IMG/VR virus record: IMGVR_UViG_3300021168_000029
Coordinates: 1-64,000 of that record
Length of the DNA stretch: 64,000 bases
Reading direction: 5' to 3' (one strand)
Origin: a virus
Under the pieces are notes generated by a model. That model searched no databases and was not told where the DNA came from. It saw only the letters and a program-made list of their open reading frames with translations. Positions 1 to 64,000 of the stretch are shown one piece after another. The stretch's first letter is position 1, and each line of letters opens with the position of its first letter. The position numbers and the translations under genes are program-made.

Positions 1-116
1 GTGAGTACGCCATTGATAGTCGAGGTTTGATTCGGCATGTCAACAACATCGATGATTGTGCCGAGGTACGAACCGCCTACTGCCTTTTCAAATACCTTTC
101 CTTGTCCAATGTTCAT
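1..116 (-). CDS. Partial unknown early protein (N-terminus only)
   Basis: The first 38 codons of a leftward gene are visible; the rest lies beyond the left edge. It starts at an ATG preceded by AGGAG, and the peptide begins MNIGQGKVFEKAVGGSY. The visible part is hydrophilic, with no signal peptide. It sits directly downstream of the exonuclease gene, so a DNA replication or repair role is possible, but no domain can be assigned from this fragment. Confidence 0.7.
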   Translation of the reverse strand, partial: MNIGQGKVFEKAVGGSYLGTIIDVVDMPNQTSTINGVL

Positions 117-147
117 TTGTTTCTCCTATGCGCTGTGCGCTTTGAGT

Positions 148-870
148 TTACTGCGGGTCTTCCAAATCCTCCGGTTGGAGGTCTAGAATTTCCATCCTGA
201 ATTCCCCGTTGACTGCTTTAGCAAGCTCGTCCACGTCCATCTGCTTGATGGCCTTCCACCAAATTTTACGGTCGGGGTTCCAGCGAAACTTGTGTTTCTT
301 TGCTTTGTCGTTCTCGTTGCGGCCTTGAAGTGAGCGTACTACTATAACAGGACTCTGCGCTCTTGTCAAGACAATATTGAAGTCAAACTTGCCCATCAAG
401 CGGAGCATCGCGCCAACGTCCGCCCCGGCCTCGTGCGCATCGTAGCAGAAGCCCATCTTGGCGCACATCGTAATCTGCTCTTGACCGCGCATCGGGAGGT
501 CCGTGAACGGGTCAATGACGAGCTTGTCTGGGAATTGCTTGCCGAGCCGCTTCGCCCACTGCTGGCACATCGGCACATCGAAGCGCTTGCCGTTGAAGGC
601 GACCAAGGCCTCCGCGCGCTCCACGAAGTACATCATCTCGTCGTAAGCTTCTTCCGGCGTGTAGCCGAACTTGTCGACCATGCTCTGGTTGATTCCCGTA
701 ATCTCGGTAATCTCATCGGTGACTTTGACACCGTCCGACTGAATGAGAATGGCCCGCGTGTCCAAGCTGCGGTTGAACTTCGTGGTCCATAGCGCCATCG
801 CGGCCTCGATTGGGCGGTCATTAACCTTATCGAGGCCAGTGCTCTCCAAATCGAAACCGAGGACTATCAT
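148..870 (-). CDS. DnaQ-like 3'-5' exonuclease (DEDD family)
   Basis: A 240-residue protein with the three exonuclease motifs of DnaQ-type DEDD nucleases: ExoI DLESTG (7-12), ExoII NGKRFD (93-98) and ExoIII HEAGAD (146-151). Proteins of this family remove nucleotides from DNA or RNA 3' ends using two metal ions. About 80 further residues follow ExoIII, with a basic, Trp-rich stretch near 195-206 that may bind nucleic acid. The start overlaps the upstream stop (ATGA). There is no polymerase domain, so this is a stand-alone exonuclease for proofreading, repair or host RNA/DNA degradation. Confidence 0.85.
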   Translation of the reverse strand: MIVLGFDLESTGLDKVNDRPIEAAMALWTTKFNRSLDTRAILIQSDGVKVTDEITEITGINQSMVDKFGYTPEEAYDEMMYFVERAEALVAFNGKRFDVPMCQQWAKRLGKQFPDKLVIDPFTDLPMRGQEQITMCAKMGFCYDAHEAGADVGAMLRLMGKFDFNIVLTRAQSPVIVVRSLQGRNENDKAKKHKFRWNPDRKIWWKAIKQMDVDELAKAVNGEFRMEILDLQPEDLEDPQ

Positions 871-1217
871 TGCTTCACTGGCTCCTCGCCGTTCGGTAGA
901 AGTTCCTTACCGCTTTCATCTGCGGTGCTCAGTTCGCCCACCATTGGTATCACGTCTGTGTCGATGCAGGCCAGATTGTGAAACGGGACGGCCATTTGAC
1001 TTGTGAGATTCGAATACAAATCAACCATCTCGTTCTGGTTCCGTTGAACAAACATCATCTGTCTGCTCGTAAAAGTGTTAATCTGGTGCTCAATAACCTT
1101 GTTTATGAGTTCCGCATCAGGGTCTTGCAAAACTCGGAACGCGTAGATAGTCTCAGGGAGACCGTCTCCGCGTCCCTTGTGATTGACGTGCCCGTTAAAT
1201 CGAATCAGGGTTTGCAT
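867..1217 (-). CDS. Unknown early protein, 116 aa
   Basis: The N-terminal part (MQTLIRFNGHVNHKGRGDG) is basic and glycine-rich; the middle is helical and glutamine-rich, and the C-terminus is acidic. No motif, membrane segment or signal was recognised. The start overlaps the upstream stop as TAATG and the stop overlaps the exonuclease start, so the genes are translationally coupled in one early operon. Confidence 0.75.
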   Translation of the reverse strand: MQTLIRFNGHVNHKGRGDGLPETIYAFRVLQDPDAELINKVIEHQINTFTSRQMMFVQRNQNEMVDLYSNLTSQMAVPFHNLACIDTDVIPMVGELSTADESGKELLPNGEEPVKQ

Positions 1218-1567
1218 TACCGGGGCGCGACCTGAATGCCGCCCTTTCCGTCGCGAAGAGCTTGGTCGGCCTGACGAGCGCGAGCTGCTGCTTGCGCCGC
1301 GAGCGCGATGGCTGCGGGGTTCGCGTTGTGTTCAATCTTCGGCTGCTCTTGAACGTTGTGCTTGCCTGCGGTGATGCTGTTCACCTCGCAGGTGTCGGAG
1401 CAGTACGCGAGCACGCGGCCATCATTGGTGCTGACGATGCGGCTGTTTTTGAGCCACTCGTTCTCCGGCTTCTCAAACACGCTCTTGTCACCTTGCTCGA
1501 AGATGACCTGCTTCTCGCATGCGGGTCCGTCACACGCGATGGTACGAATCGTTGCGTCCTTAATCAT
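1217..1567 (-). CDS. Unknown protein with Cys pairs, possible zinc binding
   Basis: A 116-residue protein with cysteines spaced as C-5-C (residues about 12-18) and C-3-C (about 56-60), like a small treble-clef or zinc-ribbon fold, followed by an alanine/arginine-rich helical tail. The start ATG follows AGGAGAAAACA. It lies between the HD hydrolase and two unknown genes of the same operon. Metal binding is inferred only from the cysteine spacing. Confidence 0.75.
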   Translation of the reverse strand: MIKDATIRTIACDGPACEKQVIFEQGDKSVFEKPENEWLKNSRIVSTNDGRVLAYCSDTCEVNSITAGKHNVQEQPKIEHNANPAAIALAAQAAARARQADQALRDGKGGIQVAPR

Positions 1568-1576
1568 TGTTTTCTC

Positions 1577-2128
1577 CTAAAGTTGAGGTCCGCCGTAGTA
1601 AAGAATATTGTAGAAGCGGTCGAGGAACAGTGCTTTGTTCACCCGGAACGTCGTCTCCAAAATCTTTACATCGGCTGCCTTTTTGTCCTTGCTCCACTGG
1701 TTTCTCCACTCGGTTGGTGCCATAATTTGAGCCTTCTCCGCGTAGAGCATCTGATTATCGATGTCGTGGATTATTTCCGGGTCTTCTCCGTGCAACCCAA
1801 ACTTGCTATAAATGATTTCCTGAATTCGGTTCTCGACCTTTCGGTACTCGATGCCCGCCGGGGTGAAGTGCTTTAATGGTCGATTCATATCACCTAAGTA
1901 CGCTTCGCTCGCGTCGTGCAAAAGGAAGCGGAGCGCATAAACTTGTGGAATTATGTAGCTCCCCAGTCTGCTGTGCTGGCTCACCGGGTAAGGAAACTTA
2001 GTGTGCCCAGTAAATCGATTGCCTTGACTGAGAGCGTGCGCGATATCATCGATGCACACCATTTCTGGTGTAGTATCAAGAATATCGAACGTCAAACCAC
2101 TGGCCGTGAGAATCGTGGCGTTGCTCAC
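1577..2128 (-). CDS. HD-domain phosphohydrolase (YfbR-like)
   Basis: A 183-residue protein with the HD-superfamily signature: an early GHTKFPYPVSQHS segment supplying the first histidine, HDASEAYLGD supplying the HD pair (about 71-80), and a later IDNQ aspartate. YfbR-like enzymes dephosphorylate deoxynucleoside monophosphates. Its neighbour is a dNMP kinase, so the pair probably adjusts phage nucleotide pools. The start is GTG and overlaps the upstream TGA as GTGA. Confidence 0.85.
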   Translation of the reverse strand: MSNATILTASGLTFDILDTTPEMVCIDDIAHALSQGNRFTGHTKFPYPVSQHSRLGSYIIPQVYALRFLLHDASEAYLGDMNRPLKHFTPAGIEYRKVENRIQEIIYSKFGLHGEDPEIIHDIDNQMLYAEKAQIMAPTEWRNQWSKDKKAADVKILETTFRVNKALFLDRFYNILYYGGPQL

Positions 2129-2688
2129 TCGTGTCCTTTCTGACTCGCTTCATACTGATAAAAGCGCAGCTTCCCTGCGTACTCCAAGCTGATAAGATTC
2201 CAGTACAAGGCCAGCGTGTTTGTCTTGAGCTGTTCCAGCGTCCCGTTGTTATCTATGATGTAGTTTGCCATCTCTGGTGTAACCGAGCAAGATGCCGACG
2301 ACTCGGGAGCAATGTGCTTGCTGCGGTCCACCCAGATGCTGTAGTTATACAGTCCCTCTTTGCGTACCGCCTCCAGCTCTTCGTGATTGCGCATACCAAC
2401 ATAGACGTCGTTGTTTTTGTAAATCTCCCGAGCCAGTCGCGCGCCGTCCGGCGTGTTGAACGCCTTGATTTGTTCGTACCAGTCTTGGCGGTGATTGACG
2501 CGGTCGGCGTAACACTCATCAAGACTCTTATAGATTATTCCTTTTGTTGCGAGGAACGGGACCATCACTCTCTCAGCAGCAGCGAAAGAGGAAGACATGA
2601 ATTTCAGCCCGAGATTGTCACGCAGAATCTCAGCGACCGTATCTTTGCCGTGTCGCGCGTAGCCAAGAATCATGAGCTTCAATTTCAT
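2125..2688 (-). CDS. Deoxynucleoside monophosphate kinase
   Basis: A 187-residue P-loop kinase. The N-terminus MKLKLMILGYARHGKDT contains the Walker A motif GYARHGKDT. Phage dNMP kinases of this size (T5 Dmp-like) convert dNMPs to dNDPs for phage DNA synthesis. The reading frame is open further upstream, but the ATG at 2688 overlaps the upstream TGA (ATGA) and starts exactly at the kinase fold, so I chose it. The neighbouring HD phosphohydrolase supports a nucleotide-metabolism role. Confidence 0.85.
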   Translation of the reverse strand: MKLKLMILGYARHGKDTVAEILRDNLGLKFMSSSFAAAERVMVPFLATKGIIYKSLDECYADRVNHRQDWYEQIKAFNTPDGARLAREIYKNNDVYVGMRNHEELEAVRKEGLYNYSIWVDRSKHIAPESSASCSVTPEMANYIIDNNGTLEQLKTNTLALYWNLISLEYAGKLRFYQYEASQKGHE

Positions 2689-2894
2689 AAGGCCCTCTTG
2701 ATTGCCTCTCGGATATCGTTTGGTTCTCCGCACTTCGGACACTTTACGACCTTGTGCTCCGGATTCAGGTCGACCACGGCCCACTCGACCGGGCAGCGCT
2801 GGCAGGCGAGAGAGCCTGTGAAGTAGATGACGCGCTTCGGTGGCTGCACCTTGCGTGGTTTGCGTTCGGTTGATTCTGCGCCGACTAGCTTCAT
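2685..2894 (-). CDS. Small zinc-ribbon protein
   Basis: A 69-residue basic protein with two cysteine pairs, CQRC (about 31-34) and CPKC (about 52-55), as in a zinc ribbon. It is coupled to both neighbours by 4-base overlaps (ATGA). The function is unknown; such ribbons in phages often bind nucleic acid or host polymerase. Confidence 0.75.
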   Translation of the reverse strand: MKLVGAESTERKPRKVQPPKRVIYFTGSLACQRCPVEWAVVDLNPEHKVVKCPKCGEPNDIREAIKRAL

Positions 2895-3646
2895 GCGACC
2901 ACCTTCTGCTGGGATATGAATGTGTCTACCAAAGTCTCGAAAGTTTCAAGATTGTCGAGCACACGCACATCCCACCATTCGCGAAGTTTCAAAACTCTCT
3001 GCGCCTGCTTAGGCGACGGCTCCTCTCCCTCTGCTTTCCACTCCACGCCGAATGGGATAGGATTCCCGGGAATAAGATAAAGATTGTCAGGAAAACCATC
3101 GCGGTCCATTACTGCCACAAACAAACCCTTCGAGCGAGCATACTCGTTGGCGGGTTCTTGGTATTCCGTGCGCTCGCGAAAAACTGACGGCTTACGAGGT
3201 CCAGTAGGTGTGCGATTCTCTCCGGGGCCGCGAGGGACCACAACGTGGTTTGCGATTCGTTCAAGGTTCTCGCTGGAATCATCGAACGGTACTCGTTGCT
3301 TCACCACGGCTGCCTGTGTCAAGGTCTGGGCTTTGCCAGATTGAGCCTTTATCTCGGCTTTCAATTTTTCTTGTTCGGATTTAACCCACTCTTCAGTCTT
3401 TCCAAGAAGTTTCGCTACATGCGCTGCACTCTTATTAGCGCTTCCTTTTCCACCGAGAATTCTTCTATTTGCTTCGTCCCTCGTCTCCAGAACCGATGCC
3501 ATTTTCTCTGTACGATACTCTTGATTGCAGTTCCAGCAATAATCTGGACAAGAATACGCAAGTCTGCGCTGAAGAGGAGTCAAATCTCCGTGACACTTCG
3601 AACATGTTTGCGTACCCACCTCGCGTCCGTCAATCGTAACATTCAT
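2891..3646 (-). CDS. Zinc finger plus VRR-NUC nuclease
   Basis: A 251-residue protein. The N-terminus has CSKC and CWNC pairs that would form a zinc finger. The C-terminal 90 residues match a VRR-NUC domain, a PD-(D/E)XK fold nuclease: GFPD (184-187), VEWKAE (201-206) and SPKQ (211-214), followed by the WWDVRVLDN strand typical of the family. Phage VRR-NUC proteins act on branched DNA. A GTG lies 12 bases upstream, but the ATG at 3646 overlaps the previous stop (TAATG) behind GGAGAG and is preferred. Confidence 0.85.
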   Translation of the reverse strand: MNVTIDGREVGTQTCSKCHGDLTPLQRRLAYSCPDYCWNCNQEYRTEKMASVLETRDEANRRILGGKGSANKSAAHVAKLLGKTEEWVKSEQEKLKAEIKAQSGKAQTLTQAAVVKQRVPFDDSSENLERIANHVVVPRGPGENRTPTGPRKPSVFRERTEYQEPANEYARSKGLFVAVMDRDGFPDNLYLIPGNPIPFGVEWKAEGEEPSPKQAQRVLKLREWWDVRVLDNLETFETLVDTFISQQKVVA

Positions 3647-5286
3647 TATGCTCTCCACTTCCCATCGTATATAGTCACGATGGTACGTTTACCGTTCGGG
3701 TACGTCACGATGTGCGAGTGCGTCCAGTTCGACGGACCCTTCGTGTAATCCCAGCGCAGCTTCGAGCTGGTGCCCGCGACGTACAGCCCGTTCCAGATGC
3801 CCGTCGAGTGGGTGTGGGCCGTGTTGGCCTTGCGTCCCATCTTCGACAGCTCTGCGGGGCTGCCAAACTTGCCCGAGGGGCCGAGGTGACCGTGCATGCC
3901 GTTTTCAATCTTGCGATTGCAGCTCAAGCACGACTCGTCGGCCTTCAAGAAGTAGAACGGAGCGGTGAAGCCGCCAACTTCTTTCAGCGCGTATTCGAGC
4001 ACGTTCACGTCGCGCACAAACTTCGGCTTTGCGGTGCGAGCGCGAGACTCCTCGTCGGTGACGCCGTTGCGAATCTGGCCGTACAGATACGATTGCAGAT
4101 TCAAAAAGATTTCGGTGTTCGGCGGGTCCTTGCGATAATCGTACTCACGCAGCCACTTCTTAATCCACGCGTCATCGTGATTCGAATCGACAACAAAGGT
4201 CTCGATGTCGCTGCGGTGGTAGCGGTTCAACAGCTTCACCGTGTCGACCAGCTCGTTGTCGAGCTTGTGGTAGCCGCGCAGCCACGTGTGGAACTTCTCA
4301 TGATTCGTGTTGTACTTGCGCTGGTGCGGATTGACCGCCGCGCCCTCCATGATGTCGTGCAGGAACTGATACTTCGGCACCAGCGCGTCACGCATATCCA
4401 GCGAGGCTGCAACAACATCCTCATCCGCAAAGACGCCGTGCAAGTCGCCATACGTAATGGCTTCAACGCGCGCTTCCCCTTGTTGAACCACGCCGTCCTT
4501 CACGAGCACGTTCAAATCTTGCAGCGTCCCGGTGCCCTCGTCCTGATTCAGCTGACGCACCCACCAGTTGCCCTTCGAGTTCACCTCGACGAGCAGCGCG
4601 CCGTAGATGTGATGAAACTCGGCGATGACGCCTTCGCGCTTCTGAATGTAGTTGCGCTGGGTCACGGTGCCCGTGGTGTAGTTCAGCTTCACACCCTCGC
4701 CCTGCATCGTTGCGATGCTGCGCATAGCGAGCTTGGCGTGCGGGAAGATGGCGCTCTTGCGGCCCGTGTAAGATTCCAGTCCGGCGAGCGGGTTCACGTT
4801 GGTCGGCAGAGCGTTGTACTCACCGCACCACACAAGACCCTTGCCAAGCTCGATACGCTCATCGCGGATGTACTTCTCGATGGCCGGGTCATACCACAGC
4901 TCTTTCTCGGCGCGCTTATCCGTGCCTTTCTTCACGCTGAGTTGACCGTAGTGGTTCTGATTGTAGGTGTAGGTCCCGACGATAATCTCAGCGCTGTAAA
5001 AATCCGCGAGCGCTTCCAGATTCGCGAGCAGCTCTTTGTGAACGTGCGTGTTATTCTGCGCAGAGGTGACGATGAATCGTTTTACGCCGCCCGAGGTCGG
5101 CAGCTTCGCCGCTTTGGTCTTGGTGCCGAGCTTCGTACCTCCGGCGAGCGGTTTCTTCATCTTGCCGAGCGGCGTCAAGTGGCGACGCACCGAGGAACGG
5201 GCGATGCCCAGCTCTTTCGCGGTCGCGCGGATGTTGCCGCTGTTACGGTCGAACGCTGCCGACACTTCTTCTGAAGATATCTTCAT
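3646..5286 (-). CDS. HTH + metallophosphoesterase (T5 A1-like)
   Basis: A 546-residue protein. Residues 1-40 form a Fis/HTH_8-like helix-turn-helix (TAKELGIARSSVRRHL). The remainder carries calcineurin-like phosphoesterase motifs: GDLH (280-283), DSNHDD (367-372), HGH (465-467) and AHTH (490-493), the metal-binding residues of that fold. Phage T5 A1, a first-step-transfer protein needed for host DNA breakdown, is an early protein of similar length and type. The resemblance is from motif and size; the role here is inferred. It starts after GAGGAAAAC. Confidence 0.7.
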   Translation of the reverse strand: MKISSEEVSAAFDRNSGNIRATAKELGIARSSVRRHLTPLGKMKKPLAGGTKLGTKTKAAKLPTSGGVKRFIVTSAQNNTHVHKELLANLEALADFYSAEIIVGTYTYNQNHYGQLSVKKGTDKRAEKELWYDPAIEKYIRDERIELGKGLVWCGEYNALPTNVNPLAGLESYTGRKSAIFPHAKLAMRSIATMQGEGVKLNYTTGTVTQRNYIQKREGVIAEFHHIYGALLVEVNSKGNWWVRQLNQDEGTGTLQDLNVLVKDGVVQQGEARVEAITYGDLHGVFADEDVVAASLDMRDALVPKYQFLHDIMEGAAVNPHQRKYNTNHEKFHTWLRGYHKLDNELVDTVKLLNRYHRSDIETFVVDSNHDDAWIKKWLREYDYRKDPPNTEIFLNLQSYLYGQIRNGVTDEESRARTAKPKFVRDVNVLEYALKEVGGFTAPFYFLKADESCLSCNRKIENGMHGHLGPSGKFGSPAELSKMGRKANTAHTHSTGIWNGLYVAGTSSKLRWDYTKGPSNWTHSHIVTYPNGKRTIVTIYDGKWRA

Positions 5287-5295
5287 GTTTTCCTC

Positions 5296-6027
5296 TTAGT
5301 GGATTATTGCCGCAATTGTTAGAGCGATTCCAACGGGTACGCCGATGATGAGTCCGTGCTTGAGTCCGCGCCGATACGCAGCGCGTATATCATGCTTCGC
5401 CTGCTTCGCATCGTCGCCAATCTTTTTGTCCTTCGCAACAACATCTGCTTGCAGCCCGGTGATGGTAGTGTCTTTTTGTGCGCTAAGAACGGTGCAGCCC
5501 TTGAGCTGGTCTTGTGTCGCAGCAAGCTGGTCTGTGAGAGGTCCTACCTTTTCAAGTTCGTTGACTGTGGCGTGTGCGGCGTCCGTCGTAACTGCAACGG
5601 TGCCGTTCGGTTGTGGCGTGATGGCAGCAGGCTGTAATGAGAGCATGTCAGCCCAGTGCTTGGATAACTCGGGCAGCGGCAGAGCTGCGTCCGCCTGCTG
5701 TTTTACAATGATGGTCTGCTTCGCGACTGCAATCTTCGCGTCATCTATTTTCGCTTGCGCGGCCACTGTGACCGCTAGCTGTTGAAGAGTGATTGCGTTC
5801 TGCTCGTTCTGCCTTTCGATTTGTGCGATTTGCGCGTTGTCTGTTTTGACTTGGGCGTCGAGATGCTTGCCGTACGCATCGTATGCCTTGTTGCCGTAGT
5901 GCCAGAGGACGAAAGCGATAATCACTGTGATTATGAGCTTTTCGTGAGCTTTGACGACATTTATCCAGTGAGTGATTGGATGCGTCGTGGTCGTGGTGGC
6001 CGTTACCGCAGTGGGTGTGGTTGCCAT
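5296..6027 (-). CDS. Membrane-anchored coiled-coil protein
   Basis: A 243-residue protein with a hydrophobic segment at about 31-48 (LIITVIIAFVLWHYG), a long Gln/Ala-rich predicted coiled coil (about 60-215), and a second hydrophobic segment at the C-terminus (about 222-242). Both ends are thus membrane anchors around a soluble coiled coil. This is reminiscent of spanin or membrane-shaping proteins, but there is no lipobox and its early-operon position argues against lysis. The start overlaps the upstream stop (TAATG). Confidence 0.7.
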   Translation of the reverse strand: MATTPTAVTATTTTTHPITHWINVVKAHEKLIITVIIAFVLWHYGNKAYDAYGKHLDAQVKTDNAQIAQIERQNEQNAITLQQLAVTVAAQAKIDDAKIAVAKQTIIVKQQADAALPLPELSKHWADMLSLQPAAITPQPNGTVAVTTDAAHATVNELEKVGPLTDQLAATQDQLKGCTVLSAQKDTTITGLQADVVAKDKKIGDDAKQAKHDIRAAYRRGLKHGLIIGVPVGIALTIAAIIH

Positions 6028-6479
6028 TATTTACCTCGTGAAGGAACTGCGGTTGGGGTCGTGAGTTTCCTCTCACGTCGCAGGCGGGCTCGATGGGCCT
6101 TGGTGCCCGTCCGGCCCGGGTATCCAAAATGCGGCGCGCCGAGCGCGCGGCTGGCCGGATGCACCAGCAAATATTCCGCAATTCGAGTGGCTAGTATGAG
6201 CACGGTGAGACCTGTAACCTTTCCGAGTCCGTATCGCTTGTACGCGTTCTCCAGCTTACCGATAATCGGATTGCAGCGGGAACACAGCAGCCCGCGAACC
6301 TCGCCCGTCTCATGGTCGTGGTCAACAGACAGACGGCGACCCTTTACAGGCTCCGCTTGGTGACAGCCGTAACAAACGCCGCCTTGATACGCAAGGATTG
6401 CGTCGTACTGCGCGATGGTCAGCTTGTAGTTATCCCAGAGGCGTTTGGCTCTGGCCCTTTCTTTCTGTTCTTCTTTCAC
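6027..6479 (-). CDS. Endonuclease VII-type Holliday junction resolvase
   Basis: A 150-residue protein with the recombination endonuclease VII pattern: C36-x2-C39, then DHDHETGEVRGLLC with DHDH at 53-56 and C66-x2-C69. The paired CxxC motifs bind zinc and the DHDH region is the His-Me finger active site. T4 gp49 of this family cleaves branched DNA before packaging. The start is a GTG with a weak ribosome binding site. The basic C-terminal tail (about 115-150) is unrecognised. Confidence 0.88.
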   Translation of the reverse strand: MKEEQKERARAKRLWDNYKLTIAQYDAILAYQGGVCYGCHQAEPVKGRRLSVDHDHETGEVRGLLCSRCNPIIGKLENAYKRYGLGKVTGLTVLILATRIAEYLLVHPASRALGAPHFGYPGRTGTKAHRARLRRERKLTTPTAVPSRGK

Positions 6480-6561
6480 ATCGGGAGCATGAAAGGGGTC
6501 GTGGCTTGTTCAGAATTTGGCTTTCCTAGAAACCAAAAAGGCTCCTATATGAAAAATAAAT
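6480..6561 (-). other. Short intergenic gap in the early arm
   Basis: About 80 bases lie between the endonuclease VII start and the next upstream gene. They contain an A/T-rich stretch and a weak inverted repeat (GGCTTTCC...AAAAAGGCTCC). No convincing promoter or T-tract terminator was seen. Confidence 0.4.
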
Positions 6562-6837
6562 TTATTGCTCGTCCGGTAAAATACTTGGCAGAATCTCGTT
6601 GCCCGCCGTGTCGCTGAAAAACTGATTCACGCTTCGGGCCTCATCTTGCTGGACAAGCTTCGCGGCGCATGGGGAGCAGTAAACGTTCAAGCATCCATCT
6701 GCACGATACCAGTCCTCCGGCATACACTCCTCGCCTCTTGACGCGTTTGTGTACGGCTCAGAACCTGCCACACCCGTAGCAGGGCAGGTGTAACAGGTCA
6801 GCGTGACAGCGGGTCCTTCGATGCGGATTAGCTTCAT
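6562..6837 (-). CDS. Cys-rich small protein, probable zinc binding
   Basis: A 91-residue protein with cysteines in CYTC (about 15-18), a single Cys near 38, a further Cys near 49, and CSPC (about 54-57). This arrangement could hold one or two zinc ions. The start overlaps the preceding stop (ATGA). It is one of several cysteine-rich microproteins in this arm; the function is unknown. Confidence 0.75.
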   Translation of the reverse strand: MKLIRIEGPAVTLTCYTCPATGVAGSEPYTNASRGEECMPEDWYRADGCLNVYCSPCAAKLVQQDEARSVNQFFSDTAGNEILPSILPDEQ

Positions 6838-6992
6838 TCCGCGCTCCGAAGGTCAGGGTGAGACGCTAGAATAGCCTTGATAATCTGGCATTCGGGGCCA
6901 TCATCGGCGGGGTCGTATTCATAGACGAGGGGGCAGTTATCGTGCTCCCAGAAAATTTGATGCGCGGTCTGTGGCGAGCGTAGTTTAAGCAC
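6834..6992 (-). CDS. Unknown microprotein, 52 aa
   Basis: Begins at a GTG (VLKLRSPQTAHQ) seven bases after GGAGG, overlapping the end of the upstream gene. A longer open frame exists upstream but lacks a ribosome binding site. The product is acidic (EYDPADDGPE) and ends LRSAE. The function is unknown. Confidence 0.6.
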   Translation of the reverse strand: MLKLRSPQTAHQIFWEHDNCPLVYEYDPADDGPECQIIKAILASHPDLRSAE

Positions 6993-7137
6993 GTGCGGCC
7001 TCCTGCGGAGCCCGTAGGGCCTCGCGAATCTCGCGGTCGGCCTCCGCCATCGAAAGGCGCGCAATCGTGCTCTGTGGCTTCTCTGGCGCGTTCTTAGCTG
7101 GTCTCTTGCTGTAGTCTTCTTTCCACGTTTTGCTCAT
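6985..7137 (-). CDS. Unknown microprotein, 50 aa
   Basis: Starts at an ATG two bases past the upstream stop (the frame extends further upstream but through another gene). The sequence MSKTWKEDYSKRP... is basic at the N-terminus, then helical and Ala/Glu/Arg-rich. There are no motifs. Confidence 0.6.
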   Translation of the reverse strand: MSKTWKEDYSKRPAKNAPEKPQSTIARLSMAEADREIREALRAPQEAARA

Positions 7138-7139
7138 AT

Positions 7140-7310
7140 TCAAAACCCTTGTGCGGGGTCCTCCTCTTGTAAAGTCTTCAAACGCTTCTTGGTGCAAGGC
7201 CAACACGCGGGCTGCCACTTGCCTTCTTTGTCTGGCAGCGCGTACCCGTTGTCGGGCTCTTTCTTGCAGAAGGCGCACGTCTTCGGTTCCAGTGTCCACT
7301 CCGCGCTCAT
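7140..7310 (-). CDS. Zinc-ribbon microprotein, 56 aa
   Basis: The peptide carries CAFC (12-15) and CWPC (36-39), a compact zinc-ribbon pattern in a basic protein. The start ATG overlaps the upstream TGA. It belongs to the run of microproteins downstream of the tRNA-like RNA. Confidence 0.65.
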   Translation of the reverse strand: MSAEWTLEPKTCAFCKKEPDNGYALPDKEGKWQPACWPCTKKRLKTLQEEDPAQGF

Positions 7311-7396
7311 TCGTGCCTCCCGCGTTTGCGTCCCATGTCGAGCACAGACAATGCCGTGAGGAGAAATACTACCCAGAAGATAACCCAGCCGCCCAT
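7307..7396 (-). CDS. Single-helix membrane microprotein, 29 aa
   Basis: MGGWVIFWVVFLLTALSVLD is one hydrophobic helix followed by a basic tail (MGRKRGRHE), so an N-out/C-in membrane peptide is likely. The start is preceded by GGAGG and the stop overlaps the next start (ATGA). It is too short for motif assignment, but its coding signals are good. The positive tail and size resemble phage peptides that block host membrane complexes. Confidence 0.6.
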   Translation of the reverse strand: MGGWVIFWVVFLLTALSVLDMGRKRGRHE

Positions 7397-7418
7397 TAGT
7401 TCCTCCGCGATGCGCCCA

Positions 7419-7540
7419 GCAGTATGCAGTTACCCTTCGGTTTCAGTCGCGACCTTACCGCCTAGTGACTTTACCCGCCTGCCTTGTCCAGCACTTTCGG
7501 CGCTGAGGGCCTCGGAAGCCACGTTGGGGCTGCATACTGC
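7419..7540 (-). ncRNA. Stem-bounded structured RNA segment
   Basis: No reading frame with a ribosome binding site was found here. The segment is closed by a perfect 11-base inverted repeat (GCAGTATGCAG at one end, CTGCATACTGC at the other), with internal GC-rich hairpins and GAAA loops. It lies directly downstream of the promoter-driven tRNA-like RNA and upstream of the 29-residue peptide gene, so it is either part of the same transcript or a structured leader. Confidence 0.5.
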
Positions 7541-7562
7541 GAGGAGCACCGAGTGCCTCTCG

Positions 7563-7738
7563 CAAAAAGTTGAGTCGGGTGGGATTCGAACCACCCGGGG
7601 TAATCAGCCTACCGGGTACGAGGCCGCGACAGATGATGAGTCCGCGCGTTGCTCGCCACATCCACCGACGCGCCTGATAAGTTCCCTTAGCGTCGTCCAG
7701 CCGCCACTTGTCGCAGGCTGGTTAAGGTGTCCGACTCT
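7563..7738 (-). ncRNA. Promoter-defined RNA with tRNA-like 3' domain
   Basis: Transcription should start near 7738, seven bases past the -10. The RNA begins AGAGTCGG and ends with the complement CCGACTCA, followed by ACTTTTT. Just before the 3' end is a T-arm-like hairpin (GGGTGG-TTCGAATC-CCACCC). Between them are about 130 bases with hairpins such as CCAGCC...GGCTGG. The ends pair like an acceptor stem, but the interior is about twice a tRNA and the T-loop has 8 bases, so it is not a normal tRNA. A tmRNA is unlikely because no tag reading frame or tmRNA 5' motif is present. Confidence 0.6.
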
Positions 7739-7744
7739 GGGTAC

Positions 7745-7795
7745 ATCCTAACATCGATTCGGTACGCTGTCAACAACAAAAACGTACCAGTACTA
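7745..7795 (-). promoter_or_regulatory. Early promoter with palindromic upstream element (1)
   Basis: Reading leftward: TTGACA (-35, 7768-7773), 17-base spacer, TAGGAT (-10, 7745-7750). Ten A/C-rich bases upstream of the -35 is GTACTGGTAC (7784-7793), a one-base variant of the palindrome shared by six promoters. It drives the tRNA-like RNA. Confidence 0.85.
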
Positions 7796-8338
7796 GGCGA
7801 ACGCGGTCTGCTTCGCTCCGGCCTTGAGCAGTGCGAATGCGACCGCGAGGCTGTTCACGCGGTAGCGACCGTTGGGACGCACACGGTAGCCGTTGGGCAA
7901 GATGTTGGTCGGCGTGTCTTTGGAGAATTCAATCTCCGCTGCCGCGCTGCGCATGCCCTTGCTGTTCTCGCCCACATTGATGGGACGCGTACGCGGGTCG
8001 AGGATAACGCCTTGCTTCGATGCCTGCTCTTGCAGGTACGTCGAGGCCTTGGGAGCGTGAAGGATGCGCAGGCGCTTCACGAAGGGCACCAGAGCCTGCT
8101 CCACGGTCACGGCGGGGACATCTGCAAACTTCGTTGATTCGAGGAATCGCGAAACGACCTCGGGCGAAGTAGAACACACGGCCAGAACCTTCGTTGTGGG
8201 TTTCACTTCACGCTGTTCGAGTAACCGATTCGGTACCCATACCGCTTGGTAATCTTCCTGTCCAACTAAGCGGACCTTCGAAAGGCTCGCGCTTGCTTCC
8301 AGTACAACCACTTCCGTGTTCTTGTAAAAGGTAGTCAT
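7793..8338 (-). CDS. Unknown early protein, 181 aa
   Basis: Begins after AGGAGG. The N-terminal 40 residues are beta-rich (NTEVVVLEASASLSKVRLVG); the C-terminal part is basic with PNGYRVRPNGRYRVN. Its 3' end runs into the upstream element of promoter 1. No family was recognised. Confidence 0.75.
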   Translation of the reverse strand: MTTFYKNTEVVVLEASASLSKVRLVGQEDYQAVWVPNRLLEQREVKPTTKVLAVCSTSPEVVSRFLESTKFADVPAVTVEQALVPFVKRLRILHAPKASTYLQEQASKQGVILDPRTRPINVGENSKGMRSAAAEIEFSKDTPTNILPNGYRVRPNGRYRVNSLAVAFALLKAGAKQTAFA

Positions 8339-8374
8339 TGCCTAATTCCTCCTGAATGAGTTTTCCGCCTCACA

Positions 8375-8455
8375 TTAGCGAGGTCGGTACCGCCAGCACA
8401 TACCGAGAACAAATAGTCCAGCCACTAAACTTACTGCTCCGATGAATTCAACCAT
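8375..8455 (-). CDS. Single-helix membrane microprotein, 26 aa
   Basis: MVEFIGAVSLVAGLFVLGMCW is a hydrophobic helix with a basic tail (RYRPR). The ATG follows an AGGAGG at ideal distance and overlaps the end of the preceding gene by 25 bases. It is similar in design to the 29-residue peptide at 7307-7396. Confidence 0.55.
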   Translation of the reverse strand: MVEFIGAVSLVAGLFVLGMCWRYRPR

Positions 8456-8739
8456 GCGTTCGCCTCCTCCTGACTATCGAAGTAGCGAATCTTTCGTTTG
8501 CCAATCCAGCCGGAGGTCCGGCCCATGTAGGTGTTAAGTCGGCGGCGCTGGCTGCGGGGAACAATCTTATTCGCCAGTATCGCGTCGCCTTGAACTAGAC
8601 AATCGGCGATGGCGTCCTTGATTGTGATGTCGCCGTCGAGCAGTTGCGCGTCCGAGTAGAGCACCACCTGCCCGTCATGCTCTTGAAAGAAGTCATTCAG
8701 CGCTTCCAGAATTTCAATTGCTCTTTCGAGTCTGCTCAT
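8431..8739 (-). CDS. Unknown early protein, 102 aa
   Basis: The start chosen is the ATG behind GGAGG (MSRLERAIEILE...); the frame is open further upstream without a ribosome binding site. The N-terminal half is acidic and helical; the C-terminal half is basic (RSQRRRLNTYMGRTSGW) and ends with a helix. No motif was recognised. Confidence 0.7.
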   Translation of the reverse strand: MSRLERAIEILEALNDFFQEHDGQVVLYSDAQLLDGDITIKDAIADCLVQGDAILANKIVPRSQRRRLNTYMGRTSGWIGKRKIRYFDSQEEANAWLNSSEQ

Positions 8740-8842
8740 TCTGCTTTGCCTCCGTCTTCCTGATTTGAGCGAACGTGATATCGTAAATCCGGCGAAGCGT
8801 GCTGCCGGGTTTCGGTCGCGGTAGTTGGCGGCGTTCAATCAC
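8714..8842 (-). CDS. Basic microprotein, 42 aa
   Basis: A GTG start overlaps the upstream stop as GTGA. The product is strongly basic (VIERRQLPRPKPGS...) and overlaps the next gene by 26 bases. The ribosome binding site is weak. The call rests on the start/stop coupling and on filling an otherwise empty gap. Confidence 0.45.
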   Translation of the reverse strand: MIERRQLPRPKPGSTLRRIYDITFAQIRKTEAKQNEQTRKSN

Positions 8843-9045
8843 TTGATGTCGCCTGTCTCTCGAAGCTTTGCCTCTGTGCATTGCTGGCAGTAGCGAACCT
8901 GCCCGAGGTGCGCAGGATTGCGCTCCGTCCCTACGCCGTAGTGGCCGCAGCTGAGAAGATACTCGCTGGGGAAATTCTTTACGACGCGCTCATAAGTCAC
9001 TGCCGCGTCTCGAATCTCTTTTGTCAGCTGCTCGCTGCCTCTCAT
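8839..9045 (-). CDS. Small protein with CGH...CxxC motif
   Basis: A 68-residue protein with SCGHYGVG and CQQC, a possible zinc ribbon (Cys-His/Cys-Cys). The start overlaps the upstream stop (ATGA). The function is unknown. Confidence 0.7.
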   Translation of the reverse strand: MRGSEQLTKEIRDAAVTYERVVKNFPSEYLLSCGHYGVGTERNPAHLGQVRYCQQCTEAKLRETGDIK

Positions 9046-9200
9046 TGGCTCCCCTTCTGTTTGAGCACAAAATGGCGCTCAATAGTTCGCTTCCTCAATC
9101 GTGCGCGCTTGCGGTCGACCTTCAAACGGGTGCTGGGACTCGTTTGGTGCTTTCGCTTCTCGCGAGTAAACGCTAGCGCCTTAATTTGCTGGCCTGTCAT
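9042..9200 (-). CDS. Strongly basic microprotein, 52 aa
   Basis: MTGQQIKALAFTREKRKHQ... is about one third Lys/Arg with no acidic patch, as expected for a nucleic-acid-binding peptide. Both ends overlap the neighbours (TAATG at the start, ATGA at the stop). Confidence 0.65.
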   Translation of the reverse strand: MTGQQIKALAFTREKRKHQTSPSTRLKVDRKRARLRKRTIERHFVLKQKGSQ

Positions 9201-9358
9201 TACTTCCTCCGCAGTTCCTCGTTCATCGCGTCCGCTTGCTGACGAAGCTCCCGGGCCTTCACGCGACCCTCCTCGGTCTGGCGGTCTTCGAAAAGATTCG
9301 CCTCCCGGAAGAGCATCGAAATTTTTGCACGTACTTGGTAGCGCTCGCCGACTGTCAT
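9200..9358 (-). CDS. Helical microprotein, 52 aa
   Basis: The start chosen is the ATG behind GTGGAGAC, two bases after the upstream stop. The product is mostly a charged helix ending MNEELRRK. There is no motif. Confidence 0.65.
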   Translation of the reverse strand: MTVGERYQVRAKISMLFREANLFEDRQTEEGRVKARELRQQADAMNEELRRK

Positions 9359-9359
9359 G

Positions 9360-9632
9360 TTAGTCTCCACTGTCAGAGTGTACCGCAGGCGTGGCGCAAT
9401 TGCAAGCTCTAATTTCACAATAATCTGCGCCGAAGCAATCACCTTGCGCGGCCTCAATCAGGCTGACTTCCAGTTCCAGATAGCCGTTTTCCCGCAGGCG
9501 GGTTTCATGGATGCGACCCAGTTCGAACAGGCTTGTCAGGTCTGCAATCGCCTCTGCCCGGGTTTCGAAAACTTCGCAATGGTCCGGCAGGCAGCCGTGC
9601 ATACCAGACAGCGCTATGTAGTGTTCGCTCAT
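9360..9632 (-). CDS. Unknown early protein, 90 aa
   Basis: The ATG at 9632 overlaps the upstream stop (ATGA); an earlier in-frame ATG lacks support. The protein has scattered cysteines (CLPDHC, DCFGADYC, CNC) that may bind metal, and an acidic helical middle. Confidence 0.65.
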   Translation of the reverse strand: MSEHYIALSGMHGCLPDHCEVFETRAEAIADLTSLFELGRIHETRLRENGYLELEVSLIEAAQGDCFGADYCEIRACNCATPAVHSDSGD

Positions 9633-9907
9633 GCTGGCACCACGCGGACGAATCGCTGTCCAAGCTCTGGTACCTTCAAGGTCCAAATACGCTGATTACC
9701 TTCTTTGTGGCTGCGCACCGCCGTTACGAGCCTAGAGACCGCGAGGTGATACTCCTCCTCAGTCTTGTCAGGGAATTTCAGGTACAGCGCAAGCGTAGCG
9801 TCACTGATAAGCTCGCGATGCGCATCTGGCAGCTTCACGAAACGGTTAGACGCATCGCAGGCAGCGCTCACTGCTCTGTTGTACAGCAAGCCTGATGGCT
9901 TATTCAT
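9629..9907 (-). CDS. Unknown early protein, 92 aa
   Basis: Starts MNKPSGLLYNRAVS at an ATG coupled to the upstream stop (TGATG). The much longer upstream extension of the frame is antisense-like and overlaps a better gene. The product is helical with a basic C-terminus. The family is unknown. Confidence 0.65.
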   Translation of the reverse strand: MNKPSGLLYNRAVSAACDASNRFVKLPDAHRELISDATLALYLKFPDKTEEEYHLAVSRLVTAVRSHKEGNQRIWTLKVPELGQRFVRVVPA

Positions 9908-10104
9908 CACGACACCTTTGCAATCAGACCATTCTGCATGGTCACGGATGCGAACCACTTGCGCTGGGTGGGGCTGGGGCCGACCACGCAAAAGGTCCCA
10001 TTCTCTTTGTACTCGGGGCCGAAGAACGAGGTCTCCTCGTAACGCAGAGCCTGCCCAACAGCGGCCTTCAAATCCTTCTTGCTCTTGTAGTTTGCTCCCA
10101 TCAT
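9907..10104 (-). CDS. Unknown early protein, 65 aa
   Basis: A compact basic protein (MMGANYKSKKDL...) with a beta-rich second half. The start overlaps the upstream stop (ATGA). No motif was recognised. Confidence 0.65.
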   Translation of the reverse strand: MMGANYKSKKDLKAAVGQALRYEETSFFGPEYKENGTFCVVGPSPTQRKWFASVTMQNGLIAKVS

Positions 10105-10373
10105 GACTGCACCGCTTTCTGCGCGATGTCGCGCTTGATAGCATCGATGACCAGTGGAGCATCACTCATTGCGTGCAGCGAGTTAGTGTGAACGAGACCG
10201 ATGAAGATGCCGTTCTTGTCCGCAACGTGCGCGTGGTTCATCGTGTTGGCCCGGGGGCATCCGTGAAAATTCACGACTCGGACCACCGTGCCGGGGAGCA
10301 GATTCGTGCGCGCATCGATTCGGTCGAGCAGGTTGGGGTAGTAGATGTAGTTGCGATTTACTTGAACCTTCAT
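10101..10373 (-). CDS. Unknown early protein, 90 aa
   Basis: The transcript is predicted to begin at AUGGAGG. The GGAGG right after that first AUG is the ribosome binding site for the second ATG (10373, MKVQVNRNYIYY), which I take as the start. The protein has a beta-rich PGTVVRVVNF core suggestive of a small barrel. The function is unknown. Confidence 0.7.
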   Translation of the reverse strand: MKVQVNRNYIYYPNLLDRIDARTNLLPGTVVRVVNFHGCPRANTMNHAHVADKNGIFIGLVHTNSLHAMSDAPLVIDAIKRDIAQKAVQS

Positions 10374-10391
10374 CACGTCCTCCATGCTTTA

Positions 10392-10440
10392 ACTGTACCG
10401 CGATTCGCTCCGGGTGTCAAGAACAAAAACGTACTAGTAC
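10392..10440 (-). promoter_or_regulatory. Early promoter with palindromic upstream element (2)
   Basis: TTGACA (10415-10420), 17-base spacer, TACAGT (10392-10397), and a perfect GTACTAGTAC palindrome (10431-10440) ten bases upstream of the -35. It drives the operon beginning at 10373. Confidence 0.85.
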
Positions 10441-10901
10441 TATTTTACCGTCCATTCAATTTTTGATTCTTTGCCCATGCGCTTGCATGCTGTGTGCTGA
10501 TACCAGCCGGGGACGTTCAGCATGCGCGGCTTCTTGTACCGATGTACTTCCACGCCACAGCCCGCGCACTTGCCGATGTAGTTACCGGGGACCCGCTTCT
10601 CGCTCTGGGAGCATCGCAGAGGCTTCGCGCCAATTTCGCGGGCCTTGAGTCTCCATACGTAATCGTGATGATGTCCGGGGCCGACTAGCACATGCGCAAT
10701 TTCGTGCAGGATGGTATCGCGAATTTCGGATTCCTCCTCCATTATCGCATAATGTTTGGACATGCTAATCGTGCGGTCTGCGAAGCGGCATTGGCCGCTG
10801 CGAGTCTTTGCGTGGTCCCATTCGAAGGACCAGCCGAGGTCAAACAGCTTGTGGTCGAGCATCGCTTTCCAGATGAGCGAGTGTGCGGCAGAGAGGTCCA
10901 T
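10440..10901 (-). CDS. SprT-like zinc metalloprotein
   Basis: A 153-residue protein with HEIAH (66-70) and a nearby histidine cluster (77-79), the zinc site of SprT/Spartan-like proteases, followed by a zinc ribbon (CAGC 112-115 and HTAC about 136-139). SprT-like proteins are linked to DNA-protein crosslink repair. The start follows AGGAGC. The gene ends exactly where the palindrome of promoter 2 begins. Confidence 0.8.
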   Translation of the reverse strand: MDLSAAHSLIWKAMLDHKLFDLGWSFEWDHAKTRSGQCRFADRTISMSKHYAIMEEESEIRDTILHEIAHVLVGPGHHHDYVWRLKAREIGAKPLRCSQSEKRVPGNYIGKCAGCGVEVHRYKKPRMLNVPGWYQHTACKRMGKESKIEWTVK

Positions 10902-10903
10902 AT

Positions 10904-11206
10904 TTAGCTCCTGAACCCGAAGGTGCGGGAATCGTCGCGCACTTCCCAGCGCTCTGGACCAGTAAAATCATCGGTCTTCTCATCGTACTGAGGCTCCATG
11001 CCCGCAGATGCGATGATGCCCGTCGCGCGGTCTTCCAGTGCGCTTTCGATGTGGCTAAAAGCAAGACCTTGCCACGTGTGATAGGCCAGATTGAAGTCGA
11101 GGGCAATCAGCACGACGTTGCCTTCCTTGGTCACGAAAAAGACGTTTTGCTTTTTGCCATCGCCTACCATCTCGGTCGCCAGTTGATTCAGTGCTTTGAC
11201 TTTCAT
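10904..11206 (-). CDS. Unknown early protein, 100 aa
   Basis: As in the neighbouring operon, the mRNA should begin AUGGAGG and the true start is the second ATG (MKVKALNQ) behind GGAGG. The N-terminal half has a beta pattern (VFFVTKEGNVVLIAL) and the C-terminal half is acidic. The function is unknown. Confidence 0.7.
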   Translation of the reverse strand: MKVKALNQLATEMVGDGKKQNVFFVTKEGNVVLIALDFNLAYHTWQGLAFSHIESALEDRATGIIASAGMEPQYDEKTDDFTGPERWEVRDDSRTFGFRS

Positions 11207-11224
11207 TGTTGCCTCCATGAGTAG

Positions 11225-11273
11225 AGTGTCTCATGGCCTCCGAATCTTGTCAACAACAAAAACGTACTAGTAC
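11225..11273 (-). promoter_or_regulatory. Early promoter with palindromic upstream element (3)
   Basis: TTGACA (11248-11253), 17-base spacer, GACACT (11225-11230), perfect GTACTAGTAC at 11264-11273. It drives the gene at 10904-11206 and probably the SprT-like gene. Confidence 0.85.
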
Positions 11274-11467
11274 TAGCGCTTCCTCCCCGCGTTCGCTTTC
11301 ACGCGCGCCATCCTGCAATCATCGCAGCGCGTGCCTATACTCGCGGGCCGGAAGCATCGCAGACAGGTCAGTGTGACCTCTGCCGCATCGGATGCGGTCG
11401 TGTTAAGCTTCTCGTTGCGCTCCCGGAACGCGTTGCGGCGGTATGCCGTGGGTACAATCAGGGTCAT
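11273..11467 (-). CDS. Zinc-ribbon microprotein, 64 aa
   Basis: Contains CLRC (35-38) and CDDC (48-51) in a basic context, ending KANAGRKR. The start overlaps the upstream stop (ATGA). Its stop codon touches the palindrome of promoter 3. Confidence 0.7.
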   Translation of the reverse strand: MTLIVPTAYRRNAFRERNEKLNTTASDAAEVTLTCLRCFRPASIGTRCDDCRMARVKANAGRKR

Positions 11468-11556
11468 CGTTTCTTCCTCATGCGGTATATCAGCCAGAGC
11501 AGTCCGACCAGATTAACAGCGGACAGCACCAGATACTCTACTACTCGGTGAACCAC
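11464..11556 (-). CDS. Single-helix membrane microprotein, 30 aa
   Basis: From a GTG start the peptide is VHRVVEYLVLSAVNLVGLLW..., one membrane helix followed by YRMRKKR. The ribosome binding site is weak, but the stop overlaps the next start (ATGA). It is another hydrophobic-helix, basic-tail peptide of this arm. Confidence 0.5.
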   Translation of the reverse strand: MVHRVVEYLVLSAVNLVGLLWLIYRMRKKR

Positions 11557-11560
11557 GCGC

Positions 11561-11851
11561 TTAATTGACGTATGCGACAACTTCCCAGTTACCGCTTGCC
11601 ATCTTGTACGCGTGCAGCGTGAGCCACTTGCCATCGCCAACCTCCTCGTGGATGCGGACCACGCCGTGACCCGGCTGAAATGCCCAGCATGATGTTTCTG
11701 CAAATCCGTTTGCGCGCAATGCGGAGTCGACCGATGCGACCGGGAGAAATTTGTGATATGTCAGCCCTAGTTGGTGCAGTTCTGAATTTACACGTCGTTG
11801 GCGGCGGTCCAGTGTAGGAATCTGTGCATTGCATTGAGTGCAGAGTGTCAT
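11561..11851 (-). CDS. Unknown early protein with N-terminal CxxC
   Basis: A 96-residue protein beginning MTLCTQCNAQIPTLDRRQRR; the CTQC pair plus a later Cys may bind zinc. The C-terminal half is beta-rich (WLTLHAYKMASGNWEVVAYVN). The start overlaps the upstream stop. Confidence 0.7.
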   Translation of the reverse strand: MTLCTQCNAQIPTLDRRQRRVNSELHQLGLTYHKFLPVASVDSALRANGFAETSCWAFQPGHGVVRIHEEVGDGKWLTLHAYKMASGNWEVVAYVN

Positions 11852-12063
11852 GCTTTTCTCCGTTTCATATCAGCGGCTATCTGACCCTCGCCTTTGCGCT
11901 TGCCGCTTACTTCCAAGCGTAGCACGCGCGTGGTCATATCGCCGTCCGTGAAGTCTTCCTCGAATTCACGCACCGTACGGCCAGCAAGAAAGTAAATATT
12001 CGCAACGTGCGTGCGAAGCTCCCGGCCTTGCTCGGTGTTGGCGAATGTGAATAAGTCGGTCAT
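11848..12063 (-). CDS. Unknown early protein, 71 aa
   Basis: MTDLFTFANTEQGRELRTHV... has a mixed fold and a strongly basic tail (GKRKGEGQIAADMKRRKA). It lies one base after the upstream stop. No motif was recognised. Confidence 0.65.
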   Translation of the reverse strand: MTDLFTFANTEQGRELRTHVANIYFLAGRTVREFEEDFTDGDMTTRVLRLEVSGKRKGEGQIAADMKRRKA

Positions 12064-12064
12064 G

Positions 12065-12382
12065 TTAGTCCATCTGGTAATACATCCCGATGTTGATGTC
12101 GGGGTAATTGGCCTTGAGAAAATCCCGTTGCGCCTCAGCCATCTTGGTGCGACGCGCGCCTTGTCCTAGCGTGCCGCCGATATGCAGGCTGCGACCGTGC
12201 CAGCCGGAGGTGAAGAGCGAGGTGCCTTGAATCGAGTCGGCGGTAGACTTGCGCATCCCGGGAACGTACAGGATGCACGCATCGAAGTTACAGGTGCCGC
12301 CATCGTCGTGGCTCGCGAACTGCTGAGAGTGCGCGATTGCTTCCGAGACTGCTTGCTGGATGCGCTTGACGTCGTATTTCAT
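12065..12382 (-). CDS. Unknown early protein, 105 aa
   Basis: The start is the ATG behind GGAGG (MKYDVKRIQQ), the first gene of the unit under promoter 4. It contains SHDDGGTCNFDACIL and a Gly-rich basic segment ending with a helix. The family is unknown. Confidence 0.7.
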   Translation of the reverse strand: MKYDVKRIQQAVSEAIAHSQQFASHDDGGTCNFDACILYVPGMRKSTADSIQGTSLFTSGWHGRSLHIGGTLGQGARRTKMAEAQRDFLKANYPDINIGMYYQMD

Positions 12383-12400
12383 AACTGCCTCCATGCTCAA

Positions 12401-12449
12401 ATTCTCTCACAGCCCGAGGACCGCGTCAAGAACAAAAACGTACTAGTAC
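12401..12449 (-). promoter_or_regulatory. Early promoter with palindromic upstream element (4)
   Basis: TTGACG (12424-12429), 17-base spacer, GAGAAT (12401-12406), and GTACTAGTAC at 12440-12449 with the same ten-base linker. Confidence 0.82.
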
Positions 12450-12634
12450 TGTTCGTTGTCTTGCTCAATCTTGACTGCGGGTGGTGGCGTGTCGGTGCTC
12501 CACCGCTTGTATGCCTCGACGCGGCTTTGTACGAGCATCGCCAGCATCAGGACCACGCCGAGGATAAACGCGCTCAACAGCACGCTGAGAAGCGCGATAT
12601 GCAAGGCGTGGCCTATTTTTGCGAGGAGCTTCAT
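12443..12634 (-). CDS. Membrane protein, 63 aa
   Basis: One strong hydrophobic segment (about 10-37, LHIALLSVLLSAFILGVVLM) with a soluble acidic tail containing TDTPPP. It could be a one-pass inner membrane protein. Its 3' end overlaps the palindrome of promoter 4. Confidence 0.65.
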   Translation of the reverse strand: MKLLAKIGHALHIALLSVLLSAFILGVVLMLAMLVQSRVEAYKRWSTDTPPPAVKIEQDNEQY

Positions 12635-12981
12635 TAGTCCTCGTACTTCTTAACGACCTTGTCTACTTCAGTGCCGTCGCCGATATACTTCTCCAAGTTA
12701 ACCGTGTAGTCATTGATGACGTCCCAGCCATCATTGCCGTACACGAAGTAGACCCACGCGAACGGCTGATTCTTAAACGGTTTGTGAACATACAGACGGT
12801 CCTCGTCGCAAAGGTACATCGCTTTCAAAATGTCTTTGCGGTCGCGGCTGTGGTATATTTCATAATCATTGCCGCTGTTATCGCCGTTGTCGACAGAGAG
12901 ATAAAATCCCTTGTCGAGCAATACATCGATGACCTTAGTGTAAATTTCCTTCTCAACCATTTGACGCATTTTGACGCTCAT
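12634..12981 (-). CDS. Unknown early protein, 115 aa
   Basis: Starts after GAGGAGGAAACA. Acidic and Tyr-rich (SVDNGDNSGNDYEIYHS, FAWVYFVYGNDGW). An A/T-rich stretch with TTGTCA upstream could be an extra promoter, but the spacing is poor. Such acidic small proteins can be DNA mimics; that is speculation. Confidence 0.7.
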   Translation of the reverse strand: MSVKMRQMVEKEIYTKVIDVLLDKGFYLSVDNGDNSGNDYEIYHSRDRKDILKAMYLCDEDRLYVHKPFKNQPFAWVYFVYGNDGWDVINDYTVNLEKYIGDGTEVDKVVKKYED

Positions 12982-13378
12982 TGTTTCCTCCTCTTATTAG
13001 AGCTTTATAATAGTTATAATATGACAACAATCCCATTTCTTTCAGAACGGAGAACGAGGGAATTTTTCCAAATTCAAGAAGTAAGCGCGCTGTGGTCGCT
13101 TCGTGATTTTTCCTTACCTCTTTTGCAGGTAACTGAAAGGCCCTCCAGTCTGGGCAGCGCCTTCTATAGATATCGATAATAGCTCCGTCCGTTACGCCGA
13201 ATTCTTTTGACAGAGAGCTAAGGGTTTCTCCCCTGTGTCGGCGCTCCGCGATTTGCTTTTCTATTTCCAAAGGTAGTTTTAAGCGACCGCGATTGCTTCT
13301 GCCACAATTACCTGTGTGGAAAACGTGGGGAATACGCTCTATGTTTTCTAACAAACGCTTAACTCTTAACTTTTGCAT
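12953..13378 (-). CDS. Helix-turn-helix DNA-binding protein
   Basis: A 141-residue basic protein with an HTH at about 62-84 (ETLSSLSKEFGVTDGAII). The start ATG (MQKLRVKRLL) lies inside the end of the upstream RHH gene, a 20-base overlap. With that neighbour it forms a two-gene regulator cassette, a candidate for controlling the palindrome-bearing promoters. Confidence 0.65.
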   Translation of the reverse strand: MQKLRVKRLLENIERIPHVFHTGNCGRSNRGRLKLPLEIEKQIAERRHRGETLSSLSKEFGVTDGAIIDIYRRRCPDWRAFQLPAKEVRKNHEATTARLLLEFGKIPSFSVLKEMGLLSYYNYYKALIRGGNNERQNASNG

Positions 13379-13508
13379 CTTCGGCCTTTCGAAACCAATC
13401 TTCCAGTATGCTGCGTATGATGCACGCGACCGATACACCCTTCTCATCCGCTAGCGCGCGTAAACGCGTTAATAGCTCGGGGGCGAGACGGATGAGGAGA
13501 GGTGTCAT
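13359..13508 (-). CDS. Ribbon-helix-helix (CopG/Arc-like) protein
   Basis: A 49-residue peptide: a short strand (PLLIRLAPE), helix A (LLTRLRALADEKG), then VSVACIIRSILEDWF as helix B, the classic RHH pattern and length. RHH dimers insert a beta ribbon into the major groove of short palindromes. It is transcribed from promoter 5 and coupled to its neighbours (ATGA start). It is the best candidate in the window for binding GTACTAGTAC, by inference only. Confidence 0.7.
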   Translation of the reverse strand: MTPLLIRLAPELLTRLRALADEKGVSVACIIRSILEDWFRKAEDAKVKS

Positions 13509-13711
13509 TGTTTTGCAGGTTCGACGTCGCTAGCTAAGATGAAAGCCACGAAACGAAATGCCTTGCAGTCGCTCTTGCAATACTCGCAGAGACCTCGGGA
13601 TTTGTGCTCGCTGAGATAATGCCCGCAAACGCAAGCTTCGTCTACCACGCGGTCAGTATCGTAAGGCACTCGAACCGCTTGCTGCTTTACTTCGTCCCAC
13701 TGGTAGCTCAT
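13505..13711 (-). CDS. Zinc-ribbon protein, 68 aa
   Basis: Starts MSYQWDEVKQ behind GGAGG. It has CVCGH (about 27-31) and CEYCKSDC (about 41-48), enough for a zinc finger. First gene of the unit under promoter 5, upstream of the RHH regulator. Confidence 0.7.
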   Translation of the reverse strand: MSYQWDEVKQQAVRVPYDTDRVVDEACVCGHYLSEHKSRGLCEYCKSDCKAFRFVAFILASDVEPAKQ

Positions 13712-13727
13712 GACTACCTCCACTCTT

Positions 13728-13776
13728 AGTGTCCCAAAATCCGGAATAGGTGTCAACAACAAAAACGTACTAATAC
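13728..13776 (-). promoter_or_regulatory. Early promoter with palindromic upstream element (5)
   Basis: TTGACA (13751-13756), 17-base spacer, GACACT (13728-13733). The upstream element here is GTATTAGTAC (13767-13776), one base off the palindrome. It drives the unit with the RHH and HTH regulator genes, so the weaker operator may matter for autoregulation. Confidence 0.82.
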
Positions 13777-13973
13777 TATGCTTTCACCTTCTTGCAATAT
13801 GGTCCGCCGTGCGGGTCACAGCGCGTGCCCATCATTGCGGCATCCAAGTCTGTGTTAGGGTCGGAGAGATACGCATCTTGCTCACACGCGAGACAGGCTT
13901 TGCGCTGTGCTGCCATCTTATGCAGCCATGCGGTGTAATCGTCAGCCCACTTCTTGAGTGCTTCGTATGCCAT
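13776..13973 (-). CDS. Cys-containing microprotein, 65 aa
   Basis: The ATG at 13973 overlaps the upstream stop (TAATG) and follows GGAGAAT; an earlier ATG is inside the upstream gene. It carries CLAC and CDPHGGPYC, a possible zinc site. Confidence 0.65.
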   Translation of the reverse strand: MAYEALKKWADDYTAWLHKMAAQRKACLACEQDAYLSDPNTDLDAAMMGTRCDPHGGPYCKKVKA

Positions 13974-14185
13974 TATAGATTCTCCGAAATCCATCGAAAG
14001 AATTTCTCCAGCTCGGCGTTAAAGAAATGGCCGTATATCTGGTTCTGCGCCGCGTCCGGGAAGAGCGTGAGATATTTCTGCTTCTGCTCTCTCATCCATA
14101 CGCTGAACGGCGGGTCGTGCGGCTTGTCCGGATTGTACTCACCGTGAATCGATTCGAACACGGTATAAGGATTGCGATATGTCAT
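13973..14185 (-). CDS. Unknown early protein, 70 aa
   Basis: MTYRNPYTVFESIHGEYNP... is aromatic-rich, with a helical FFNAELEKFFRW C-terminus. The start overlaps the upstream stop (ATGA). No motif was recognised. Confidence 0.65.
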   Translation of the reverse strand: MTYRNPYTVFESIHGEYNPDKPHDPPFSVWMREQKQKYLTLFPDAAQNQIYGHFFNAELEKFFRWISENL

Positions 14186-15609
14186 AGCTTATTCTCCCTC
14201 TTAATCTGCCATTCCAAGTCGACCACGATATTCCAAGCGGTGTAATCGTCATTGTCGCCTTTGCCGAGCCTGATATCCTCCGCAATGTGCGGCAGAGTCT
14301 TAGCGATGCGGCGAAGCTTCGCAGCGGCCTTCTTGGCTGTCTTCTGCTCCGGTGTCAGCGGGGCCTTGGGAGGCTTGGGCAGCGTGGCGCGCGTGATAAT
14401 GGTCTGCTTCACGCCTTCCGGGTTGTACTTATCCACGCGGTTCTCGTGGTTCTTCACGCGTGCGGTCATTTGTGGGATGACCTCGCCCTGCTCAAACATC
14501 TCGGTCGAGGCGAAGTACACGATGATATTGTCGCCGGACTTCATCTTGTAGAAGTGGGAGACGCCAAACTGTGATTCGAACGTGGTGTGATACAGCACTG
14601 TGGTGTTTTCCAAAGTGATGCGCTCGCCGATTGTGCCGATGAAGTTTGACTTGCTGTCAGACTCGATGCGGGCATTGCGGCGAATCTCAAATTCCCTTTC
14701 CTTGCTGTAGGCATTGATGGCAGAGACCGCGATGCCGAAGTTCTTGCTGCTGACTGATACAGACTGCGCGAGGAGTGCGAGGTTGTATCGGTAATCGTCT
14801 TGTGTGTGGATAGAGAGCGATTGCAGCCATTCGTAGGTGTTGGCTGCGAGGGTCTTGTCTTCATCGGATGCGACCAGCGGAAATTCGAAGCGCTCCCGGT
14901 CTTTCGCATTTCCGAATATCCATTCGCGCACGCGGCCAGACGTTGAGGTCTTACCGTGTTCTTGCGCGCTCTTGTTCGAGAGCCAGCCATACAAGCGGAT
15001 TGCAGAGGCTGCTACGGTCAGCACGTCATCCATAGGAATGCGTTCCATTACTGAGCCACCGCCGAAGCCTTCGCGCTCTGACATCTCAGCAAGCTCATCA
15101 GCGTCAATCAAAATCTCCGCGATAGCAGCCAGCGTGCTCGGGTCGGTGAGTCCAAGATAATTTGCAAGGCAGTTCCGGCCAATTTGCCGGAAGCCTGCGT
15201 CGCTGTGGATGACAAACGTTTCCAGTCTATAACGCGCTGCCTTGCAGTGGTCGCAGTAATTAGTGGCCTCGCGAAACTTGGTGGGGATATCGCCTTCGAA
15301 TCCGGGGACGCGGCGCATAACGTTGCCGATGAGCTTGCCATCTTCATCAGTGACAGGCGATATCACGGCGGCGAATTCATAGCCGTTTATCTTGGGACGT
15401 CCAGCCGATTCCAAGGTGACAGTGTACACGCGGCGCACGCGGTCGAAGCCTTCCTCGTTGCGGTACTTGATGTCCTCGAACGCGCCGACCGTGAGCTTGG
15501 GTGCTTCGACCTTGATGCGGGTGCAGCGGCGCGCCAACTGCGTCATGCGCGACTGGAGGGTGGATAGGTTGGCCTCGGGGATGCGGTAGGTCTTGAGTGT
15601 GGTGTCCAT
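14182..15609 (-). CDS. Large early protein with Cys/His zinc site, 475 aa
   Basis: Unknown function. A CDHC pair (about 119-122) followed by FVIHSDAGFRQIGRNCL forms an apparent C-C-H-C zinc site, an arrangement I associate with phage and plasmid proteins of unknown role. The C-terminal 80 residues are basic (TPEQKTAKKAAAKLRR). The ATG coincides with the predicted transcription start of promoter 6, so the mRNA would be leaderless; the next in-frame starts are deeper in the protein. Confidence 0.75.
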   Translation of the reverse strand: MDTTLKTYRIPEANLSTLQSRMTQLARRCTRIKVEAPKLTVGAFEDIKYRNEEGFDRVRRVYTVTLESAGRPKINGYEFAAVISPVTDEDGKLIGNVMRRVPGFEGDIPTKFREATNYCDHCKAARYRLETFVIHSDAGFRQIGRNCLANYLGLTDPSTLAAIAEILIDADELAEMSEREGFGGGSVMERIPMDDVLTVAASAIRLYGWLSNKSAQEHGKTSTSGRVREWIFGNAKDRERFEFPLVASDEDKTLAANTYEWLQSLSIHTQDDYRYNLALLAQSVSVSSKNFGIAVSAINAYSKEREFEIRRNARIESDSKSNFIGTIGERITLENTTVLYHTTFESQFGVSHFYKMKSGDNIIVYFASTEMFEQGEVIPQMTARVKNHENRVDKYNPEGVKQTIITRATLPKPPKAPLTPEQKTAKKAAAKLRRIAKTLPHIAEDIRLGKGDNDDYTAWNIVVDLEWQIKRENKL

Positions 15610-15615
15610 GCGACG

Positions 15616-15664
15616 AGTATCGTATATGGAGCGAATGATGTCAAGAAGAAAAACGTACTAGTAC
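15616..15664 (-). promoter_or_regulatory. Early promoter with palindromic upstream element (6)
   Basis: TTGACA (15639-15644), 17-base spacer, GATACT (15616-15621), perfect GTACTAGTAC at 15655-15664. The start codon of the 475-residue gene lies seven bases past the -10. Confidence 0.85.
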
Positions 15665-16128
15665 CGCGCTTTTATATTCTCTGCTTTCAGCGTGTCGCGA
15701 AGCCTTTGCTTTGCCTCTGCTCTATCCTTGGTGCGCAATATCTCCACGCCTCGCTTTTCGAATGGAGTGCGGCGTGCGAGAACAACATAATCGCGCTTGC
15801 TTGGGTCAAACCACAAACACGGTCGACACGCGTCGCCTGCTGTGTCCAGAGGCGCAACGCCGCGAGTGTTGAACGGTGGAGAGTGTTTGAATATCAACTC
15901 GCTTTCCAGAGCGAGAGCTTGCTCCTCTGATTCGAGCCAGATTATCTCCAGAGTATCATACTCGAATGTTGGCAAGGATATAACATGGTGTTGCGGGTCC
16001 AGCGGTCGCAGGATGCCTTGGGATGATTGGCCGATGTATTGGACACGGTCGCCGAGGCGAGCGATGTAGACGCAAGGACGCAGCCAGCTGCGCACATCCA
16101 ATGCTGTCAAGATGGTTGATTCAGTCAT
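15658..16128 (-). CDS. GIY-YIG-like nuclease
   Basis: A 156-residue protein. CVYIARLGDRVQYIGQS (about 22-38) matches the GIY-YIG strand pair, the first motif appearing as VYI; a downstream glutamate in ESELIFKHSPPFNTR matches the catalytic E and the conserved PPFN. It could be a homing-type or stand-alone repair nuclease. The ATG chosen (MTESTILT) is again seven bases past the -10 of its promoter, so it is probably leaderless. Confidence 0.7.
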   Translation of the reverse strand: MTESTILTALDVRSWLRPCVYIARLGDRVQYIGQSSQGILRPLDPQHHVISLPTFEYDTLEIIWLESEEQALALESELIFKHSPPFNTRGVAPLDTAGDACRPCLWFDPSKRDYVVLARRTPFEKRGVEILRTKDRAEAKQRLRDTLKAENIKARY

Positions 16129-16134
16129 CCAACC

Positions 16135-16163
16135 AGTGTAACAGACCGATATCACACTGTCAA
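16135..16163 (-). promoter_or_regulatory. Leftward promoter of the GIY-YIG gene
   Basis: TTGACA (16158-16163), 17-base spacer, TACACT (16135-16140). It lacks the GTACTAGTAC element. Instead its spacer contains TGATATCGGTC, a copy of the GATATCGG motif repeated through the adjacent non-coding region, so it may respond to a different regulator. Confidence 0.8.
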
Positions 16164-16173
16164 GCGGAAAATG

Positions 16174-16189
16174 CTATCATACTATCATA
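16174..16189. repeat. Inverted repeat arm A
   Basis: CTATCATACTATCATA, itself two tandem CTATCATA units with a third at 16191-16198. The exact reverse complement lies at 16530-16545. Confidence 0.8.
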
Positions 16190-16295
16190 ACTATCATAAA
16201 ATCCACATTTTGGAATCAAGTCCTTTATATTGATAGAGTTAGATGCCATTTTAAGGTCAAAATTCGCAAAGTGTACCCCCCACGACGCGACTTAG

Positions 16296-16343
16296 TGATA
16301 TCGGTCCAACAGCTAGCGATATCGGAGGAAAACTTTTTCCCTC
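16296..16343. repeat. GATATCGG repeats 2 and 3
   Basis: Copies TGATATCGGTCC (16296-16307) and CGATATCGGAGG (16317-16328). The second continues into AAAACTTTTTCCC, a unit repeated near 17309-17333. Confidence 0.75.
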
Positions 16344-16402
16344 TCTACGATGAAGTGAATTCAATTATATGAAAAATCATATATAAGGAAAATCTTTTCC
16401 TG

Positions 16403-16435
16403 CGATATCGGTATCAATTGAAGCGATATCGGTCC
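16403..16435. repeat. GATATCGG repeats 4 and 5
   Basis: Copies at 16403-16412 and 16424-16435, the second followed by TCC as in repeat 2. They are 21 bases apart, two helical turns. Confidence 0.7.
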
Positions 16436-16529
16436 AAGGCTCGCTAGGGGTATACACCTCTCGTGTTTTCGGCTGTTTTTCGCTCGTAATCACATCAATT
16501 TAAACGACTTAATTCCCTTTCGCATATTT

Positions 16530-16545
16530 TATGATAGTATGATAG
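16530..16545. repeat. Inverted repeat arm B
   Basis: TATGATAGTATGATAG, exact complement of 16174-16189, about 340 bases away. Confidence 0.8.
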
Positions 16546-16883
16546 AATCCGCGTGACGGCCTCGACGCCAATCTGACCATATTTGGGCACTTGCCAACGT
16601 GTGGGCAGCGCGAGCTTGGCTTTGAATAGAATCAACGAGTTACGAGATGCAAACCAACTCACGACCCTAACCGCGCTTCTTTTGTCATATCTTCAGTGAC
16701 CTTGTCAGGTGACGGCGCGTATCGCGCCAACCCAATTTCAACGCCTCGACACTCGCTGTAACATGAACAAAACAAATGAGATACAACGCACAAGCTAATG
16801 ACGGTTGGGATGAGTAGTTTGCCAGCCGTTTCCGATGAGCGCAAAATTATCGCGCAAGTCCTTTATTTTCAACGAATTTCAAG

Positions 16884-16926
16884 TTTGGCAACGAATTTGC
16901 TCCCCCAGCAAGCCGCTTGCCAAACG
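16884..16926. repeat. Hairpin with GCTCCCCCAGCAA loop, copy 1
   Basis: GTTTGGCAA and TTGCCAAAC form a perfect 9-bp stem around a loop containing GCTCCCCCAGCAA. A related hairpin with the same loop and a TTTGGC/GCCAAA stem lies at about 17108-17148. There is no T-tract after either, so they are not ordinary terminators. Confidence 0.65.
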
Positions 16927-17107
16927 CTAAATGCCGTAGAATCAGCAGCTTAGACTGTTTCTCGGCGTTTGGCGATTAATGCCCTATTAACCGCAAGCGC
17001 TCGGCGCGACCCTCCCGCAAGGAATCGCAACGCGCAATGACCTGTCGGCGCAGGCTGGCAGCGAACCTCGGGCGAAACGTTAAGAGCTTTGTTTTCAACA
17101 AGATAGT

Positions 17108-17148
17108 CTTTGGCAATTCGTTTGCTCCCCCAGCAATTCGGGGGCCAA
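17108..17148. repeat. Hairpin with GCTCCCCCAGCAA loop, copy 2
   Basis: TTTGGC...GCCAAA with an inner CCCCC/GGGGG pairing; both copies are preceded by TTTTCAAC about 20-25 bases upstream. Confidence 0.6.
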
Positions 17149-17264
17149 ACCGAGGACCCGGCAGCCTGCCGGGTGGCGAGCGCCCCAAGGCCCCTTTGTG
17201 GGACGGTGGTCGCATTCGTGGCAATCGGCCAATCCGGCTACGGCGTCACGTTACACCCCGATAG

Positions 17265-17319
17265 CGATATCGGAGACAAAAAGTGTCACAGTGACAAAAA
17301 GTGCCTCCGATATCGGAGG
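17265..17319. repeat. GATATCGG repeats 6 and 7
   Basis: Copy 6 at 17265-17276. Copy 7 is part of a perfect 16-base palindrome CCTCCGATATCGGAGG (17304-17319). Between them are two direct copies of GACAAAAAGTG. Confidence 0.75.
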
Positions 17320-17466
17320 AAAAAGTTTTCCCATCCCCGAGGAGGGTAGACTATGGCTGGCCCACGCTAACAGAGTTTACCGAATAAAACCGAGTTAGCC
17401 CAGAAGTTTGAAATCCAATCCCGGCTCCGGACATAAACGTCCGCTGGCCGGAACAAGAAGGACCCA

Positions 17467-18168
17467 ATGACGCAAACGGTTGAGCAGTTCCTAGTCGAGC
17501 AGTTGCAGAGGGTCGCCCCCGGCAAGTACACGCTGGCGAGCGTGCTCCAGCGTTTCCAGAGCAAGCTTCGGTTTCCCTGCACCCACTTGAAGGGCGGGCG
17601 CACGCCGCGCTCCCTCGCGGGACCCGGCAAGGACTACAACCTAAGCATCTTCACGTTCCCGACAGGCGTGACCGAAATCAAGTGCCTTTACAACTGCGGT
17701 TTGAAGATTCGCTCCGACGAGAAAGAGCTGACCGCCGCGTTCAACGAGCTGTACGACCTGCCGAGCACGAACACGAAGGCGTCATCCGAGTTGTACGCTA
17801 ACAGAAAAGACCCCGGCCCGGTGCCGACCTACACGGACGCGTATCGTCAGTGCATCAAAGAATCGAGCGACCTGTTCTGGGCCTATATTCAGCGAGGTCT
17901 GGAAGATGGGCGCATCAAACCCGGAGACCCAATCCTCGGCGCGGTTCTTCCGCACCCGGACCCGATTGAGGCACCAGATACGATTATCGAGCGCGGCTTG
18001 AAGTTCCGCTACGTGCGTCAGCGCGCAAAGAAAGTATTGCAAGCAACCGTCGTTGTGCAGGACAGCATCGCAATACCCGAGGGCCAAAAGGCCCAACTGG
18101 GAATATCTCGCACAGCACCTAAACGCTATAAGATTCGAAAGACCCAATCCCGCAAAAGCGGAAAGTAG
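17467..18168 (+). CDS. Unknown rightward protein, 233 aa
   Basis: First gene of the rightward block, after AAGGACCCA. The N-terminal half is mixed with Cys residues; the C-terminus is very basic (APKRYKIRKTQSRKSGK). No family was recognised. The basic tail suggests nucleic-acid contact. Confidence 0.75.
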   Translation: MTQTVEQFLVEQLQRVAPGKYTLASVLQRFQSKLRFPCTHLKGGRTPRSLAGPGKDYNLSIFTFPTGVTEIKCLYNCGLKIRSDEKELTAAFNELYDLPSTNTKASSELYANRKDPGPVPTYTDAYRQCIKESSDLFWAYIQRGLEDGRIKPGDPILGAVLPHPDPIEAPDTIIERGLKFRYVRQRAKKVLQATVVVQDSIAIPEGQKAQLGISRTAPKRYKIRKTQSRKSGK

Positions 18169-18177
18169 GAGTACCCA

Positions 18178-19035
18178 ATGAGCAGCGAAATTTTGAAATC
18201 CCTAACGGGACTAGTATCGAGCTTGCAGAAGAGTCTGCACAAGGTTCGCAAGCAGACCCGTGAGAACGCGGACGAACTTTCCATTCTTCGCGAGACTTTC
18301 GCAGTCGCTTACACCGATTTGAATGCGAAGCTGGATTTCCAGAAGGGAGCTAACGCAGCGCTTCTAAAAGAATTTGCGGATACACACAAGTCAGTCGAAG
18401 ACTTCCGTGTCCAAGCTTTCCAGCGCTCCGAGCAAATCGCCGCGAGCCTTGCACAGGTCAAGAAAGAAAACGACGACCGCGAGATGCGTCAAACGGTTCG
18501 CGACCAGTCAAACGTTGTATCGTTGCAGAAATTGGCAGCCTCGACCGATAAGGGGTTCAGCGCTGTAAAGACCGACGTCGAAAGCTTGATGACTGCGGAC
18601 GTTCGTTTGCTGCGTCGCATCGAGAATTTGGAATTATTCCAGAACGAGCTATTGGAGCGCGCCAAGAAGTTTATGCGTCCCGCCGCTTGTGCGGCACCGG
18701 GCTTCAAACCCGAATTGCCAGTCGGCCACGAGTGGGTCAACAAGAAGCTTTCCGGCGTTTACAGCCAGCTTGACGAAGTCGAGGCTCGTCTCGCCGCACT
18801 CTCGACTGCGCGCCGCACTGAAGAGACCGCACAGCTGGAGCGCCGTCTTGAGCAGTTGGAAAAGGCCGCAGCTAAAGAAGCGTTGCGTGATTCTCTTTCT
18901 CTTATTTTGAAACTGTTGGAGAACCCGGAGTTCGTAAAGCAAGCAGGCTTTGTGGTTGATATTTCCGCTTTAATGAATTTGATTATTAAAGTCAGCGATT
19001 GGAAATCTTGCGTCAACGCTATAGAGAAGGCGTAA
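18178..19035 (+). CDS. Coiled-coil protein, 285 aa
   Basis: Long heptad-like helices (about 10-115, 125-165 and 195-240) rich in Leu, Glu and Lys, then a hydrophobic C-terminal helix. No signal or membrane segment at the start. It is likely an oligomeric structural or accessory protein; the role is unknown. It follows GAGTACCCA. Confidence 0.75.
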   Translation: MSSEILKSLTGLVSSLQKSLHKVRKQTRENADELSILRETFAVAYTDLNAKLDFQKGANAALLKEFADTHKSVEDFRVQAFQRSEQIAASLAQVKKENDDREMRQTVRDQSNVVSLQKLAASTDKGFSAVKTDVESLMTADVRLLRRIENLELFQNELLERAKKFMRPAACAAPGFKPELPVGHEWVNKKLSGVYSQLDEVEARLAALSTARRTEETAQLERRLEQLEKAAAKEALRDSLSLILKLLENPEFVKQAGFVVDISALMNLIIKVSDWKSCVNAIEKA

Positions 19036-19036
19036 G

Positions 19037-19363
19037 ATGATTCTCAACCGCCGCAAATTTTTCAAATGGCTCGGGGTAGGGACTGCCGCAGCGGTGGTCG
19101 CCCCAACCATGCTCAAGGCGTTGGAACCGCTTTGCGTGGCACCAAAGACTTTGACGTACACGACGTATGTGATGGGCAAGGACGCTATCATCAGCGAGTA
19201 CGCCAACTACGTAAACTTTTCTGACTTCGCACTCGCGAGCGCGATGGACGAAGCAGTTGAGAATGCAGCCGCTGAATTAGGACATCGTGCCGGACTCAGC
19301 GTGGCTAAACTTCACAAGTCAACTTTTGATTCCAATCCACGCAGTTTTGGTTTCAGGTTTTAA
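19037..19363 (+). CDS. Tat-signal-like protein with capsid-derived segment
   Basis: A 108-residue protein. The N-terminus (MILNRRKFFKWLGVGTAAAVV) has the RRKFF and hydrophobic core of a twin-arginine signal. Residues about 52-93 align with residues about 93-134 of the major capsid protein at 38881-39906: 23 of 42 positions identical by eye, including NF-S-F and E-G-AG. A signal peptide fused to a capsid segment is unusual. Export and function are inferred. Confidence 0.75.
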   Translation: MILNRRKFFKWLGVGTAAAVVAPTMLKALEPLCVAPKTLTYTTYVMGKDAIISEYANYVNFSDFALASAMDEAVENAAAELGHRAGLSVAKLHKSTFDSNPRSFGFRF

Positions 19364-19364
19364 T

Positions 19365-19823
19365 ATGTGGGAGCTTAAATTCAAGCGCAAGCCGAAGCCG
19401 GAAGTCTTCGAAGAGAAGCAGGCGTACGTCCCGCAAACGCAGGAGCACTCGCCGGGAATTCCACAGTTGACGGATTACGCGAACCGCGTTTACCGCGTGT
19501 TCAACAATTATTGTACCGAGATGGGCGTGCAAGTCAGCATCGGGATGAACCCGAGAGACTACAACCGTCAGATGTATTTAAAGGTCGTGGGCAACCGCGA
19601 CGTGCAAGTTGACCACCGAGGCAAGACCTATTATCTAGCTCCGGGCGAGTCATGCACGCTGACTATAAACGAATCAGACTGCATGACTGGACGAGTGGAA
19701 GAGTTTCTTCCTCAGTTGACCTTGATGCCTTACGGCAACGCAGCAGCTCAACAGAACGTAGGCATGCGCGGTCTGCCAGTGGCGACAGGACTCCAGAGAA
19801 ATTTCTTTAAATACGATGTCTAA
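19365..19823 (+). CDS. Unknown protein, 152 aa
   Basis: Starts MWELKFKRKPKPEVF directly after the preceding stop; a longer frame begins inside that gene and is rejected. The C-terminal half is beta-rich (TYYLAPGESCTLTINES), like a small virion accessory. No family was recognised. Confidence 0.7.
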   Translation: MWELKFKRKPKPEVFEEKQAYVPQTQEHSPGIPQLTDYANRVYRVFNNYCTEMGVQVSIGMNPRDYNRQMYLKVVGNRDVQVDHRGKTYYLAPGESCTLTINESDCMTGRVEEFLPQLTLMPYGNAAAQQNVGMRGLPVATGLQRNFFKYDV

Positions 19824-19998
19824 GAAAAACATCATCGAGAAGAAACAAATCGACAACAACACGATGCACGTCACGTTCGACAACCCGGATGGGCAGCGCA
19901 CTTACGAATTCAAGGGCAGCTCGATGAGAGCAATTAAGCGAGGCAAAGACCCCGCAGGCTTGACGGGCGGAAGATTAGTGGAGCACAGACGCAAATGA
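19816..19998 (+). CDS. Unknown small protein, 60 aa
   Basis: Basic, beta-rich (NTMHVTFDNPDGQRTYEFKG) with a basic tail. Overlaps both neighbours by a few bases. Confidence 0.65.
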   Translation: MSKKNIIEKKQIDNNTMHVTFDNPDGQRTYEFKGSSMRAIKRGKDPAGLTGGRLVEHRRK

Positions 19999-20234
19999 AG
20001 AACTGGTCTAACGGAAATATCGGAGTTGACCCAAATTACTTTTACTACGTCCCGACTCCCACAATTCCCAACGGATGGCCTGTATATCCAGCTCCTACTG
20101 TGTATCCGCAATATCCGCAGTATCCAGCAGCTCCCGACGTTTGTCCGGGATGTGGTCGCTGCCGCCAATGCGGCCAGCCAGCACCGCCGATTGTGATTAC
20201 GACGATAACCTGCAATAAGGAAATAGATGGCTGA
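19995..20234 (+). CDS. Pro/Tyr-rich protein with Cys cluster
   Basis: A 79-residue protein with repeated YP(Q/A)YPQYP units followed by CPGCGRCRQCG, a four-Cys cluster that may bind zinc. The start overlaps the previous stop (ATGA). The low-complexity Pro/Tyr region suggests a flexible linker or tail. Confidence 0.65.
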   Translation: MKNWSNGNIGVDPNYFYYVPTPTIPNGWPVYPAPTVYPQYPQYPAAPDVCPGCGRCRQCGQPAPPIVITTITCNKEIDG

Positions 20235-20496
20235 CCAGATATCGCCCATGGATTACGAGGTCGCCGCGCAGTTCGCGCACTTCTTCACCGCCGCGTTTCT
20301 AGTCAGTCAGATAGGAAGAGCGGGATGGCACTGGCTGCTGTTCGCCGCAATCGGCATGACAGCGTTCGCCGCCGTGAAAGAATTTTGGTACGATGTGAAG
20401 CACGAGAATCCACTGGTTCGAGGCTCTAGCCCGCTAGACTTCGGGATGTATCTCGCTGGAGTTTTGACGGCAGTAGGTCTTTGGTTTGTGAGGTAA
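20227..20496 (+). CDS. Membrane protein, 89 aa
   Basis: Three hydrophobic stretches at about 13-30, 33-50 and 70-88, with a charged loop (VKHENPLVRG). It is a small integral membrane protein next to another one. It could be holin-like, but no lysis gene is adjacent. Confidence 0.7.
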   Translation: MADQISPMDYEVAAQFAHFFTAAFLVSQIGRAGWHWLLFAAIGMTAFAAVKEFWYDVKHENPLVRGSSPLDFGMYLAGVLTAVGLWFVR

Positions 20497-20498
20497 AA

Positions 20499-20834
20499 AT
20501 GTTCGTACCCATCAGCGGTAGTCAGACAGGAATTCTTGCAGCAACTGCTTTTGCATTCCTCCTAGCTTTCATGGGAGACTGCTACACCACGATGGTTGGA
20601 TTGGAGCACGGCTTCATTGAAACCAATCCGGTTAGCCGCTGGTTCTTTTCCAAGATTGGTCAGACGGGCACATTTTTCGCTCAAGCGGTAGCCATCCTGA
20701 TTGGCGGCGCAGCGATGTCCAACTGGGGCTTCGGCCCTCCAGAAGTATTTTGGGGAAGCTTAGCCGCAACCGAGACCTTCTTCGCTGTTCGCAACTATTT
20801 GAGATTGAAGGCCGCAAAGATTAGTTTGAAGTAA
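20499..20834 (+). CDS. Membrane protein, 111 aa
   Basis: Start chosen at MFVPISGSQ, just past the upstream stop and GAGG. Hydrophobic segments lie at about 10-26 and 55-72. The motif DCYTTMVGLEHGFIETNPVSRW resembles the DUF5658-type small membrane proteins that carry an E-x-NP motif. The function is unknown. Confidence 0.7.
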   Translation: MFVPISGSQTGILAATAFAFLLAFMGDCYTTMVGLEHGFIETNPVSRWFFSKIGQTGTFFAQAVAILIGGAAMSNWGFGPPEVFWGSLAATETFFAVRNYLRLKAAKISLK

Positions 20835-20849
20835 TCGAGCAGAGGTATC

Positions 20850-21203
20850 ATGGCAGAGACAAAGAAGAAGTCACCCGACAGCAGCGTTCCTTTCCAGCAC
20901 GGTGCGGTCGGCGACCCCGATGACTACAAGCCGACATACGGCGACCCGAAGGTCACGGCGGCGAATGACGTAGCTCGCCAGAAAGAACCTCGCTTCGGCG
21001 CGAAGCAGGGAATTTTGGAAACGCAGAAGGAAGTCGGCGGGCAGAGCTATCCCGGTCGCGCGACTCCTCCGGTCCAGCAGGTTACGACCGCGAAGGAAGA
21101 CACGGGCACCCACGCGCGTTGCGCGCAGCGACAGAACGGATTGAACCGCTATCCGATTAACGAGCACGAAGAGAAGCACAAGACCCACGGGCCGAACAAT
21201 TAA
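20850..21203 (+). CDS. Unknown hydrophilic protein, 117 aa
   Basis: Low-complexity, charged (MAETKKKSPDSSVPFQHG), rich in Lys, Gly and Pro, probably disordered. The start follows AGAGGTATC. Confidence 0.65.
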   Translation: MAETKKKSPDSSVPFQHGAVGDPDDYKPTYGDPKVTAANDVARQKEPRFGAKQGILETQKEVGGQSYPGRATPPVQQVTTAKEDTGTHARCAQRQNGLNRYPINEHEEKHKTHGPNN

Positions 21204-21511
21204 TGTTCGCTTGGTTAAAATTTTGGAAAAAGGAAACGAAAATGAGCGAAGTAGCCACGATTGTAGCAGACATAAAGGCTGAGGCCGTCAAGGTTGAAGG
21301 CGAAGTAAAGGCCGCTGTTACCGATGTCAAGGCCGAGTTCGAGAAGGTATTCTCCGCAGCCAAGGTTGAGGCTGTCACAATCGAGAGCACCGTTGCCGCC
21401 GAGATTGTGAAGTTGAAGGCACTCGTTGCCACTCTTGACCAGAGCGCGCTCGTGAAGGCGCTGGAAGCGAAGGTTGACGCGCTCATCGCGAAGATTGGCG
21501 TCAAGCTGTAA
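21203..21511 (+). CDS. Ala/Val-rich helical protein, up to 102 aa
   Basis: The mature part (VEGEVKAAVTDVKAEF...) is a nearly continuous amphipathic helix. Two starts are possible: the ATG at 21203 overlapping the upstream stop, or the ATG at 21242 behind AAGGAAACG; the second has the better ribosome binding site, giving 89 residues. The tRNA-array promoter follows immediately. Confidence 0.65.
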   Translation: MFAWLKFWKKETKMSEVATIVADIKAEAVKVEGEVKAAVTDVKAEFEKVFSAAKVEAVTIESTVAAEIVKLKALVATLDQSALVKALEAKVDALIAKIGVKL

Positions 21512-21517
21512 TAGTTC

Positions 21518-21546
21518 TTGACATCCGCCGCCGAGTGTGGTAGGAT
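21518..21546 (+). promoter_or_regulatory. tRNA-array promoter A
   Basis: TTGACA (21518-21523), 17-base spacer ending GTGTGG, TAGGAT (21541-21546). Predicted start at A21553. Confidence 0.85.
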
Positions 21547-21552
21547 TCACCC

Positions 21553-21633
21553 ACGGTCGAGGAAGGGTAGCGATTAGCCCTACTTAAACGGAGATGTATC
21601 TCCGGCCTCGGAGGGTGGCGACCATTACCGCCA
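21553..21633 (+). ncRNA. Leader small RNA of the tRNA array, ~81 nt
   Basis: From the predicted start to a CCA followed by the AATTTTC linker used between tRNAs. It contains hairpins (CGGAGATGTATCTCCG; GGTGG...CCGCC) and a CGAGG/CCTCG closing stem, but no T-arm. It is tRNA-sized, not foldable as a tRNA. The function is unknown. Confidence 0.5.
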
Positions 21634-21643
21634 AATTTTCAGT

Positions 21644-21718
21644 GGTGTCGTTAGTGTAAAGGTAGCACGGGGGACTGTGAATCCCTCGGCACGGGTTCGA
21701 CCCCCGTACTTCACCCCA
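21644..21718 (+). tRNA. tRNA-His (GTG)
   Basis: Anticodon loop CTGTGAA. An encoded G at -1 opposite C73, the tRNA-His identity pair, is present, with CCA. Acceptor pairs 4:69 and 5:68 are T-T and C-T mismatches. Confidence 0.88.
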
Positions 21719-21733
21719 AGTTTAAAATAGTAC

Positions 21734-21762
21734 TTGACAAGTTTCGAGAACTGTGCTAGACT
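21734..21762 (+). promoter_or_regulatory. tRNA-array promoter B
   Basis: TTGACA (21734-21739), 17-base spacer, TAGACT (21757-21762). Confidence 0.82.
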
Positions 21763-21768
21763 GGTTCT

Positions 21769-21839
21769 CGAATCGCAGTAGCATCACCTTGCATTAGTTG
21801 CACCTCCAAGGGGCAGCTAGCACGAGCCAAAGCTGCCCC
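21769..21839 (+). ncRNA. Short RNA ending in a strong hairpin
   Basis: Starts at promoter B and ends with a perfect 9-bp hairpin (GGGGCAGCT...AGCTGCCCC, 21810-21839). The next promoter begins 12 bases later. No reading frame; no U-tract after the hairpin. Confidence 0.5.
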
Positions 21840-21850
21840 GAAAATAAAGC

Positions 21851-21879
21851 TTGACAAGGTTTCGAAAGTGTGGTAGGAT
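21851..21879 (+). promoter_or_regulatory. tRNA-array promoter C
   Basis: TTGACA (21851-21856), 17-base spacer ending GTGTGG, TAGGAT (21874-21879). The downstream gene starts eight bases past the -10. Confidence 0.85.
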
Positions 21880-21886
21880 GGGTTCA

Positions 21887-22069
21887 ATGGAAACGTTCGA
21901 AACGGAAATATGGATTCCGGCGAAGAACGGAGTCGGGCAACCACCCCGGCTGATTTCATGCCCCGAATGCGGGGACCCGGTTCGGAGACGACCCGGCAAC
22001 AGATATGTTTGCGAGTGCGGCGCGGAGACGACGTTAGACCTCACGCCAATCGAGCACAGAAAGGTTTAA
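21887..22069 (+). CDS. Zinc-ribbon protein with near-leaderless start, 60 aa
   Basis: METFETEIWIPAKNG... with CPECG (about 25-29) and CECG (about 40-43). The ATG is one base after the predicted transcription start of promoter C, so the mRNA has essentially no leader. It precedes the rest of the tRNA array and may share its transcript. Confidence 0.65.
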   Translation: METFETEIWIPAKNGVGQPPRLISCPECGDPVRRRPGNRYVCECGAETTLDLTPIEHRKV

Positions 22070-22149
22070 GAGTTCAAACCGTGGGCGGCTCATCACCGCA
22101 TGATGAACACGGGGCGGTCGGCTGGTTCACAGTCCACCAAAGCGGCAGA

Positions 22150-22166
22150 GTGGGTTCGACTCCCAC
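22150..22166 (+). ncRNA. Isolated T-arm (tRNA remnant?)
   Basis: GTGGG-TTCGACT-CCCAC is a perfect T-arm. A poor acceptor (GGGGCGG/CAGCTCC) can be drawn around it, but an anticodon arm is missing. A decayed or minimal tRNA. Confidence 0.4.
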
Positions 22167-22228
22167 CAGCTCCCGGGGCACTGGGACGGTAATGTATGGC
22201 GCATCCGCTGCGACTGGCTTTCCGACTT

Positions 22229-22393
22229 ATGAATGAACCAATAATTTTCTTGGCCCAGCGACGGGTCAGTACCGTGCAGATAGTCCACCTAGCCTTAAGT
22301 GGCGACGTCGAGGAAAGCGCGAAAGTTTACTTGCTGATTGCCGAAAAGACGCTACAGGTTCGCGAGCCTAATTCGGCGAGAAGCGTGGGCTGA
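22229..22393 (+). CDS. Possible small protein in tRNA array, 54 aa
   Basis: MNEPIIFLAQRRVST... with a plausible strand-helix pattern (VEESAKVYLLIAEKTL). No clear ribosome binding site, so the call is tentative. The DNA after it, to 22507, holds hairpins but no gene I can support. Confidence 0.35.
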   Translation: MNEPIIFLAQRRVSTVQIVHLALSGDVEESAKVYLLIAEKTLQVREPNSARSVG

Positions 22394-22507
22394 GTCTATG
22401 TCAAAGTCATCCGTAAGGGTGAAACACCATAGGCTACATTGCGTGGCCTGCCGTTGTGGCGAAAGCGTCCGGTTCGAAACGTTTGCTACGATGTATACAT
22501 TTTCTGT

Positions 22508-22596
22508 CGAGGTATAGGTCCGTAGCTTGGTAGCGGTCTGGTTTTGGAAACCAGTGCGGCAACGCCCCGGAGGTTCGAATCCTTCTATCTCGACCA
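22508..22596 (+). tRNA. tRNA-Pro (TGG)
   Basis: Anticodon loop TTTGGAA; C1-G72 as in bacterial tRNA-Pro; CCA encoded. Its variable region is 14 bases with a GCGGCAACGC hairpin, long for a class I tRNA. Confidence 0.85.
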
Positions 22597-22603
22597 TTTT
22601 TCA

Positions 22604-22680
22604 GCGGAGATAGGGTCAGTTGGTAACGACACGTCCCTGTCACGGATGAAGTACGGGTTCGATTCCCGTTATCTCCGCCA
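22604..22680 (+). tRNA. tRNA-Asp (GTC)
   Basis: Clean cloverleaf, acceptor GCGGAGA/TATCTCC-type, anticodon loop CTGTCAC, T-arm ACGGG/CCCGT, CCA encoded. Confidence 0.9.
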
Positions 22681-22689
22681 TTTTTCTAC

Positions 22690-22777
22690 TGGGGTGTGGC
22701 TCAATTGGTACAGCACCTGACTGTTAATCAGGCAGAGCTAGCGCTCATTACAGGTTCGAGTCCTGTTGCCCCAGCCA
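22690..22777 (+). tRNA. tRNA-Asn (GTT)
   Basis: Anticodon loop CTGTTAA, acceptor TGGGGTG/TGCCCCA, CCA encoded. The variable region has about 17 bases with a GAGC/GCTC hairpin, unusual for Asn. Confidence 0.87.
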
Positions 22778-22787
22778 ATTTTACTGT

Positions 22788-22866
22788 CGAGAAATAGAGG
22801 AGTTTGGCTTATCTCACTCGCTTCGGAAGCGAGGGCACGCTGGTTCGAATCCAGCTTTCTCGACCA
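22788..22866 (+). tRNA. tRNA-Pro (CGG)
   Basis: Anticodon stem CTCGC/GCGAG, loop TTCGGAA, acceptor CGAGAAA/TTTCTCG with C1-G72, CCA encoded. Normal variable loop. Confidence 0.88.
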
Positions 22867-22871
22867 ATTTT

Positions 22872-23194
22872 GTGGAGCCGTTCGGTTATCCACTACGGAC
22901 CCTTGCAGGGTCGCGGACAGCGCAGGCCCTTCGGGGCTGTAGCCTTCGGGCGCGCGAGGTCGCGGCTCTCTAGGGAGCGAACGGACACCGGAGCACGAAA
23001 GTGCGAAGGGGAACGAGGCGTCAAGGCACGCCTACCACGGAGATGTTGTCGCGACAGAGTCCATCAACCTATCGGGGTAGCTCCCTGACGGGGCCTCGCA
23101 TGCTGGTTTGGGGCAATAGGACTCGGCACTAAAGGTGCCCTATGCGGGACGGCGGCTCGCGCTGATAAAATCCGCCCGGAAATTAAGTCCACCA
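22872..23194 (+). ncRNA. Large structured RNA within the tRNA array, ~320 nt
   Basis: Not a tRNA, tmRNA, SRP or RNase P RNA by any motif I could find. It is a chain of hairpins: CCCTTCGGGG and GCCTTCGGGC (UUCG loops), CGCGAGGTCGCG, GCTCTCTAGGGAGC, GCACGAAAGTGC (GAAA loop), GGCAC-TAAAG-GTGCC inside ATAGG/CCTAT, and GGCGG/CCGCC. It ends in TCCACCA plus the array linker, and 5' TGGA can pair with the TCCA before the CCA. The position and design recall large phage RNAs such as GOLLD/ROOL, but it is much smaller. Confidence 0.55.
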
Positions 23195-23204
23195 ATTTGT
23201 TCGG

Positions 23205-23288
23205 GTGGCAGATGAGCTGAGAGGTGCGGGTTCGAGTCCCGCCGTGTGAGCTTGCTCGCACGTAGTTTAATGGTAGAACGCTCGGCAG
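23205..23288 (+). tRNA. Circularly permuted tRNA, acceptor end closed
   Basis: The 3' half comes first: anticodon-stem CTGAG (23217-23221), variable AGGT, T-arm GCGGG/CCCGC with TTCGAGT loop, acceptor strand CGTGTGA. Then G-CTTG-C (23250-23255), then the 5' half: acceptor strand TCGCACG, TA, D-arm GTT/AAC with a TAATGGTAG loop, G26, anticodon-stem CTCGG (23281-23285). All four stems pair. The ends fall in the anticodon loop, so the anticodon cannot be read with certainty. No CCA. Linkers on both sides match the other tRNA units. Confidence 0.75.
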
Positions 23289-23297
23289 ATTTTCAGT

Positions 23298-23382
23298 GCC
23301 CTGTTGGCGGAATTGGGAGACGCGCTGGTCTTAGGAACCAGTGACTTCGGTCGTGCAGGTTCGACTCCTGTGCGGGGTACCA
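23298..23382 (+). tRNA. tRNA-Leu (TAG)
   Basis: Anticodon stem CTGGT/ACCAG, loop CTTAGGA, long variable arm with ACTTCGGT, T-arm GCAGG/CCTGT, CCA encoded. Confidence 0.88.
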
Positions 23383-23393
23383 AGTTTGCATGT

Positions 23394-23421
23394 AGAGCGG
23401 GTCGAGCTGTAATCTCGGCCC
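23394..23421 (+). ncRNA. Anticodon-stem-loop mimic (GTA) / tRNA remnant
   Basis: An 8-bp stem GGGTCGAG/CTCGGCCC encloses a 7-base loop CTGTAAT with U33 and GTA at 34-36, exactly an anticodon arm for Tyr. It is preceded by TAGAGC, like the end of a D-arm, and followed by the AAATTT linker. No acceptor or T-arm is present. It is either a degraded tRNA or a free-standing mimic. Confidence 0.5.
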
Positions 23422-23443
23422 AAATTTAAGAAGGGAGGTTCTC

Positions 23444-23557
23444 ATGACCTTCTTCGAGAAGTATCTGATTGCGGTCTCGTTCACATCCGCAGCGCCTTTT
23501 GTGCTGCTGTGGGTTTGCCGTAAGTATCCAATCATCGCGCGAATCATCGCGCTGTAA
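23444..23557 (+). CDS. Single-helix membrane microprotein, 37 aa
   Basis: MTFFEKYLIAVSFTSAAPFVLLWVC... is a hydrophobic helix with a basic end (RKYPIIARIIAL). Start behind GGGAGGTTCTC. It lies inside the tRNA array. Confidence 0.65.
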   Translation: MTFFEKYLIAVSFTSAAPFVLLWVCRKYPIIARIIAL

Positions 23558-23562
23558 ATTTG

Positions 23563-23703
23563 CAAAGGCTTCCGTGAGCCAGAGAACGGACGAGTACTGT
23601 CTTCTTGCCTAAGCCAGCGCGTAAGTGATTCGCGACACACTCCGTGCGGACCCGCGTAAAAGGTTCCGGTCTAAGGGCACGTCAGCACCCCGAAAATTTC
23701 TGA
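23563..23703 (+). other. Unassigned spacer with hairpins
   Basis: About 140 bases with small hairpins (GGCT...AGCC; CGCG-containing arms) ending CACCCCGAAAATTTC, reminiscent of the array linker. No gene; possibly a degenerate tRNA or small RNA. Confidence 0.4.
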
Positions 23704-23781
23704 GCACTCGTCGGGAAACTGGATATCCCAACGGCGTTCTAACCCGTACCAAAGAGAGTTCGAATCTCTCCGAGTGTTCCA
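23704..23781 (+). tRNA. tRNA-Arg (TCT)
   Basis: Acceptor GCACTCG/CGAGTGT, anticodon loop GTTCTAA, T-arm GAGAG/CTCTC, CCA encoded. Confidence 0.85.
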
Positions 23782-23871
23782 ATATTTGTGTCGCGTCAAG
23801 TCCTTCGCCAGCTTCGGCTGCAAGGCGCGGTAATCTCTGTGGTTCAGAGCAAACACGATTCCGATTTCTGA
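23782..23871 (+). other. Unassigned spacer with hairpins
   Basis: Ninety bases with CAGCTTCGGCTG and CTCTGTGGTTCAGAG hairpins. tRNA-sized but not foldable as a tRNA; no gene. Confidence 0.4.
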
Positions 23872-23946
23872 GGGCTGCTCGTATATCGGAAATTGCATAG
23901 CGCTACGAACGCTAGGAGCGGGGTTCGACTCCCCGGTGGCCCTCCA
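23872..23946 (+). tRNA. tRNA-Arg (ACG)
   Basis: Acceptor GGGCTGC/GTGGCCC, anticodon stem TAGCG/CGCTA, loop CTACGAA, T-arm CGGGG/CCCCG, CCA encoded. A34 would need editing to inosine to read all CGN codons. Confidence 0.87.
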
Positions 23947-23954
23947 AGTTTTAT

Positions 23955-24039
23955 CGCCTGCTGGCGGAACTGGCAGACGCGCGGGATTCAAAACCCCGTG
24001 CCTTCGGGCGTCACGGTTCGACTCCGTGGTGGGCGACCA
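23955..24039 (+). tRNA. tRNA-Leu (CAA)
   Basis: Anticodon loop TTCAAAA, long variable arm with CTTCGG, acceptor CGCCTGC/GTGGGCG (C1-G72, atypical for Leu), CCA encoded. Confidence 0.86.
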
Positions 24040-24045
24040 AGTTTT

Positions 24046-24186
24046 ATGATGACCTGCGTTTGTGGTAAAAAATTTAATCGAGTAAAGAGACGAATCAAGA
24101 AATTTATCTCAGGCTATCGCATGAGAAAAGTTTGGGCGTCTTGCTCTTGCGGAACTCGCTATCAGTGGCTAGAGGTCATCAAGTAA
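24046..24186 (+). CDS. Zinc-ribbon microprotein in tRNA array, 46 aa
   Basis: MMTCVCGKKFNRVKRR... with CVCG and CSCG pairs and the ending TRYQWLEVIK. It is strongly basic. A related peptide with the same CxCG...YQW pattern lies at 24888-25055. No ribosome binding site, so the exact start (24046 or 24049) is uncertain. Confidence 0.6.
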   Translation: MMTCVCGKKFNRVKRRIKKFISGYRMRKVWASCSCGTRYQWLEVIK

Positions 24187-24191
24187 GCTTT

Positions 24192-24277
24192 GCGCGTGTG
24201 GCGGAATGGCATACGCGGCGCACTTAAAACGCGCTACCCCTTTGGGTGTGAGGGTCCGACTCCCTCGACGCGCACCA
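24192..24277 (+). tRNA. tRNA-Leu (TAA)
   Basis: Anticodon loop CTTAAAA, variable arm TACCCCTTTGGGTGT, acceptor GCGCGT/ACGCGC, CCA encoded. T-loop begins TCCGA. Confidence 0.87.
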
Positions 24278-24282
24278 AGTTT

Positions 24283-24357
24283 GAATCGGAAGCCAATCGA
24301 TTAGGCGGCGGATTGCAAACCCGCTATTGGTCAGTTTGACTCTGACCCGGTTCTCCA
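24283..24357 (+). tRNA. tRNA-Cys (GCA)
   Basis: Acceptor GAATCGG/CCGGTTC, anticodon stem GCGGA/CCCGC, loop TTGCAAA, T-arm GTCAG/CTGAC, CCA encoded. Confidence 0.85.
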
Positions 24358-24426
24358 AGTTTGTCGGCGAAACAGTTCAGACACAAATGCCGAATCGTTC
24401 TGGCGTCAACGAAAGACTGCCTACTT
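24358..24426 (+). other. Leader segment upstream of RNase P RNA
   Basis: About 70 bases between tRNA-Cys and the first RNase P helix. They contain GGCG/CGCC-type pairings but no tRNA or reading frame; probably a processed leader. Confidence 0.4.
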
Positions 24427-24714
24427 TTTGGTAGCGTAGACGAACGCTGGCGCGCAAGCGCTGGAGGAAGTTCCGGGCATAACTCAACATCGTGCCGTGG
24501 AAGTTGCGGGCCGCGTAAGCGGACGGGTAAGGCTTCGTACTCAGCGAGAGCAGCAGAAATGTTAGCGTAGATACCTGAGTCATTCAAGCGAAGGCACTCC
24601 ACACGGATGCAACAGCAAATAGGACCGGAGCGCTTGTTGAGCGTGATGAAGGTCGGGTAGCTGGCTCAGAGGAATGTTCGTCCTAGACAGAACCCGGGCT
24701 ATCGCGCAACCAAA
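24427..24714 (+). ncRNA. rnpB: RNase P RNA, bacterial type
   Basis: The catalytic RNA of RNase P, which removes tRNA 5' leaders. Landmarks in order: P1 TTTGGTAGCG with CGCAACCAAA; P2 GACGAAC with GTTCGTC; a short P3 capped by GCAA; CR-I GGAGGAAGTTCCGGGC; CR-II region CAGCAGAAATG; CR-IV ACTCCACACGGATGCAA then CAAATAGG; CR-V AGAGGAATG...AGACAGAACCCGGGCTAT. Each aligns to the E. coli sequence in the same order. At about 288 nt it is shorter than the usual 350-400; P3 and parts of the specificity domain are reduced. The GGU that normally pairs with tRNA CCA in L15 is not obvious. Confidence 0.93.
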
Positions 24715-24720
24715 TTCAGT

Positions 24721-24796
24721 CGACTGCGATTTCGAGTGGCAGAATGATTCCCTCTTAAGGAACACGGTCTCGGTTCAAGTCCGAGGCGGTCGACCA
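24721..24796 (+). tRNA. tRNA-Lys (CTT)
   Basis: Anticodon loop CTCTTAA, acceptor CGACTGC/GCGGTCG, T-arm CTCGG/CCGAG with TTCAAGT, CCA encoded. It begins six bases after the RNase P RNA. Confidence 0.87.
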
Positions 24797-24806
24797 AATT
24801 TTCAGT

Positions 24807-24882
24807 GCATTGCGATATCGAGCGGCAGATGGCGCGCCTTTTAAGCGCTGAGGTCGGGGTTCAAGTCCCCGGCGATGCACCA
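24807..24882 (+). tRNA. tRNA-Lys (TTT)
   Basis: Anticodon loop CTTTTAA, acceptor GCATTGC/GCGATGC, T-arm CGGGG/CCCCG, CCA encoded. Confidence 0.88.
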
Positions 24883-24887
24883 AGTTT

Positions 24888-25055
24888 ATGAGCCTTCACA
24901 AAACATCACGGTCTGTAGGTCTGATGTGTCAGTGCGGAAAGTATGTCGAGGGTAAAGTTCAACCCGACCGCGAGACTGTCGTGAAGTGCGAAGATTGCAA
25001 GATTGTTTATCAGTGGTCTTCGATGGGCCAGCGTTGGTACAAAACGAATTTATAA
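24888..25055 (+). CDS. Zinc-ribbon microprotein in tRNA array, 55 aa
   Basis: MSLHKTSRSVGLMCQCGKYV... with CQCG (about 14-17) and CEDC (about 34-37), then IVYQWSS. It resembles the 24046 peptide in architecture, so the two may be paralogues. No ribosome binding site is visible. Confidence 0.6.
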   Translation: MSLHKTSRSVGLMCQCGKYVEGKVQPDRETVVKCEDCKIVYQWSSMGQRWYKTNL

Positions 25056-25057
25056 AC

Positions 25058-25129
25058 GGCAGTCTCAGCCGATAGCAAAAACGCAAGAGGCGGGCACGGT
25101 GATTCCCCCGGTACACAATACTGTCACCA
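25058..25129 (+). ncRNA. tRNA-sized element without T-arm
   Basis: Seventy-two bases beginning GGCAGTC and ending TACTGTC-A-CCA, which form six of seven acceptor pairs, followed by the AATTTTC linker. No TTCGA T-loop can be found; an alternative GGTGA/TCACC hairpin is possible. A degenerate or unusual tRNA. Confidence 0.45.
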
Positions 25130-25137
25130 AATTTTCT

Positions 25138-25213
25138 ACCCGATTATCAAACTGGTCGTATGAACCTCTCCTACAAAGAGGCTGGCAGAGTTCGATTCTC
25201 TGATTGGGTACCA
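25138..25213 (+). tRNA. tRNA-Val (TAC)
   Basis: Acceptor ACCCGAT/ATTGGGT, anticodon stem CCTCT/AGAGG, loop CCTACAA, CCA encoded. The only Val tRNA seen. Confidence 0.88.
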
Positions 25214-25221
25214 ATTTCTAT

Positions 25222-25296
25222 TCCTCGTTCGTCTAATGGCGAAGGCCCAAGTCTTATAAACTTGAGACGGTGGTCCGATTCCACCACGAGGCACCA
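25222..25296 (+). tRNA. tRNA-Ile (TAT)
   Basis: Anticodon stem CAAGT/ACTTG, loop CTTATAA, T-arm GGTGG/CCACC, CCA encoded. Reads AUA directly without lysidine modification. Confidence 0.87.
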
Positions 25297-25298
25297 AT

Positions 25299-25372
25299 GG
25301 CGTTGTCGATTAGTGGCAGGTCGCTTGGTTCTCAACCAAGTAGCGCGAGTTCGATTCTCGCCATCGCTACCA
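25299..25372 (+). tRNA. tRNA-Glu (CTC)
   Basis: Anticodon stem CTTGG/CCAAG, loop TTCTCAA, T-arm GCGAG/CTCGC, CCA encoded. It starts two bases after the previous CCA. Confidence 0.87.
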
Positions 25373-25376
25373 AGTT

Positions 25377-25431
25377 TTGCCGTTCAGGAAACCCGGGGTC
25401 CGAAAGGGGCCGGGATAACAGGAGGCGGCAA
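25377..25431 (+). ncRNA. Compact structured RNA, 55 nt
   Basis: Bounded by TTGCCG and CGGCAA, with an internal CCCGG/CCGGG stem and a GAAA loop. It occupies a tRNA-like slot between Glu tRNAs. No known riboswitch was recognised. Confidence 0.5.
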
Positions 25432-25442
25432 GAAGTTTCAGT

Positions 25443-25518
25443 GCTCATGTCGTCTAGTGCTCTAGGACGCCGCCCTTTCAAGGCGAGAACGCGGGTTGAA
25501 ATCCCGCCGCGAGTACCA
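25443..25518 (+). tRNA. tRNA-Glu (TTC)
   Basis: Anticodon stem CGCC/GGCG, loop CTTTCAA, T-arm GCGGG/CCCGC with an atypical TTGAAAT loop, CCA encoded. Confidence 0.84.
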
Positions 25519-25528
25519 ATTTTACTGT

Positions 25529-25605
25529 GGGCCGTTCGCCTAATTGGGATGGCACCTCGCTTGCACCGAGGAATAATGAGGGTTCGAGTCCCTTATGGTC
25601 CACCA
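25529..25605 (+). tRNA. tRNA-Ala (TGC)
   Basis: Acceptor GGGCCGT/ATGGTCC with a G3-T70 wobble, the Ala identity element; anticodon stem CCTCG/CGAGG, loop CTTGCAC; CCA encoded. Confidence 0.9.
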
Positions 25606-25614
25606 ATTTTCAGT

Positions 25615-25688
25615 TGACGAGTCGTCTAACGGCAGGACGATTCTCTGATAAGGAATAAGAGAGTGTTCGATTCACTCCTCGTCAACCA
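25615..25688 (+). tRNA. tRNA-Ile (GAT)
   Basis: Acceptor TGACGAG/CTCGTCA, anticodon loop CTGATAA, T-arm GAGTG/CACTC, CCA encoded. Confidence 0.87.
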
Positions 25689-25697
25689 TTTTTCTGT

Positions 25698-25786
25698 TGC
25701 GCGGTCGACTAGATGGCCGATGTCGCCAGTCTCATAAGCTGGAATCCGAAAGGACACCAAGGGTTCGAATCCCTTCTGCGCAACCA
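25698..25786 (+). tRNA. tRNA-Met (CAT)
   Basis: Anticodon stem CCAGT/GCTGG, loop CTCATAA. T1-A72 is paired and the anticodon stem lacks the three G-C pairs, so it is not an initiator; it could be elongator Met or, if modified, Ile2. The variable region is about 16 bases with a TCC-GAAA-GGA hairpin, long for this class. Confidence 0.83.
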
Positions 25787-25794
25787 AGTTTTGA

Positions 25795-25868
25795 GCGGTG
25801 TTGATGTAATGGTAGCATTGGAGTTTTCCAAACTCTTCGTCTCGGTTCGAGTCCGTGACGCCGCTCCA
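25795..25868 (+). tRNA. tRNA-Gly (TCC)
   Basis: Acceptor GCGGTGT/ACGCCGC, anticodon stem GGAGT/ACTCT, loop TTTCCAA, CCA encoded. Confidence 0.87.
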
Positions 25869-25876
25869 GTTTCAGG

Positions 25877-25951
25877 GCGAGGTTGGTATAATGGTAGCAC
25901 GAGACGTTGCCAACGTCTAGGCGCGGGTTCGACTTCCCGCACTTCGCTCCA
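25877..25951 (+). tRNA. tRNA-Gly (GCC)
   Basis: Acceptor GCGAGGT/ACTTCGC, anticodon loop TTGCCAA, T-arm GCGGG with a TTCGACT loop, CCA encoded. Confidence 0.87.
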
Positions 25952-25960
25952 ATTTTCTGA

Positions 25961-26034
25961 GTCGATGTAGTATAGTGGTAGAACAGTTCTTTGGTAAAGA
26001 ACAAGCGCAGGTCCGATTCCTGCCTTCGGCTCCA
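25961..26034 (+). tRNA. tRNA-Thr (GGT)
   Basis: Anticodon stem GTTCT/AGAAC, loop TTGGTAA, T-arm GCAGG/CCTGC, CCA encoded. The acceptor GTCGATG/CTTCGGC has a T-T at 6:67. Confidence 0.85.
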
Positions 26035-26035
26035 T

Positions 26036-26111
26036 GCACTGCTCATACAGCGGTCCAGTATACCGAGCTTGTACCTCGGTCACATTCGTTCGAATCGAAT
26101 GCGGTGCTCCA
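26036..26111 (+). tRNA. tRNA-Thr (TGT)
   Basis: Acceptor GCACTGC/GCGGTGC, anticodon stem CCGAG/CTCGG, loop CTTGTAC, CCA encoded; one base after the previous CCA. Confidence 0.87.
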
Positions 26112-26117
26112 ATTTTT

Positions 26118-26191
26118 GCCTTGTTGGTCTAGTGGTATGACGCCTCTTTCGTAAAGAGGACGCCGGGGTCCGATTCCTCGACGAGGCTCCA
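26118..26191 (+). tRNA. tRNA-Thr (CGT)
   Basis: Acceptor GCCTTGT/ACGAGGC, anticodon stem CCTCT/AGAGG, loop TTCGTAA, CCA encoded. Confidence 0.88.
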
Positions 26192-26196
26192 AGTTT

Positions 26197-26285
26197 GGAT
26201 GAGCGGCGCAGTTGGAGTGGCGCGGCAGGCTGTAACCCTGTTGGCCCTTGGGCCATAGAGAGTTCGAATCCCTCATCATCCACCA
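26197..26285 (+). tRNA. tRNA-Tyr (GTA)
   Basis: Anticodon loop CTGTAAC and a long variable arm (TTGGCCCTTGGGCCA), as in bacterial tRNA-Tyr; CCA encoded. Confidence 0.88.
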
Positions 26286-26520
26286 TTCTTTTCTCTCGCG
26301 CCTGAAAAACGCGAGGGACCATGACGCCGAACGGCAAGGCGCATCTAGTACGAGGTAGATACGAAGGCGGCTTAGTCCGTACGTGCTGACCTAGACAGCA
26401 TTCGTCCATCGTGTCCGCGTGTGAGTTCGAATCCCACTGGGAGCGGGTGATTTCAACGTGAGTCCAAAGGGCTGTGACACGGCCAGCCACGCGGTGAAAT
26501 AGGAAGCTCAGATTTTCTAC
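26286..26520 (+). other. Long spacer with hairpin and T-arm fragment
   Basis: About 235 bases. A CTCGCG/CGCGAG hairpin at the start is followed by a possible 22-residue frame behind GAGGGACC (26318). A T-arm-like GTGAG-TTCGAAT-CCCAC sits at 26421-26437 with no matching acceptor. Near the end, AGGAAGC is a perfect partner for the tRNA-Trp 3' acceptor strand. It reads like tRNA debris. Confidence 0.45.
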
Positions 26521-26594
26521 AGGTTGCAAGTGTTGCGGTAGCACATCCGGCTCCAACCCGGAGAGAGTGGGTTCGACTCCTACGCTTCCTGCCA
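26521..26594 (+). tRNA. tRNA-Trp (CCA)
   Basis: Anticodon stem TCCGG/CCGGA, loop CTCCAAC, D-arm GTG/CAC, CCA encoded. The acceptor AGGTTGC/GCTTCCT has T-T mismatches at 4:69 and 5:68. Confidence 0.85.
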
Positions 26595-26609
26595 ATTTAA
26601 GAGGCTCCG

Positions 26610-27026
26610 ATGGACGCACTTCATAAGCTGTTGCTGACTGGCGAAATTTTCAGCGGTGCGGTTCTCGGCTTGATTGCGGTATCCACCATATTTGGTGTAA
26701 TTAACAAATATCGCGGGCTGTATGTGCCGTGGGCCGGGGCACAGCAGGTCGCGGCGCAAGAGTTGACGGCATCTAAAGAAGGTTGGCCTCATCGAGCGCT
26801 GGTCGCGTTCGATATCTGGTTCAATGTTACGATTCTTCGAGGCCAGCAGGACGAAACGATTTCAACGCACAGCTGGCGCGCGCAGCAAGAAGGCAAGCTG
26901 TGGGGCAAGCTGATGTGCAAGTGGCTGAACGGGTTTCAGCCGAATCACGGATTCAAAGCAGCGAGCGGGGATTTGGAAAGAGCCAAGTCGCGCGTCGCGC
27001 AGCTCAGCAAGATGCTAGGAGTTTAA
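26610..27026 (+). CDS. Membrane-anchored phage protein, 138 aa
   Basis: A hydrophobic segment at about 12-31 (EIFSGAVLGLIAVSTIFGVI) is followed by a soluble domain with WFNVTILRGQQDETIS and a C-terminal helix. The DETIS motif with an upstream membrane helix is a pattern I recognise from other phage proteins of unknown role. It interrupts the tRNA array. Confidence 0.65.
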   Translation: MDALHKLLLTGEIFSGAVLGLIAVSTIFGVINKYRGLYVPWAGAQQVAAQELTASKEGWPHRALVAFDIWFNVTILRGQQDETISTHSWRAQQEGKLWGKLMCKWLNGFQPNHGFKAASGDLERAKSRVAQLSKMLGV

Positions 27027-27033
27027 GTTTACG

Positions 27034-27120
27034 GATGGTCGGCGAAGCCGGAGTGTCGTACTGGTTTGCTAAACCAGCGGGTGAAAGCCCGAGTGAGTTC
27101 GAATCTCACATCATCCGCCA
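27034..27120 (+). tRNA. tRNA-Ser (GCT)
   Basis: Anticodon stem CTGGT/ACCAG, loop TTGCTAA, long variable arm CGGGTGAAAGCCCG, acceptor GGATGGT/ATCATCC, CCA encoded. Confidence 0.88.
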
Positions 27121-27127
27121 AGTTTAT

Positions 27128-27216
27128 GGATGGTACCGCGCAACGGTGTGCAATCCGGTTTGAACCCGGAGGCTCGTAGAGATACGGGGGCGTTCGATTC
27201 GTCTACCAGTCCGCCA
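27128..27216 (+). tRNA. tRNA-Ser (TGA)
   Basis: Anticodon stem CCGG/CCGG, loop TTTGAAC, long variable arm, CCA encoded. The acceptor has two mismatches. Confidence 0.82.
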
Positions 27217-27221
27217 TTTAC

Positions 27222-27306
27222 GGAAGACAGTGCGAATGGCTCGCAACGGGTTTCGAACACCCGACCGTCTGAAAGGACGACAGTTCGATTCTGTTCTCTT
27301 CCTCCA
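27222..27306 (+). tRNA. tRNA-Ser (CGA)
   Basis: Anticodon stem CGGGT/ACCCG, loop TTCGAAC, variable arm CCGTCTGAAAGGACG, T-arm ACAG/CTGT, CCA encoded. Confidence 0.86.
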
Positions 27307-27307
27307 T

Positions 27308-27381
27308 CCCCTGTGAGTGTGAGGGTAGCACCCCAGTTTGAAACACTGGTAGGCGTGGTTCGACTCCACGACTTGGGACCA
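27308..27381 (+). tRNA. tRNA-Phe (GAA)
   Basis: Anticodon stem CCAGT/ACTGG, loop TTGAAAC, T-arm CGTGG/CCACG, CCA encoded. The acceptor CCCCTGT/ACTTGGG has C-T and T-T mismatches at 4:69 and 5:68. Confidence 0.84.
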
Positions 27382-27390
27382 ATTTTCTGT

Positions 27391-27470
27391 GCCTCGGTAG
27401 CTCAGAGCGATAAGAGCATTCGGCATTTAACCGAAAGGTCATACGCGTTGCGTCGTGTTCGAGGCTTCCA
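27391..27470 (+). tRNA. Atypical tRNA-like element (loop CATTTAA)
   Basis: Acceptor GCCTCGG/TCGAGGC and anticodon stem TTCGG/CCGAA are sound, but position 33 is A rather than U, the T-arm ACGCG/CGTGT has a 6-base loop lacking TTCGA, and an extra T precedes CCA. Read as a tRNA it would have anticodon TTT (Lys). Possibly degenerate or specialised. Confidence 0.5.
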
Positions 27471-27478
27471 TTTTCTGT

Positions 27479-27554
27479 TGGGCGATAGTTTAACTGGTAG
27501 AACGGGTGACTTTGAATCACTCAGGTGAAGGTTCGAATCCTTCTTACCCAACCA
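27479..27554 (+). tRNA. tRNA-Gln (TTG)
   Basis: Acceptor TGGGCGA/TTACCCA, anticodon loop CTTTGAA, T-arm GAAGG/CCTTC, CCA encoded. Confidence 0.87.
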
Positions 27555-27559
27555 ATCTT

Positions 27560-27641
27560 GTCGTCGGTCTGGTACTTGGAGAAAGCAAACGCGTAGCGAC
27601 CCTCCAAGGAAAAGGGACCCCATCGCCCCAGTGGGGACGAC
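27560..27641 (+). ncRNA. Stem-bounded structured RNA, ~82 nt
   Basis: GTCGTC at the start pairs with GACGAC at the end; inside, CTTGGAG pairs with CTCCAAG, and a CCCC/GGGG hairpin follows. It lies between the two Gln tRNAs, is tRNA-sized and has no T-arm. Confidence 0.5.
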
Positions 27642-27653
27642 ATTTATTTCTGT

Positions 27654-27728
27654 TGCGATGTCATTCAATTGGCAGGATGGCGCTCTCTGAAAGCGTTCAT
27701 GGTGGTTCGAGTCCACCCGCCGCAACCA
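27654..27728 (+). tRNA. tRNA-Gln (CTG)
   Basis: Anticodon loop CTCTGAA, acceptor TGCGATG/CGCCGCA, T-arm GGTGG/CCACC, CCA encoded. Last tRNA of the array. Confidence 0.86.
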
Positions 27729-27743
27729 ATATTCATTGTAACG

Positions 27744-27774
27744 AAACCCCCTCATTCAGGGGGTTTTGTATTTT
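27744..27774 (+). terminator. Terminator of the tRNA array
   Basis: AAACCCCCTCATTCAGGGGGTTT hairpin followed by TGTATTTT. Intrinsic terminator between the array and the virion genes. Confidence 0.85.
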
Positions 27775-27785
27775 ACGGAGACAAC

Positions 27786-28223
27786 ATGGCAGCAGCAACT
27801 ACAACGGCAGGCGGAGTTCCGAATAATGTGCTCGGCACATTTCTTGGTGCTTCATTGATAACCGCGTTCCCTCAAGTTACACCGAACGGCATCGCGAGTC
27901 AGAACCTCGACATGCTGCAAATCACAGTACCCGGAACGGAACCGGGCTCACCGAATTCTCCCTCGCCAATCGTGGCTTTGAACGTTGACTCCAACGGCGT
28001 AGTTCACAACCCCGCAGTTAATCCCACCAACGGTACTCGTCTAGGCGTTTTCCACGCCGGGGACAGAACCTCTTCCTCTTCGACTGCTCAGCTGTTCGCA
28101 AGTGCTTGGCGCTGGAACTCCTCAGTAGGCCAAGGCGCTCAAGCGGACATCTTCCAAATCGTCAACCTCGGCGGCAACATCTCCTACTGGCTTGATTATC
28201 TAGGCGTCTCGCACGGCAGCTAA
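27786..28223 (+). CDS. Putative virion protein, 145 aa
   Basis: Starts MAAATTTAGGVPNNV behind GGAG; an upstream extension passes through tRNA-Gln and the terminator and is rejected. Gly/Ser/Asn-rich and beta-predicted, with no Cys. The composition matches the capsid-decoration-like proteins that follow. The function is inferred from composition and position. Confidence 0.65.
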   Translation: MAAATTTAGGVPNNVLGTFLGASLITAFPQVTPNGIASQNLDMLQITVPGTEPGSPNSPSPIVALNVDSNGVVHNPAVNPTNGTRLGVFHAGDRTSSSSTAQLFASAWRWNSSVGQGAQADIFQIVNLGGNISYWLDYLGVSHGS

Positions 28224-28242
28224 TAACTGCGGGAGGCTCCCA

Positions 28243-28338
28243 ATGTGGAGTCGTCTTTGTGCAGTTTGTAAACTACTCTTGAGAAAGAAATCAGGAGAGG
28301 TCAAGGTTTGTCCAGCATGTGGCTGGGTGTGGAGATAA
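28243..28338 (+). CDS. Zinc-ribbon microprotein, 31 aa
   Basis: MWSRLCAVCKLLLRKK... with CAVC (6-9) and CPAC (23-26): nearly a bare zinc knuckle. Good ribosome binding site (GGGAGGCTCCCA). It lies between two virion-type genes. Confidence 0.65.
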   Translation: MWSRLCAVCKLLLRKKSGEVKVCPACGWVWR

Positions 28339-28341
28339 GAA

Positions 28342-28638
28342 ATGGCGGGTTCAACAATCAGCGGTAACGTCGGTGGCGCAGCAGCATTAGGTGCGCAGGT
28401 TCAGTGCTTGAACATTCTGACGAAGCAGGTTAGCTTTGGCGGCGGCGACGCGTCAGGAAATTATTCGATTGCGGGTCTCGCGGCAGGCACCTACATCATC
28501 AGCGCGTTTTTGAATGCCCAAGTTTATTACCACCCGGTTCAAGTAGTAGTCGATGGGTCGGCAACTTTCGCGGGCATTAATTTGAATCCCACGGCGTTGA
28601 ACGCAAACAACGCGCCCGTTCAAGCAGGTAACTTCTAA
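28342..28638 (+). CDS. Ig-like beta-sandwich (CarboxypepD_reg-type) protein
   Basis: A 98-residue protein. SGNVGGAAALGAQVQCLN, DASGNYSIAGLAAGTYIISA and VVVDGSATFAGINL follow the carboxypeptidase regulatory-like domain pattern. Such domains decorate phage heads or tails and can bind surfaces. It is probably a virion decoration protein. Confidence 0.7.
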   Translation: MAGSTISGNVGGAAALGAQVQCLNILTKQVSFGGGDASGNYSIAGLAAGTYIISAFLNAQVYYHPVQVVVDGSATFAGINLNPTALNANNAPVQAGNF

Positions 28639-28742
28639 AAATTTTCTAGCAATCCGCTCAGTACGGTCTAAGGGCGGCATTTCTGAAACAGCGTCTCCGA
28701 GGCGGTTTCCCGTTTCGGTGGCGTACAAATAAGGAAAACACA

Positions 28743-29348
28743 ATGAGTAATGTATTGGATTTTCAGGTATCCGGAGCGTTCCCATCGAAAGTCGGGGGCC
28801 TTGGAACCACAGTTAAGTATTTCCCTCGTCCGATTGGTCCGTCCATCGGCGTGGCACCTTCGACTCCGTCTTCGACCAGCCCGGTAGGCGCATTGCTTCT
28901 TCCGGCGCAGAACGTGTTCCAAGGTCAGCAGTTCAACGTGATGGCGAGCGGCTTCTTCGGCTCGGACACGGGCGACCCATCGGGTACCGTAACTGTTCAG
29001 TTGTACGCGGTGACTGGCTCGGTAGCATCTCCGACCTACACCTCGATTGCAACCACGGGCGCAATTACCCCGTTCTTCGCACAAGAGCCGTGGGGCTTGA
29101 ACGTAGAACTCGTTGGCGCATCGAACAACGGCGCGAACGGCCTTTTGATTGGTAGCTACGAAGCATTCATTCGTGGCTCGGTAACTGCCCCGACCACTGT
29201 TACAAACATCGTAACTGGTTTGGACTTCAACGCGGGTAACCCGTTGTTGGCACAAGGCGCAGTGCTTGGCTTCGTTGTTGGCGTAACGTTCGGAACCACG
29301 GACGCAACCAACAAGGCATCCTTGACCCAGTTCACCATCGAGTCGTAA
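28743..29348 (+). CDS. Putative structural (decoration) protein, 201 aa
   Basis: Ser/Thr/Gly-rich, beta-predicted, Cys-free. Contains long runs such as FQGQQFNVMASGFFG. It has its own intrinsic terminator directly after the stop, as expected for an abundantly expressed virion component. No family was recognised. Confidence 0.65.
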   Translation: MSNVLDFQVSGAFPSKVGGLGTTVKYFPRPIGPSIGVAPSTPSSTSPVGALLLPAQNVFQGQQFNVMASGFFGSDTGDPSGTVTVQLYAVTGSVASPTYTSIATTGAITPFFAQEPWGLNVELVGASNNGANGLLIGSYEAFIRGSVTAPTTVTNIVTGLDFNAGNPLLAQGAVLGFVVGVTFGTTDATNKASLTQFTIES

Positions 29349-29354
29349 TCCTCT

Positions 29355-29382
29355 GGGGCGGCGCAAGTCGCCCCTTCTTTTT
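29355..29382 (+). terminator. Intrinsic terminator
   Basis: GGGGCGGC-GCAA-GTCGCCCC hairpin followed by TTCTTTTT. Confidence 0.85.
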
Positions 29383-29386
29383 CCCT

Positions 29387-29464
29387 GTTGGCTGGGGCGC
29401 TTCCAAGAAGCGACCACCACGGGTATCGGGTGAAATCCCCGGCAGGTCGAGTCATAGCCCCGAC
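29387..29464 (+). ncRNA. Possible structured leader RNA
   Basis: Between the terminator and the next gene. CTGGGGC pairs with GCCCCG, enclosing a GCTTCCAAGAAGC hairpin and a GGG...CCC arm. It ends with CGACAAATTTTT, like the tRNA-array linkers. Possibly a leader element; no known riboswitch matched convincingly. Confidence 0.4.
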
Positions 29465-29482
29465 AAATTTTTAAAGGACCCC

Positions 29483-29779
29483 ATGTTCGACCCATCCAGC
29501 ATAACATTGGGGCAAATTTCATCATCCGTTAGAGACTTTGCAATCGTAGGCTCCCTTATCGCGGCGTCGTGGAAAGCGCGCGGGGTTTATGAAGCAATCA
29601 CTCACTTTTTTAATCGCACGGTGAAACACATGGACGTGATGGAAGCCGGAATGCAAACGCTTCTCACGAACCACCTTGCCCACATCGAAGAAGCAGTACA
29701 AAAGATGACCAATAACCAAGCGCGCGTGCTAAGCGGCGATGAGGTTATTCACGTCGTCGACGAAGTAAAAGAGGCTTAA
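29483..29779 (+). CDS. Small protein with hydrophobic N-terminal half, 98 aa
   Basis: A moderately hydrophobic segment (about 18-38) is followed by a Gln/Glu-rich helical tail that is predicted coiled coil. It may be a minor virion or membrane-associated protein. Starts after AAAGGACCCC. Confidence 0.6.
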   Translation: MFDPSSITLGQISSSVRDFAIVGSLIAASWKARGVYEAITHFFNRTVKHMDVMEAGMQTLLTNHLAHIEEAVQKMTNNQARVLSGDEVIHVVDEVKEA

Positions 29780-29955
29780 TGCCGTTCGAGTCCAAGGCCC
29801 AACAGGGCTATCTACACGCGCACCCGGAAATTCTAGGCAAGAAAGGGCTGCACGAGTGGGATGAGGCGACGAAAGGCAAGTTTGATACGCTCCCGGAGCA
29901 CGTACACAAGAAGACCCCGTACGCGGTTGCTCGGGAAGCAAGGAAACAGGAGTAA
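29779..29955 (+). CDS. Small conserved phage protein (MPFESKAQ family), 58 aa
   Basis: MPFESKAQQGYLHAHPEILG... matches the common small phage protein type beginning MPF(K/E)S(E/K)AQRRYL. The start overlaps the preceding stop (TAATG). The function of that type is unknown to me. Confidence 0.7.
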   Translation: MPFESKAQQGYLHAHPEILGKKGLHEWDEATKGKFDTLPEHVHKKTPYAVAREARKQE

Positions 29956-29958
29956 GTC

Positions 29959-30261
29959 ATGAGTGAGCAAGCAACGATGGGAACGACCGGGCCAGAAGCA
30001 CTAGGTCCGGAAGCAACGCTCCGCAACGGCTCGAAGCCGAGCGGCAACGGCGGTTTGAAGGCCCCGGGTAATTCGCAGGCTGCGACCGAGAAGACAACCT
30101 CGGACGGTGGTTCGAATTTGGAGAGCCTACGTCAGGGCTCAAAGCCGAAGCCGGAAGCCGTGAAGGAAGTCGTGTACGACCAGTCTTGCCTTGCAAAGGC
30201 TCGCGCGCTTTATGCCGAGACCACGCACGGACAGAACCCAATTAACAACGACAAAGAATAA
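29959..30261 (+). CDS. Low-complexity hydrophilic protein, 100 aa
   Basis: Gly/Ser/Lys-rich (GNGGLKAPGNSQAATEKTT), probably disordered, with a short ordered C-terminus. No family. Confidence 0.6.
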   Translation: MSEQATMGTTGPEALGPEATLRNGSKPSGNGGLKAPGNSQAATEKTTSDGGSNLESLRQGSKPKPEAVKEVVYDQSCLAKARALYAETTHGQNPINNDKE

Positions 30262-30281
30262 CGCAGTTTAAGGGAGCTGGC

Positions 30282-31115
30282 GTGGCTAAGTTAATACAGA
30301 TTGAACCAGCTTCTGGCGTGCAGCGATGGGCGCTCGCATTTGTCGGTGGCAAAGATACAGGTGACGTACCGAAGTCATGCTTCAACTGTCCGTTTCTTTA
30401 CATCAACCAGAAGCGATGCCAGATTCACGGGCCGGACATTGTTATTGACCGAGCCATGAAGGGCAAACAGGTTTACACGCCAGTTTGCTGCTATCAGAGA
30501 GGCGGCACGCCTCTCGCGGTAGGAGACGACAAGGTCGTTTACAACGTCAACACGCTTGGCGATAAGGCAGCCGACCAAACAGGTTTGGAATGGGCGAAGT
30601 CCCCGACCGGAACGAACTGCGGCGGATTCAAGCAGGGCGCAAGTTGCGAACACTTTGTTCCTACAGAAGGTCACGACGGACTTTGCAATCTGATGTCTAA
30701 AGAGCAGGACGAAACTTCCGACGCAATGTCCGAACACAAAGGCCAGAGCGTTGATTGGGACGACTGTTGCGACGGGCACGAGGGCGAGAATATATCTTGG
30801 CGAGAAGCGCAGAAGTTACTGAAGTTAAGAGGGTTTATGAAGAAGCACCACAAGTTTAGCCACTCGATTACCGAGCACCACGACGACGGCTCACACACTG
30901 TTCACCACATTCACGAGAAGCACGGCTTTCAAGGTCCTGCGAAGCGCGAAGGTGACGTGAAGGGTACGGCGGGCGACCACGACGCTATGATGGACCACAT
31001 GATGGACCACACGTCTCAGCCGAACCCGGGCGAAGCGAACGACGCGGCCAACCAGCCGATGCCGGGAGCAGGCGCGCCGCCTCCGGGCGCAGCTGGCGCA
31101 CCGCCAGCAGTTTAA
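30282..31115 (+). CDS. Cys-rich plus His-rich metal-binding protein, 277 aa
   Basis: GTG start behind AGGGAGC. The N-terminal part has many cysteines (CFNC, CQIH, CCYQ, CGG, CEHF, CN, CC), about ten in 170 residues. The C-terminal part contains HHDDGSHTVHHIHEKHG and MMDHMMDHT, then a Pro/Ala/Gly tail. It looks like a metal-binding or iron-sulfur type protein, otherwise unknown. Confidence 0.65.
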   Translation: MAKLIQIEPASGVQRWALAFVGGKDTGDVPKSCFNCPFLYINQKRCQIHGPDIVIDRAMKGKQVYTPVCCYQRGGTPLAVGDDKVVYNVNTLGDKAADQTGLEWAKSPTGTNCGGFKQGASCEHFVPTEGHDGLCNLMSKEQDETSDAMSEHKGQSVDWDDCCDGHEGENISWREAQKLLKLRGFMKKHHKFSHSITEHHDDGSHTVHHIHEKHGFQGPAKREGDVKGTAGDHDAMMDHMMDHTSQPNPGEANDAANQPMPGAGAPPPGAAGAPPAV

Positions 31116-31321
31116 TGGGCGCGACGCCAAATCTTCCTACGGTGATAGCGGGCCGTGCTGCACTGGAGATAAACGCCAAAGCAGCCGGATTAGACCACGC
31201 TCCCGCGAATGAGCCCAAGGGCAGCCAGACCCGCATGTCGGGGAATGAAGTAGAGCACTGGGCCAATAAAACGGCGGGCGGTTATCACGTCGTGCGCTCA
31301 GCGCGCAAGGAAACAGAATAA
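31115..31321 (+). CDS. Unknown small protein, 68 aa
   Basis: The start overlaps the upstream stop (TAATG). Ala/Asn-rich, no motif. Confidence 0.6.
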   Translation: MGATPNLPTVIAGRAALEINAKAAGLDHAPANEPKGSQTRMSGNEVEHWANKTAGGYHVVRSARKETE

Positions 31322-31512
31322 TGGCAAAGCACAACGTTTCACTTTATCGCGCGATGCATCATCTGCGCAAGGGCGGTCTTCACCGCGCGCTCGGGATTTC
31401 GGAAGACAAACCGATTCCTGCGGAGCGTCTGGAAGAGGCTCGCAACTCGAAAAATTCGCACGTGGCTAAGATGGCCAACTTCGCTCACACAATGGGCGGC
31501 TTCGGTAAGTAA
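31321..31512 (+). CDS. Small conserved phage protein, 63 aa
   Basis: HHLRKGGLHRALGISEDKPIP and NSKNSHVAKMANFAHTM are a pattern seen in many phage proteins next to the terminase or portal. The function is unknown. Coupled to its upstream neighbour (TAATG). Confidence 0.7.
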   Translation: MAKHNVSLYRAMHHLRKGGLHRALGISEDKPIPAERLEEARNSKNSHVAKMANFAHTMGGFGK

Positions 31513-31794
31513 ATGAAGATTCCGGATGTTGCAGTAAAGGCGTTTCAAACGGTAACCAGCGGCAACGTCGCGGTCGCCTTCTTTCGTATGTGGATGGGAC
31601 GCTGCACCTTCTTTGCAACCGCGTTTTCAGTAGTTGGTTGCTATGGGTGGTTGCACGGTCGTGACCTCACCTCGTTCGCGGTTTTCGCGGGTGCGATTCA
31701 AGCGCTGCTTCTCGCGCACAGCGCCAAGGAAGATTACAACCAGCGCCAAGGTCAGCAGCAGACGCAGACGGTTGACATCAATATTCAGAAGTAA
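31513..31794 (+). CDS. Small membrane protein, possible holin, 93 aa
   Basis: Two hydrophobic segments (about 31-47 and 54-71) separated by a short turn (HGRDLTS), then a charged, glutamine-rich tail. The topology and size match class II holins, but no endolysin is adjacent, so the assignment is tentative. Confidence 0.55.
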   Translation: MKIPDVAVKAFQTVTSGNVAVAFFRMWMGRCTFFATAFSVVGCYGWLHGRDLTSFAVFAGAIQALLLAHSAKEDYNQRQGQQQTQTVDINIQK

Positions 31795-31864
31795 GCCGAG
31801 CAGAGGACCTACGGGGCGGCTGTAGACGGTTGTGCTCTGTCAAGAGCCGTCTGGGAGAAAACCC

Positions 31865-32326
31865 ATGAAACTTGTTCGTACAGTAATTCTCGTGGCAGCG
31901 CTCGCTTTGGCAGGCACGCTCGGTTTGGCACAAGATAAGGCGGTAGGTTATGACGTAGGTGGGTGCGCGCCGGGGTCATTTCTAGGCGCACACATTGAAG
32001 TCAGCGCCGACAACATCACAATAATTTCAGTCTCTCCGGGACCAGATGAAGTGGATAAGCTGGACAAGCCCGTTGTTTACAAGTTCGAAAAGAAAGACGA
32101 CAAGGGTAAACACTACATAAACGGAGATGTAGACTTCCTTATTACAAAAACCGACGATGAGAAAATCATCGGACAGATGGTTGATAAGGATGGAGTTTTT
32201 GCGGTCGTATTTGGGTTTCCGGCAGACGGCAGTAAGCTGGCCGAGAACGCCAAGAAAGAGTTCGGCATCTGCAAGGATTTGCTCGCAGACCCAAAGCCCG
32301 CCGCAGACGGTGTTTCGAAGACTTAA
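31865..32326 (+). CDS. Secreted protein with signal peptide, 153 aa
   Basis: MKLVRTVILVAALALAGTLG is a clear Sec signal with likely cleavage after GLAQ. The mature part is acidic, beta-rich and contains two Cys (VGGCAPGS, FGIC) that may form a disulfide. Start behind GGGAGAAAACCC. A periplasmic or secreted phage protein, perhaps for host modification or superinfection. Confidence 0.65.
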   Translation: MKLVRTVILVAALALAGTLGLAQDKAVGYDVGGCAPGSFLGAHIEVSADNITIISVSPGPDEVDKLDKPVVYKFEKKDDKGKHYINGDVDFLITKTDDEKIIGQMVDKDGVFAVVFGFPADGSKLAENAKKEFGICKDLLADPKPAADGVSKT

Positions 32327-32338
32327 TCGAGAGGGAAT

Positions 32339-32596
32339 ATGGCAGACGGAATTTCACAAGCAAACGCAGCGCTCGCGAGCGCACACAAGGCTCTCGACAA
32401 CGCCAATAACTCAAGCGTCGGCACGAAGTCAGGTCACTCCGGTTTAAGCAAGTCAACGCCGCCATCGGATTACTCCCACGCACGCGCGGCACGCCCGGGC
32501 GGAGAAAGCTTCATGGGAGTCAAGGCCGACCAAGGCCCGGAATTGAAGGCAGCAAACGAATCGCACGACAATGCAGTGAAGGCACTTAATCAGTAA
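32339..32596 (+). CDS. Unknown small protein, 85 aa
   Basis: Ala/Ser/Asn/Lys-rich, helical at both ends, possibly disordered in the middle (SGLSKSTPPSDYSHA). Lies just upstream of the terminase. Confidence 0.6.
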   Translation: MADGISQANAALASAHKALDNANNSSVGTKSGHSGLSKSTPPSDYSHARAARPGGESFMGVKADQGPELKAANESHDNAVKALNQ

Positions 32597-32610
32597 TCCA
32601 ATGAGGACTC

Positions 32611-34923
32611 ATGGCAACATCAGAACAAGCGAAAGAGGCAGCCCGTCGTAGACAGGCGAACAAGCGCGCCCGCGATAAGGGAATGCCGGAGCCGTATCCG
32701 GTAACTGATGTTGTTGCAGAGGAAGAAGAGAAGGGTCTTCGGCTTAAAGAGCACGCGGAGAACCTCGCTTGGGCACACGAGCTAGATGCGGGCGAAACCT
32801 TTTATAAGAGCGAGTGCCGCAGCGCAGTCTCATTGCTTGCTATTTATGAGGGTGCCGCGCCTACCATCGTGGGCGAAGAAGACCCAGATATTATCGATGC
32901 TAAGACGGGGAAGAAGAAGAATAACTTCCCAATACCAGCTGCTCAAAAAATCGTGATTCGTGCTATTAGAATCGGCGGCGAGAATATTGAGCCGGACAAC
33001 ACCGAGCACAGAAAGACTTACGAGGTTGACCGGGTAGTCTCGTTTCGTGATTGGCTGGACCTGCGCGACAAAGCGCGCAAAGATTTGTTCTGGCTTGGCC
33101 GTTTACTAGGTATGGGCTTGTTTCATTGCACACATCAGATAATTTGTGACGCGTTCGTTCAAAAGAACTTTGACGGTTTGTACTTCCCTGATTGCACTAT
33201 CGATGATATCCACGAGATGATTGGGAAGCAGAAACGTTTTGCTACTGATGGCTCAGAGACTCGCACACTAATTTTGCTCGCTCCTCGTTCTGGATATAAA
33301 TCAACAATCGATGGATTGGATGCGGTGCAGTGGATGTTGAACTGCCCGGACATTCGTATCATGATAATGACATCGGTTAAGAGACTGTCTACTCAGTTGA
33401 TGGGCGAAATTAAGCAGTATTTTTATTTGCCTTCTCGTGGAAAACCGTCTGCATTTCAGATGCTCTTCCCTGAGTATATTTTGACGGGCGTCGATGGCCG
33501 CTCGGAACAAGCAATTACGTGCCCCGCTCATATATGCGAAATCAAAGAAGACCACGTCTGGATTACGTCGCTAGACTCGAACTTCGTTGGTCAACGTTGC
33601 GACATCAGAAAACTAGATGACGCCGTCGAAGACAAGAACTCAGCTGATGAAGAACTTCGAGCGAAGCTGAAAGAGAAGATTAAATCAACTAACGCAATCA
33701 TTGAATCGTGGGGATTCACGGATATTATCGGTACTCGGTATTTTACGACAGACTGGTACGGCTGGCGCATGGGCGCTATACCGGAAGACGAAGATGCAGA
33801 CACAGTGGAATCATTCAAGTATCTATGCCTCGCTTGTTGGACCCCGAAACCTGAATTTCGAGTCCTTTATGACCAACTTTTAGAGAAGCCGAAAGGACTT
33901 TTTGAAGTTACCGAGGATATGGTTGATTTGTGGTTTCCTTATAAGCACACTTGGAAAGCGCTTCGTACCAAGATGAAGGAATACAAAGAGCGCGGTTTCA
34001 AAAACCAGTATTTGAACATCGCAACAGACCCGCTCGAAGTTACCGATTTAATAACCCACTTCGATAGAGAGACTTTGCGTCAGAAGACTTACGCGCGCAC
34101 AGCCGCTCCAACAACAGGAGAAGTAATTGTAGTTGTTGATTGGGCCTATACGGATAACAGAGGGTCTGATTATTGTGTACTAGCTGCCATTCTTCGACAC
34201 ACTCGCGAGGACGGAACTGAAGAACTCGTTGTTCTCGATATAGATTTTGATAAGTGGAGAGCGACGGACCTTGCGGACCATTTTGTCCGATTTTTGAGAC
34301 AGCATAAGCCGCGTCGAACGTTTATAGAAGCGTGTAACGGGATTGACCTTCTAATGGCCGTGGTTCATTCGTATGCGATGAAATACAACTGTTTGCAAGT
34401 TTTGAATGGCATCATAAAAGTGCCAACAGGAAATACGGCGAACGAGAAAACAAATCGCATTAAAACGCTGGAAGTCTTAATTGCCGATGACCGCCTTCAC
34501 TTTGTGTCCGGCCCGTGGAACGACGAGTTGTATAAGCAGTTCGAAAGATTCACTGGTGAGACTAAGAAGGGCCGTAAGGACGATATACCGGATGCCATCT
34601 CTCAAGCTTCTCGAACTCTCCCACCGGAGATGTTCATTCGAGCTAGACTGACCCCGGAAGAAGAAGGTCAGAAAGCGGAAGACGAAGAGAAAGCAGAGAG
34701 ACGCCGCATCACGAGAATGCGTCATGACGCAATGTTCTCCGGCACGCCTCACAGTCAGACAAAAGATTTGGCCCCTACGATTCACGCGCCAACGTGGAAA
34801 CAATATCTACGCGGCGAACGGGGTGATGCAACGAAACCACCGGAACCGGAAGAACCGGAACCAACAAAGCCGCTAGACCCTCGAATGATTATATTCGGCA
34901 ATAAAGGGCCTTGGCGCTTATAA
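32611..34923 (+). CDS. terL: Terminase large subunit
   Basis: A 770-residue packaging motor, long for the family. Walker A-like APRSGYKST (224-232) in the ATPase half; the C-terminal RNase H-fold nuclease has VVDWAYTDNRGSDY (about 508-521), then KTNRIKTLEVLIADDRLHF and GRKDDIPDAISQA, the usual last catalytic aspartates. The N-terminal 150 residues and the Pro-rich C-terminus are extensions. Upstream of the portal, as expected. No small subunit was recognised. Confidence 0.9.
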   Translation: MATSEQAKEAARRRQANKRARDKGMPEPYPVTDVVAEEEEKGLRLKEHAENLAWAHELDAGETFYKSECRSAVSLLAIYEGAAPTIVGEEDPDIIDAKTGKKKNNFPIPAAQKIVIRAIRIGGENIEPDNTEHRKTYEVDRVVSFRDWLDLRDKARKDLFWLGRLLGMGLFHCTHQIICDAFVQKNFDGLYFPDCTIDDIHEMIGKQKRFATDGSETRTLILLAPRSGYKSTIDGLDAVQWMLNCPDIRIMIMTSVKRLSTQLMGEIKQYFYLPSRGKPSAFQMLFPEYILTGVDGRSEQAITCPAHICEIKEDHVWITSLDSNFVGQRCDIRKLDDAVEDKNSADEELRAKLKEKIKSTNAIIESWGFTDIIGTRYFTTDWYGWRMGAIPEDEDADTVESFKYLCLACWTPKPEFRVLYDQLLEKPKGLFEVTEDMVDLWFPYKHTWKALRTKMKEYKERGFKNQYLNIATDPLEVTDLITHFDRETLRQKTYARTAAPTTGEVIVVVDWAYTDNRGSDYCVLAAILRHTREDGTEELVVLDIDFDKWRATDLADHFVRFLRQHKPRRTFIEACNGIDLLMAVVHSYAMKYNCLQVLNGIIKVPTGNTANEKTNRIKTLEVLIADDRLHFVSGPWNDELYKQFERFTGETKKGRKDDIPDAISQASRTLPPEMFIRARLTPEEEGQKAEDEEKAERRRITRMRHDAMFSGTPHSQTKDLAPTIHAPTWKQYLRGERGDATKPPEPEEPEPTKPLDPRMIIFGNKGPWRL

Positions 34924-34988
34924 CTAGACAGCCCCGCGCCGGGGCACACGAAGACGCCTTAATCGGCGGCACGTAATGTCAAGGACAG

Positions 34989-37097
34989 ATGATGAGCGAT
35001 ATCGACGTAGCAATACAAAATTTGGCACAAGAACCAGCCGAAGAGATTACGATGGAGAATACTCACATCGACTCCGACACTGGGACCGTGCAGTTCAACG
35101 ATACCGCTGCGATTAAACTCGTTCTTGATGATACCGAGCTAGCAGATAACTTTCTTAACATCAACCAGTGGGCCAGCGGTTGGACGATGTCCGACTTGCT
35201 GTACCAGTCGCCGATGTCTACGGACAGCGCGAACAACGGGACGGACGTAGCAACGTCGTCGGTTCCGAAGTTCATGGTCTCGAACCACATCAGTTCGATT
35301 GTCCCGAAGATTATGGGCGGCATCTTCTACGAAGACCCTTGTTTCCTGCTTCGTCCAAGTCCGGGCACCACGCCGGAAGTGATTCAAGCGAAGACTGCGA
35401 TGTTTACCTTCCAGCTCAAGGCCATGCGCTTTGAGGAAGAGGTTGAGCGCGGGCTAGAGCAGATGGCCCTTCTCGGCACCGCAATCTGGAAGTGGGGATA
35501 CGCGGAATACGAGAAGACCGAGAAGAAGTACAAGCGCTACGCGCCCAAGGTTCAAGTGCCGGAAGGTCTCACGACTGCTCCGATTGACACGCCGGATTCG
35601 GACGACTTCGAGATTGAGTTTTACAAGAAGACCGTCTCTCATCCGTGGATTAAGTACTGCGACATCCGTACGGTTCTTGTTGACCCGGGATGCCGTGTAG
35701 GCGACATTCGCACAGCGAAGTGGGTTGTTTGGCGCGATTACGCGACGTACCAAGATTTAGAGCGTCTGCGCGGCGTTGAGGGCTATAACATTCCGAGCGA
35801 GGAAATTCTTCGCCAGATGTTCATGAAGTCGACCTCGCCGGGGCCGGACAATATTACGATGACCATCCCGGAAGGGATGATGGGCTACTTGCAGCACTCG
35901 AAGCCACGCTCGTACAAGACCAGCGCCGACCCAAACAGAGCCCCGCTCGAAATTTTGGAGCGTTGGGACAACGAAAAAGTTATCGTTGTGCTCATCTACA
36001 ACGGCCACAATATTTTGATTCGCAATGAAGCCAACCCTTACGGAAAGATTCCTTTCTATTCGGCGAACTGGCGCAATATCCCGGATTCGTTCTACGGTCA
36101 GGGACTCGGCCTGCTAATCGGCAGCGAGCAGATTGTTGAGCAGGGTGTAACGAACCTTGCGCTTGACCTGCTTGCCTACTGTTTGCAACCCGTAGCGCTT
36201 CGTAAGAAAGGCTACAATGCCCCGACGCAGAATACGCGCTGGGAGCAGGGCGGAATCATCGACGTTGAAGAAGACGTCGAAAAAGCTTTTAAGTTCCTAC
36301 AAATGCCGACACCTCCTCAAGAGGCATTCGCATTCATCCAGCAGTCGCAGTCAGCGGGTGCAGCTACCTCGGGCGCGAACGAGCAGGTCGTTCAAGGCGC
36401 GGGACACGCAGGCATCAGCACGACAGGCATGAGAAGCGGAACCGGAGCGGCAGCGGTCGTACAAGCGAACGCAAGCCGACTCGATGGACCGACCGGACGA
36501 TTCGTTCGTCAGGTTTTCGAACCGTGGCTCTTTCAAATGGACGACCTCGACAACGACCTGTTGCCGACTTCGGTCATCAAGGACATCCTCGGCGAGAAGA
36601 TTGGCAACGACTTCAAGGTCGACCACATCCAGTATCGCAATGCGAAGGTCGAGTACGAAGTTCTAGCGGGAGCAAACCTCGGTGCCAAGAAGGAAATGGC
36701 GCAGGCTCTCCCAATCATGATTCAGCTGTTGAACAACCCGGTCTTCGTTGCAAACGCAAATGACGCCGGATATCAGTTCGACGCGGTCGCCATCTTCCAA
36801 GCGTTCGTGGACGCAGCAGGCTGGAAGTTCAGTCAGGCCTTCCTACGCGAAATGACGGACGATGAGAAGCAGCGTCATCAGGCGAACAGCCCAGCGGCGA
36901 TGCAGCAAGCGCAGGCGAAGGCAGCACAGCAGCAGCAGCAGGCGAAGTTCGAACAGGAACAGACGCTCGAAAACCAGAAGCAGCTCGGCAAGGCGGGCAA
37001 TGAAGCCTTCCGCTCTTCTATCGAGAAATCAACCAGCCCGGAACTCTCGGGCGGGCCGGACCAGACGCAAGGCTTCGGTTCAACAACGGCACTATAA
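34989..37097 (+). CDS. Portal protein
   Basis: A 702-residue protein directly after the terminase. It contains the wing/stem-like pattern of large podovirus portals, with a WKWGYAEYEK segment, IPFYSANWRNIPDSFYGQGLGLLIG near the middle, and a Gln-rich C-terminal helix (QQAQAKAAQQQQQ). The size is like the P22 portal (725). The dodecameric portal is the DNA channel and packaging gate. Start at the first or second ATG of ATGATG. Confidence 0.85.
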   Translation: MMSDIDVAIQNLAQEPAEEITMENTHIDSDTGTVQFNDTAAIKLVLDDTELADNFLNINQWASGWTMSDLLYQSPMSTDSANNGTDVATSSVPKFMVSNHISSIVPKIMGGIFYEDPCFLLRPSPGTTPEVIQAKTAMFTFQLKAMRFEEEVERGLEQMALLGTAIWKWGYAEYEKTEKKYKRYAPKVQVPEGLTTAPIDTPDSDDFEIEFYKKTVSHPWIKYCDIRTVLVDPGCRVGDIRTAKWVVWRDYATYQDLERLRGVEGYNIPSEEILRQMFMKSTSPGPDNITMTIPEGMMGYLQHSKPRSYKTSADPNRAPLEILERWDNEKVIVVLIYNGHNILIRNEANPYGKIPFYSANWRNIPDSFYGQGLGLLIGSEQIVEQGVTNLALDLLAYCLQPVALRKKGYNAPTQNTRWEQGGIIDVEEDVEKAFKFLQMPTPPQEAFAFIQQSQSAGAATSGANEQVVQGAGHAGISTTGMRSGTGAAAVVQANASRLDGPTGRFVRQVFEPWLFQMDDLDNDLLPTSVIKDILGEKIGNDFKVDHIQYRNAKVEYEVLAGANLGAKKEMAQALPIMIQLLNNPVFVANANDAGYQFDAVAIFQAFVDAAGWKFSQAFLREMTDDEKQRHQANSPAAMQQAQAKAAQQQQQAKFEQEQTLENQKQLGKAGNEAFRSSIEKSTSPELSGGPDQTQGFGSTTAL

Positions 37098-37153
37098 GGA
37101 TGGGCGACTCCGGTCGCCCTCCTCACAATACCTGAAAGGGTGAAGGAATAAAA

Positions 37154-37540
37154 ATGGCAGAATCAGAAGGTCGCAAATTGTTGGGTTATGGGCTCTCATA
37201 CGATGAGCGCATCGGGCTCGCGCAGCTCGTGAATCAGCCGGGATGGAAAATCTTGGTACGCTTGATGGCAGAGGCTTGCCGCAACGCGACCGAGGAAGTC
37301 ATCAAGCTGAAGCCAACCACCGAGCGTTATGCGGAAGTGCTTACCGGATTGCAGACCACCGCCCATGCCATGAACAAATTTTCTGCTGAAGTCCTTGACT
37401 CCGTCAAGGTCCATCAGCGAGCAGCAGTACAAGAGGCACAGCAGCGCGAGAATCCTTCTTTGGTAGCAGCGGACCCAAAGAATCGTTTTCAGATGCCGAT
37501 GCCAAAATCTCCCGTCGAGGGAACGAAGTCGAATCAATAA
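37154..37540 (+). CDS. Unknown protein between portal and scaffold, 128 aa
   Basis: Helical, charged, no Cys in the last half; ends NRFQMPMPKSPVEG. The position suggests a head-assembly accessory protein. No family. Confidence 0.65.
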   Translation: MAESEGRKLLGYGLSYDERIGLAQLVNQPGWKILVRLMAEACRNATEEVIKLKPTTERYAEVLTGLQTTAHAMNKFSAEVLDSVKVHQRAAVQEAQQRENPSLVAADPKNRFQMPMPKSPVEGTKSNQ

Positions 37541-37549
37541 GGACATACA

Positions 37550-38833
37550 ATGAGTTCAATCACTCAAGAGCAAGTGTTACAAATGGATTTGAAATCAATC
37601 GGGAAAGCCATGAATGACCCGGCTGTTGTGGCGGATAAGGCATCACTTCGCCTTCTCGCGGTTCGGGCATCAGAGCTGATGGCAGAGGCCCAGAGTCGGG
37701 AAGCAGAAGTCGACGCACAGTTGAATCGCGTTGTCCCGCCCTCGACCGAGGCATTGGCAGCGGAAGCAGAGGCGATGGCCGCAGCGCCAATCGTGCCTGC
37801 CGAGGTGCCGCCTGTCCCGGCGGTCGTGGTTAATCCACATGAAGCGGAAGATGCAGAGTTGAAAAAGGTCGGCGTGACCGTGACGCGAGATGCGAGCGGT
37901 AAGCCAACTCGATACAGCCAGATTTATCAAGTCGCAGATGAGGACGGAACCACGATTGGACGTCCGACGAATCTTTCTGCCGCCACGCTCCCGGAGCTGA
38001 TGGCGAAGCAGCGGGAAGTTCATACGCAGGCGACGCGCGCCTTCCATCGTCTGAAGAGACAGAAGCTGACTCAGAAGGCAGAGAAAACAATTTTAACTCC
38101 GGAGCAAATCTCGGAAGCAGCGAAGGTCGCTGTGGAAGAGAAAGACCCGGCGAAGGCCGCTGACGTTATTAAGGCGACCATCGAGAGCGCGTATCAGACG
38201 CGAGAGCAGGAACTCCGAAAGAAGGAGCTACGTGAAGAAGGCCGCGCAATTTCGAATCATTTCATGCGCCAGCATCTGCACGATTACAACCCGTGCGAGG
38301 CCAATAAGAAAGCAATGGCCGAGTACTTTGTAGAACACAATCTTGAATTTACCCTCGACAACCTAGAGATTGCTTTTCAAGACCTCAAGGAACAAGGGGA
38401 CCAACTTGTGCCAGTCGCATCGTCGACGAGCATAACAACACCTGTGAGCGAGACCGCTAATCCGGTCTTGTCCACCGCTTCGACTACGCCCGCAGCCCCG
38501 GCAATCCCGGTCGCGGAATCGTCAGCCGCAGTGCCAGCATCAGCAGCACCAGCCCAGCCAGCAGCGCCTAGTCAGCCTGCGGTTGAAGCAACGGTAACGT
38601 CGTCTGCCGCCGCACCTAATGTGCAACCAGCGGCCCGTCGTCCGGGAGTGAACGGGAGCTTGCCTCCGGGTTCGTTGAGCGCACAACGTCCGGGAACGCC
38701 AGACCCAGCACTCGCGAGAAAAGAATTTATGCAGAATCTGAAAAAGATGAGCGCCGAAGAAATAAAGCGCAAGAAGAATAACGACCCTCAGTTCGTTAAA
38801 CAGCTTGCAAGCTACGGCATCAAAGTCCAGTAA
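37550..38833 (+). CDS. Probable scaffold protein
   Basis: A 427-residue protein directly before the capsid gene. Long helical N-terminal region (about 30-75 and 165-255) and an Ala/Pro/Ser-rich segment (about 290-370), then a basic helix (LKKMSAEEIKRKKNN). The acidic, coiled-coil, low-complexity makeup and the position match phage scaffolds. Confidence 0.7.
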   Translation: MSSITQEQVLQMDLKSIGKAMNDPAVVADKASLRLLAVRASELMAEAQSREAEVDAQLNRVVPPSTEALAAEAEAMAAAPIVPAEVPPVPAVVVNPHEAEDAELKKVGVTVTRDASGKPTRYSQIYQVADEDGTTIGRPTNLSAATLPELMAKQREVHTQATRAFHRLKRQKLTQKAEKTILTPEQISEAAKVAVEEKDPAKAADVIKATIESAYQTREQELRKKELREEGRAISNHFMRQHLHDYNPCEANKKAMAEYFVEHNLEFTLDNLEIAFQDLKEQGDQLVPVASSTSITTPVSETANPVLSTASTTPAAPAIPVAESSAAVPASAAPAQPAAPSQPAVEATVTSSAAAPNVQPAARRPGVNGSLPPGSLSAQRPGTPDPALARKEFMQNLKKMSAEEIKRKKNNDPQFVKQLASYGIKVQ

Positions 38834-38880
38834 GATTCCCCACGCAGAGACGTGGAGCACGCAGACCAGAGTAAACCACC

Positions 38881-39906
38881 ATGAGTGGTCCAAATCCAAG
38901 TGCATCAAACGTAGCAAACGTCCTAACGGCTCAGGCAATCATTTTCGATAAGGAATTGATTCCGAACTTGAAGGGCAACACCAACGCATTCGTTGGCGCG
39001 GCTGAACGCAGTGTACAGGGTCTCCACATGGGCGTGAACCGTACGTTTTTCCAGTACAACACGCTTTCGGGCGACGTTGTGCAGAATTCTGACGGTACCG
39101 TGGGCAACCCGGAGACCATCACCCAGTTGTCATCGCCAGCACAGATTGGCGAGTGGAACAACTATTCCAACTTTTCGAGCTTCGCAATCGCGGCAGCTAT
39201 CGACGAGTTGGTCGGCAACAGCGCAGTCGAGTTGGGCTACCAAGCCGGACAGTCGATTAGCGAGTTGTACAGCGCGGTAGCTGACAGCGCAAGCGGCGTT
39301 GACGCAAACGTCAACCAGTCTTCGTTGCTAGCATCTCCGTACACCCTTGACTTGGGCACCATCCGTGAATTGAAGCAGCAGCTTGTTTCGAAGAACGTGT
39401 TGCCTTGCAAGCGTGGAATGTTCTTGGGCGCAATCAGCTCGAACGTGTTGGGCGACATCTACAACGCCACGACTGTGAACAACAGCATCGCGGATTTGTG
39501 GAAGTACGAGAACATGGAGAAGTTCGACGCAATGGCAGGCAGCGACCAGAACAAGGTCATTGTCCTACCGGGCACGAACATCGGCTTCATGCAGACCCCA
39601 TTCGTAACCACCACCGCTAACTACAACGGCAGCGGCAAGATTGGTTACCGCACCTACGTCTTCGGCAATTACGCGATGATTGGTGTGTGGTTGGAAGTTC
39701 CGGGCGACACCGACCTTGACGAAGGCGATTGGAAGACGATTGACTGCCGCGTTGTAACTGACGCTCCGGCCAGCTCGTTCGACCCAGTCTCGACGATTGG
39801 CGGATGGTGCTCATACAAGTTCCACCAAACAGTGACTTTGCCGCCAGCAACTGGCGTCAACACGCAGCGTATTCGCTACATCGACAGCGTTCCGGCAATT
39901 CAGTAA
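38881..39906 (+). CDS. Major capsid protein
   Basis: A 341-residue protein between scaffold and head-tail genes, with an expression-optimised, Asn/Gly/Ser-rich composition and a strong terminator just downstream. It has a long N-arm-like start and a central YSNFSSFAIAAAIDEL segment (about 98-113) copied in the Tat-signal protein at 19037. The fold (probably HK97-like) is inferred from gene order. Confidence 0.8.
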   Translation: MSGPNPSASNVANVLTAQAIIFDKELIPNLKGNTNAFVGAAERSVQGLHMGVNRTFFQYNTLSGDVVQNSDGTVGNPETITQLSSPAQIGEWNNYSNFSSFAIAAAIDELVGNSAVELGYQAGQSISELYSAVADSASGVDANVNQSSLLASPYTLDLGTIRELKQQLVSKNVLPCKRGMFLGAISSNVLGDIYNATTVNNSIADLWKYENMEKFDAMAGSDQNKVIVLPGTNIGFMQTPFVTTTANYNGSGKIGYRTYVFGNYAMIGVWLEVPGDTDLDEGDWKTIDCRVVTDAPASSFDPVSTIGGWCSYKFHQTVTLPPATGVNTQRIRYIDSVPAIQ

Positions 39907-39954
39907 GCGACAGAAGGCCGCGCACAGCGCGTCCGGCTTACGAAAAGCAACTAG

Positions 39955-39990
39955 AAAGGGGAGGTCGATGCCTCCCCTTTCGTCTTTCTT
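39955..39990 (+). terminator. Terminator after major capsid gene
   Basis: AAAGGGGAGG-TCGATG-CCTCCCCTTT hairpin followed by CGTCTTTCTT. Confidence 0.85.
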
Positions 39991-40012
39991 CCAATACAAA
40001 GGACAATACACA

Positions 40013-40708
40013 ATGAGCAGTCTGATTCAGGTTCCGGGCCAGCCTTTCATCAAGGGCACCGACGTGGAGAATCCGTTCAACGAACGCCACGATGTTGATG
40101 CAACGCACGAAGCAATTCAAACGATGTTGGCGGGCGGCACCCCCAACTGGGTGAAGTGGCCGCATGATTATCGCGCATACGTGAAAGAGTCGTTCGCCGC
40201 CGAGAAAGAAATCTCAGACAACATGGCGAGCGCATACAAGTGGGACGACCAAGCCGACCTGACGAACGAGGCGGCGCGCAAGGTCAACAGAACTGTAACA
40301 CGAGATTTTTTGAAGAAGCTGAACGACAACGGCATCAAGACCACCATCTTTGACAACGGCTGGAAAGGTCCCGGCGGCGTTCCGACGGTAGGACTTTTCT
40401 GTATTCCTCCCAGCAACCCGAAGAAGCTACGCCCGGTCTGCTACATCGATGTGCCGTTTATGTGGGAGTGGAGCGTGCTCCTTTTAGATTCACACGGCAT
40501 CCCGAACGGCGAGAAATCGCGCGGCTGGCGTACTGTCGCTATCCAGCTGGTTGAGAAAGAAATCATCACCGAAGCACAGTGTCACAAAATTTTCGGCGTA
40601 CCATCGCCGAACGCAATCTCCGCAAGATACTTCCGCAGTCTTTGGGAAAAGCGCAACGGCAAACGTTACGTTGACCTCGAAGACCAAGAAGCTCTCGGAC
40701 AAGAGTAA
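40013..40708 (+). CDS. Unknown structural protein, 231 aa
   Basis: Start MSSLIQVPGQPF behind AAAGGACAATACACA; an earlier ATG lies in the terminator and is rejected. Mixed, Trp-rich (GWKGPGG, FMWEWSVLLL). Right after the capsid gene, so a head-completion or minor capsid role is plausible. Confidence 0.65.
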   Translation: MSSLIQVPGQPFIKGTDVENPFNERHDVDATHEAIQTMLAGGTPNWVKWPHDYRAYVKESFAAEKEISDNMASAYKWDDQADLTNEAARKVNRTVTRDFLKKLNDNGIKTTIFDNGWKGPGGVPTVGLFCIPPSNPKKLRPVCYIDVPFMWEWSVLLLDSHGIPNGEKSRGWRTVAIQLVEKEIITEAQCHKIFGVPSPNAISARYFRSLWEKRNGKRYVDLEDQEALGQE

Positions 40709-40817
40709 CGGGTGTTGCCGGACTGTACGACGTTACCCGGACACGTTACTCAATCTGCCTGACCCCGGGCCTATACAGGGCGGTTGAAGATGTTTAGCCA
40801 ACCTCAAGGGTGTACAA

Positions 40818-41375
40818 ATGACTGGACCAAATGCAGCATCGAATGAAGCCACGCTTGCCGCTGTAGGAGTTAAGGCAGGCAAGATGGTTACGGAAGAGGG
40901 ACTTTTCCAGCTTCTCAGCATTATGGCGGCGAAGGAAGCCCGCATCGCTGAGAAGGAAGCGCAGCTAGAAATAGCACTAGCAGCAAAGGACAAGGCACGC
41001 CGCAGAGACTCGGAGAATTACACGGTCTCCAAGATTGAAACGCAGAAGGCGTGTCGTCACTTGAAGGGCGGCAAGGGCCGTCAGCGCGGACAGCAGCGCG
41101 ACCCGGCAGTCTTTCATCACATTTTCACCGACCGGACTCAGGTCATCAAGTGCAATTTGTGCGGCGCACGCTGGCTCCCGGGCGACACCGACGATTACCT
41201 GACTCGCAACGGAAACAAGATTCCGAACTGGACAGGCATCGGCTGGCGTCGAGCGTACGAAATGTGCGAAGACAGCAGCAACAAGCCGTCATCATCGGAA
41301 CGTTTCGCTGAGACCGTCCAAGGTCCGGCACCAAGAACTGACGCAGGCAAGTTGCCAGAGAACTTCCAGATTTAA
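40818..41375 (+). CDS. Coiled-coil plus zinc-finger protein, 185 aa
   Basis: Helical N-terminus (about 35-70), then CRHLKGGKGRQRGQQRD and a CNLCG...C pattern (about 113-150) that resembles a zinc finger with a long basic stretch. The function is unknown; nucleic acid binding is possible. Confidence 0.6.
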   Translation: MTGPNAASNEATLAAVGVKAGKMVTEEGLFQLLSIMAAKEARIAEKEAQLEIALAAKDKARRRDSENYTVSKIETQKACRHLKGGKGRQRGQQRDPAVFHHIFTDRTQVIKCNLCGARWLPGDTDDYLTRNGNKIPNWTGIGWRRAYEMCEDSSNKPSSSERFAETVQGPAPRTDAGKLPENFQI

Positions 41376-41389
41376 GGCAAACAACCCGA

Positions 41390-41419
41390 GGGGCGGCGGC
41401 TTCCGCCCCATTCTTTTCT
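41390..41419 (+). terminator. Terminator before fibre gene
   Basis: GGGGCGG-CGGCTT-CCGCCCC hairpin followed by ATTCTTTTCT. Confidence 0.8.
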
Positions 41420-41429
41420 CCGAGGAAAG

Positions 41430-41546
41430 ATGACGACAGTAGCCACCACACAAACTTCTCAATCGACCTCCTTCGGCTGCATCCAAACACAATTTAAAAG
41501 TGCTCCCACCGCTGCGCTAATTTTGCTATTCACAGGACTGCGCTAA
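41430..41546 (+). CDS. Microprotein upstream of the fibre, 38 aa
   Basis: MTTVATTQTSQSTSFG... with a hydrophobic end (AALILLFTG). Start behind GAGGAAAG; the stop overlaps the fibre start (TAATG), so it may be a coupling leader. Confidence 0.5.
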   Translation: MTTVATTQTSQSTSFGCIQTQFKSAPTAALILLFTGLR

Positions 41547-43963
41547 TGTCATCTCCGACAAAAAGAACATACGAAAAATGGCAGTCAGAGAATGCGGGTC
41601 AAGACTTTTTGCAGCTTCTCAGTGCCAATGGGGCAGTAGAAGCAGGCATCGATTCCACAGGAACACCTTATGGAAACCTTGCCATAGGTTCCGGAGGTGC
41701 GGGTACCGTTCAAACAGATTCCAGCCTATCTGGAAATGGCTCGGCTAGTTCTCCTCTATCTGTTGTCAGTGTGCCAGCATCCGGAATACCGTCAGGTGTT
41801 GTTCAGTCTGGTTTGATGGCTGAATATCGTATTCTGTCGACAGAATCGGCTGCGGCCTTGGTCGACTATTCAGGAAACGGTAACGGTGCAACAGGGACAG
41901 CAGGAACTGCACCAACGCTTTTTGCAACGTCCGGAGGTTTAAATCTTTCCGGAGTTGGGGCAGTCATGCTCCCGGCAGCGTTAAACTCTGCAAAAACGAT
42001 TCAAATTTTCGCTACTTATCTCCGAACGTCCAACACGAACAACACGAATTCTTTAGTGCAAGGGAGCGGTGCAAACTCGATTGCGTTTGCCGCTTATGGC
42101 GCAACGTCGGTTCCCGCAGTAGGGAGTTCCAATTCGGTTTTGACAGGCAGCGCAAGAATGCTCAGTTTCATCAACGGGCCGTCGTACAAGTCTTTTTCAA
42201 CTGGCATCATCGCCGGAACTAATTTTTATTCGATGTTACTGGACACGAACGACAGATTTTTCATTGGCTCACAGGAGTCTTTGTACTATCAATCAGGTTC
42301 CTCTGTTGGTCTTCAAACAAACGGTTCATACCAGCTAGGCGGAATCTCCGGCACGTACATGACTGGCGCGATTTATTACGCCTTGTTTTATAACCGAGTA
42401 CTGACGGCAGCAGAAGTTGCCAAAAATAATGATACCGTTGTTGCACTGATGGCGGCTCGTGGCGTGCAGGTTGTCATAGGAGACACGGTCAGTCAGAGAG
42501 ACCAGATAGCGGCTCACGGCGATTCTATAACGGCAGGACAGGGCGTTACAGCTTATACGTTGTTGATGGGCGTGGGAAACGGAGAAACCACGGATATCAG
42601 CAATCAAGGATTACCGGGTACCTCAACTACGCAAATGCTCGCCGACGCGCCGTTGAGTGTAGACCCGCTATATCGACCGAAGGCATCCCGCAACGTGGTT
42701 GTAATCTGGGGTGGCACAAATGTGGATGTGGGTGGCCCTGTTAGAACATGGGCAAATTTAGCTGCGTACTGCCGAGCGCGAAGAGCAATCGGATGGAAGA
42801 TTGTTCTCGTGACTATGATTTCAAGATTCGGCGAAGATGCGACAAAGAACGCTCTTAATATTCTTATACGTCAGGGTTGGCAGACGTGCGCTGATGCTCT
42901 TGCAGACGTCGCCGCGAATCCTCAGCTAGGAGCGGACGGCGCTTATGCCAACGTCACGTATTTTCAAGACGGAATTCATCCCACGCAAGCGGGTGTGAAC
43001 ATCGGAGAAGTTCCGATTATCCAAGCTGCAATTAACAGTCTTTATGGTAACACAATTCAGAGTGCGTACCCAAACACGATTGTTCAACCGTCAGCGGGCG
43101 GATTTTTACAGGCCGTAGGTAGCGCCAACCCAAACACAGACGCTAACAACCAGTTCACTTATACTCTGCCGAACCCGGTATCGCAGGGAAATTTGTTGGT
43201 GATGATTAATCGCATCAATCCAAATACGGTAACGGATAATCAGAATAATGTTTGGACTCAGATTGGGACTACGCACGTCTGGTATGCGCTGAATGTAAAT
43301 CCCGGCATCACGACGGTTACACTTCAATACGGCAGCCCTCAAACGATGAATGGCGCGATGTTTGAATATTCGAACGTGCAGAATGCTGCTCCAGAAGCCA
43401 GTTCAACTAATACTGGAACAGGAACGTCGTGGACTGCGGGCAGTTTGACATCCTTGACTAACAACGATTTGATTCTCGGGCTAGGCTACAACGACACCGA
43501 GAATAACCCGGTGCTAACAGCGGGAGCGACGTTCACTTTAAATCTTGATGGCAAGACTCCAGCAGGAACAAACGCTTTTGGAGAATCTAAGATTCTAGCA
43601 TCGGCGGGCGCGGTAAATCCCGGCGTAACGAGTACAAATTCTGATACGTGGCACATGGTCGGGGCGGCATTCAAGACTAATGCTGCTCCTGCGTATCAGT
43701 TAGCTCCGACTGATTTATTCGTGATGGCAGACCCAACATCTGCAAACGTTTTGGCTACTTTACAGGATGCCACACAAATGATGGGTCAGATAGTCGAAAT
43801 TAAGAATATTGGGTCTGGCGCAAATACGGTTACTATCCAATGTCTCAATAGCCAGACTATAGATGGCGGCAGTACAACAACGATTTCTAACGGGTCTGCG
43901 AAAAAATTCAAGGCTGTGCTGGTGTCTCCGTCAGCAGCCGGGGCAAATTGGGTGACAATCTAA
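41546..43963 (+). CDS. Tail fibre with LamG-like and GDSL/SGNH esterase domains
   Basis: An 805-residue, Ser/Gly/Thr/Asn-rich protein. Residues about 90-310 look like a concanavalin/LamG-type beta sandwich. Then AHGDSITAG (near 323-332), WGGTN (near 388-392) and DGIHPTQAG (near 475-483) give the nucleophile, oxyanion-hole and Asp-His elements of an SGNH hydrolase. Residues about 510-720 are a beta domain also found in the next gene. It probably binds and deacetylates host surface polysaccharide. Confidence 0.8.
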   Translation: MSSPTKRTYEKWQSENAGQDFLQLLSANGAVEAGIDSTGTPYGNLAIGSGGAGTVQTDSSLSGNGSASSPLSVVSVPASGIPSGVVQSGLMAEYRILSTESAAALVDYSGNGNGATGTAGTAPTLFATSGGLNLSGVGAVMLPAALNSAKTIQIFATYLRTSNTNNTNSLVQGSGANSIAFAAYGATSVPAVGSSNSVLTGSARMLSFINGPSYKSFSTGIIAGTNFYSMLLDTNDRFFIGSQESLYYQSGSSVGLQTNGSYQLGGISGTYMTGAIYYALFYNRVLTAAEVAKNNDTVVALMAARGVQVVIGDTVSQRDQIAAHGDSITAGQGVTAYTLLMGVGNGETTDISNQGLPGTSTTQMLADAPLSVDPLYRPKASRNVVVIWGGTNVDVGGPVRTWANLAAYCRARRAIGWKIVLVTMISRFGEDATKNALNILIRQGWQTCADALADVAANPQLGADGAYANVTYFQDGIHPTQAGVNIGEVPIIQAAINSLYGNTIQSAYPNTIVQPSAGGFLQAVGSANPNTDANNQFTYTLPNPVSQGNLLVMINRINPNTVTDNQNNVWTQIGTTHVWYALNVNPGITTVTLQYGSPQTMNGAMFEYSNVQNAAPEASSTNTGTGTSWTAGSLTSLTNNDLILGLGYNDTENNPVLTAGATFTLNLDGKTPAGTNAFGESKILASAGAVNPGVTSTNSDTWHMVGAAFKTNAAPAYQLAPTDLFVMADPTSANVLATLQDATQMMGQIVEIKNIGSGANTVTIQCLNSQTIDGGSTTTISNGSAKKFKAVLVSPSAAGANWVTI

Positions 43964-44820
43964 TGGCTGCCATATTTACAACAGCAAATAACTATGCTGC
44001 TTCCACATCAAGTTCGGCATCGACATCTGCGACGTTCGGGAATAACAATGTGCCGGGGCATTTACTTGTTGCGTTTGTTTTGACTGTGGCTTCTACCATC
44101 GGCAATATAGCTGTCACGGACAACGCCGGAAACATTTGGGTGCAAGCAGGTTCTTGGTTCAACTACTCAGGTTCAAACTATGTTGGCGTGTTTTATGTTT
44201 TGTCTGCTAAAAACAGCTCGAAGGCTGCTGTAAGTATCGGGGGAGTCGGCCAGACCTTTGGCTCTATTGTTATCGGTGAATACTCTTATACATCTGGTTT
44301 TACGGCTGCCCTTGATGCGACAGGACATGCTCAAGCTTTCAACAATAACGTTAGCTATACTGTCGCTGCAAATTTTAATGACGACCTTATTTTCGGTGGG
44401 GTATTCAGTAACGCAGGCGGAACAACTCTAACGGCTGGCGGAAGTTTTACTGCCGCCGTTCAACCTGGTTCTGAAATTGGTCTCTTAGATTGGGCGGATG
44501 CCGGAGCGGCGGGCACAGTAAGTGTGTTAGGTACTCTTGGTGGGGGTAATCAGTGGACGGGCTTTGGTGCATCTTTTACCGCGACTGCGCCAGCACCACC
44601 GTCAAACGCTTATAGCGTTCCCGATTGTCGTCTGTCCCCGTTCGGACCCAACGCGAGCCGCTCGGTCCAAGGTACGCTGATTTACGATAAGCAGACCAGC
44701 AGTAACTCAACAATTCCGGGCGTTGATAGCCGTGTTCAAGGTGCGCCCGTAGACTGCCGCATCAGTCCCAACATTCCGCAAAACAGCCGAGCGCCGGGTA
44801 CTTACGGGCCGGGAGAATAA
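43963..44820 (+). CDS. Fibre-associated protein with paralogous beta domain, 285 aa
   Basis: ATG overlaps the fibre stop (TAATG). Its first 200 residues (GHLLVAFVL, NIAVTDNAGNIWVQAG, NDDLIFGGVFSNAGG) line up with the C-terminal part of the fibre. The C-terminal 70 residues repeat a DCR(L/I)SP...N...SR motif twice. It is likely a partner of the fibre or a second adhesin module. Confidence 0.7.
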   Translation: MAAIFTTANNYAASTSSSASTSATFGNNNVPGHLLVAFVLTVASTIGNIAVTDNAGNIWVQAGSWFNYSGSNYVGVFYVLSAKNSSKAAVSIGGVGQTFGSIVIGEYSYTSGFTAALDATGHAQAFNNNVSYTVAANFNDDLIFGGVFSNAGGTTLTAGGSFTAAVQPGSEIGLLDWADAGAAGTVSVLGTLGGGNQWTGFGASFTATAPAPPSNAYSVPDCRLSPFGPNASRSVQGTLIYDKQTSSNSTIPGVDSRVQGAPVDCRISPNIPQNSRAPGTYGPGE

Positions 44821-46407
44821 ATGTCGTACAATAATTTCGGAACCCTTTCAACCATCCCTCTTCAACATCTGGTCGATGTTGCGGAGACTTACGGCGACAT
44901 CGAACCGATTCTGAACGAGGGCGGTCATACGCAGACGGTTGCGCTATCGTGCGCGAACACTGTCATGAACGCGATTTGCTCGACCGCGTTTCCTCACAAG
45001 TGGAACGAGTTCAATATCCCGCCAATTTATTCGAACAGCTTTCAGCAGGATTATGCGGTCGTTAACCCTGCCGGACTTACGGGCACTTTGACGTTGACTC
45101 AGGTTACGCAGGTCTCAACAGCAGCCGGAACCACGACTTACGCGGGCACGATGCCTGACGGCGCATTCGGTGGATACGTAGGCGTGCCATTCGTTATCGC
45201 CGGGTTCACCAACGGCGGCAACAACGGAACCTTCATGTGCGTCGCTTCTTCGGCGGTCTCGTTCGTGTTGCAGAATACGGGCGGCGTATTAGAGACTCAC
45301 GCTGCAACCGCAATCTCGGCAGCAGGTCCGCTGCTCAACATGTCGTGGTTGGAGCGCGGCGTGGCGTTCGACATCAACAACAGTGCTATCCCGAAGCCGT
45401 TCGCGCGCATCGAGTGCGGGCGTCAGCTTCCTCAAATTACGGCGACTTACACGGGCGGCGCGGGTCTCGGTGACCCCGGCTTCCGCTGCAACTGGTTCCC
45501 GAACCGTACGCTGTATTACGGAACGTGGGGACAGGCAAACGTCGGCGGCGCGACTCTCGGCAACAATCCGGGACCGGGCTCAGTCTATTACCAGCCTACA
45601 GGCTCGGCGGTAACTGCGGCCTCGTGGTCGAGCGGCTCCGGCGGACAAGCAACATTCACGATAACAAGTCTTCTCCCAACAATCAAGGTCGGCAGCACGC
45701 TCCAAATCACGAGTGTGTTCCCGGTCGCATACAACGGCAGCTGGACGATTGTCAGCATCAACGACTCCGTCTTGACCGCGCCGACCGTAACGGTAACGAT
45801 GACCGTAAATCCGGGCACGTATGAATCTGGCGGCGACGTTGATAACTCAGCGAACACAGACCAGCCGGACAACCCGATTACCCAAATCATTGATGCAAAC
45901 GGCAACTTCTTGTTGCTGACCACGTACGGCATCGAAGGCACCGCGCCTCCGCTTGCTGCGCGCAATGCGGTCCCGGGTACCACAGTATCTGGAGCCGGAG
46001 CATCGACCCAGTGGACGGTTCTTGACCCGAACGGTTGGGGCTTCCGCTTCACCCCGGTTCCGTCGTCGACGGGCACCGAGTGGCAGTTCAATTTGACGGC
46101 GCAGATGAAGCCCGTTCGCTTCGTCAGTTTGAGCCAGACGTTGGCTCCTCTGCCGGACGAGTTCGAGACATTCTTCCGCGACGGCTTCATTGCTCAGCTC
46201 TATCACCGCTCCCCGGAGAAGGCCGTTTACGCGAAGTTTCCAACCGAGTGGAAGCTGTGGCAGCAGGCTTTGATGGAGTTGCGCGTGAAAGAAGACCGCG
46301 AGCTGGAAGAGAACAAGTTCATCCCATCGCGCACCGTGTTTGGCGCGGCGCGCAGCCGTAATAACTTTCAGGGAGCTGCTTGGCCCTATAATTACCCGAG
46401 ACCTTAA
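44821..46407 (+). CDS. Tail/connector protein with inserted beta domains, 528 aa
   Basis: The C-terminal part (DEFETFFRDGFIAQLYHRSPEKAVYAKFP) resembles head-tail connector or tail proteins of podoviruses. Two inserted domains, about 85-160 and about 265-330, belong to the repeated beta family (IAGFTNGGNNGTFMC; SVFPVAYNGSWTIV). One base after the previous stop. Confidence 0.7.
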   Translation: MSYNNFGTLSTIPLQHLVDVAETYGDIEPILNEGGHTQTVALSCANTVMNAICSTAFPHKWNEFNIPPIYSNSFQQDYAVVNPAGLTGTLTLTQVTQVSTAAGTTTYAGTMPDGAFGGYVGVPFVIAGFTNGGNNGTFMCVASSAVSFVLQNTGGVLETHAATAISAAGPLLNMSWLERGVAFDINNSAIPKPFARIECGRQLPQITATYTGGAGLGDPGFRCNWFPNRTLYYGTWGQANVGGATLGNNPGPGSVYYQPTGSAVTAASWSSGSGGQATFTITSLLPTIKVGSTLQITSVFPVAYNGSWTIVSINDSVLTAPTVTVTMTVNPGTYESGGDVDNSANTDQPDNPITQIIDANGNFLLLTTYGIEGTAPPLAARNAVPGTTVSGAGASTQWTVLDPNGWGFRFTPVPSSTGTEWQFNLTAQMKPVRFVSLSQTLAPLPDEFETFFRDGFIAQLYHRSPEKAVYAKFPTEWKLWQQALMELRVKEDRELEENKFIPSRTVFGAARSRNNFQGAAWPYNYPRP

Positions 46408-46409
46408 TC

Positions 46410-47339
46410 ATGTCATTGAACTTACAGAACACCTTGAATTGGGCCGCTCCGTTCATTCAGTATTCGCCGCTCACGGCGGGACTGGGACAGGAACCTGCGG
46501 TCTCGATTGCCTCGATGATTCGCAATTCGATTCTGAATCCGCCTCAAACGTGGTACTTCAACCGCAATACAGCGACATTCAATACAGTGGTCGGTCAGCA
46601 AGATTATACTGAAGCCAGTGTTCTCGACTTTGCTTTCGTCGAAAAGGTCTCGATTCAGGATGACCAAGGCAACATCTACGAAATTAAGGACCTTTACAAT
46701 AACAGAGCGTTGTCTCCGTCGTCGTTTCAGCAGCGCCCGACCGCGATGTCGGTCGAGAGCGCAAGCTCAACGGCGGGCTGCGTGTTTCGCTTTATGGGCG
46801 TGCCCGACCAGATATATTCGGTAATCATCACGTACCAAAAGCTAGCGCCGCAGTTCGGCCCCTTCTTCATCAGCGCGGCAGCAAATGCGTCCGGCGGAAA
46901 CACGGCCTATACTGGAACCTTTGACCCCCTTTCGTTCCCCGCAGGCTCGACAGCGATTATCACAGGCTTCGTTGCACACACGGTGAATAACGGTTCGTTC
47001 GTTGTCGTGAGCGTGACCACCACGACTCTCACGGTCGTGAACGCAGCTGGCGTCGCAGAGACAATTCAGGCGTACGTATCGAACTTTGCTTGGGACCCGA
47101 TTCCGGACCAGTACTCAGATATCTACAATAACTTGTTTCTTTCGGAGGCGTTCGCGATGGTCGATGACCCCCGTGCGCAACTTTATCGTCAGCGCGGCGT
47201 TGCGGCCTTCTTGTCGAAGGCAAGCGGTTTGACCGAGATGCAGAGAAATGCTTTTGTTCAACAATGGTTGGCTCGTGAAGTGGAGCGTCAGTCAACGCTA
47301 GGAGCTGTACAGCTAGGTCACGCAGGGAGAGCGCAGTAA
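46410..47339 (+). CDS. Tail tubular protein A-like / connector, 309 aa
   Basis: N-terminal (QTLNWA, SILNPPQTWYFNRN) and C-terminal (YNNLFLSEAFAMVDDPRAQLYRQRG) parts look like a head-tail completion protein; an inserted beta domain occupies about 150-225 (ANASGGNTAYTGT, NNGSFVVVSV). Precedes a long tubular B-like gene, as in T7-like modules. Confidence 0.65.
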   Translation: MSLNLQNTLNWAAPFIQYSPLTAGLGQEPAVSIASMIRNSILNPPQTWYFNRNTATFNTVVGQQDYTEASVLDFAFVEKVSIQDDQGNIYEIKDLYNNRALSPSSFQQRPTAMSVESASSTAGCVFRFMGVPDQIYSVIITYQKLAPQFGPFFISAAANASGGNTAYTGTFDPLSFPAGSTAIITGFVAHTVNNGSFVVVSVTTTTLTVVNAAGVAETIQAYVSNFAWDPIPDQYSDIYNNLFLSEAFAMVDDPRAQLYRQRGVAAFLSKASGLTEMQRNAFVQQWLAREVERQSTLGAVQLGHAGRAQ

Positions 47340-50300
47340 TGCCGGGAGCATTTGAACTCAGCGGAGCACAGGTCAAGAAACCGTCTGCGTGGGGCTCCAT
47401 CGTCACCGAGACCTACTTTGAAGGATTGAATACCAACCGTGCGCAGTTCCACCCGGGCGGTACTCAGGTTGAAAATAAATTCTACGGGGGCAGACCCGGT
47501 CAACTTCTTAGCGGGCGCAACGTCGAGCTGAACAATCAGCTTGCGCTACAGCGCCGTCCCGGCCTGTCTTTGTTCTCAACGACAACTTATCCGACTCCGC
47601 CGGATTACACGTTCGCATTTCCTCAACTTGACGGAACGATTAGAGTCATCATCGATACGAGTTCGAGCGGAGCCCTCGCGGTATCTGCTGCGGCCAATGC
47701 GTCCGGCGGCAACACCGTTTACACTGGAACCTTCCCGCTTGGCGGAAGCAACGCCTACGTCGGCTTGCTGTTCTCAATCGCTGGCTTCGTCACCAATCCC
47801 GGAAACAATGGCTCATTCCTTGTCATAGCAAGCAGCACCACGCAGCTGACGCTCGCAAATCCAAACGGCATCGCGGAGACGATTGCCGCCACAGCGACCT
47901 CAGGCGGAGGCGTCTGGTGGGACGAGCAGAACGGCTCGAAGCAGCTTTTATTTGCGAAGAAGACCTGCGGTGGACAAACAAGCTTCGTCGCGGTCGCTGG
48001 GATTTTGTATGCTGGAGATGGTTGCAGCACTTGGACTTGGAATCCAGCCAACACAGGTCCGAATGGGTCGGTATTCGGTTTTGGATTAGCTGCGCCGACT
48101 GTGCCTCCGACGGTTGTTATTACCCCGAGCGGTTCTGCATCAGTAGGCTGGGTTGCGTCGACAATGTTCTCTACGATGGGATTGATTTTCGATTCCGGCA
48201 CCGGAGACATGTGGCAGCTTCAATCAGTTAATGCCTCGACCACGAATACGACGCAGTTTGGAACATCAGGCAGCGGTCAACCGCACTGGAATCAGACTCC
48301 GGGTGGCACCACTTCAGACACGACAGGCGGCGGCAGCATCACGTGGACTAACAAGGGTCCTATCGTTGCTTGGACCGCACATACGACTTATAATAACGCG
48401 ACGGTTGGCGGAACGGCGACGAATCCGTGCATCGTTTATGACCCGGTTACGAAGGCTGCATACGTGCAGTCGAGCGCGAACACGAGCGGGGTAAGTGGAA
48501 ACACAGTTCCGACATTTAAGAAAGCTCTAGGCCAGCACACCAATGATGGAGGCTGTGTTTGGATTTGGGTTGGTCCGGGCATCAGTAATGCGGGCCTTGC
48601 ACCGTGGCTCCCGAGCACGGCATATCCTCTTATCGGAACGGTCACCAACAATGATGCGGCAACGGCCATCGTTGAGCCATCGGGGTTGCAGAACGGTCTT
48701 CCGGTATCTCCTAATGTTCTGTATTTCCAAGCATCCGGCGGCGGCACATCAGGTTCAGGATACACGCCTTTCGGCACGGTTGGAGTAGCTGCGGGAAATC
48801 TCGTAGACGACGGCGACCTGATTTGGATGAGCCTCGGTTCTTATACGTGGGCTGCGACAACCGTGTATACGCCGTGGACGGCCAACAACACTGTATTCTC
48901 TGCAATTTATGATACGCTCACCCACGCGTTTTATGTTTGCATCGTCGGCGGAATTTCAAACGGCTCGGTGCCAACATTCAATCCGGGATACGGCAAGACC
49001 ACAGTTGAGACCAGCGGACTGACTTGGGTTAACGTCGGAGACGGCGTAACGTGGGCCACAGCGACGAAGTGGTATCTGCCTGCACAAGGCTTCTTTCCTC
49101 CGACGGGCGCAACACCGTTCGGTGGTGCATCCATCGTAGACAACAGAGTTCCGTCCGACGTTGAGTTTGTTATCAACAGCGGGTTAAGCGGCGCGGTTCA
49201 GCCTACATGGCCTGCGATTGGAAACTACACCGATGACAACGGTACGACATTTACTCTCAGCCAAGTCTCGGTCAGTGGCGGCACAACGACTTACACCGGA
49301 ACTGGTTTGAGCGGGCTTGCCGGACAGCAGCTCATTATCACAGGATTCACAAATGCCGGAAACAATGGCTACGTGGTTGCGCTAACGGCGAACAGCACAA
49401 CGTTCACCGTTGCAACCACATCTCAGGTGAACGAGACTCACGCGGGTGTAGCTTCGAACGGATTGATTTGGTTCAATGAGACTGCATTCAGCACTCAGTC
49501 GCTGGCGTTCACGAAGGGATATTCGTATGCATATTCGTACAAGTCTCGCTCCTTGACCGATTTTTATACCGTGGATGTGGCAGGCACTTCTCAGCCGCCG
49601 ATTCCTCCCGGCCTATCTGCGCCGCTACCATTCCCAACAGGCAGTTTGACGGGCGACGTATCGAGTGCATCACCTGCGACGGTTACGCCAACAGGCCCAG
49701 ACCCCGGCGCGGTGCTCACAATTTCAGGTCCGGTATCGACCAATCCTGCGGTAGACACAATCGTCATCTGGCGCTCTGCGGATGGCGGCGGAAGCTCGAA
49801 TATGTTCGAGTTGACAGAAATTCCGAACCTTCCGAACGGAGGTCCCGGAACGTGGTCGTTCCGCGACTTCTTGCCGGATGTGCCATCGACGATTGCGGGT
49901 GTGACGTATCCGGGATTGAACATCTTGCTTCCTGCGCCGATTGATGGCGTCAATAATCCGGCACCGTCGAACTTCCGTCCTCAAGAATATAACTTTGACC
50001 GCATTTGGGGTATCAGCGGAAACGAAGTCATATTCAGCGGCGGTCCCGACACTTTGGTCGGCAATCCTAACACTTCATTCAACGCAGCCGACGAGTTCAC
50101 GTTTTTGGCGAACCCGACCCGCGCCGTCAAGATTGGTTCGGTGTTGGTCGTCTTCACGCCATCAAGCATCGAGGTTATTGCGGGAGGCCCATCAACGGCG
50201 AGCTTCTTCACGTACACGCTTGTGCGCGGAGTCGGCATGCTGAGCTGGAACGCTCTGGACGTATTCGCTGGCGAAATCTTTTTCTTCGGTTCTGATAGCG

Positions 50301-51061
50301 TGCTGCGTGTTCTGTCTCCCAACCTGACCTTGACGAACGCCGGGTTCCCGATTGAAGACGAGCTGATAAATCAGGCGATTTCTGGCGTACAAGATGCGAC
50401 GTGGAATCCGTCTCTTGTGTATCTTGCCGTTCTGCAAAGCGGCAATGACAACATGATTGCATTGGCAGACGGGTCGACCGGATGGTACCGCTTGAATCCG
50501 CGCCAGCAGAACGGCTCGGTCAACGGCACAGAACCTATTTGGTCGCCTTTCGCAGCAATCACCAACGGCTGCAAGATGGTCACGACCGTCGAGACATCTC
50601 CGGGCATCAAGAAACTCTTGGTAGGCGCAACAACAGGCGGTCAGTCTGTTTTGAAGCGCGATGTGACCGTGTTTACCGACAACGGCACCCAGTATGATGC
50701 GTACTTCATTCAGGGAACTTTTACGCTGGCTCGTCGCGGCGAACTCGCAATCCTTCGATTCTTGGAAGCAGACTTTTCTGGCGTAGCTTATAAGCCAATG
50801 GTTTCTTTCTTGCTCAATGAGGCATTCAGTAACACGAGCACGTTCACGCCGTTTACTCTTGCGCCTCAGTTCGACCCGCCGACTTTGTATGGCGCAACCT
50901 TATCGCCGACGAGCTACAGCCCGAACCGCTACTACTTTGCGGGCGTCGGCTCACTGGCGCGCGCGATTTATCTGACCGTGAAGGTCGACTTCGGCACCAC
51001 GCCAAATCCGGACATGATTTATAACTTGACAATCAACGGAACCGTTTTGAAGGCGATGTAA
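47339..51061 (+). CDS. Tail tubular protein B-like stabilisation protein, 1240 aa
   Basis: Begins with a conserved N-terminal region (GGRPGQLLSGRNVELNNQLALQRRPG) and ends in a beta-rich region (FDRIWGISGNEVIFSGGP ... EVIAGGPSTASF) typical of tubular B or gp10-like tail proteins. Between them are two or more inserted copies of the repeated beta domain (about 115-185 and 640-710) and other Gly/Asn-rich segments. Unusually long for the family (T7 gp12 is about 800). Confidence 0.75.
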   Translation: MPGAFELSGAQVKKPSAWGSIVTETYFEGLNTNRAQFHPGGTQVENKFYGGRPGQLLSGRNVELNNQLALQRRPGLSLFSTTTYPTPPDYTFAFPQLDGTIRVIIDTSSSGALAVSAAANASGGNTVYTGTFPLGGSNAYVGLLFSIAGFVTNPGNNGSFLVIASSTTQLTLANPNGIAETIAATATSGGGVWWDEQNGSKQLLFAKKTCGGQTSFVAVAGILYAGDGCSTWTWNPANTGPNGSVFGFGLAAPTVPPTVVITPSGSASVGWVASTMFSTMGLIFDSGTGDMWQLQSVNASTTNTTQFGTSGSGQPHWNQTPGGTTSDTTGGGSITWTNKGPIVAWTAHTTYNNATVGGTATNPCIVYDPVTKAAYVQSSANTSGVSGNTVPTFKKALGQHTNDGGCVWIWVGPGISNAGLAPWLPSTAYPLIGTVTNNDAATAIVEPSGLQNGLPVSPNVLYFQASGGGTSGSGYTPFGTVGVAAGNLVDDGDLIWMSLGSYTWAATTVYTPWTANNTVFSAIYDTLTHAFYVCIVGGISNGSVPTFNPGYGKTTVETSGLTWVNVGDGVTWATATKWYLPAQGFFPPTGATPFGGASIVDNRVPSDVEFVINSGLSGAVQPTWPAIGNYTDDNGTTFTLSQVSVSGGTTTYTGTGLSGLAGQQLIITGFTNAGNNGYVVALTANSTTFTVATTSQVNETHAGVASNGLIWFNETAFSTQSLAFTKGYSYAYSYKSRSLTDFYTVDVAGTSQPPIPPGLSAPLPFPTGSLTGDVSSASPATVTPTGPDPGAVLTISGPVSTNPAVDTIVIWRSADGGGSSNMFELTEIPNLPNGGPGTWSFRDFLPDVPSTIAGVTYPGLNILLPAPIDGVNNPAPSNFRPQEYNFDRIWGISGNEVIFSGGPDTLVGNPNTSFNAADEFTFLANPTRAVKIGSVLVVFTPSSIEVIAGGPSTASFFTYTLVRGVGMLSWNALDVFAGEIFFFGSDSVLRVLSPNLTLTNAGFPIEDELINQAISGVQDATWNPSLVYLAVLQSGNDNMIALADGSTGWYRLNPRQQNGSVNGTEPIWSPFAAITNGCKMVTTVETSPGIKKLLVGATTGGQSVLKRDVTVFTDNGTQYDAYFIQGTFTLARRGELAILRFLEADFSGVAYKPMVSFLLNEAFSNTSTFTPFTLAPQFDPPTLYGATLSPTSYSPNRYYFAGVGSLARAIYLTVKVDFGTTPNPDMIYNLTINGTVLKAM

Positions 51062-52158
51062 TGGCAAATCAGGATTTCTTAACCAACGAAAAGGATTTCG
51101 AGATTCCGGAAGGTTGGGCCGAGGTCGGCCCGCGACCAGAGCCTGCGGGCGCGCCGGGTCCGTCTATTCCCATCGACAGATTCGCCAGCGGCGCAGTCTC
51201 GTCGATGACGCTCGGTCTCAACACCGACATAGCTGCAAGCAAGATTGGCGGGGATGTTCCATCTTTCAGAATTCAGCCTCCTCAACCATCGAGCATTGCG
51301 GCGGCAAATTCGGCGTCTCAGAGCATCATTAAACAGACTCAGATTGTCGAAGGTCCGGGCGTGTTGTTTGAAACGAACGGAATCAAGGACCCGAATCAAG
51401 AGGTTCAGAACGCGGTCCCGGGCACAGGTATAAGTATCACCGTTGATAACGCTGGAAATAAAACATTCTCTGCGACATCTCAAACTCAAGTAGCCCAGTG
51501 GCCTCTTCCGAATACCGCGTTAACCTTCATGTCTCGTGCCATCGTCGGAACGACCAGTCTTCAAACAATCGGAGATGCCTCAACCCAAACACAAAGCGCG
51601 GGGACAGGCGCTCTGTCGGGCGCAGGCTCGTTGCCAACAGCGTCCGAAGGCGTGTTTCAACAGATAACCACGGGCGCGGGCACGGGTAATGCGCTATTTA
51701 CTTGGTTTCCGGTCAACTCGAAAATTTTTAGGGCCGGAAGAAATAACAAGTATCAGGCAAGAAGCAGATTCCCTACCGCTGGAGATATCTCAGCTTCTCA
51801 AGTTTGGTGCGGTTTTTCGGACCAAAGCGACTTGAGACCAACCATTGGAGTAGTTAACGTTGCCGCCATTCTTTCGGATTTCGGGGTGTGGAAGGGCGTT
51901 ATTTACAACGCAGGCGTTCTTACTTCGATTTTATTGACAGGGACGCCGGACACCGCTACTCACGATTTTGAAATAGACCTGAATGACACGGCGAACACCG
52001 CTACGTTTTTGATTGACGGCGTAGTCGCAGGCTCTATCAGCGGAAAGAACCCGACCGGGCTAAATTGGTTCCCGCTTTTTTCTCTCATGAATAAAACAGT
52101 CGGCGGAACCACTGCTAATGTAAATTTTCAATACATGTACGCGCAGCAGGATTTTTAA
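51061..52158 (+). CDS. Tail fibre/needle-like protein, 365 aa
   Basis: N-terminal region Pro/Gly-rich (PRPEPAGAPGPSIP), a central segment with FETNGIKDPNQ and GISITVDNAGNKTFSA, and a beta-rich C-terminal half. It resembles a short fibre or needle that attaches to the tail tube. The family was not recognised. Confidence 0.6.
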   Translation: MANQDFLTNEKDFEIPEGWAEVGPRPEPAGAPGPSIPIDRFASGAVSSMTLGLNTDIAASKIGGDVPSFRIQPPQPSSIAAANSASQSIIKQTQIVEGPGVLFETNGIKDPNQEVQNAVPGTGISITVDNAGNKTFSATSQTQVAQWPLPNTALTFMSRAIVGTTSLQTIGDASTQTQSAGTGALSGAGSLPTASEGVFQQITTGAGTGNALFTWFPVNSKIFRAGRNNKYQARSRFPTAGDISASQVWCGFSDQSDLRPTIGVVNVAAILSDFGVWKGVIYNAGVLTSILLTGTPDTATHDFEIDLNDTANTATFLIDGVVAGSISGKNPTGLNWFPLFSLMNKTVGGTTANVNFQYMYAQQDF

Positions 52159-52565
52159 TGAGATTTGAGCCATCGGCGGATATCGAACAAATCAAAGCGT
52201 GGGCGCTCTCCGACCCATATCACTTTCACCAAGGACAGGCGCAGTGGTGGTTGGGAGAAGGCAGCTTGCTCGCCTTCTGTTTGACAGACACCAAAGGCCC
52301 TTTGACTTACGTTCGATTGGATGCGGAAGGCGAGTACGTTCGTATTCATACTCAGTTCGCGCCGACCTCGGTCGTTTCGAAACGCAGACTCGTGGCGGGA
52401 ATGATTGACGCGGTCGAGACTCTCATTGTGTATTACCGCGAGCTGGACAAGAAGGGATTGATTTTCAATTCGGTCAACCCGAGTTTGGTTGCTTTCATGA
52501 GTAAATTAGGATTCAAATCAATCGGTCAGAGTGATTACCGATTGGATTTTGAGGAAACGAAATAA
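52158..52565 (+). CDS. GNAT-like protein, 135 aa
   Basis: The C-terminal NPSLVAFMSKLGFKSIG is the GNAT-fold ending (N...F..K.GF...G). A typical acetyl-CoA P-loop is not obvious, so it may be a catalytically inactive fold member, as seen among virion-associated proteins. Overlaps the previous stop (TAATG). Confidence 0.65.
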   Translation: MRFEPSADIEQIKAWALSDPYHFHQGQAQWWLGEGSLLAFCLTDTKGPLTYVRLDAEGEYVRIHTQFAPTSVVSKRRLVAGMIDAVETLIVYYRELDKKGLIFNSVNPSLVAFMSKLGFKSIGQSDYRLDFEETK

Positions 52566-53237
52566 ATGTGCGGACCAAGTTCATCAGAAAAATCTTTGCA
52601 GCAGATGAGTCAAAGTTTCTCTTCTTTGCTGCAAGGGAATTATAGCACGCTCTTCGGTAATCAGCTCGACGTGCTGAACTCGATTAAGAGTTCGCTGTCT
52701 CCGATTCTAGCTGCGGGACCGAATCAGCAAGGCTTCTCGGCGGCTGAGCTTGCCGCGCGCAATACTGCGGCAATCAATAACGCGGGAGCAGCAAGCCGCA
52801 ACGCGGCGCAAGCAGTGGGGAACTTCACAGCCGGACGAGGCGGTGGCGGCGGAACCGGAATTCTCAGCGGCGTGGATGCCCAGTTGAAGACGGCGGTCGC
52901 ATCATCGGCGGAAAATAATCTCGCAACAGCCCAGAACAACATTACAGCTGAAAATTATGCCACAGGCCGAGAGAACTACTTCCGCGCCGAAGGCGGCATG
53001 GACCAGCTCGCAGCGGGTTACAGCCCGAACGCGGCGGCAAACGCGGGCATCGAGGCTAATAAGACCTCATTCGGAGAAGCCAGCACAATTCAGCAACAGC
53101 AGCAGCAAGAAGACCAGATGATTGCGGGCGGCGTGGAAGCGCTCGCTGGCGGCGTAGTGGGCGGCATAGGTAATCTTGACACCACAGGCGGAAGCAGCGG
53201 CGGGGAACAGATTATGAACTTCCTTGGCGGCATCTAA
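52566..53237 (+). CDS. Internal virion/ejection-type protein, 223 aa
   Basis: Ala/Asn/Gln/Gly-rich with a helical body and a Gly-rich segment (GRGGGGGTGIL), a run of glutamines (about 170-178) and a Gly-rich hydrophobic end. Such composition is typical of podovirus ejection proteins (T7 gp14-like) that form a channel with the next proteins. Confidence 0.65.
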   Translation: MCGPSSSEKSLQQMSQSFSSLLQGNYSTLFGNQLDVLNSIKSSLSPILAAGPNQQGFSAAELAARNTAAINNAGAASRNAAQAVGNFTAGRGGGGGTGILSGVDAQLKTAVASSAENNLATAQNNITAENYATGRENYFRAEGGMDQLAAGYSPNAAANAGIEANKTSFGEASTIQQQQQQEDQMIAGGVEALAGGVVGGIGNLDTTGGSSGGEQIMNFLGGI

Positions 53238-53243
53238 TTTTTC

Positions 53244-53272
53244 TTGACTTTTCAACCCTTCTCTGATATACT
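53244..53272 (+). promoter_or_regulatory. Late promoter for ejection genes
   Basis: TTGACT (53244-53249), 17-base spacer, TATACT (53267-53272). Sits between the two ejection-type genes and would allow separate expression of the large internal proteins. Confidence 0.75.
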
Positions 53273-53293
53273 GAAGTTTTAAGGATTAAATCG

Positions 53294-55564
53294 ATGGCAT
53301 TCGACGCACCCTCAACAGATTTGAACAATCCGGAACTGCAAGACCAGCAACAGCCAGCGCCAAATACATCAGCAGGCGCGGCGGTTGCGCCGATTCTCCA
53401 AGGCGCGCCGGATTTGGCGACCGCTGTTGCGCAAGCCTTTTTGAAGCACACAGCGACCATCGCACAAAATTCTCCGGTAGCACAAAAGGCAAAGGCTGCG
53501 GAAGCACAGAAGACCGCACCTGCGCAAGACCGACCGACCCCGAACCCGGGAAGTTTTGGCGACAAGCTAAGTGGCGCATTCGATAACTTTTCTGATACGC
53601 TGAGCGACGCGGCCCATGCATCGGATACCAAAGGTGGCTGGCTGAGCGGGTTGGCGAACACCGCGAACGCTCGCAGACAGCGTCTGGAGCAGAAAAAGAA
53701 GGATGATGTGCTGCTCGCAAAATCGCAGGCGGAAAATATTGCGATGCACCGCAACTTTTATCAACAGGATTTAGAGCACCGTCAGCAGTTTCACGAAGGC
53801 AACCAGAAGTTCTTCCAAGCATACAAGGAATCGAACGACCAAGAAGATGGCGTCTCACAGGAAGAGCTGGCCGACCGCATGAAGAACGACAAGACGTTCG
53901 CTCAAAAGTACTTGGCGCGCGCGACCGGAGAGGTTCCGGTAACAGACGCATCCGGCAACGAGGTCTTGGAGAAGGACTCGGGACGCCCGGTCATGAAGCC
54001 AGTTTTCACCGTCATGAGCATCGCGTCCAAGGACGGCAGCACGGTCACCGGGACGGTCGACCAGACTGCGGCAGCCGACTACAAGAAATATCTCGGAATG
54101 AACTACCCGGTCGGCACGAAGCTGACAATGATGCAAGACAACGCGCTGAATCAGAAGCTCGTGGCGACTCGCAGCGCGGTCAGCATTTTGAATAACACGA
54201 ACGGCAAAGAGATGTCGCAAGACACAATCGATACGCTCCGTCCGCTGTTGAGCGACCCGACCGTGACTTCGGCTATCTCTGAAGTTCCCGGCAGCGCGTA
54301 CGCAGGAATCGTGGCCCACATGAAGAATGCGGATGACCACCTATCGGTGTATCAGGCGCAAGCGGCTGCCGCGAAGGCATCGAACAACCAGCAGGCGCTG
54401 GATGCCGCAAATAAAGGTATCGCAGCGGTGCAAGCAGAGCGCGCGAAGCTGGCGACTCTCGACTCGCAGGCTATCACCCAGAAGCAGCGCGATGAATTCA
54501 ACAAGGAACAGAAAGCCGCGAACGGCTCGGTTGCGGAATATTTGAGCGACCCATCAAAGATTCAAGGCCACACCGAATCGGTTATCGGAATGGCCGATGA
54601 CATTCTTTCAACCAGCAAGGACCCCGTAGTAATTCAACAGGCTCGCCGCGCGAAGGATATGGCGCAGAATATTCAAAAGGCCGAAGACCAGCGCAAGATT
54701 GACCTCGCTGTAAATGAGCAGGATGCGAAGACAAAGGCTGCGCAGATTGACAACAACCCGAACGGGCTATCAGGCGACGCGTATCTCAAAACTCTTCCTC
54801 CGGGCCGTTCGAACCTAGTGAGAGCGATTGCGGATGGTCGTTTGCCAGTGAATCCGAACGCGTTCGAGCGCAGCACTGCGGGCAAGCCGAATCAGCTCGC
54901 GGATGATGTGTTCGCTGCGTTCCCAGATTTTAACGCCGAGAAAGGCGCAAACTGGCCGAAGGCCGTGCAAGAGTTTACCATTTCGGGTACGGACCATAAG
55001 AAGGCTCAAGCATACAACGTTGCTCTTTCGCACATGAAGCGACTGTATGACAACACCACAGCGGAAGGCGTCATGAATCCGTTGAGTCAGGCTTATCAGG
55101 ACCGTGAACTTGATATGTCGCAGGTTACTCGCGAATTCGGTAACGCGGTCGCTGCGGGCGTATTGACTCAAGCGGAAGCAGATGAAGTTAGAAAGGCATT
55201 GCTAGGAACCACGTTCACTGCTCTGACTCCGGCTATGAAGAGAGAGCGTATCGTGGAAGCATCTAGACTGATGGGTAACAAGATTGATGAAGTTCAGCGA
55301 GAGTTCAACGACCGCGCGCCGTCTGCATCAATTAAGGTTCCGACCCTGCTTGGGCCGGAAGCAAAGCGCTCGCTCGATTACGTTCAAAGCGGCGGCGGTA
55401 AGCAGCAGCCGGGACAGCCAGCGAAAATAGGATTCTCGCGTCCGGCGGACGTGCCGAACGCAACGGGCGCGGCACCGGACCCGAAGACGAACAAGATGTA
55501 CTGGCACGATGCGGCAGGCAAGGTAATTAGAGAAGTGAAGGCAGGCGAGCTTCCAAATGAGTAA
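53294..55564 (+). CDS. Large internal virion protein, 756 aa
   Basis: Start after AAGGATTAAATCG. Ala/Lys/Gln-rich helical protein with disordered segments and no Cys, as expected for an ejected core protein (T7 gp15/16 role). No lysozyme or transglycosylase motif was recognised. Overlaps the start of the giant gene by eight bases. Confidence 0.7.
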   Translation: MAFDAPSTDLNNPELQDQQQPAPNTSAGAAVAPILQGAPDLATAVAQAFLKHTATIAQNSPVAQKAKAAEAQKTAPAQDRPTPNPGSFGDKLSGAFDNFSDTLSDAAHASDTKGGWLSGLANTANARRQRLEQKKKDDVLLAKSQAENIAMHRNFYQQDLEHRQQFHEGNQKFFQAYKESNDQEDGVSQEELADRMKNDKTFAQKYLARATGEVPVTDASGNEVLEKDSGRPVMKPVFTVMSIASKDGSTVTGTVDQTAAADYKKYLGMNYPVGTKLTMMQDNALNQKLVATRSAVSILNNTNGKEMSQDTIDTLRPLLSDPTVTSAISEVPGSAYAGIVAHMKNADDHLSVYQAQAAAAKASNNQQALDAANKGIAAVQAERAKLATLDSQAITQKQRDEFNKEQKAANGSVAEYLSDPSKIQGHTESVIGMADDILSTSKDPVVIQQARRAKDMAQNIQKAEDQRKIDLAVNEQDAKTKAAQIDNNPNGLSGDAYLKTLPPGRSNLVRAIADGRLPVNPNAFERSTAGKPNQLADDVFAAFPDFNAEKGANWPKAVQEFTISGTDHKKAQAYNVALSHMKRLYDNTTAEGVMNPLSQAYQDRELDMSQVTREFGNAVAAGVLTQAEADEVRKALLGTTFTALTPAMKRERIVEASRLMGNKIDEVQREFNDRAPSASIKVPTLLGPEAKRSLDYVQSGGGKQQPGQPAKIGFSRPADVPNATGAAPDPKTNKMYWHDAAGKVIREVKAGELPNE

Positions 55565-58500
55565 TGAAGACCAAGCACAGGCACCAGCAGCTGCACCGGA
55601 CGCAGGAATTCAGCTCGACATGAGCAAGTCAGTTCCTCTAGGTGCCCAAGCTGCGCCCCAGCCAGACAGCGGCATTCAGCTCGATATGAGCAAGTCCGTT
55701 CCTGTCGGGGAGCAGAAGCCGGAAGAGAGCTGGTTCCACCAGAACGTAGCTGGGCCTTTCATGAATGACGTTCATCGTATCAAGAACGCCATTTTGGAAA
55801 ACACGGGACCGGGCTGGCTGCCGTACGATGCGCTGACCGCGATGGGCGTGAAGAAGGATACGACCGGGCCGTTCGCGGGAATCGATTGGAACAAAGAGAT
55901 TCCGAAGCCTGCGGCTGCAACCGACGCGGAAGCCGAAGCGGCAATCAAGAACAAGGCCGTGCTTCCGGGCACCACAGGCGGATACGTCCCGAAAACTGTG
56001 GACGAGGCAAAGAAGGGAATCGATTATCTGCGCAGCCAGCAGCGCGCGGAGCAAATTTTCGCGCACGAGTATGAGGCAAAGGGCGAGAACCGCCTAATCT
56101 CGCCGGAGCGCTTGATGACCGGGCAGGAAGCAAAAGAGCACCCGGTTCTTTACGGCTTGCTGCACTTCACCGGGCAGCTGACCACGGAAGACAACGCTTT
56201 GATTATGGCAGGCACCGGAGGGCTTGGATTCGTATCCGAGGCGGCTGCGGTCTCGCCGCAGCTTGGCGTTCTCGCAAAGACCGTTGCAGCGACTCCACGG
56301 CTTGTTTCCGCGTACTTTGCGGGCCAGATGGCTATCGGTGCCGGACAGACGATTCCGGGGCTGTACGAGGCTAAGAAGGACTACGACGAGGCTGTCAAAG
56401 CGGGCGATGCGGACGCGGCAGCTCGAATCAAGTGGGACGCAACCGTTCACGCGACTGAGGCGGCTGCACAAGGCTACGCATCGTATGCGGCAGCTTATCA
56501 TGCTGCGACCGGAAGGGCAGAGCCAGTTGCCAGCTACGCAGCAGAGTCAACCAAAGAAACCTTGGCGGCGATGGGTGACACGGCTCAGACGATGGGCGCG
56601 AATGCGGCTGCGGGAGTCAGGGCGGGCGCAAAGGCCGTGAAGCAGACAGCGGGTCAGGCCGTAGAAAAGGCCGGAGCGCTGATTGGCAGAACCAACGACT
56701 TTGAGACAGCGGTGCAGCGTGCGGCGAAGGTTACGCCAAAGAGAGCTGCGGAGATTAAGCAGACCATCGGTGATACGAACGAAGACCTGCAAGCCATCGT
56801 GAACGCGAACCCGGACATCGAGAGTCCGAAAGATTTTGCAGACGCTATCGAGGAGCATCTCCAGCAGCAGGAAGCGCACATGCAGCGCGAAGCTGGCGCA
56901 ACCAAGGATGAGAACGTTCCGGTTCACCCGGACTTTCGTGGCCGCATCTCAGACCGACTAGACCAGTTCTTTGATGACAACCGTGGCAAGTTCGGTAGCC
57001 CGGAAGAAGTTGAGCAGGCCAAGAAGGACGTGTTGGACCGTGTGATGCAGCGCGACCAGATTGGCACCGATACTGATGGCGCGCCGATTTATCAAGAGCG
57101 CGTTCCGAATCTTTTCGAGAGCGAGAACACTCGCCAAGGGTTGAACAACGAAACGAAACCGCAATACGCCACGAACGCAAAGCCGACCACGGACGCGTAT
57201 AAGGCGGGCGCTGCGCAGGCCGTGAGCGAGGTGCGCGATATCATCGACGGCTCGTATCACGAGCGTGGTATCGAGAACGTGCAAGAGTTTCGCGAGAAGG
57301 AAGCTAAGCTCATCAAGATTGAAGAGGCTCTCCGCAACGCACAAGCAGCCGCAGATAAGGCGGGCGAAGGCACAGTCTTCCAGTCATTGATGAAGAAAAT
57401 TGGAGTTCCCTCGACCGTTATTGCAATCGCGATGGGTCATCCGGTCGGCGGCGCTGCAATTGGCGCGGCGGTCTTAGGCGACCAGATTCACCAGAACATC
57501 ACCAATCCGAATGTTAACGTGGGACGCGCGGTGGACCTTGCTGCGAGAAACCCGGGCGCATCCGCAACTAAGGTCGAGCTTAATCCGAATGCGCCGGGAC
57601 CTGCGCCAGCAGGCTCGGCTCCTCCTCGTCCGACTCCACCACCTGTTGACCACGCAACGTATGCTGCGTTGTCGTCTTACTACGGCAAGATTATCGGCTC
57701 GGTTCCTTACGACAAGCTGGTAAGCGATTTCCAGAAAGAAATTCAGGACGTTCACGAGAAGAAAGCGACAGGGACCTACACTGCGAAAGATGAAGCGATG
57801 GAGCCCCGCCGTCAAGCGATGCTCGACAAGTTGAACGCTGCGAAGATGAAACAGCGCGTCGACGCGGAGAAGCTCGCTCAGAAACAAGCCGCTGACGCGG
57901 CGAAGGCGCAAGCGAGGGCCACTGCGGAGCAGAAGAAAGCGGAAGAAAAGAAAGCAGCGGACGAGGAAGCCAGAAGACAGGAAGCAATCAAGACCGGAGT
58001 GGTTCCAAAGGGTGTCAACCCGCACTTGGAAGCTCTTGGTCGCGGCGACGAGTCCGGCCTAGTCTCTCACTCGCCTGCGATGAAGGCCCATGCTCCAGCG
58101 ACGGAGATTAAGGCACCGGAAGGTATGACCTCGGAAGATGTGCATCGCCACGAGTGGGCGCACGTCGCTGTTGGTGCGGTCGACGGACTAGAGCCAATCG
58201 AGATTCGTTCTAACGAGCATCCGGAGAGCCGCAAGGCTGCCGCAACCTCGATGTTCAATGTCGAATCGTTGAAAGATGCTGGGGGCAATACCGACCCGGA
58301 GGCGATGGCGAATCAGGAAGTACAGTGGCTGACTCACAAGATGGCAGGCCCCGCGTCTCACGAAATCTTCAATGGCTTGACCTACGATGAAGTGAAGGCG
58401 CTCCCGGGCGCACGCACTGATTTCCGTCAAGCGCGTGAAATTGTACGACAGGTCCACCCCGACTTCACGCCGAAGCAGGTGGAAGACACAATCACTGCGG

Positions 58501-61500
58501 CGTACGACCGCGCTCGCGACTTCTTGACAATGCCGCACATTGCTGATAGAATTCGAGCGAATGCATCGGTACGAGAAGAGGGACTATCACCTACGCTCCA
58601 CGCATCGCGCGGACGTATAACTCAATTTGCGGAGGACATAAGAAATGCGCACAACGAATACACGGGCACTGAATCTGGACCAGATGGGGGCGGAGCTGGG
58701 GAAGGCGGCGAGAAGTCTGAGACGCCAAAGCCCGAAGGGAAGAAGAACGGCGGAGCAGATAAAGAGCGACCGGGAGAAGGAACATCAGGAGCTGCTGGGA
58801 AGAATGCAGCAGCCAGTGGGCGAGTTGAAGTAAAGCCTGTAGAACTCACCGAAAGCGAAAGGAAGGCTAACGCTGCGTCGAAGTTGACACCGGAAGAGCG
58901 TAAAGAACTAGAGAAGAAAACAGGAAAGACCGAGAGCGGCATACCAATCAAAGAAGTTGGGCGAGTTGAAGTAAAGGAAGGCGAGGTAACCCCGGTCGAG
59001 ACGAAACCACTTCTAGATACGCTGCGAGGCAGTAACGTTGACAAGGCTGCGGGCGCTTTATTAACTTTTAAAGAAGCCCGCGATTTAGTGAAAAATGAAA
59101 AAGCACAAGGCCGTGATGCTAAATTTGAGCCAGTTTATGGAAAAGACGGGGAAACTCTGGGATACAAAGTAAACGGTGCGTCAGGTACTCGCTCGGATAC
59201 GCCGGAATATTTGTACAGCGCAGTGAGAAATGAAGACGTTACAGACGTTCTGGCTGGAAAATCGAAAGGTGTAAGTTCTTGGGGAACAGAAGAATTAGCA
59301 AATCATTATAAACAGTTCGGCAATCGCACAGTCTTGAAGGTTCCGATTAAACGCTTTGACCCGGCCCTGTTAAAGCCGGACTTAAACGCAATAAAAGAAC
59401 CGATACGCGGGGAAGCCGAGTACGAAGAGCACCCATCAAAAGCTTTCAAGAAGACCAAAAAACAATGGCAAGATAGCTATAATCTTGTTGATTCCGCAGC
59501 CTATCACGGAAATTTGTTACCGGAAGATGTCGGCGGCAGTAACGTTGACCGAGCTGCGAAGGGATTGAAAGAGCGCTCGACAGGCAACGAGGCCGACGAC
59601 GCGGCAATCAAGGCTGGCGGCGGCATTCCGGGCGGTCGCATGTCGATGGACGAAAATAATCACGTCCGTATGTTTCATGACCCACAGACTGGCACCACGC
59701 TCGGCTTCTCTGCGAAGGAAGAGGTTACGCCGGAAGCCGTGAAGGCGAAGCTGGCCGAGAGCCGCAAGCAGTACGGGATTAAGCCAGAGGAAGTCGGCGG
59801 CAGTCAGGTCAGTTTGAGAGACCAGCATACAGAAGAAGAAAACCGCTTGCATGACGAGGCAGTTGAAAGAAATCGTCCAGAGATAGCTAAGCGGAATCTT
59901 GAGAGCGCGCCCGAGTGGGGGATTAAAACCACACCGGAAGGTGAGCTAGTTCTCTATCACGGAACACAGCGAGGCGCTCAAATAAGAGCATCAGGTAAAT
60001 TGAATCAAGGAACTTTTCTAACTGGTGACCAGAAAGTCGCAAAGCAGTTTGCAAATGCCGCAGGTTCTTCAAGTAGACGAGCCGAGGTAATGCAAGTCAA
60101 AGTGCCTGCGGGAACTGTTTTGGGCGGCGGCGCAAACGGCGGATACTTTCAAGCCAACGAAGAAATTCCTTTAAAAGAATTGACTCCGGAAGAGATTGGC
60201 GGCAGTCAGGTAGCAGCAGACCGCGTTTCCACCCGCGTGCCGGAGGGGAAGGACTCGAAGGAAAACCCGCTGGAAGGCGAGCCTCTGGTCGTTGGAAGAG
60301 AAGCGCTTCGAAACACTCCGGAGAAGCTGCAACAGAAGTTCGCCGACACGGTTCGCGACTACCCGGGCGTAAAGATTCCGGCAAGCGTCAAGGACCCGCA
60401 GAAGGTGATGGACCGCTTTGTGTCTCACGTGAAGGACAATCTTCAATTCCTCTACAATCAGGTTGAGCCGGAGAAGCAGGCCGCGAACGCGAAGTGGTAC
60501 GAGTCCGCGAACAAGCTCTCGAAGGAACTGGCAGAGAAGCACGGCATTTCGGAGCCGCAGGCGGCTGCGACCATCGCGACCCAGTCTCCTCAAAAGGACT
60601 GGGACATGAACGTGTCGTTGGCGCGCCGCATCGCGGACATCCACGCCAACCATCAAGACACCGTGGCAACGCCGGAGATGATTCAAAAGGGCCACGACAT
60701 CGTGAAGAACACCGGGGCCAACAAGGATTTGGACAGCGTGATTTCGAAGCTGGAAGGCAAGAAGCTTTCTGAGTTGACCGACCCGTTTGAGCGCGCCGCG
60801 TGGGTTCGTTTGTACGATGAGGCCCACAATCCGCGCGAGTTCCACTATATCGACCCGGGAACCGGAGAGAACCGTGGGCTGCGCACCAACGCCAACGGCG
60901 CACCATCGAAGGTCGCGTGGGGCACTCTTCCTCAAATCGACAACGCCTTGAGCGTGTTGAAGGATGGAAGCAGAGAAAATATTTCGAACCGATTGGGCGG
61001 TATGCACAAGGTTCGTAACTTTTACAACAACATCATCGACCCGACCAACGACCAAGACGTGACCATCGATACGCACGCGGTCGCAGCCGGGTTGATTCAG
61101 CCGCTCGGCGGCAACGCTCCGGAGGTTCTGGATAACTTCGGCAAGGCCGGGAAGCACACCGGAACCGGAGTGAAGGGAACGTATCCGCTGTACGCGGAGG
61201 CTTACCGTCAGGCCGCGAAGGAACTAGGCATCTTGCCGAGAGAACTGCAATCGGTTGTGTGGGAGCACGTTCGCAACATGTTCCCATCCGAGTGGAAGTC
61301 GCCCGAGAACGAGAAGGTCGTCAAGAAGATTTGGCAGAAGTACTCCGACGGCAAGCAGAATCTGAACCAGACCCGCCAGCAGATTCTACAGCTATCGGAA
61401 GAGGCTCAGCGCGGAGTGAACGAGACCCGAGAAGCCGCCCAAAAGAAAGCTCTTGACAATATAGGAAAATCAAGCTTCGCTCAAGAGCCGGAATCTACCT

Positions 61501-61925
61501 ATTCTGTTCCGAGCGGGTGGACAAAAACGGGACCTACTAAAGCACCCGGTCTGATTCAGCCCGGAAATATTAATCTGACTACCAGACCAATTGTGAGGAA
61601 CGATGATGGCACAACGAGTAGCGAATATTCTACCTCGTTCCAAGATGAAAAAGGCCGAGAGGTCATAGTTCCAACCGTGGTAGACGGAAAGTTTTTGACG
61701 CCGGACGGTAAGAAACCAAAAGTAGGAAGTCCGGAAGAAGCGGCGATGAAGAAGGCTGCGTGGCAACATTATTTGAAGACAGGTCAACATCTCGGAATTT
61801 ATGATACTCCCGAACACGCAGATGCGGCAGCAGAGGCTATTCACAACAGACCACCCGTAAAGAAAGCGCTTGACAAACAAGGGAAAGTAGGGTACACTGG
61901 TTCAGAATCAGGAGGTGCCGAATGA
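55557..61925 (+). CDS. Giant polyvalent ejection-type protein, 2122 aa
   Basis: The N-terminus carries a duplicated GIQLDMSKSVP unit (about 16 and 39). A hydrophobic helical region (about 215-260) may be membrane-active. HEWAH (865-869) is a zinc-protease-like site. Two ADP-ribosyltransferase-like segments follow: YLYSAVRNEDV (about 1216) and VLYHGTQRG (about 1464). Four GGS(N/Q)V-type linkers (about 1158, 1324, 1411, 1545) separate modules. A C-terminal domain (about 2010-2110) contains REVIVPTVVDGKF and TGQHLGIY. It is probably ejected with the DNA and delivers several enzymatic activities. Confidence 0.75.
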   Translation: MSNEDQAQAPAAAPDAGIQLDMSKSVPLGAQAAPQPDSGIQLDMSKSVPVGEQKPEESWFHQNVAGPFMNDVHRIKNAILENTGPGWLPYDALTAMGVKKDTTGPFAGIDWNKEIPKPAAATDAEAEAAIKNKAVLPGTTGGYVPKTVDEAKKGIDYLRSQQRAEQIFAHEYEAKGENRLISPERLMTGQEAKEHPVLYGLLHFTGQLTTEDNALIMAGTGGLGFVSEAAAVSPQLGVLAKTVAATPRLVSAYFAGQMAIGAGQTIPGLYEAKKDYDEAVKAGDADAAARIKWDATVHATEAAAQGYASYAAAYHAATGRAEPVASYAAESTKETLAAMGDTAQTMGANAAAGVRAGAKAVKQTAGQAVEKAGALIGRTNDFETAVQRAAKVTPKRAAEIKQTIGDTNEDLQAIVNANPDIESPKDFADAIEEHLQQQEAHMQREAGATKDENVPVHPDFRGRISDRLDQFFDDNRGKFGSPEEVEQAKKDVLDRVMQRDQIGTDTDGAPIYQERVPNLFESENTRQGLNNETKPQYATNAKPTTDAYKAGAAQAVSEVRDIIDGSYHERGIENVQEFREKEAKLIKIEEALRNAQAAADKAGEGTVFQSLMKKIGVPSTVIAIAMGHPVGGAAIGAAVLGDQIHQNITNPNVNVGRAVDLAARNPGASATKVELNPNAPGPAPAGSAPPRPTPPPVDHATYAALSSYYGKIIGSVPYDKLVSDFQKEIQDVHEKKATGTYTAKDEAMEPRRQAMLDKLNAAKMKQRVDAEKLAQKQAADAAKAQARATAEQKKAEEKKAADEEARRQEAIKTGVVPKGVNPHLEALGRGDESGLVSHSPAMKAHAPATEIKAPEGMTSEDVHRHEWAHVAVGAVDGLEPIEIRSNEHPESRKAAATSMFNVESLKDAGGNTDPEAMANQEVQWLTHKMAGPASHEIFNGLTYDEVKALPGARTDFRQAREIVRQVHPDFTPKQVEDTITAAYDRARDFLTMPHIADRIRANASVREEGLSPTLHASRGRITQFAEDIRNAHNEYTGTESGPDGGGAGEGGEKSETPKPEGKKNGGADKERPGEGTSGAAGKNAAASGRVEVKPVELTESERKANAASKLTPEERKELEKKTGKTESGIPIKEVGRVEVKEGEVTPVETKPLLDTLRGSNVDKAAGALLTFKEARDLVKNEKAQGRDAKFEPVYGKDGETLGYKVNGASGTRSDTPEYLYSAVRNEDVTDVLAGKSKGVSSWGTEELANHYKQFGNRTVLKVPIKRFDPALLKPDLNAIKEPIRGEAEYEEHPSKAFKKTKKQWQDSYNLVDSAAYHGNLLPEDVGGSNVDRAAKGLKERSTGNEADDAAIKAGGGIPGGRMSMDENNHVRMFHDPQTGTTLGFSAKEEVTPEAVKAKLAESRKQYGIKPEEVGGSQVSLRDQHTEEENRLHDEAVERNRPEIAKRNLESAPEWGIKTTPEGELVLYHGTQRGAQIRASGKLNQGTFLTGDQKVAKQFANAAGSSSRRAEVMQVKVPAGTVLGGGANGGYFQANEEIPLKELTPEEIGGSQVAADRVSTRVPEGKDSKENPLEGEPLVVGREALRNTPEKLQQKFADTVRDYPGVKIPASVKDPQKVMDRFVSHVKDNLQFLYNQVEPEKQAANAKWYESANKLSKELAEKHGISEPQAAATIATQSPQKDWDMNVSLARRIADIHANHQDTVATPEMIQKGHDIVKNTGANKDLDSVISKLEGKKLSELTDPFERAAWVRLYDEAHNPREFHYIDPGTGENRGLRTNANGAPSKVAWGTLPQIDNALSVLKDGSRENISNRLGGMHKVRNFYNNIIDPTNDQDVTIDTHAVAAGLIQPLGGNAPEVLDNFGKAGKHTGTGVKGTYPLYAEAYRQAAKELGILPRELQSVVWEHVRNMFPSEWKSPENEKVVKKIWQKYSDGKQNLNQTRQQILQLSEEAQRGVNETREAAQKKALDNIGKSSFAQEPESTYSVPSGWTKTGPTKAPGLIQPGNINLTTRPIVRNDDGTTSSEYSTSFQDEKGREVIVPTVVDGKFLTPDGKKPKVGSPEEAAMKKAAWQHYLKTGQHLGIYDTPEHADAAAEAIHNRPPVKKALDKQGKVGYTGSESGGAE

Positions 61926-62107
61926 GCGACATCGTTCTAGATAAAATGAAGCAGCTCGGGGTCAAGCCGACCCGGGAGAACTATCTCGATTTCGCGTATC
62001 TCGGAACTCCTCCGGAAAAACTATCTGCGGAAGAGGAAGCTATGCTTCCGAAAGGGCTGACAGATGAAACCAGTAAATCAAACGATGAGCAGGCCGAATC
62101 GGCTTAA
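61922..62107 (+). CDS. Unknown small protein, 61 aa
   Basis: MSDIVLDKMKQLGVKPTRENYLDFAYLGT... has a helical start and an acidic, probably disordered end. The start overlaps the giant gene's stop (ATGA). Confidence 0.65.
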   Translation: MSDIVLDKMKQLGVKPTRENYLDFAYLGTPPEKLSAEEEAMLPKGLTDETSKSNDEQAESA

Positions 62108-62228
62108 TCGACAGGCGGAGCCGTTCGTGTACGTTCCTTGCAAAAACCTTCCGGGGATGATTGCTATTCCCGTGGAAGAACTCAAATCGCAATCCGAAAA
62201 GAGAGGAAACGATGCAAACAATGAATAA
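62064..62228 (+). CDS. Unknown small protein, 54 aa
   Basis: Overlaps both neighbours in other frames. MKPVNQTMSRPNRLNR... then FVYVPCKNLPGMIAIPVEEL; the later part is a credible strand-turn-strand. The ribosome binding site is weak; the start could instead be MSRPN (62085). Confidence 0.5.
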   Translation: MKPVNQTMSRPNRLNRQAEPFVYVPCKNLPGMIAIPVEELKSQSEKRGNDANNE

Positions 62229-62427
62229 CGGCGGCGACGTTCTGGCTCGCGGCGGTGTGCGAGCGCAATTTCGTTCCCCGAATGTTTCGAAAGAGCAGTA
62301 CGACGCAGCGACGAAAGAGTTTGACTTGGAGCGATTCCTTGGAAAGAAGCTTGATAGCGATACCGACGGCGAAGCGACCGGAACTGTTGGCGCTGACCCT
62401 TCAATGCCTCGGGAACATAAGCGCTAA
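62212..62427 (+). CDS. Unknown small protein, 71 aa
   Basis: MQTMNNGGDVLARGG... behind GAGAGGAAACG. Acidic with a repeated DSDTDGEATG segment. The end overlaps the downstream glycosyltransferase-like gene in another frame by 77 bases. Confidence 0.6.
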   Translation: MQTMNNGGDVLARGGVRAQFRSPNVSKEQYDAATKEFDLERFLGKKLDSDTDGEATGTVGADPSMPREHKR

Positions 62428-63091
62428 ACCCGAGGTCCACATTTACGCCGACTCCGTGTCGGAAACAGCCCTCCGGGAGATTGAGCAGGTCCGAGACCTG
62501 TATCTTCCGGAGGCCTTTTTGTTTCACGCGGCTCCCCACATCAAAGCCCCGTCCGGGTGCTGGAACATCTTGAACGCTATAAAGTCCGCCGCCAAGTTCG
62601 CAGAAAGCGTCTACTTGGTGGAGGAAGATGTACTCGTCTATCCCTACTTTTTCGAGTGGCACGAATCCCAGACTGCGGTCGCATCCTGCGGTCGCCGTCA
62701 CTACGACACCCGCTGGAAGTTTCGCGACCTGTATACCAACCCCGGTTCCTGCCTCCGCCGACCGCTGCTCGATGCGCTCGTCCCGCACATCTGTGACGAG
62801 TACTTCTCCGACACGCGCGGCTACCTCGACCGGACCTTCGGGCCGTGGCACGAGATTACACACTTGGATGATGGGCTGGTTCGAAACGTGATGAAGGCGA
62901 ACGGCTGGCTGCCCGCGTACCCGGAGAAGCCTGTCTGCGCTCACGTCGGCTTTCGAGGCTACCGCCAGCTGGATATCTACCAGAACAACGAAACGGACCT
63001 GCTGAAAAGAATAAAGCGGGCCGAAGAGCTTATCTCCGACCCGCCTCAACAGCAGATATGGGCTAAAGACTGGGAACCTTACCAACCCTAA
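62351..63091 (+). CDS. Glycosyltransferase-like protein, 246 aa
   Basis: From a TTG start behind GGAAAGAAGC the protein begins IAIPTAKRPELLALTLQ, the first strand of a GT-A-like fold. It continues with VYLVEEDVLVYPYFFEW (an acidic E-E-D segment like a DXD site) and a HLDDGLVRNVM segment. The frame is open upstream to an ATG at 62255, but that part is antithetical to the 71-residue gene. It could glycosylate virion proteins, DNA bases or host surface. Confidence 0.65.
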   Translation: MIAIPTAKRPELLALTLQCLGNISAKPEVHIYADSVSETALREIEQVRDLYLPEAFLFHAAPHIKAPSGCWNILNAIKSAAKFAESVYLVEEDVLVYPYFFEWHESQTAVASCGRRHYDTRWKFRDLYTNPGSCLRRPLLDALVPHICDEYFSDTRGYLDRTFGPWHEITHLDDGLVRNVMKANGWLPAYPEKPVCAHVGFRGYRQLDIYQNNETDLLKRIKRAEELISDPPQQQIWAKDWEPYQP

Positions 63092-63549
63092 GATTTCAGA
63101 ATCGGTTTCCAATGTGTGGGGTCGTAGTAGACGTACATCGACATGTCAGAAAAGAACCAGAGCCGCCCTCGTCGTCTCAAGATTAGAAAGTTCACGATAT
63201 CAGTGAGGCAGCCCGCGTCGAAGATAGCCTCGCCGGGAGCGAACACGTACTTGCGCCAGCCGGGACGGTATAGAATCACGCCCAGCGGTCGGCCACCCGG
63301 TTCTGTGGTCGAGTAGACATACCAGACCTTGGTGAGCTTGCCGGGATTCGGCTGCTCGACGAAATTAAGATAGCTCAATCGTGTCACTTCCTTCCAGATG
63401 ATGCTGCCAAAAAATTGGTCGTCTCTCGCGGTGATTGAGGTATGCAGAATCGTGCGGTTTCGGTGCAGTGCCTCCTCAATTATCGCAGCCATGCGACCAC
63501 TGATGGAATAAAAATTGGTGTCGATAATCTCGTTATGGTCTATCTTCAT
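63088..63549 (-). CDS. Unknown protein, 153 aa
   Basis: Leftward gene converging on the late operon, with a 4-base overlap. Aromatic-rich, basic (RRRGRLWFFSDM), no motif. Start behind GGAGGGAAA. Confidence 0.65.
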   Translation of the reverse strand: MKIDHNEIIDTNFYSISGRMAAIIEEALHRNRTILHTSITARDDQFFGSIIWKEVTRLSYLNFVEQPNPGKLTKVWYVYSTTEPGGRPLGVILYRPGWRKYVFAPGEAIFDAGCLTDIVNFLILRRRGRLWFFSDMSMYVYYDPTHWKPILKS

Positions 63550-63655
63550 TTTCCCTCCAAGCTTTCATAGATTCGCTCGTGAGCCTCTCCCACGCCCACT
63601 CTTCCAGCCTACCGCTGGCGAGGATGTAGACCCACTTGTAGAACCAGAATCTCAT
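63533..63655 (-). CDS. Microprotein, 40 aa
   Basis: MRFWFYKWVYILASGRLEEW..., Trp/Arg-rich, amphipathic. The start overlaps the upstream stop (ATGA) and the end overlaps the next start. Confidence 0.5.
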   Translation of the reverse strand: MRFWFYKWVYILASGRLEEWAWERLTSESMKAWRENEDRP

Positions 63656-63915
63656 GCTATCCCTCTGTCTTTGCAAATTTTTTCTACCATCGCTTTTGCG
63701 TTATCGAAAGTATCGAAGTGGCCGTAGGAAGCACCTCGAACCCAAACAATGAAGTATGACTCGTCTGTTCTTTTTGTAACTGTTCCGTCATCAAGCCTTC
63801 CTGTCACCAAATCCACGTAGGACCATGTCGTCCCCAGACCTTGATACGTGGGATTCGGCGGCTTTGATTTTCTCCACTCGTGCGCGTTCGGTTTTTGTTT
63901 TGTGAACCAGCTCAT
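63652..63915 (-). CDS. Unknown protein, 87 aa
   Basis: MSWFTKQKPNAHEWRK... with a beta-rich middle (ESYFIVWVRGASYGHF). Coupled to its neighbours by overlaps. No family. Confidence 0.65.
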   Translation of the reverse strand: MSWFTKQKPNAHEWRKSKPPNPTYQGLGTTWSYVDLVTGRLDDGTVTKRTDESYFIVWVRGASYGHFDTFDNAKAMVEKICKDRGIA

Positions 63916-64000
63916 AGCTGAAACCCCAGTCCGGCCTTTTCAGACCAAGCTTTGCGCTCTTCAATCTGCGCGCCCATCTTCGTGTATCTCTCCGTCGTAT
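63912..64000 (-). CDS. Partial unknown protein (C-terminus only)
   Basis: The final 28 or so codons (TERYTKMGAQIEERKAW...) of a leftward gene whose start lies beyond the right edge. The stop overlaps the next start (ATGA). Confidence 0.55.
   Translation of the reverse strand, partial: TTERYTKMGAQIEERKAWSEKAGLGFQL

Follow-up and report, generated by a model that had tools for sequence, protein, structure and literature searches.

An RNase P RNA gene lies inside a tRNA array in the stretch of DNA analysed here, the first 64,000 nucleotides (the window) of the 66,412 bp IMG/VR record IMGVR_UViG_3300021168_000029. By covariance model, the RNA is a bacterial class A RNase P RNA (Table 1). The preferred reading, to which we assign a probability of roughly 70%, is that this gene for the RNase P RNA subunit genuinely belongs to the phage, and that its product would be excised from the tRNA transcript, join the host RnpA protein and mature the phage tRNAs. 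Direct support comes from the covariance identity, the phage context, the position in the array on the strand of the tRNAs, the recurrence in other phages, the kept pairing, and the fact that no phage RnpA was found.

The covariance-model search that an earlier note on these letters had proposed (cmscan of the whole 64 kb window with Rfam 15) placed RF00010 on the RNA end to end, covering model positions 1-367. The score of 102 bits compares with a gathering score of 100 bits, and the E value of 4.7e-30 is for the whole 64 kb searched with all 4227 families. The landmarks of RNase P RNA that the note had claimed were all found, namely the motifs GAGGAAGTTCCGGGC, CAGAAATG, CAAATAGG, AGAGGAATG, and GACAGAACCCGGGCTAT. 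The core motifs GAGGAA and ACAGAAC are both present, and a two-motif pattern had no match in 100 dinucleotide shuffles. At 290 nt, the RNA falls below the length of every one of the 85 bacterial main matches to RF00010 listed from two phyla (overall 324-457 nt), which were 345-432 nt long with 163-356 bits in 60 genomes of Pseudomonadota and 324-457 nt long with 188-307 bits in 25 genomes of Bacteroidota. The note had described the RNA as shortened; the ends it gave (24427-24714, about 288 nt) differ from these by 1-3 nt.

Table 1. Features of the window, followed by other viral records with RNase P RNA in tRNA arrays.
Feature or record	Position in window, or record length	Strand	Details
RNase P RNA gene, reduced class A	24428..24717	+	RF00010, 102 bits, E 4.7e-30, full model
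P1	24430..24437 / 24704-24711	+	7 pairs, 1 mismatch (pair check)
P2	24439..24445 / 24676-24682	+	GACGAAC / GUUCGUC, 7/7 pairs
P3, short hairpin	24447..24464	+	7 pairs, GCAA loop
P4	24469..24477 / 24693-24700	+	AGU[U]CCGGG, bulged U at 24472 / CCCGGGCU
P5	24478-24480 / 24607-24609	+
P7	24491-24494 / 24602-24605	+
Reduced specificity domain	24533..24593	+	P10 24533-24537/24589-24593; P11 24539-24544/24575-24580; encloses CAGAAATG
P15-P16-P17	24613..24663	+	P15 24613-24616/24660-24663; P16 24623-24626/24651-24654; P17 24630-24635/24639-24644
L15 GGGU motif	24655-24658	+
tRNA array	21645..27728	+	about 31 tRNAs, 20/20 amino acids
tRNA-Cys(GCA)	24283..24357	+	CCA encoded; RF00005 38.2 bits; missed by ARAGORN
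tRNA-Lys(CTT)	24721..24796	+	CCA encoded; RF00005 27.2 bits, just below cut-off 29; acceptor and T stems read directly
T5 A1-like DNA transfer protein	3646..5286	-	phrog_1745, E 1e-155
Terminase large subunit (TerL)	32611..34923	+	phrog_38, E 1e-41
SU10-like portal protein	34989..37097	+	phage hallmark
G001	34.7 kb		71.6 bits, E 1e-23; TerL, portal, DnaB, DNA polymerase, tmRNA
G005	84 kb		64.8 bits, E 6e-21; major head, tail sheath
G009, G018, G019	162, 190, 31 kb		253-280 bits; head, portal, baseplate
G011, G015, with L086	G011 100 kb, G015 155 kb		G011 and G015 both 209 bits; L086 182.5 bits
L077, L080, L090	23.6, 369, 114 kb		261-277 bits; major head and PhoH families in the pooled L080/L090 sample
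L097	363 kb		299.5 bits; phage-type replication genes only, weaker phage evidence

Helices P1, P2, P3, P4, P5, P7, P9, P10, P11, P15, P16, and P17 can be drawn in the window RNA, with arms checked by hand and standard pairs throughout except for one mismatch in P1; P9 closes with a GUAA loop. The local fold and motif of the 3' half are those of class A, with P15-P16-P17 and the L15 GGU. P18 is absent, and P12-P14 and the GGUGAAA motif are not recognisable, while P10 and P11 are present. The strong reduction of the specificity domain, with a P12 region that cannot be recognised, may alter substrate recognition. In RNase P RNA, the L15 GGU motif binds the CCA of tRNAs; the motif is kept in the window RNA, and the tRNAs of the window encode CCA. 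Among reduced natural RNase P RNAs, the specificity domain is variable (PMC8172020).

The P4 helix, the folding of which the note had named as a point of refutation, does pair. The bacterial P4 strand reads AAG before the bulged U, with CUU as its partner (27 sequences with both arms extracted, plus 9 Bacteroidota read separately), and in the window, the two pairs beside the bulge, A-U and G-C, are replaced by G-C and a U-G wobble, so that both sides are changed with the pairing kept. The changed positions are constant in the 36 bacterial sequences, and the surroundings (GAGGAA, the bulged U, CCGGG/CCCGG, and ACAGAAC) are unchanged. When 84,980 species genomes were scanned for the 3' motif of this P4, covering the pattern GAATGN{4,34}GACAGAACCCGGGCTA and its spacing only, two chance matches came back, neither of them in an RNase P RNA, and in both genomes the true rnpB was located elsewhere.

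Judged by the TerL, portal, and A1-like DNA-transfer proteins that it encodes, the window genome is that of a phage; the terminase family PF03237 of Pfam was too insensitive to serve as proof of phage status. The A1-like protein shares up to about 45% identity with cultured phages. The nearest relative of TerL, at 27% identity, belongs to Tunturiibacter phage Tunturi_3, in which no RNase P RNA was found and two tRNAs were predicted. A second record, IMGVR_UViG_3300050821_006962 (G002, 91 kb), is at least 99.995% identical to the window over the first 57.4 kb of the window and adds a primase-polymerase, a UvrD helicase, and an RtcB RNA ligase. The latter, a possible tRNA repair enzyme, is encoded outside the window (L013:13529-14836; Pfam E 9e-106).

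The location inside a tRNA array, also claimed in the note, stands, with about 31 tRNAs around the RNA, all on the plus strand; ARAGORN predicted 29 of them, likewise all on the plus strand and all 29 with encoded CCA. The RNA lies on the same strand between tRNA-Cys and tRNA-Lys, 70 nt after the former, and 9 nt separate P1 from the latter, a comparatively loose arrangement in which the upstream tRNA is not flush. The 70-nt spacer (24358-24429) contains a possible hairpin and might harbour a promoter or the remains of a tRNA. Two cysteine-rich, zinc-ribbon-like ORFs of 46 and 55 amino acids (24046-24186 and 24888-25055, both plus strand) flank the RNA; neither matched a Pfam family, and they could not be aligned with each other.

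Pattern scans of 2.9 million viral contigs of IMG/VR, followed by RF00010 and tRNA searches, recovered RNase P RNAs, with 65-300 bits, inside tRNA arrays of uncultured, mostly unrelated phages that form six or more additional lineages; the lineage counts, coming from exact-pattern scans, are lower bounds. The scores of G001 and G005 fall under the curated RF00010 cut-off, and in these two RNAs, as in that of the window, the specificity domain is strongly reduced. In every one of the 12 array cases the RNase P RNA shares the strand of its neighbouring tRNAs, and in 10 of them the start or end of a tRNA lies no more than 6 nt away; the model ends, and with them the gap lengths, are uncertain by a few nucleotides. 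The tightest order is that of G005, with tRNA-Gly, 0 nt, RNase P RNA, 1 nt, and tRNA-Thr. A tRNA-Cys is directly upstream of the RNA both in the window and in the group of G011 and L086. In three phage groups, changes on both sides that keep the pair were counted at 9, 12, and 10 predicted pairs, the structures being RNAalifold predictions without pseudoknots from two or three sequences per group; the window type is known from one distinct sequence, so covariation within it is not countable. A tmRNA gene (L007:15503-15835) is predicted in G001, a phage that has about 25 tRNAs, all lacking an encoded CCA, in addition to its RNase P RNA.

Placement against bacterial rnpB, as suggested in the note, was pursued with a tree of 49 sequences (13 phage and 36 bacterial), which was built but is poorly resolved, with the window, G001, and G005 RNAs on very long branches. 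The sequence nearest to the window RNA is L086, with 58% identity over 232 columns. A single origin of all phage RNase P RNAs was neither rejected nor shown (AU p 0.084).

Linkage to tRNAs is not a general property of rnpB, because none of 35 bacterial loci had a tRNA within 1.5 kb (1.5 kb covered on each side in nearly all). Likewise, RNase P RNA is neither general to tRNA-rich phages nor generally needed by them, since it was not found in the cultured phages XacN1 (60 tRNAs), T5 (25), KVP40 (31), Atu_ph07 (31), and Asterius (29), where the sole match was at chance level (KVP40, E 0.78). The protein subunit RnpA (Pfam PF00825) was not found in any of 13 virus records, among them G002 with its 91 kb of the window phage, nor when G000, G001, and G002 were searched separately, while the same search was positive in 10 of 14 control genomes; this fits the suggestion of the note that the RNA could use the protein of the host.

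A blastn comparison of the window RNA and of other phage RNase P RNAs with 50,697 phage records gave no true phage match. The matches examined in detail were a Salmonella genome record, the Acinetobacter 'phage MD-2021a', which carries bacterial metabolic genes, 'Microcystis phage MaAM05' (INPHARED MW495066.1, 107323-123676, L100), which was deposited as a phage and looks bacterial with its FabI, GlyS, FliM, EngB, and rnpB, and two unannotated faecal records with no tRNA array around the match. Many prophage contigs of IMG/VR contain the 3' part of rnpB only, or lack a tRNA array, and were treated as host flank. In six contigs of the prophage type (L065, L066, L067, L078, L079, and L084), the 3' part of the host rnpB lies near one end, as if the adjoining region were an attachment site, and in two of these a tRNA-Met lies beside it. 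Nor were G004 (48292-48630) and G016 (324315-324653), of 372 and 497 kb, counted as phage cases, since they may be viruses or another kind of element; they share an RNase P RNA of 247 bits outside a tRNA array, G004 has 49 tRNAs elsewhere, and the nearest tRNAs found in L062 lie 9 kb from the RNA.

The RNA might be a decoy, a takeover factor and not a working enzyme, which would depress the RNase P activity of the host by binding its RnpA protein or pre-tRNA. Such a role would agree with the divergence of the window RNA and the reduction of its substrate-recognition domain, and with the lack of a detected phage RnpA, given which any action would have to run via the host protein. We regard it as unlikely, however, given that maturation of the phage's own 31 tRNAs would suffer too, that the catalytic P4 helix with its bulged U and the CCA-binding L15 motif are kept although a decoy has no need of them, and that the gene sits in tRNA arrays and not among early takeover genes. 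Quite unlikely, in our estimate, is a diverged RNase P RNA that acts mainly on another substrate, such as phage mRNA, tmRNA, or another phage RNA, and for which the tRNA operon provides expression only: the consistent position in tRNA arrays points to tRNA precursors, as does the L15 GGU kept alongside CCA-encoding tRNAs, even if the strongly reduced specificity domains of the window, G001, and G005 RNAs, and the tmRNA gene predicted in G001, tmRNA being a substrate of RNase P (PMC11143913), would suit another target.

The low score of the window RNA, just above the cut-off, its long branch, and the scores of G001 (72) and G005 (65) under that cut-off could be expected of a functionless passenger or decaying gene acquired together with host tRNAs. 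The paired P4 substitutions argue against decay, because pairing survives changes on both sides at otherwise constant positions, and pairs are preserved in the same manner within the three phage groups. Moreover, co-capture with tRNAs is improbable when none of the bacterial rnpB loci tested has a tRNA nearby, and the trait recurs in several phage lineages, which leaves a passenger very unlikely. Least credible, and extremely improbable, is an assembly chimera or host contamination joining a bacterial rnpB to a phage contig. The source is a metagenome, the sole other copy (G002) is practically identical and may share the sample, and INPHARED does contain mislabelled bacterial records with rnpB; against this, the RNA is flanked by two phage tRNAs with encoded CCA, in a 6 kb array that has phage genes to either side, it matches no record of the phage collection, the genome scan found its P4 variant in no bacterial RNase P RNA, and similar arrays occur in many phage contigs from other samples.

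For a phage RNase P RNA subunit serving the phage's own tRNAs, the RNA would be transcribed within the polycistronic tRNA precursor and cut out as tRNA ends are processed; if the next tRNA adjoins it without a gap, RNase P itself would generate the 3' end of the RNA. The RNA would then bind host RnpA, adding an RNase P activity matched to the phage pre-tRNAs, with which the full tRNA set could mature quickly, or in hosts with limiting, degraded, or poorly matched RNase P. The wider proposal, that several phage lineages have built an RNase P RNA into their tRNA transcript, where it is released by tRNA processing, helps to make its own ends, and recruits host RnpA for a phage-tuned maturation independent of host RNase P RNA, has in our view about even odds; if true, it would represent a virus-encoded RNase P that borrows the host protein. 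The RNase P RNA of the host need not be lost, because host rnpB RNA is reported to be relatively stable in T4 infection, where it was suggested to process the phage tRNAs (PMC9697503).

RNase P RNA is usually regarded as a cellular housekeeping gene. A full-text search of open-licence papers found no earlier report of a phage-encoded RNase P RNA, in agreement with the remark in the note that no characterised phage rnpB was known; tools for finding rnpB make no mention of phages or viruses (PMC7191817, PMC2996960), and a survey of huge phages, which reports numerous translation genes, does not name RNase P in its main text (PMC7162821). With phage RNase P RNAs in tRNA operons, the virus-encoded translation machinery would reach as far as the central ribozyme of tRNA maturation, and the ability of some phages to use 30-60 tRNAs of their own would have a plausible explanation. 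As natural minimal and P4-variant RNAs, they could be used for probing the needs of the catalytic core. They also carry a warning, in that rnpB, used as a marker of genome completeness (PMC8172020), is not proof that a contig is cellular.

With bacterial class A rnpB (RF00010), the window RNA shares the full-length match, helices P1-P5, P7, P9-P11, and P15-P17, and the motifs GAGGAA, ACAGAAC, CAAATAGG, and L15 GGU; it differs in being phage-encoded within a tRNA array with no rnpA, in its length of 290 nt, and in its unrecognisable P12 region, absent P18, and replaced inner pairs of P4. The missing peripheral helices and low RF00010 scores recall the reduced RNase P RNAs of CPR bacteria, which were found through lowered thresholds (PMC8172020), and the same paper cites that of Mycoplasma fermentans as another reduced form. 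However, the RNAs of CPR bacteria and M. fermentans are the only RNase P RNA of the cell, whereas those of phages are extra viral copies beside tRNA genes. Theta ribozymes (PMC10879173), the nearest parallel in kind, are likewise a phage-encoded family of catalytic RNAs beside phage tRNAs with a proposed role in tRNA maturation; these are small, self-cleaving, HDV-like RNAs acting in cis on the tRNA 3' trailer, while the window RNA belongs to a family of multiple-turnover ribozymes that act on the 5' leader, normally with a protein. The multimeric tRNA precursors of T4-type phages also need RNase P (PMC11143913), but T4 uses the enzyme of its host, whereas the window phage brings the RNA subunit itself.
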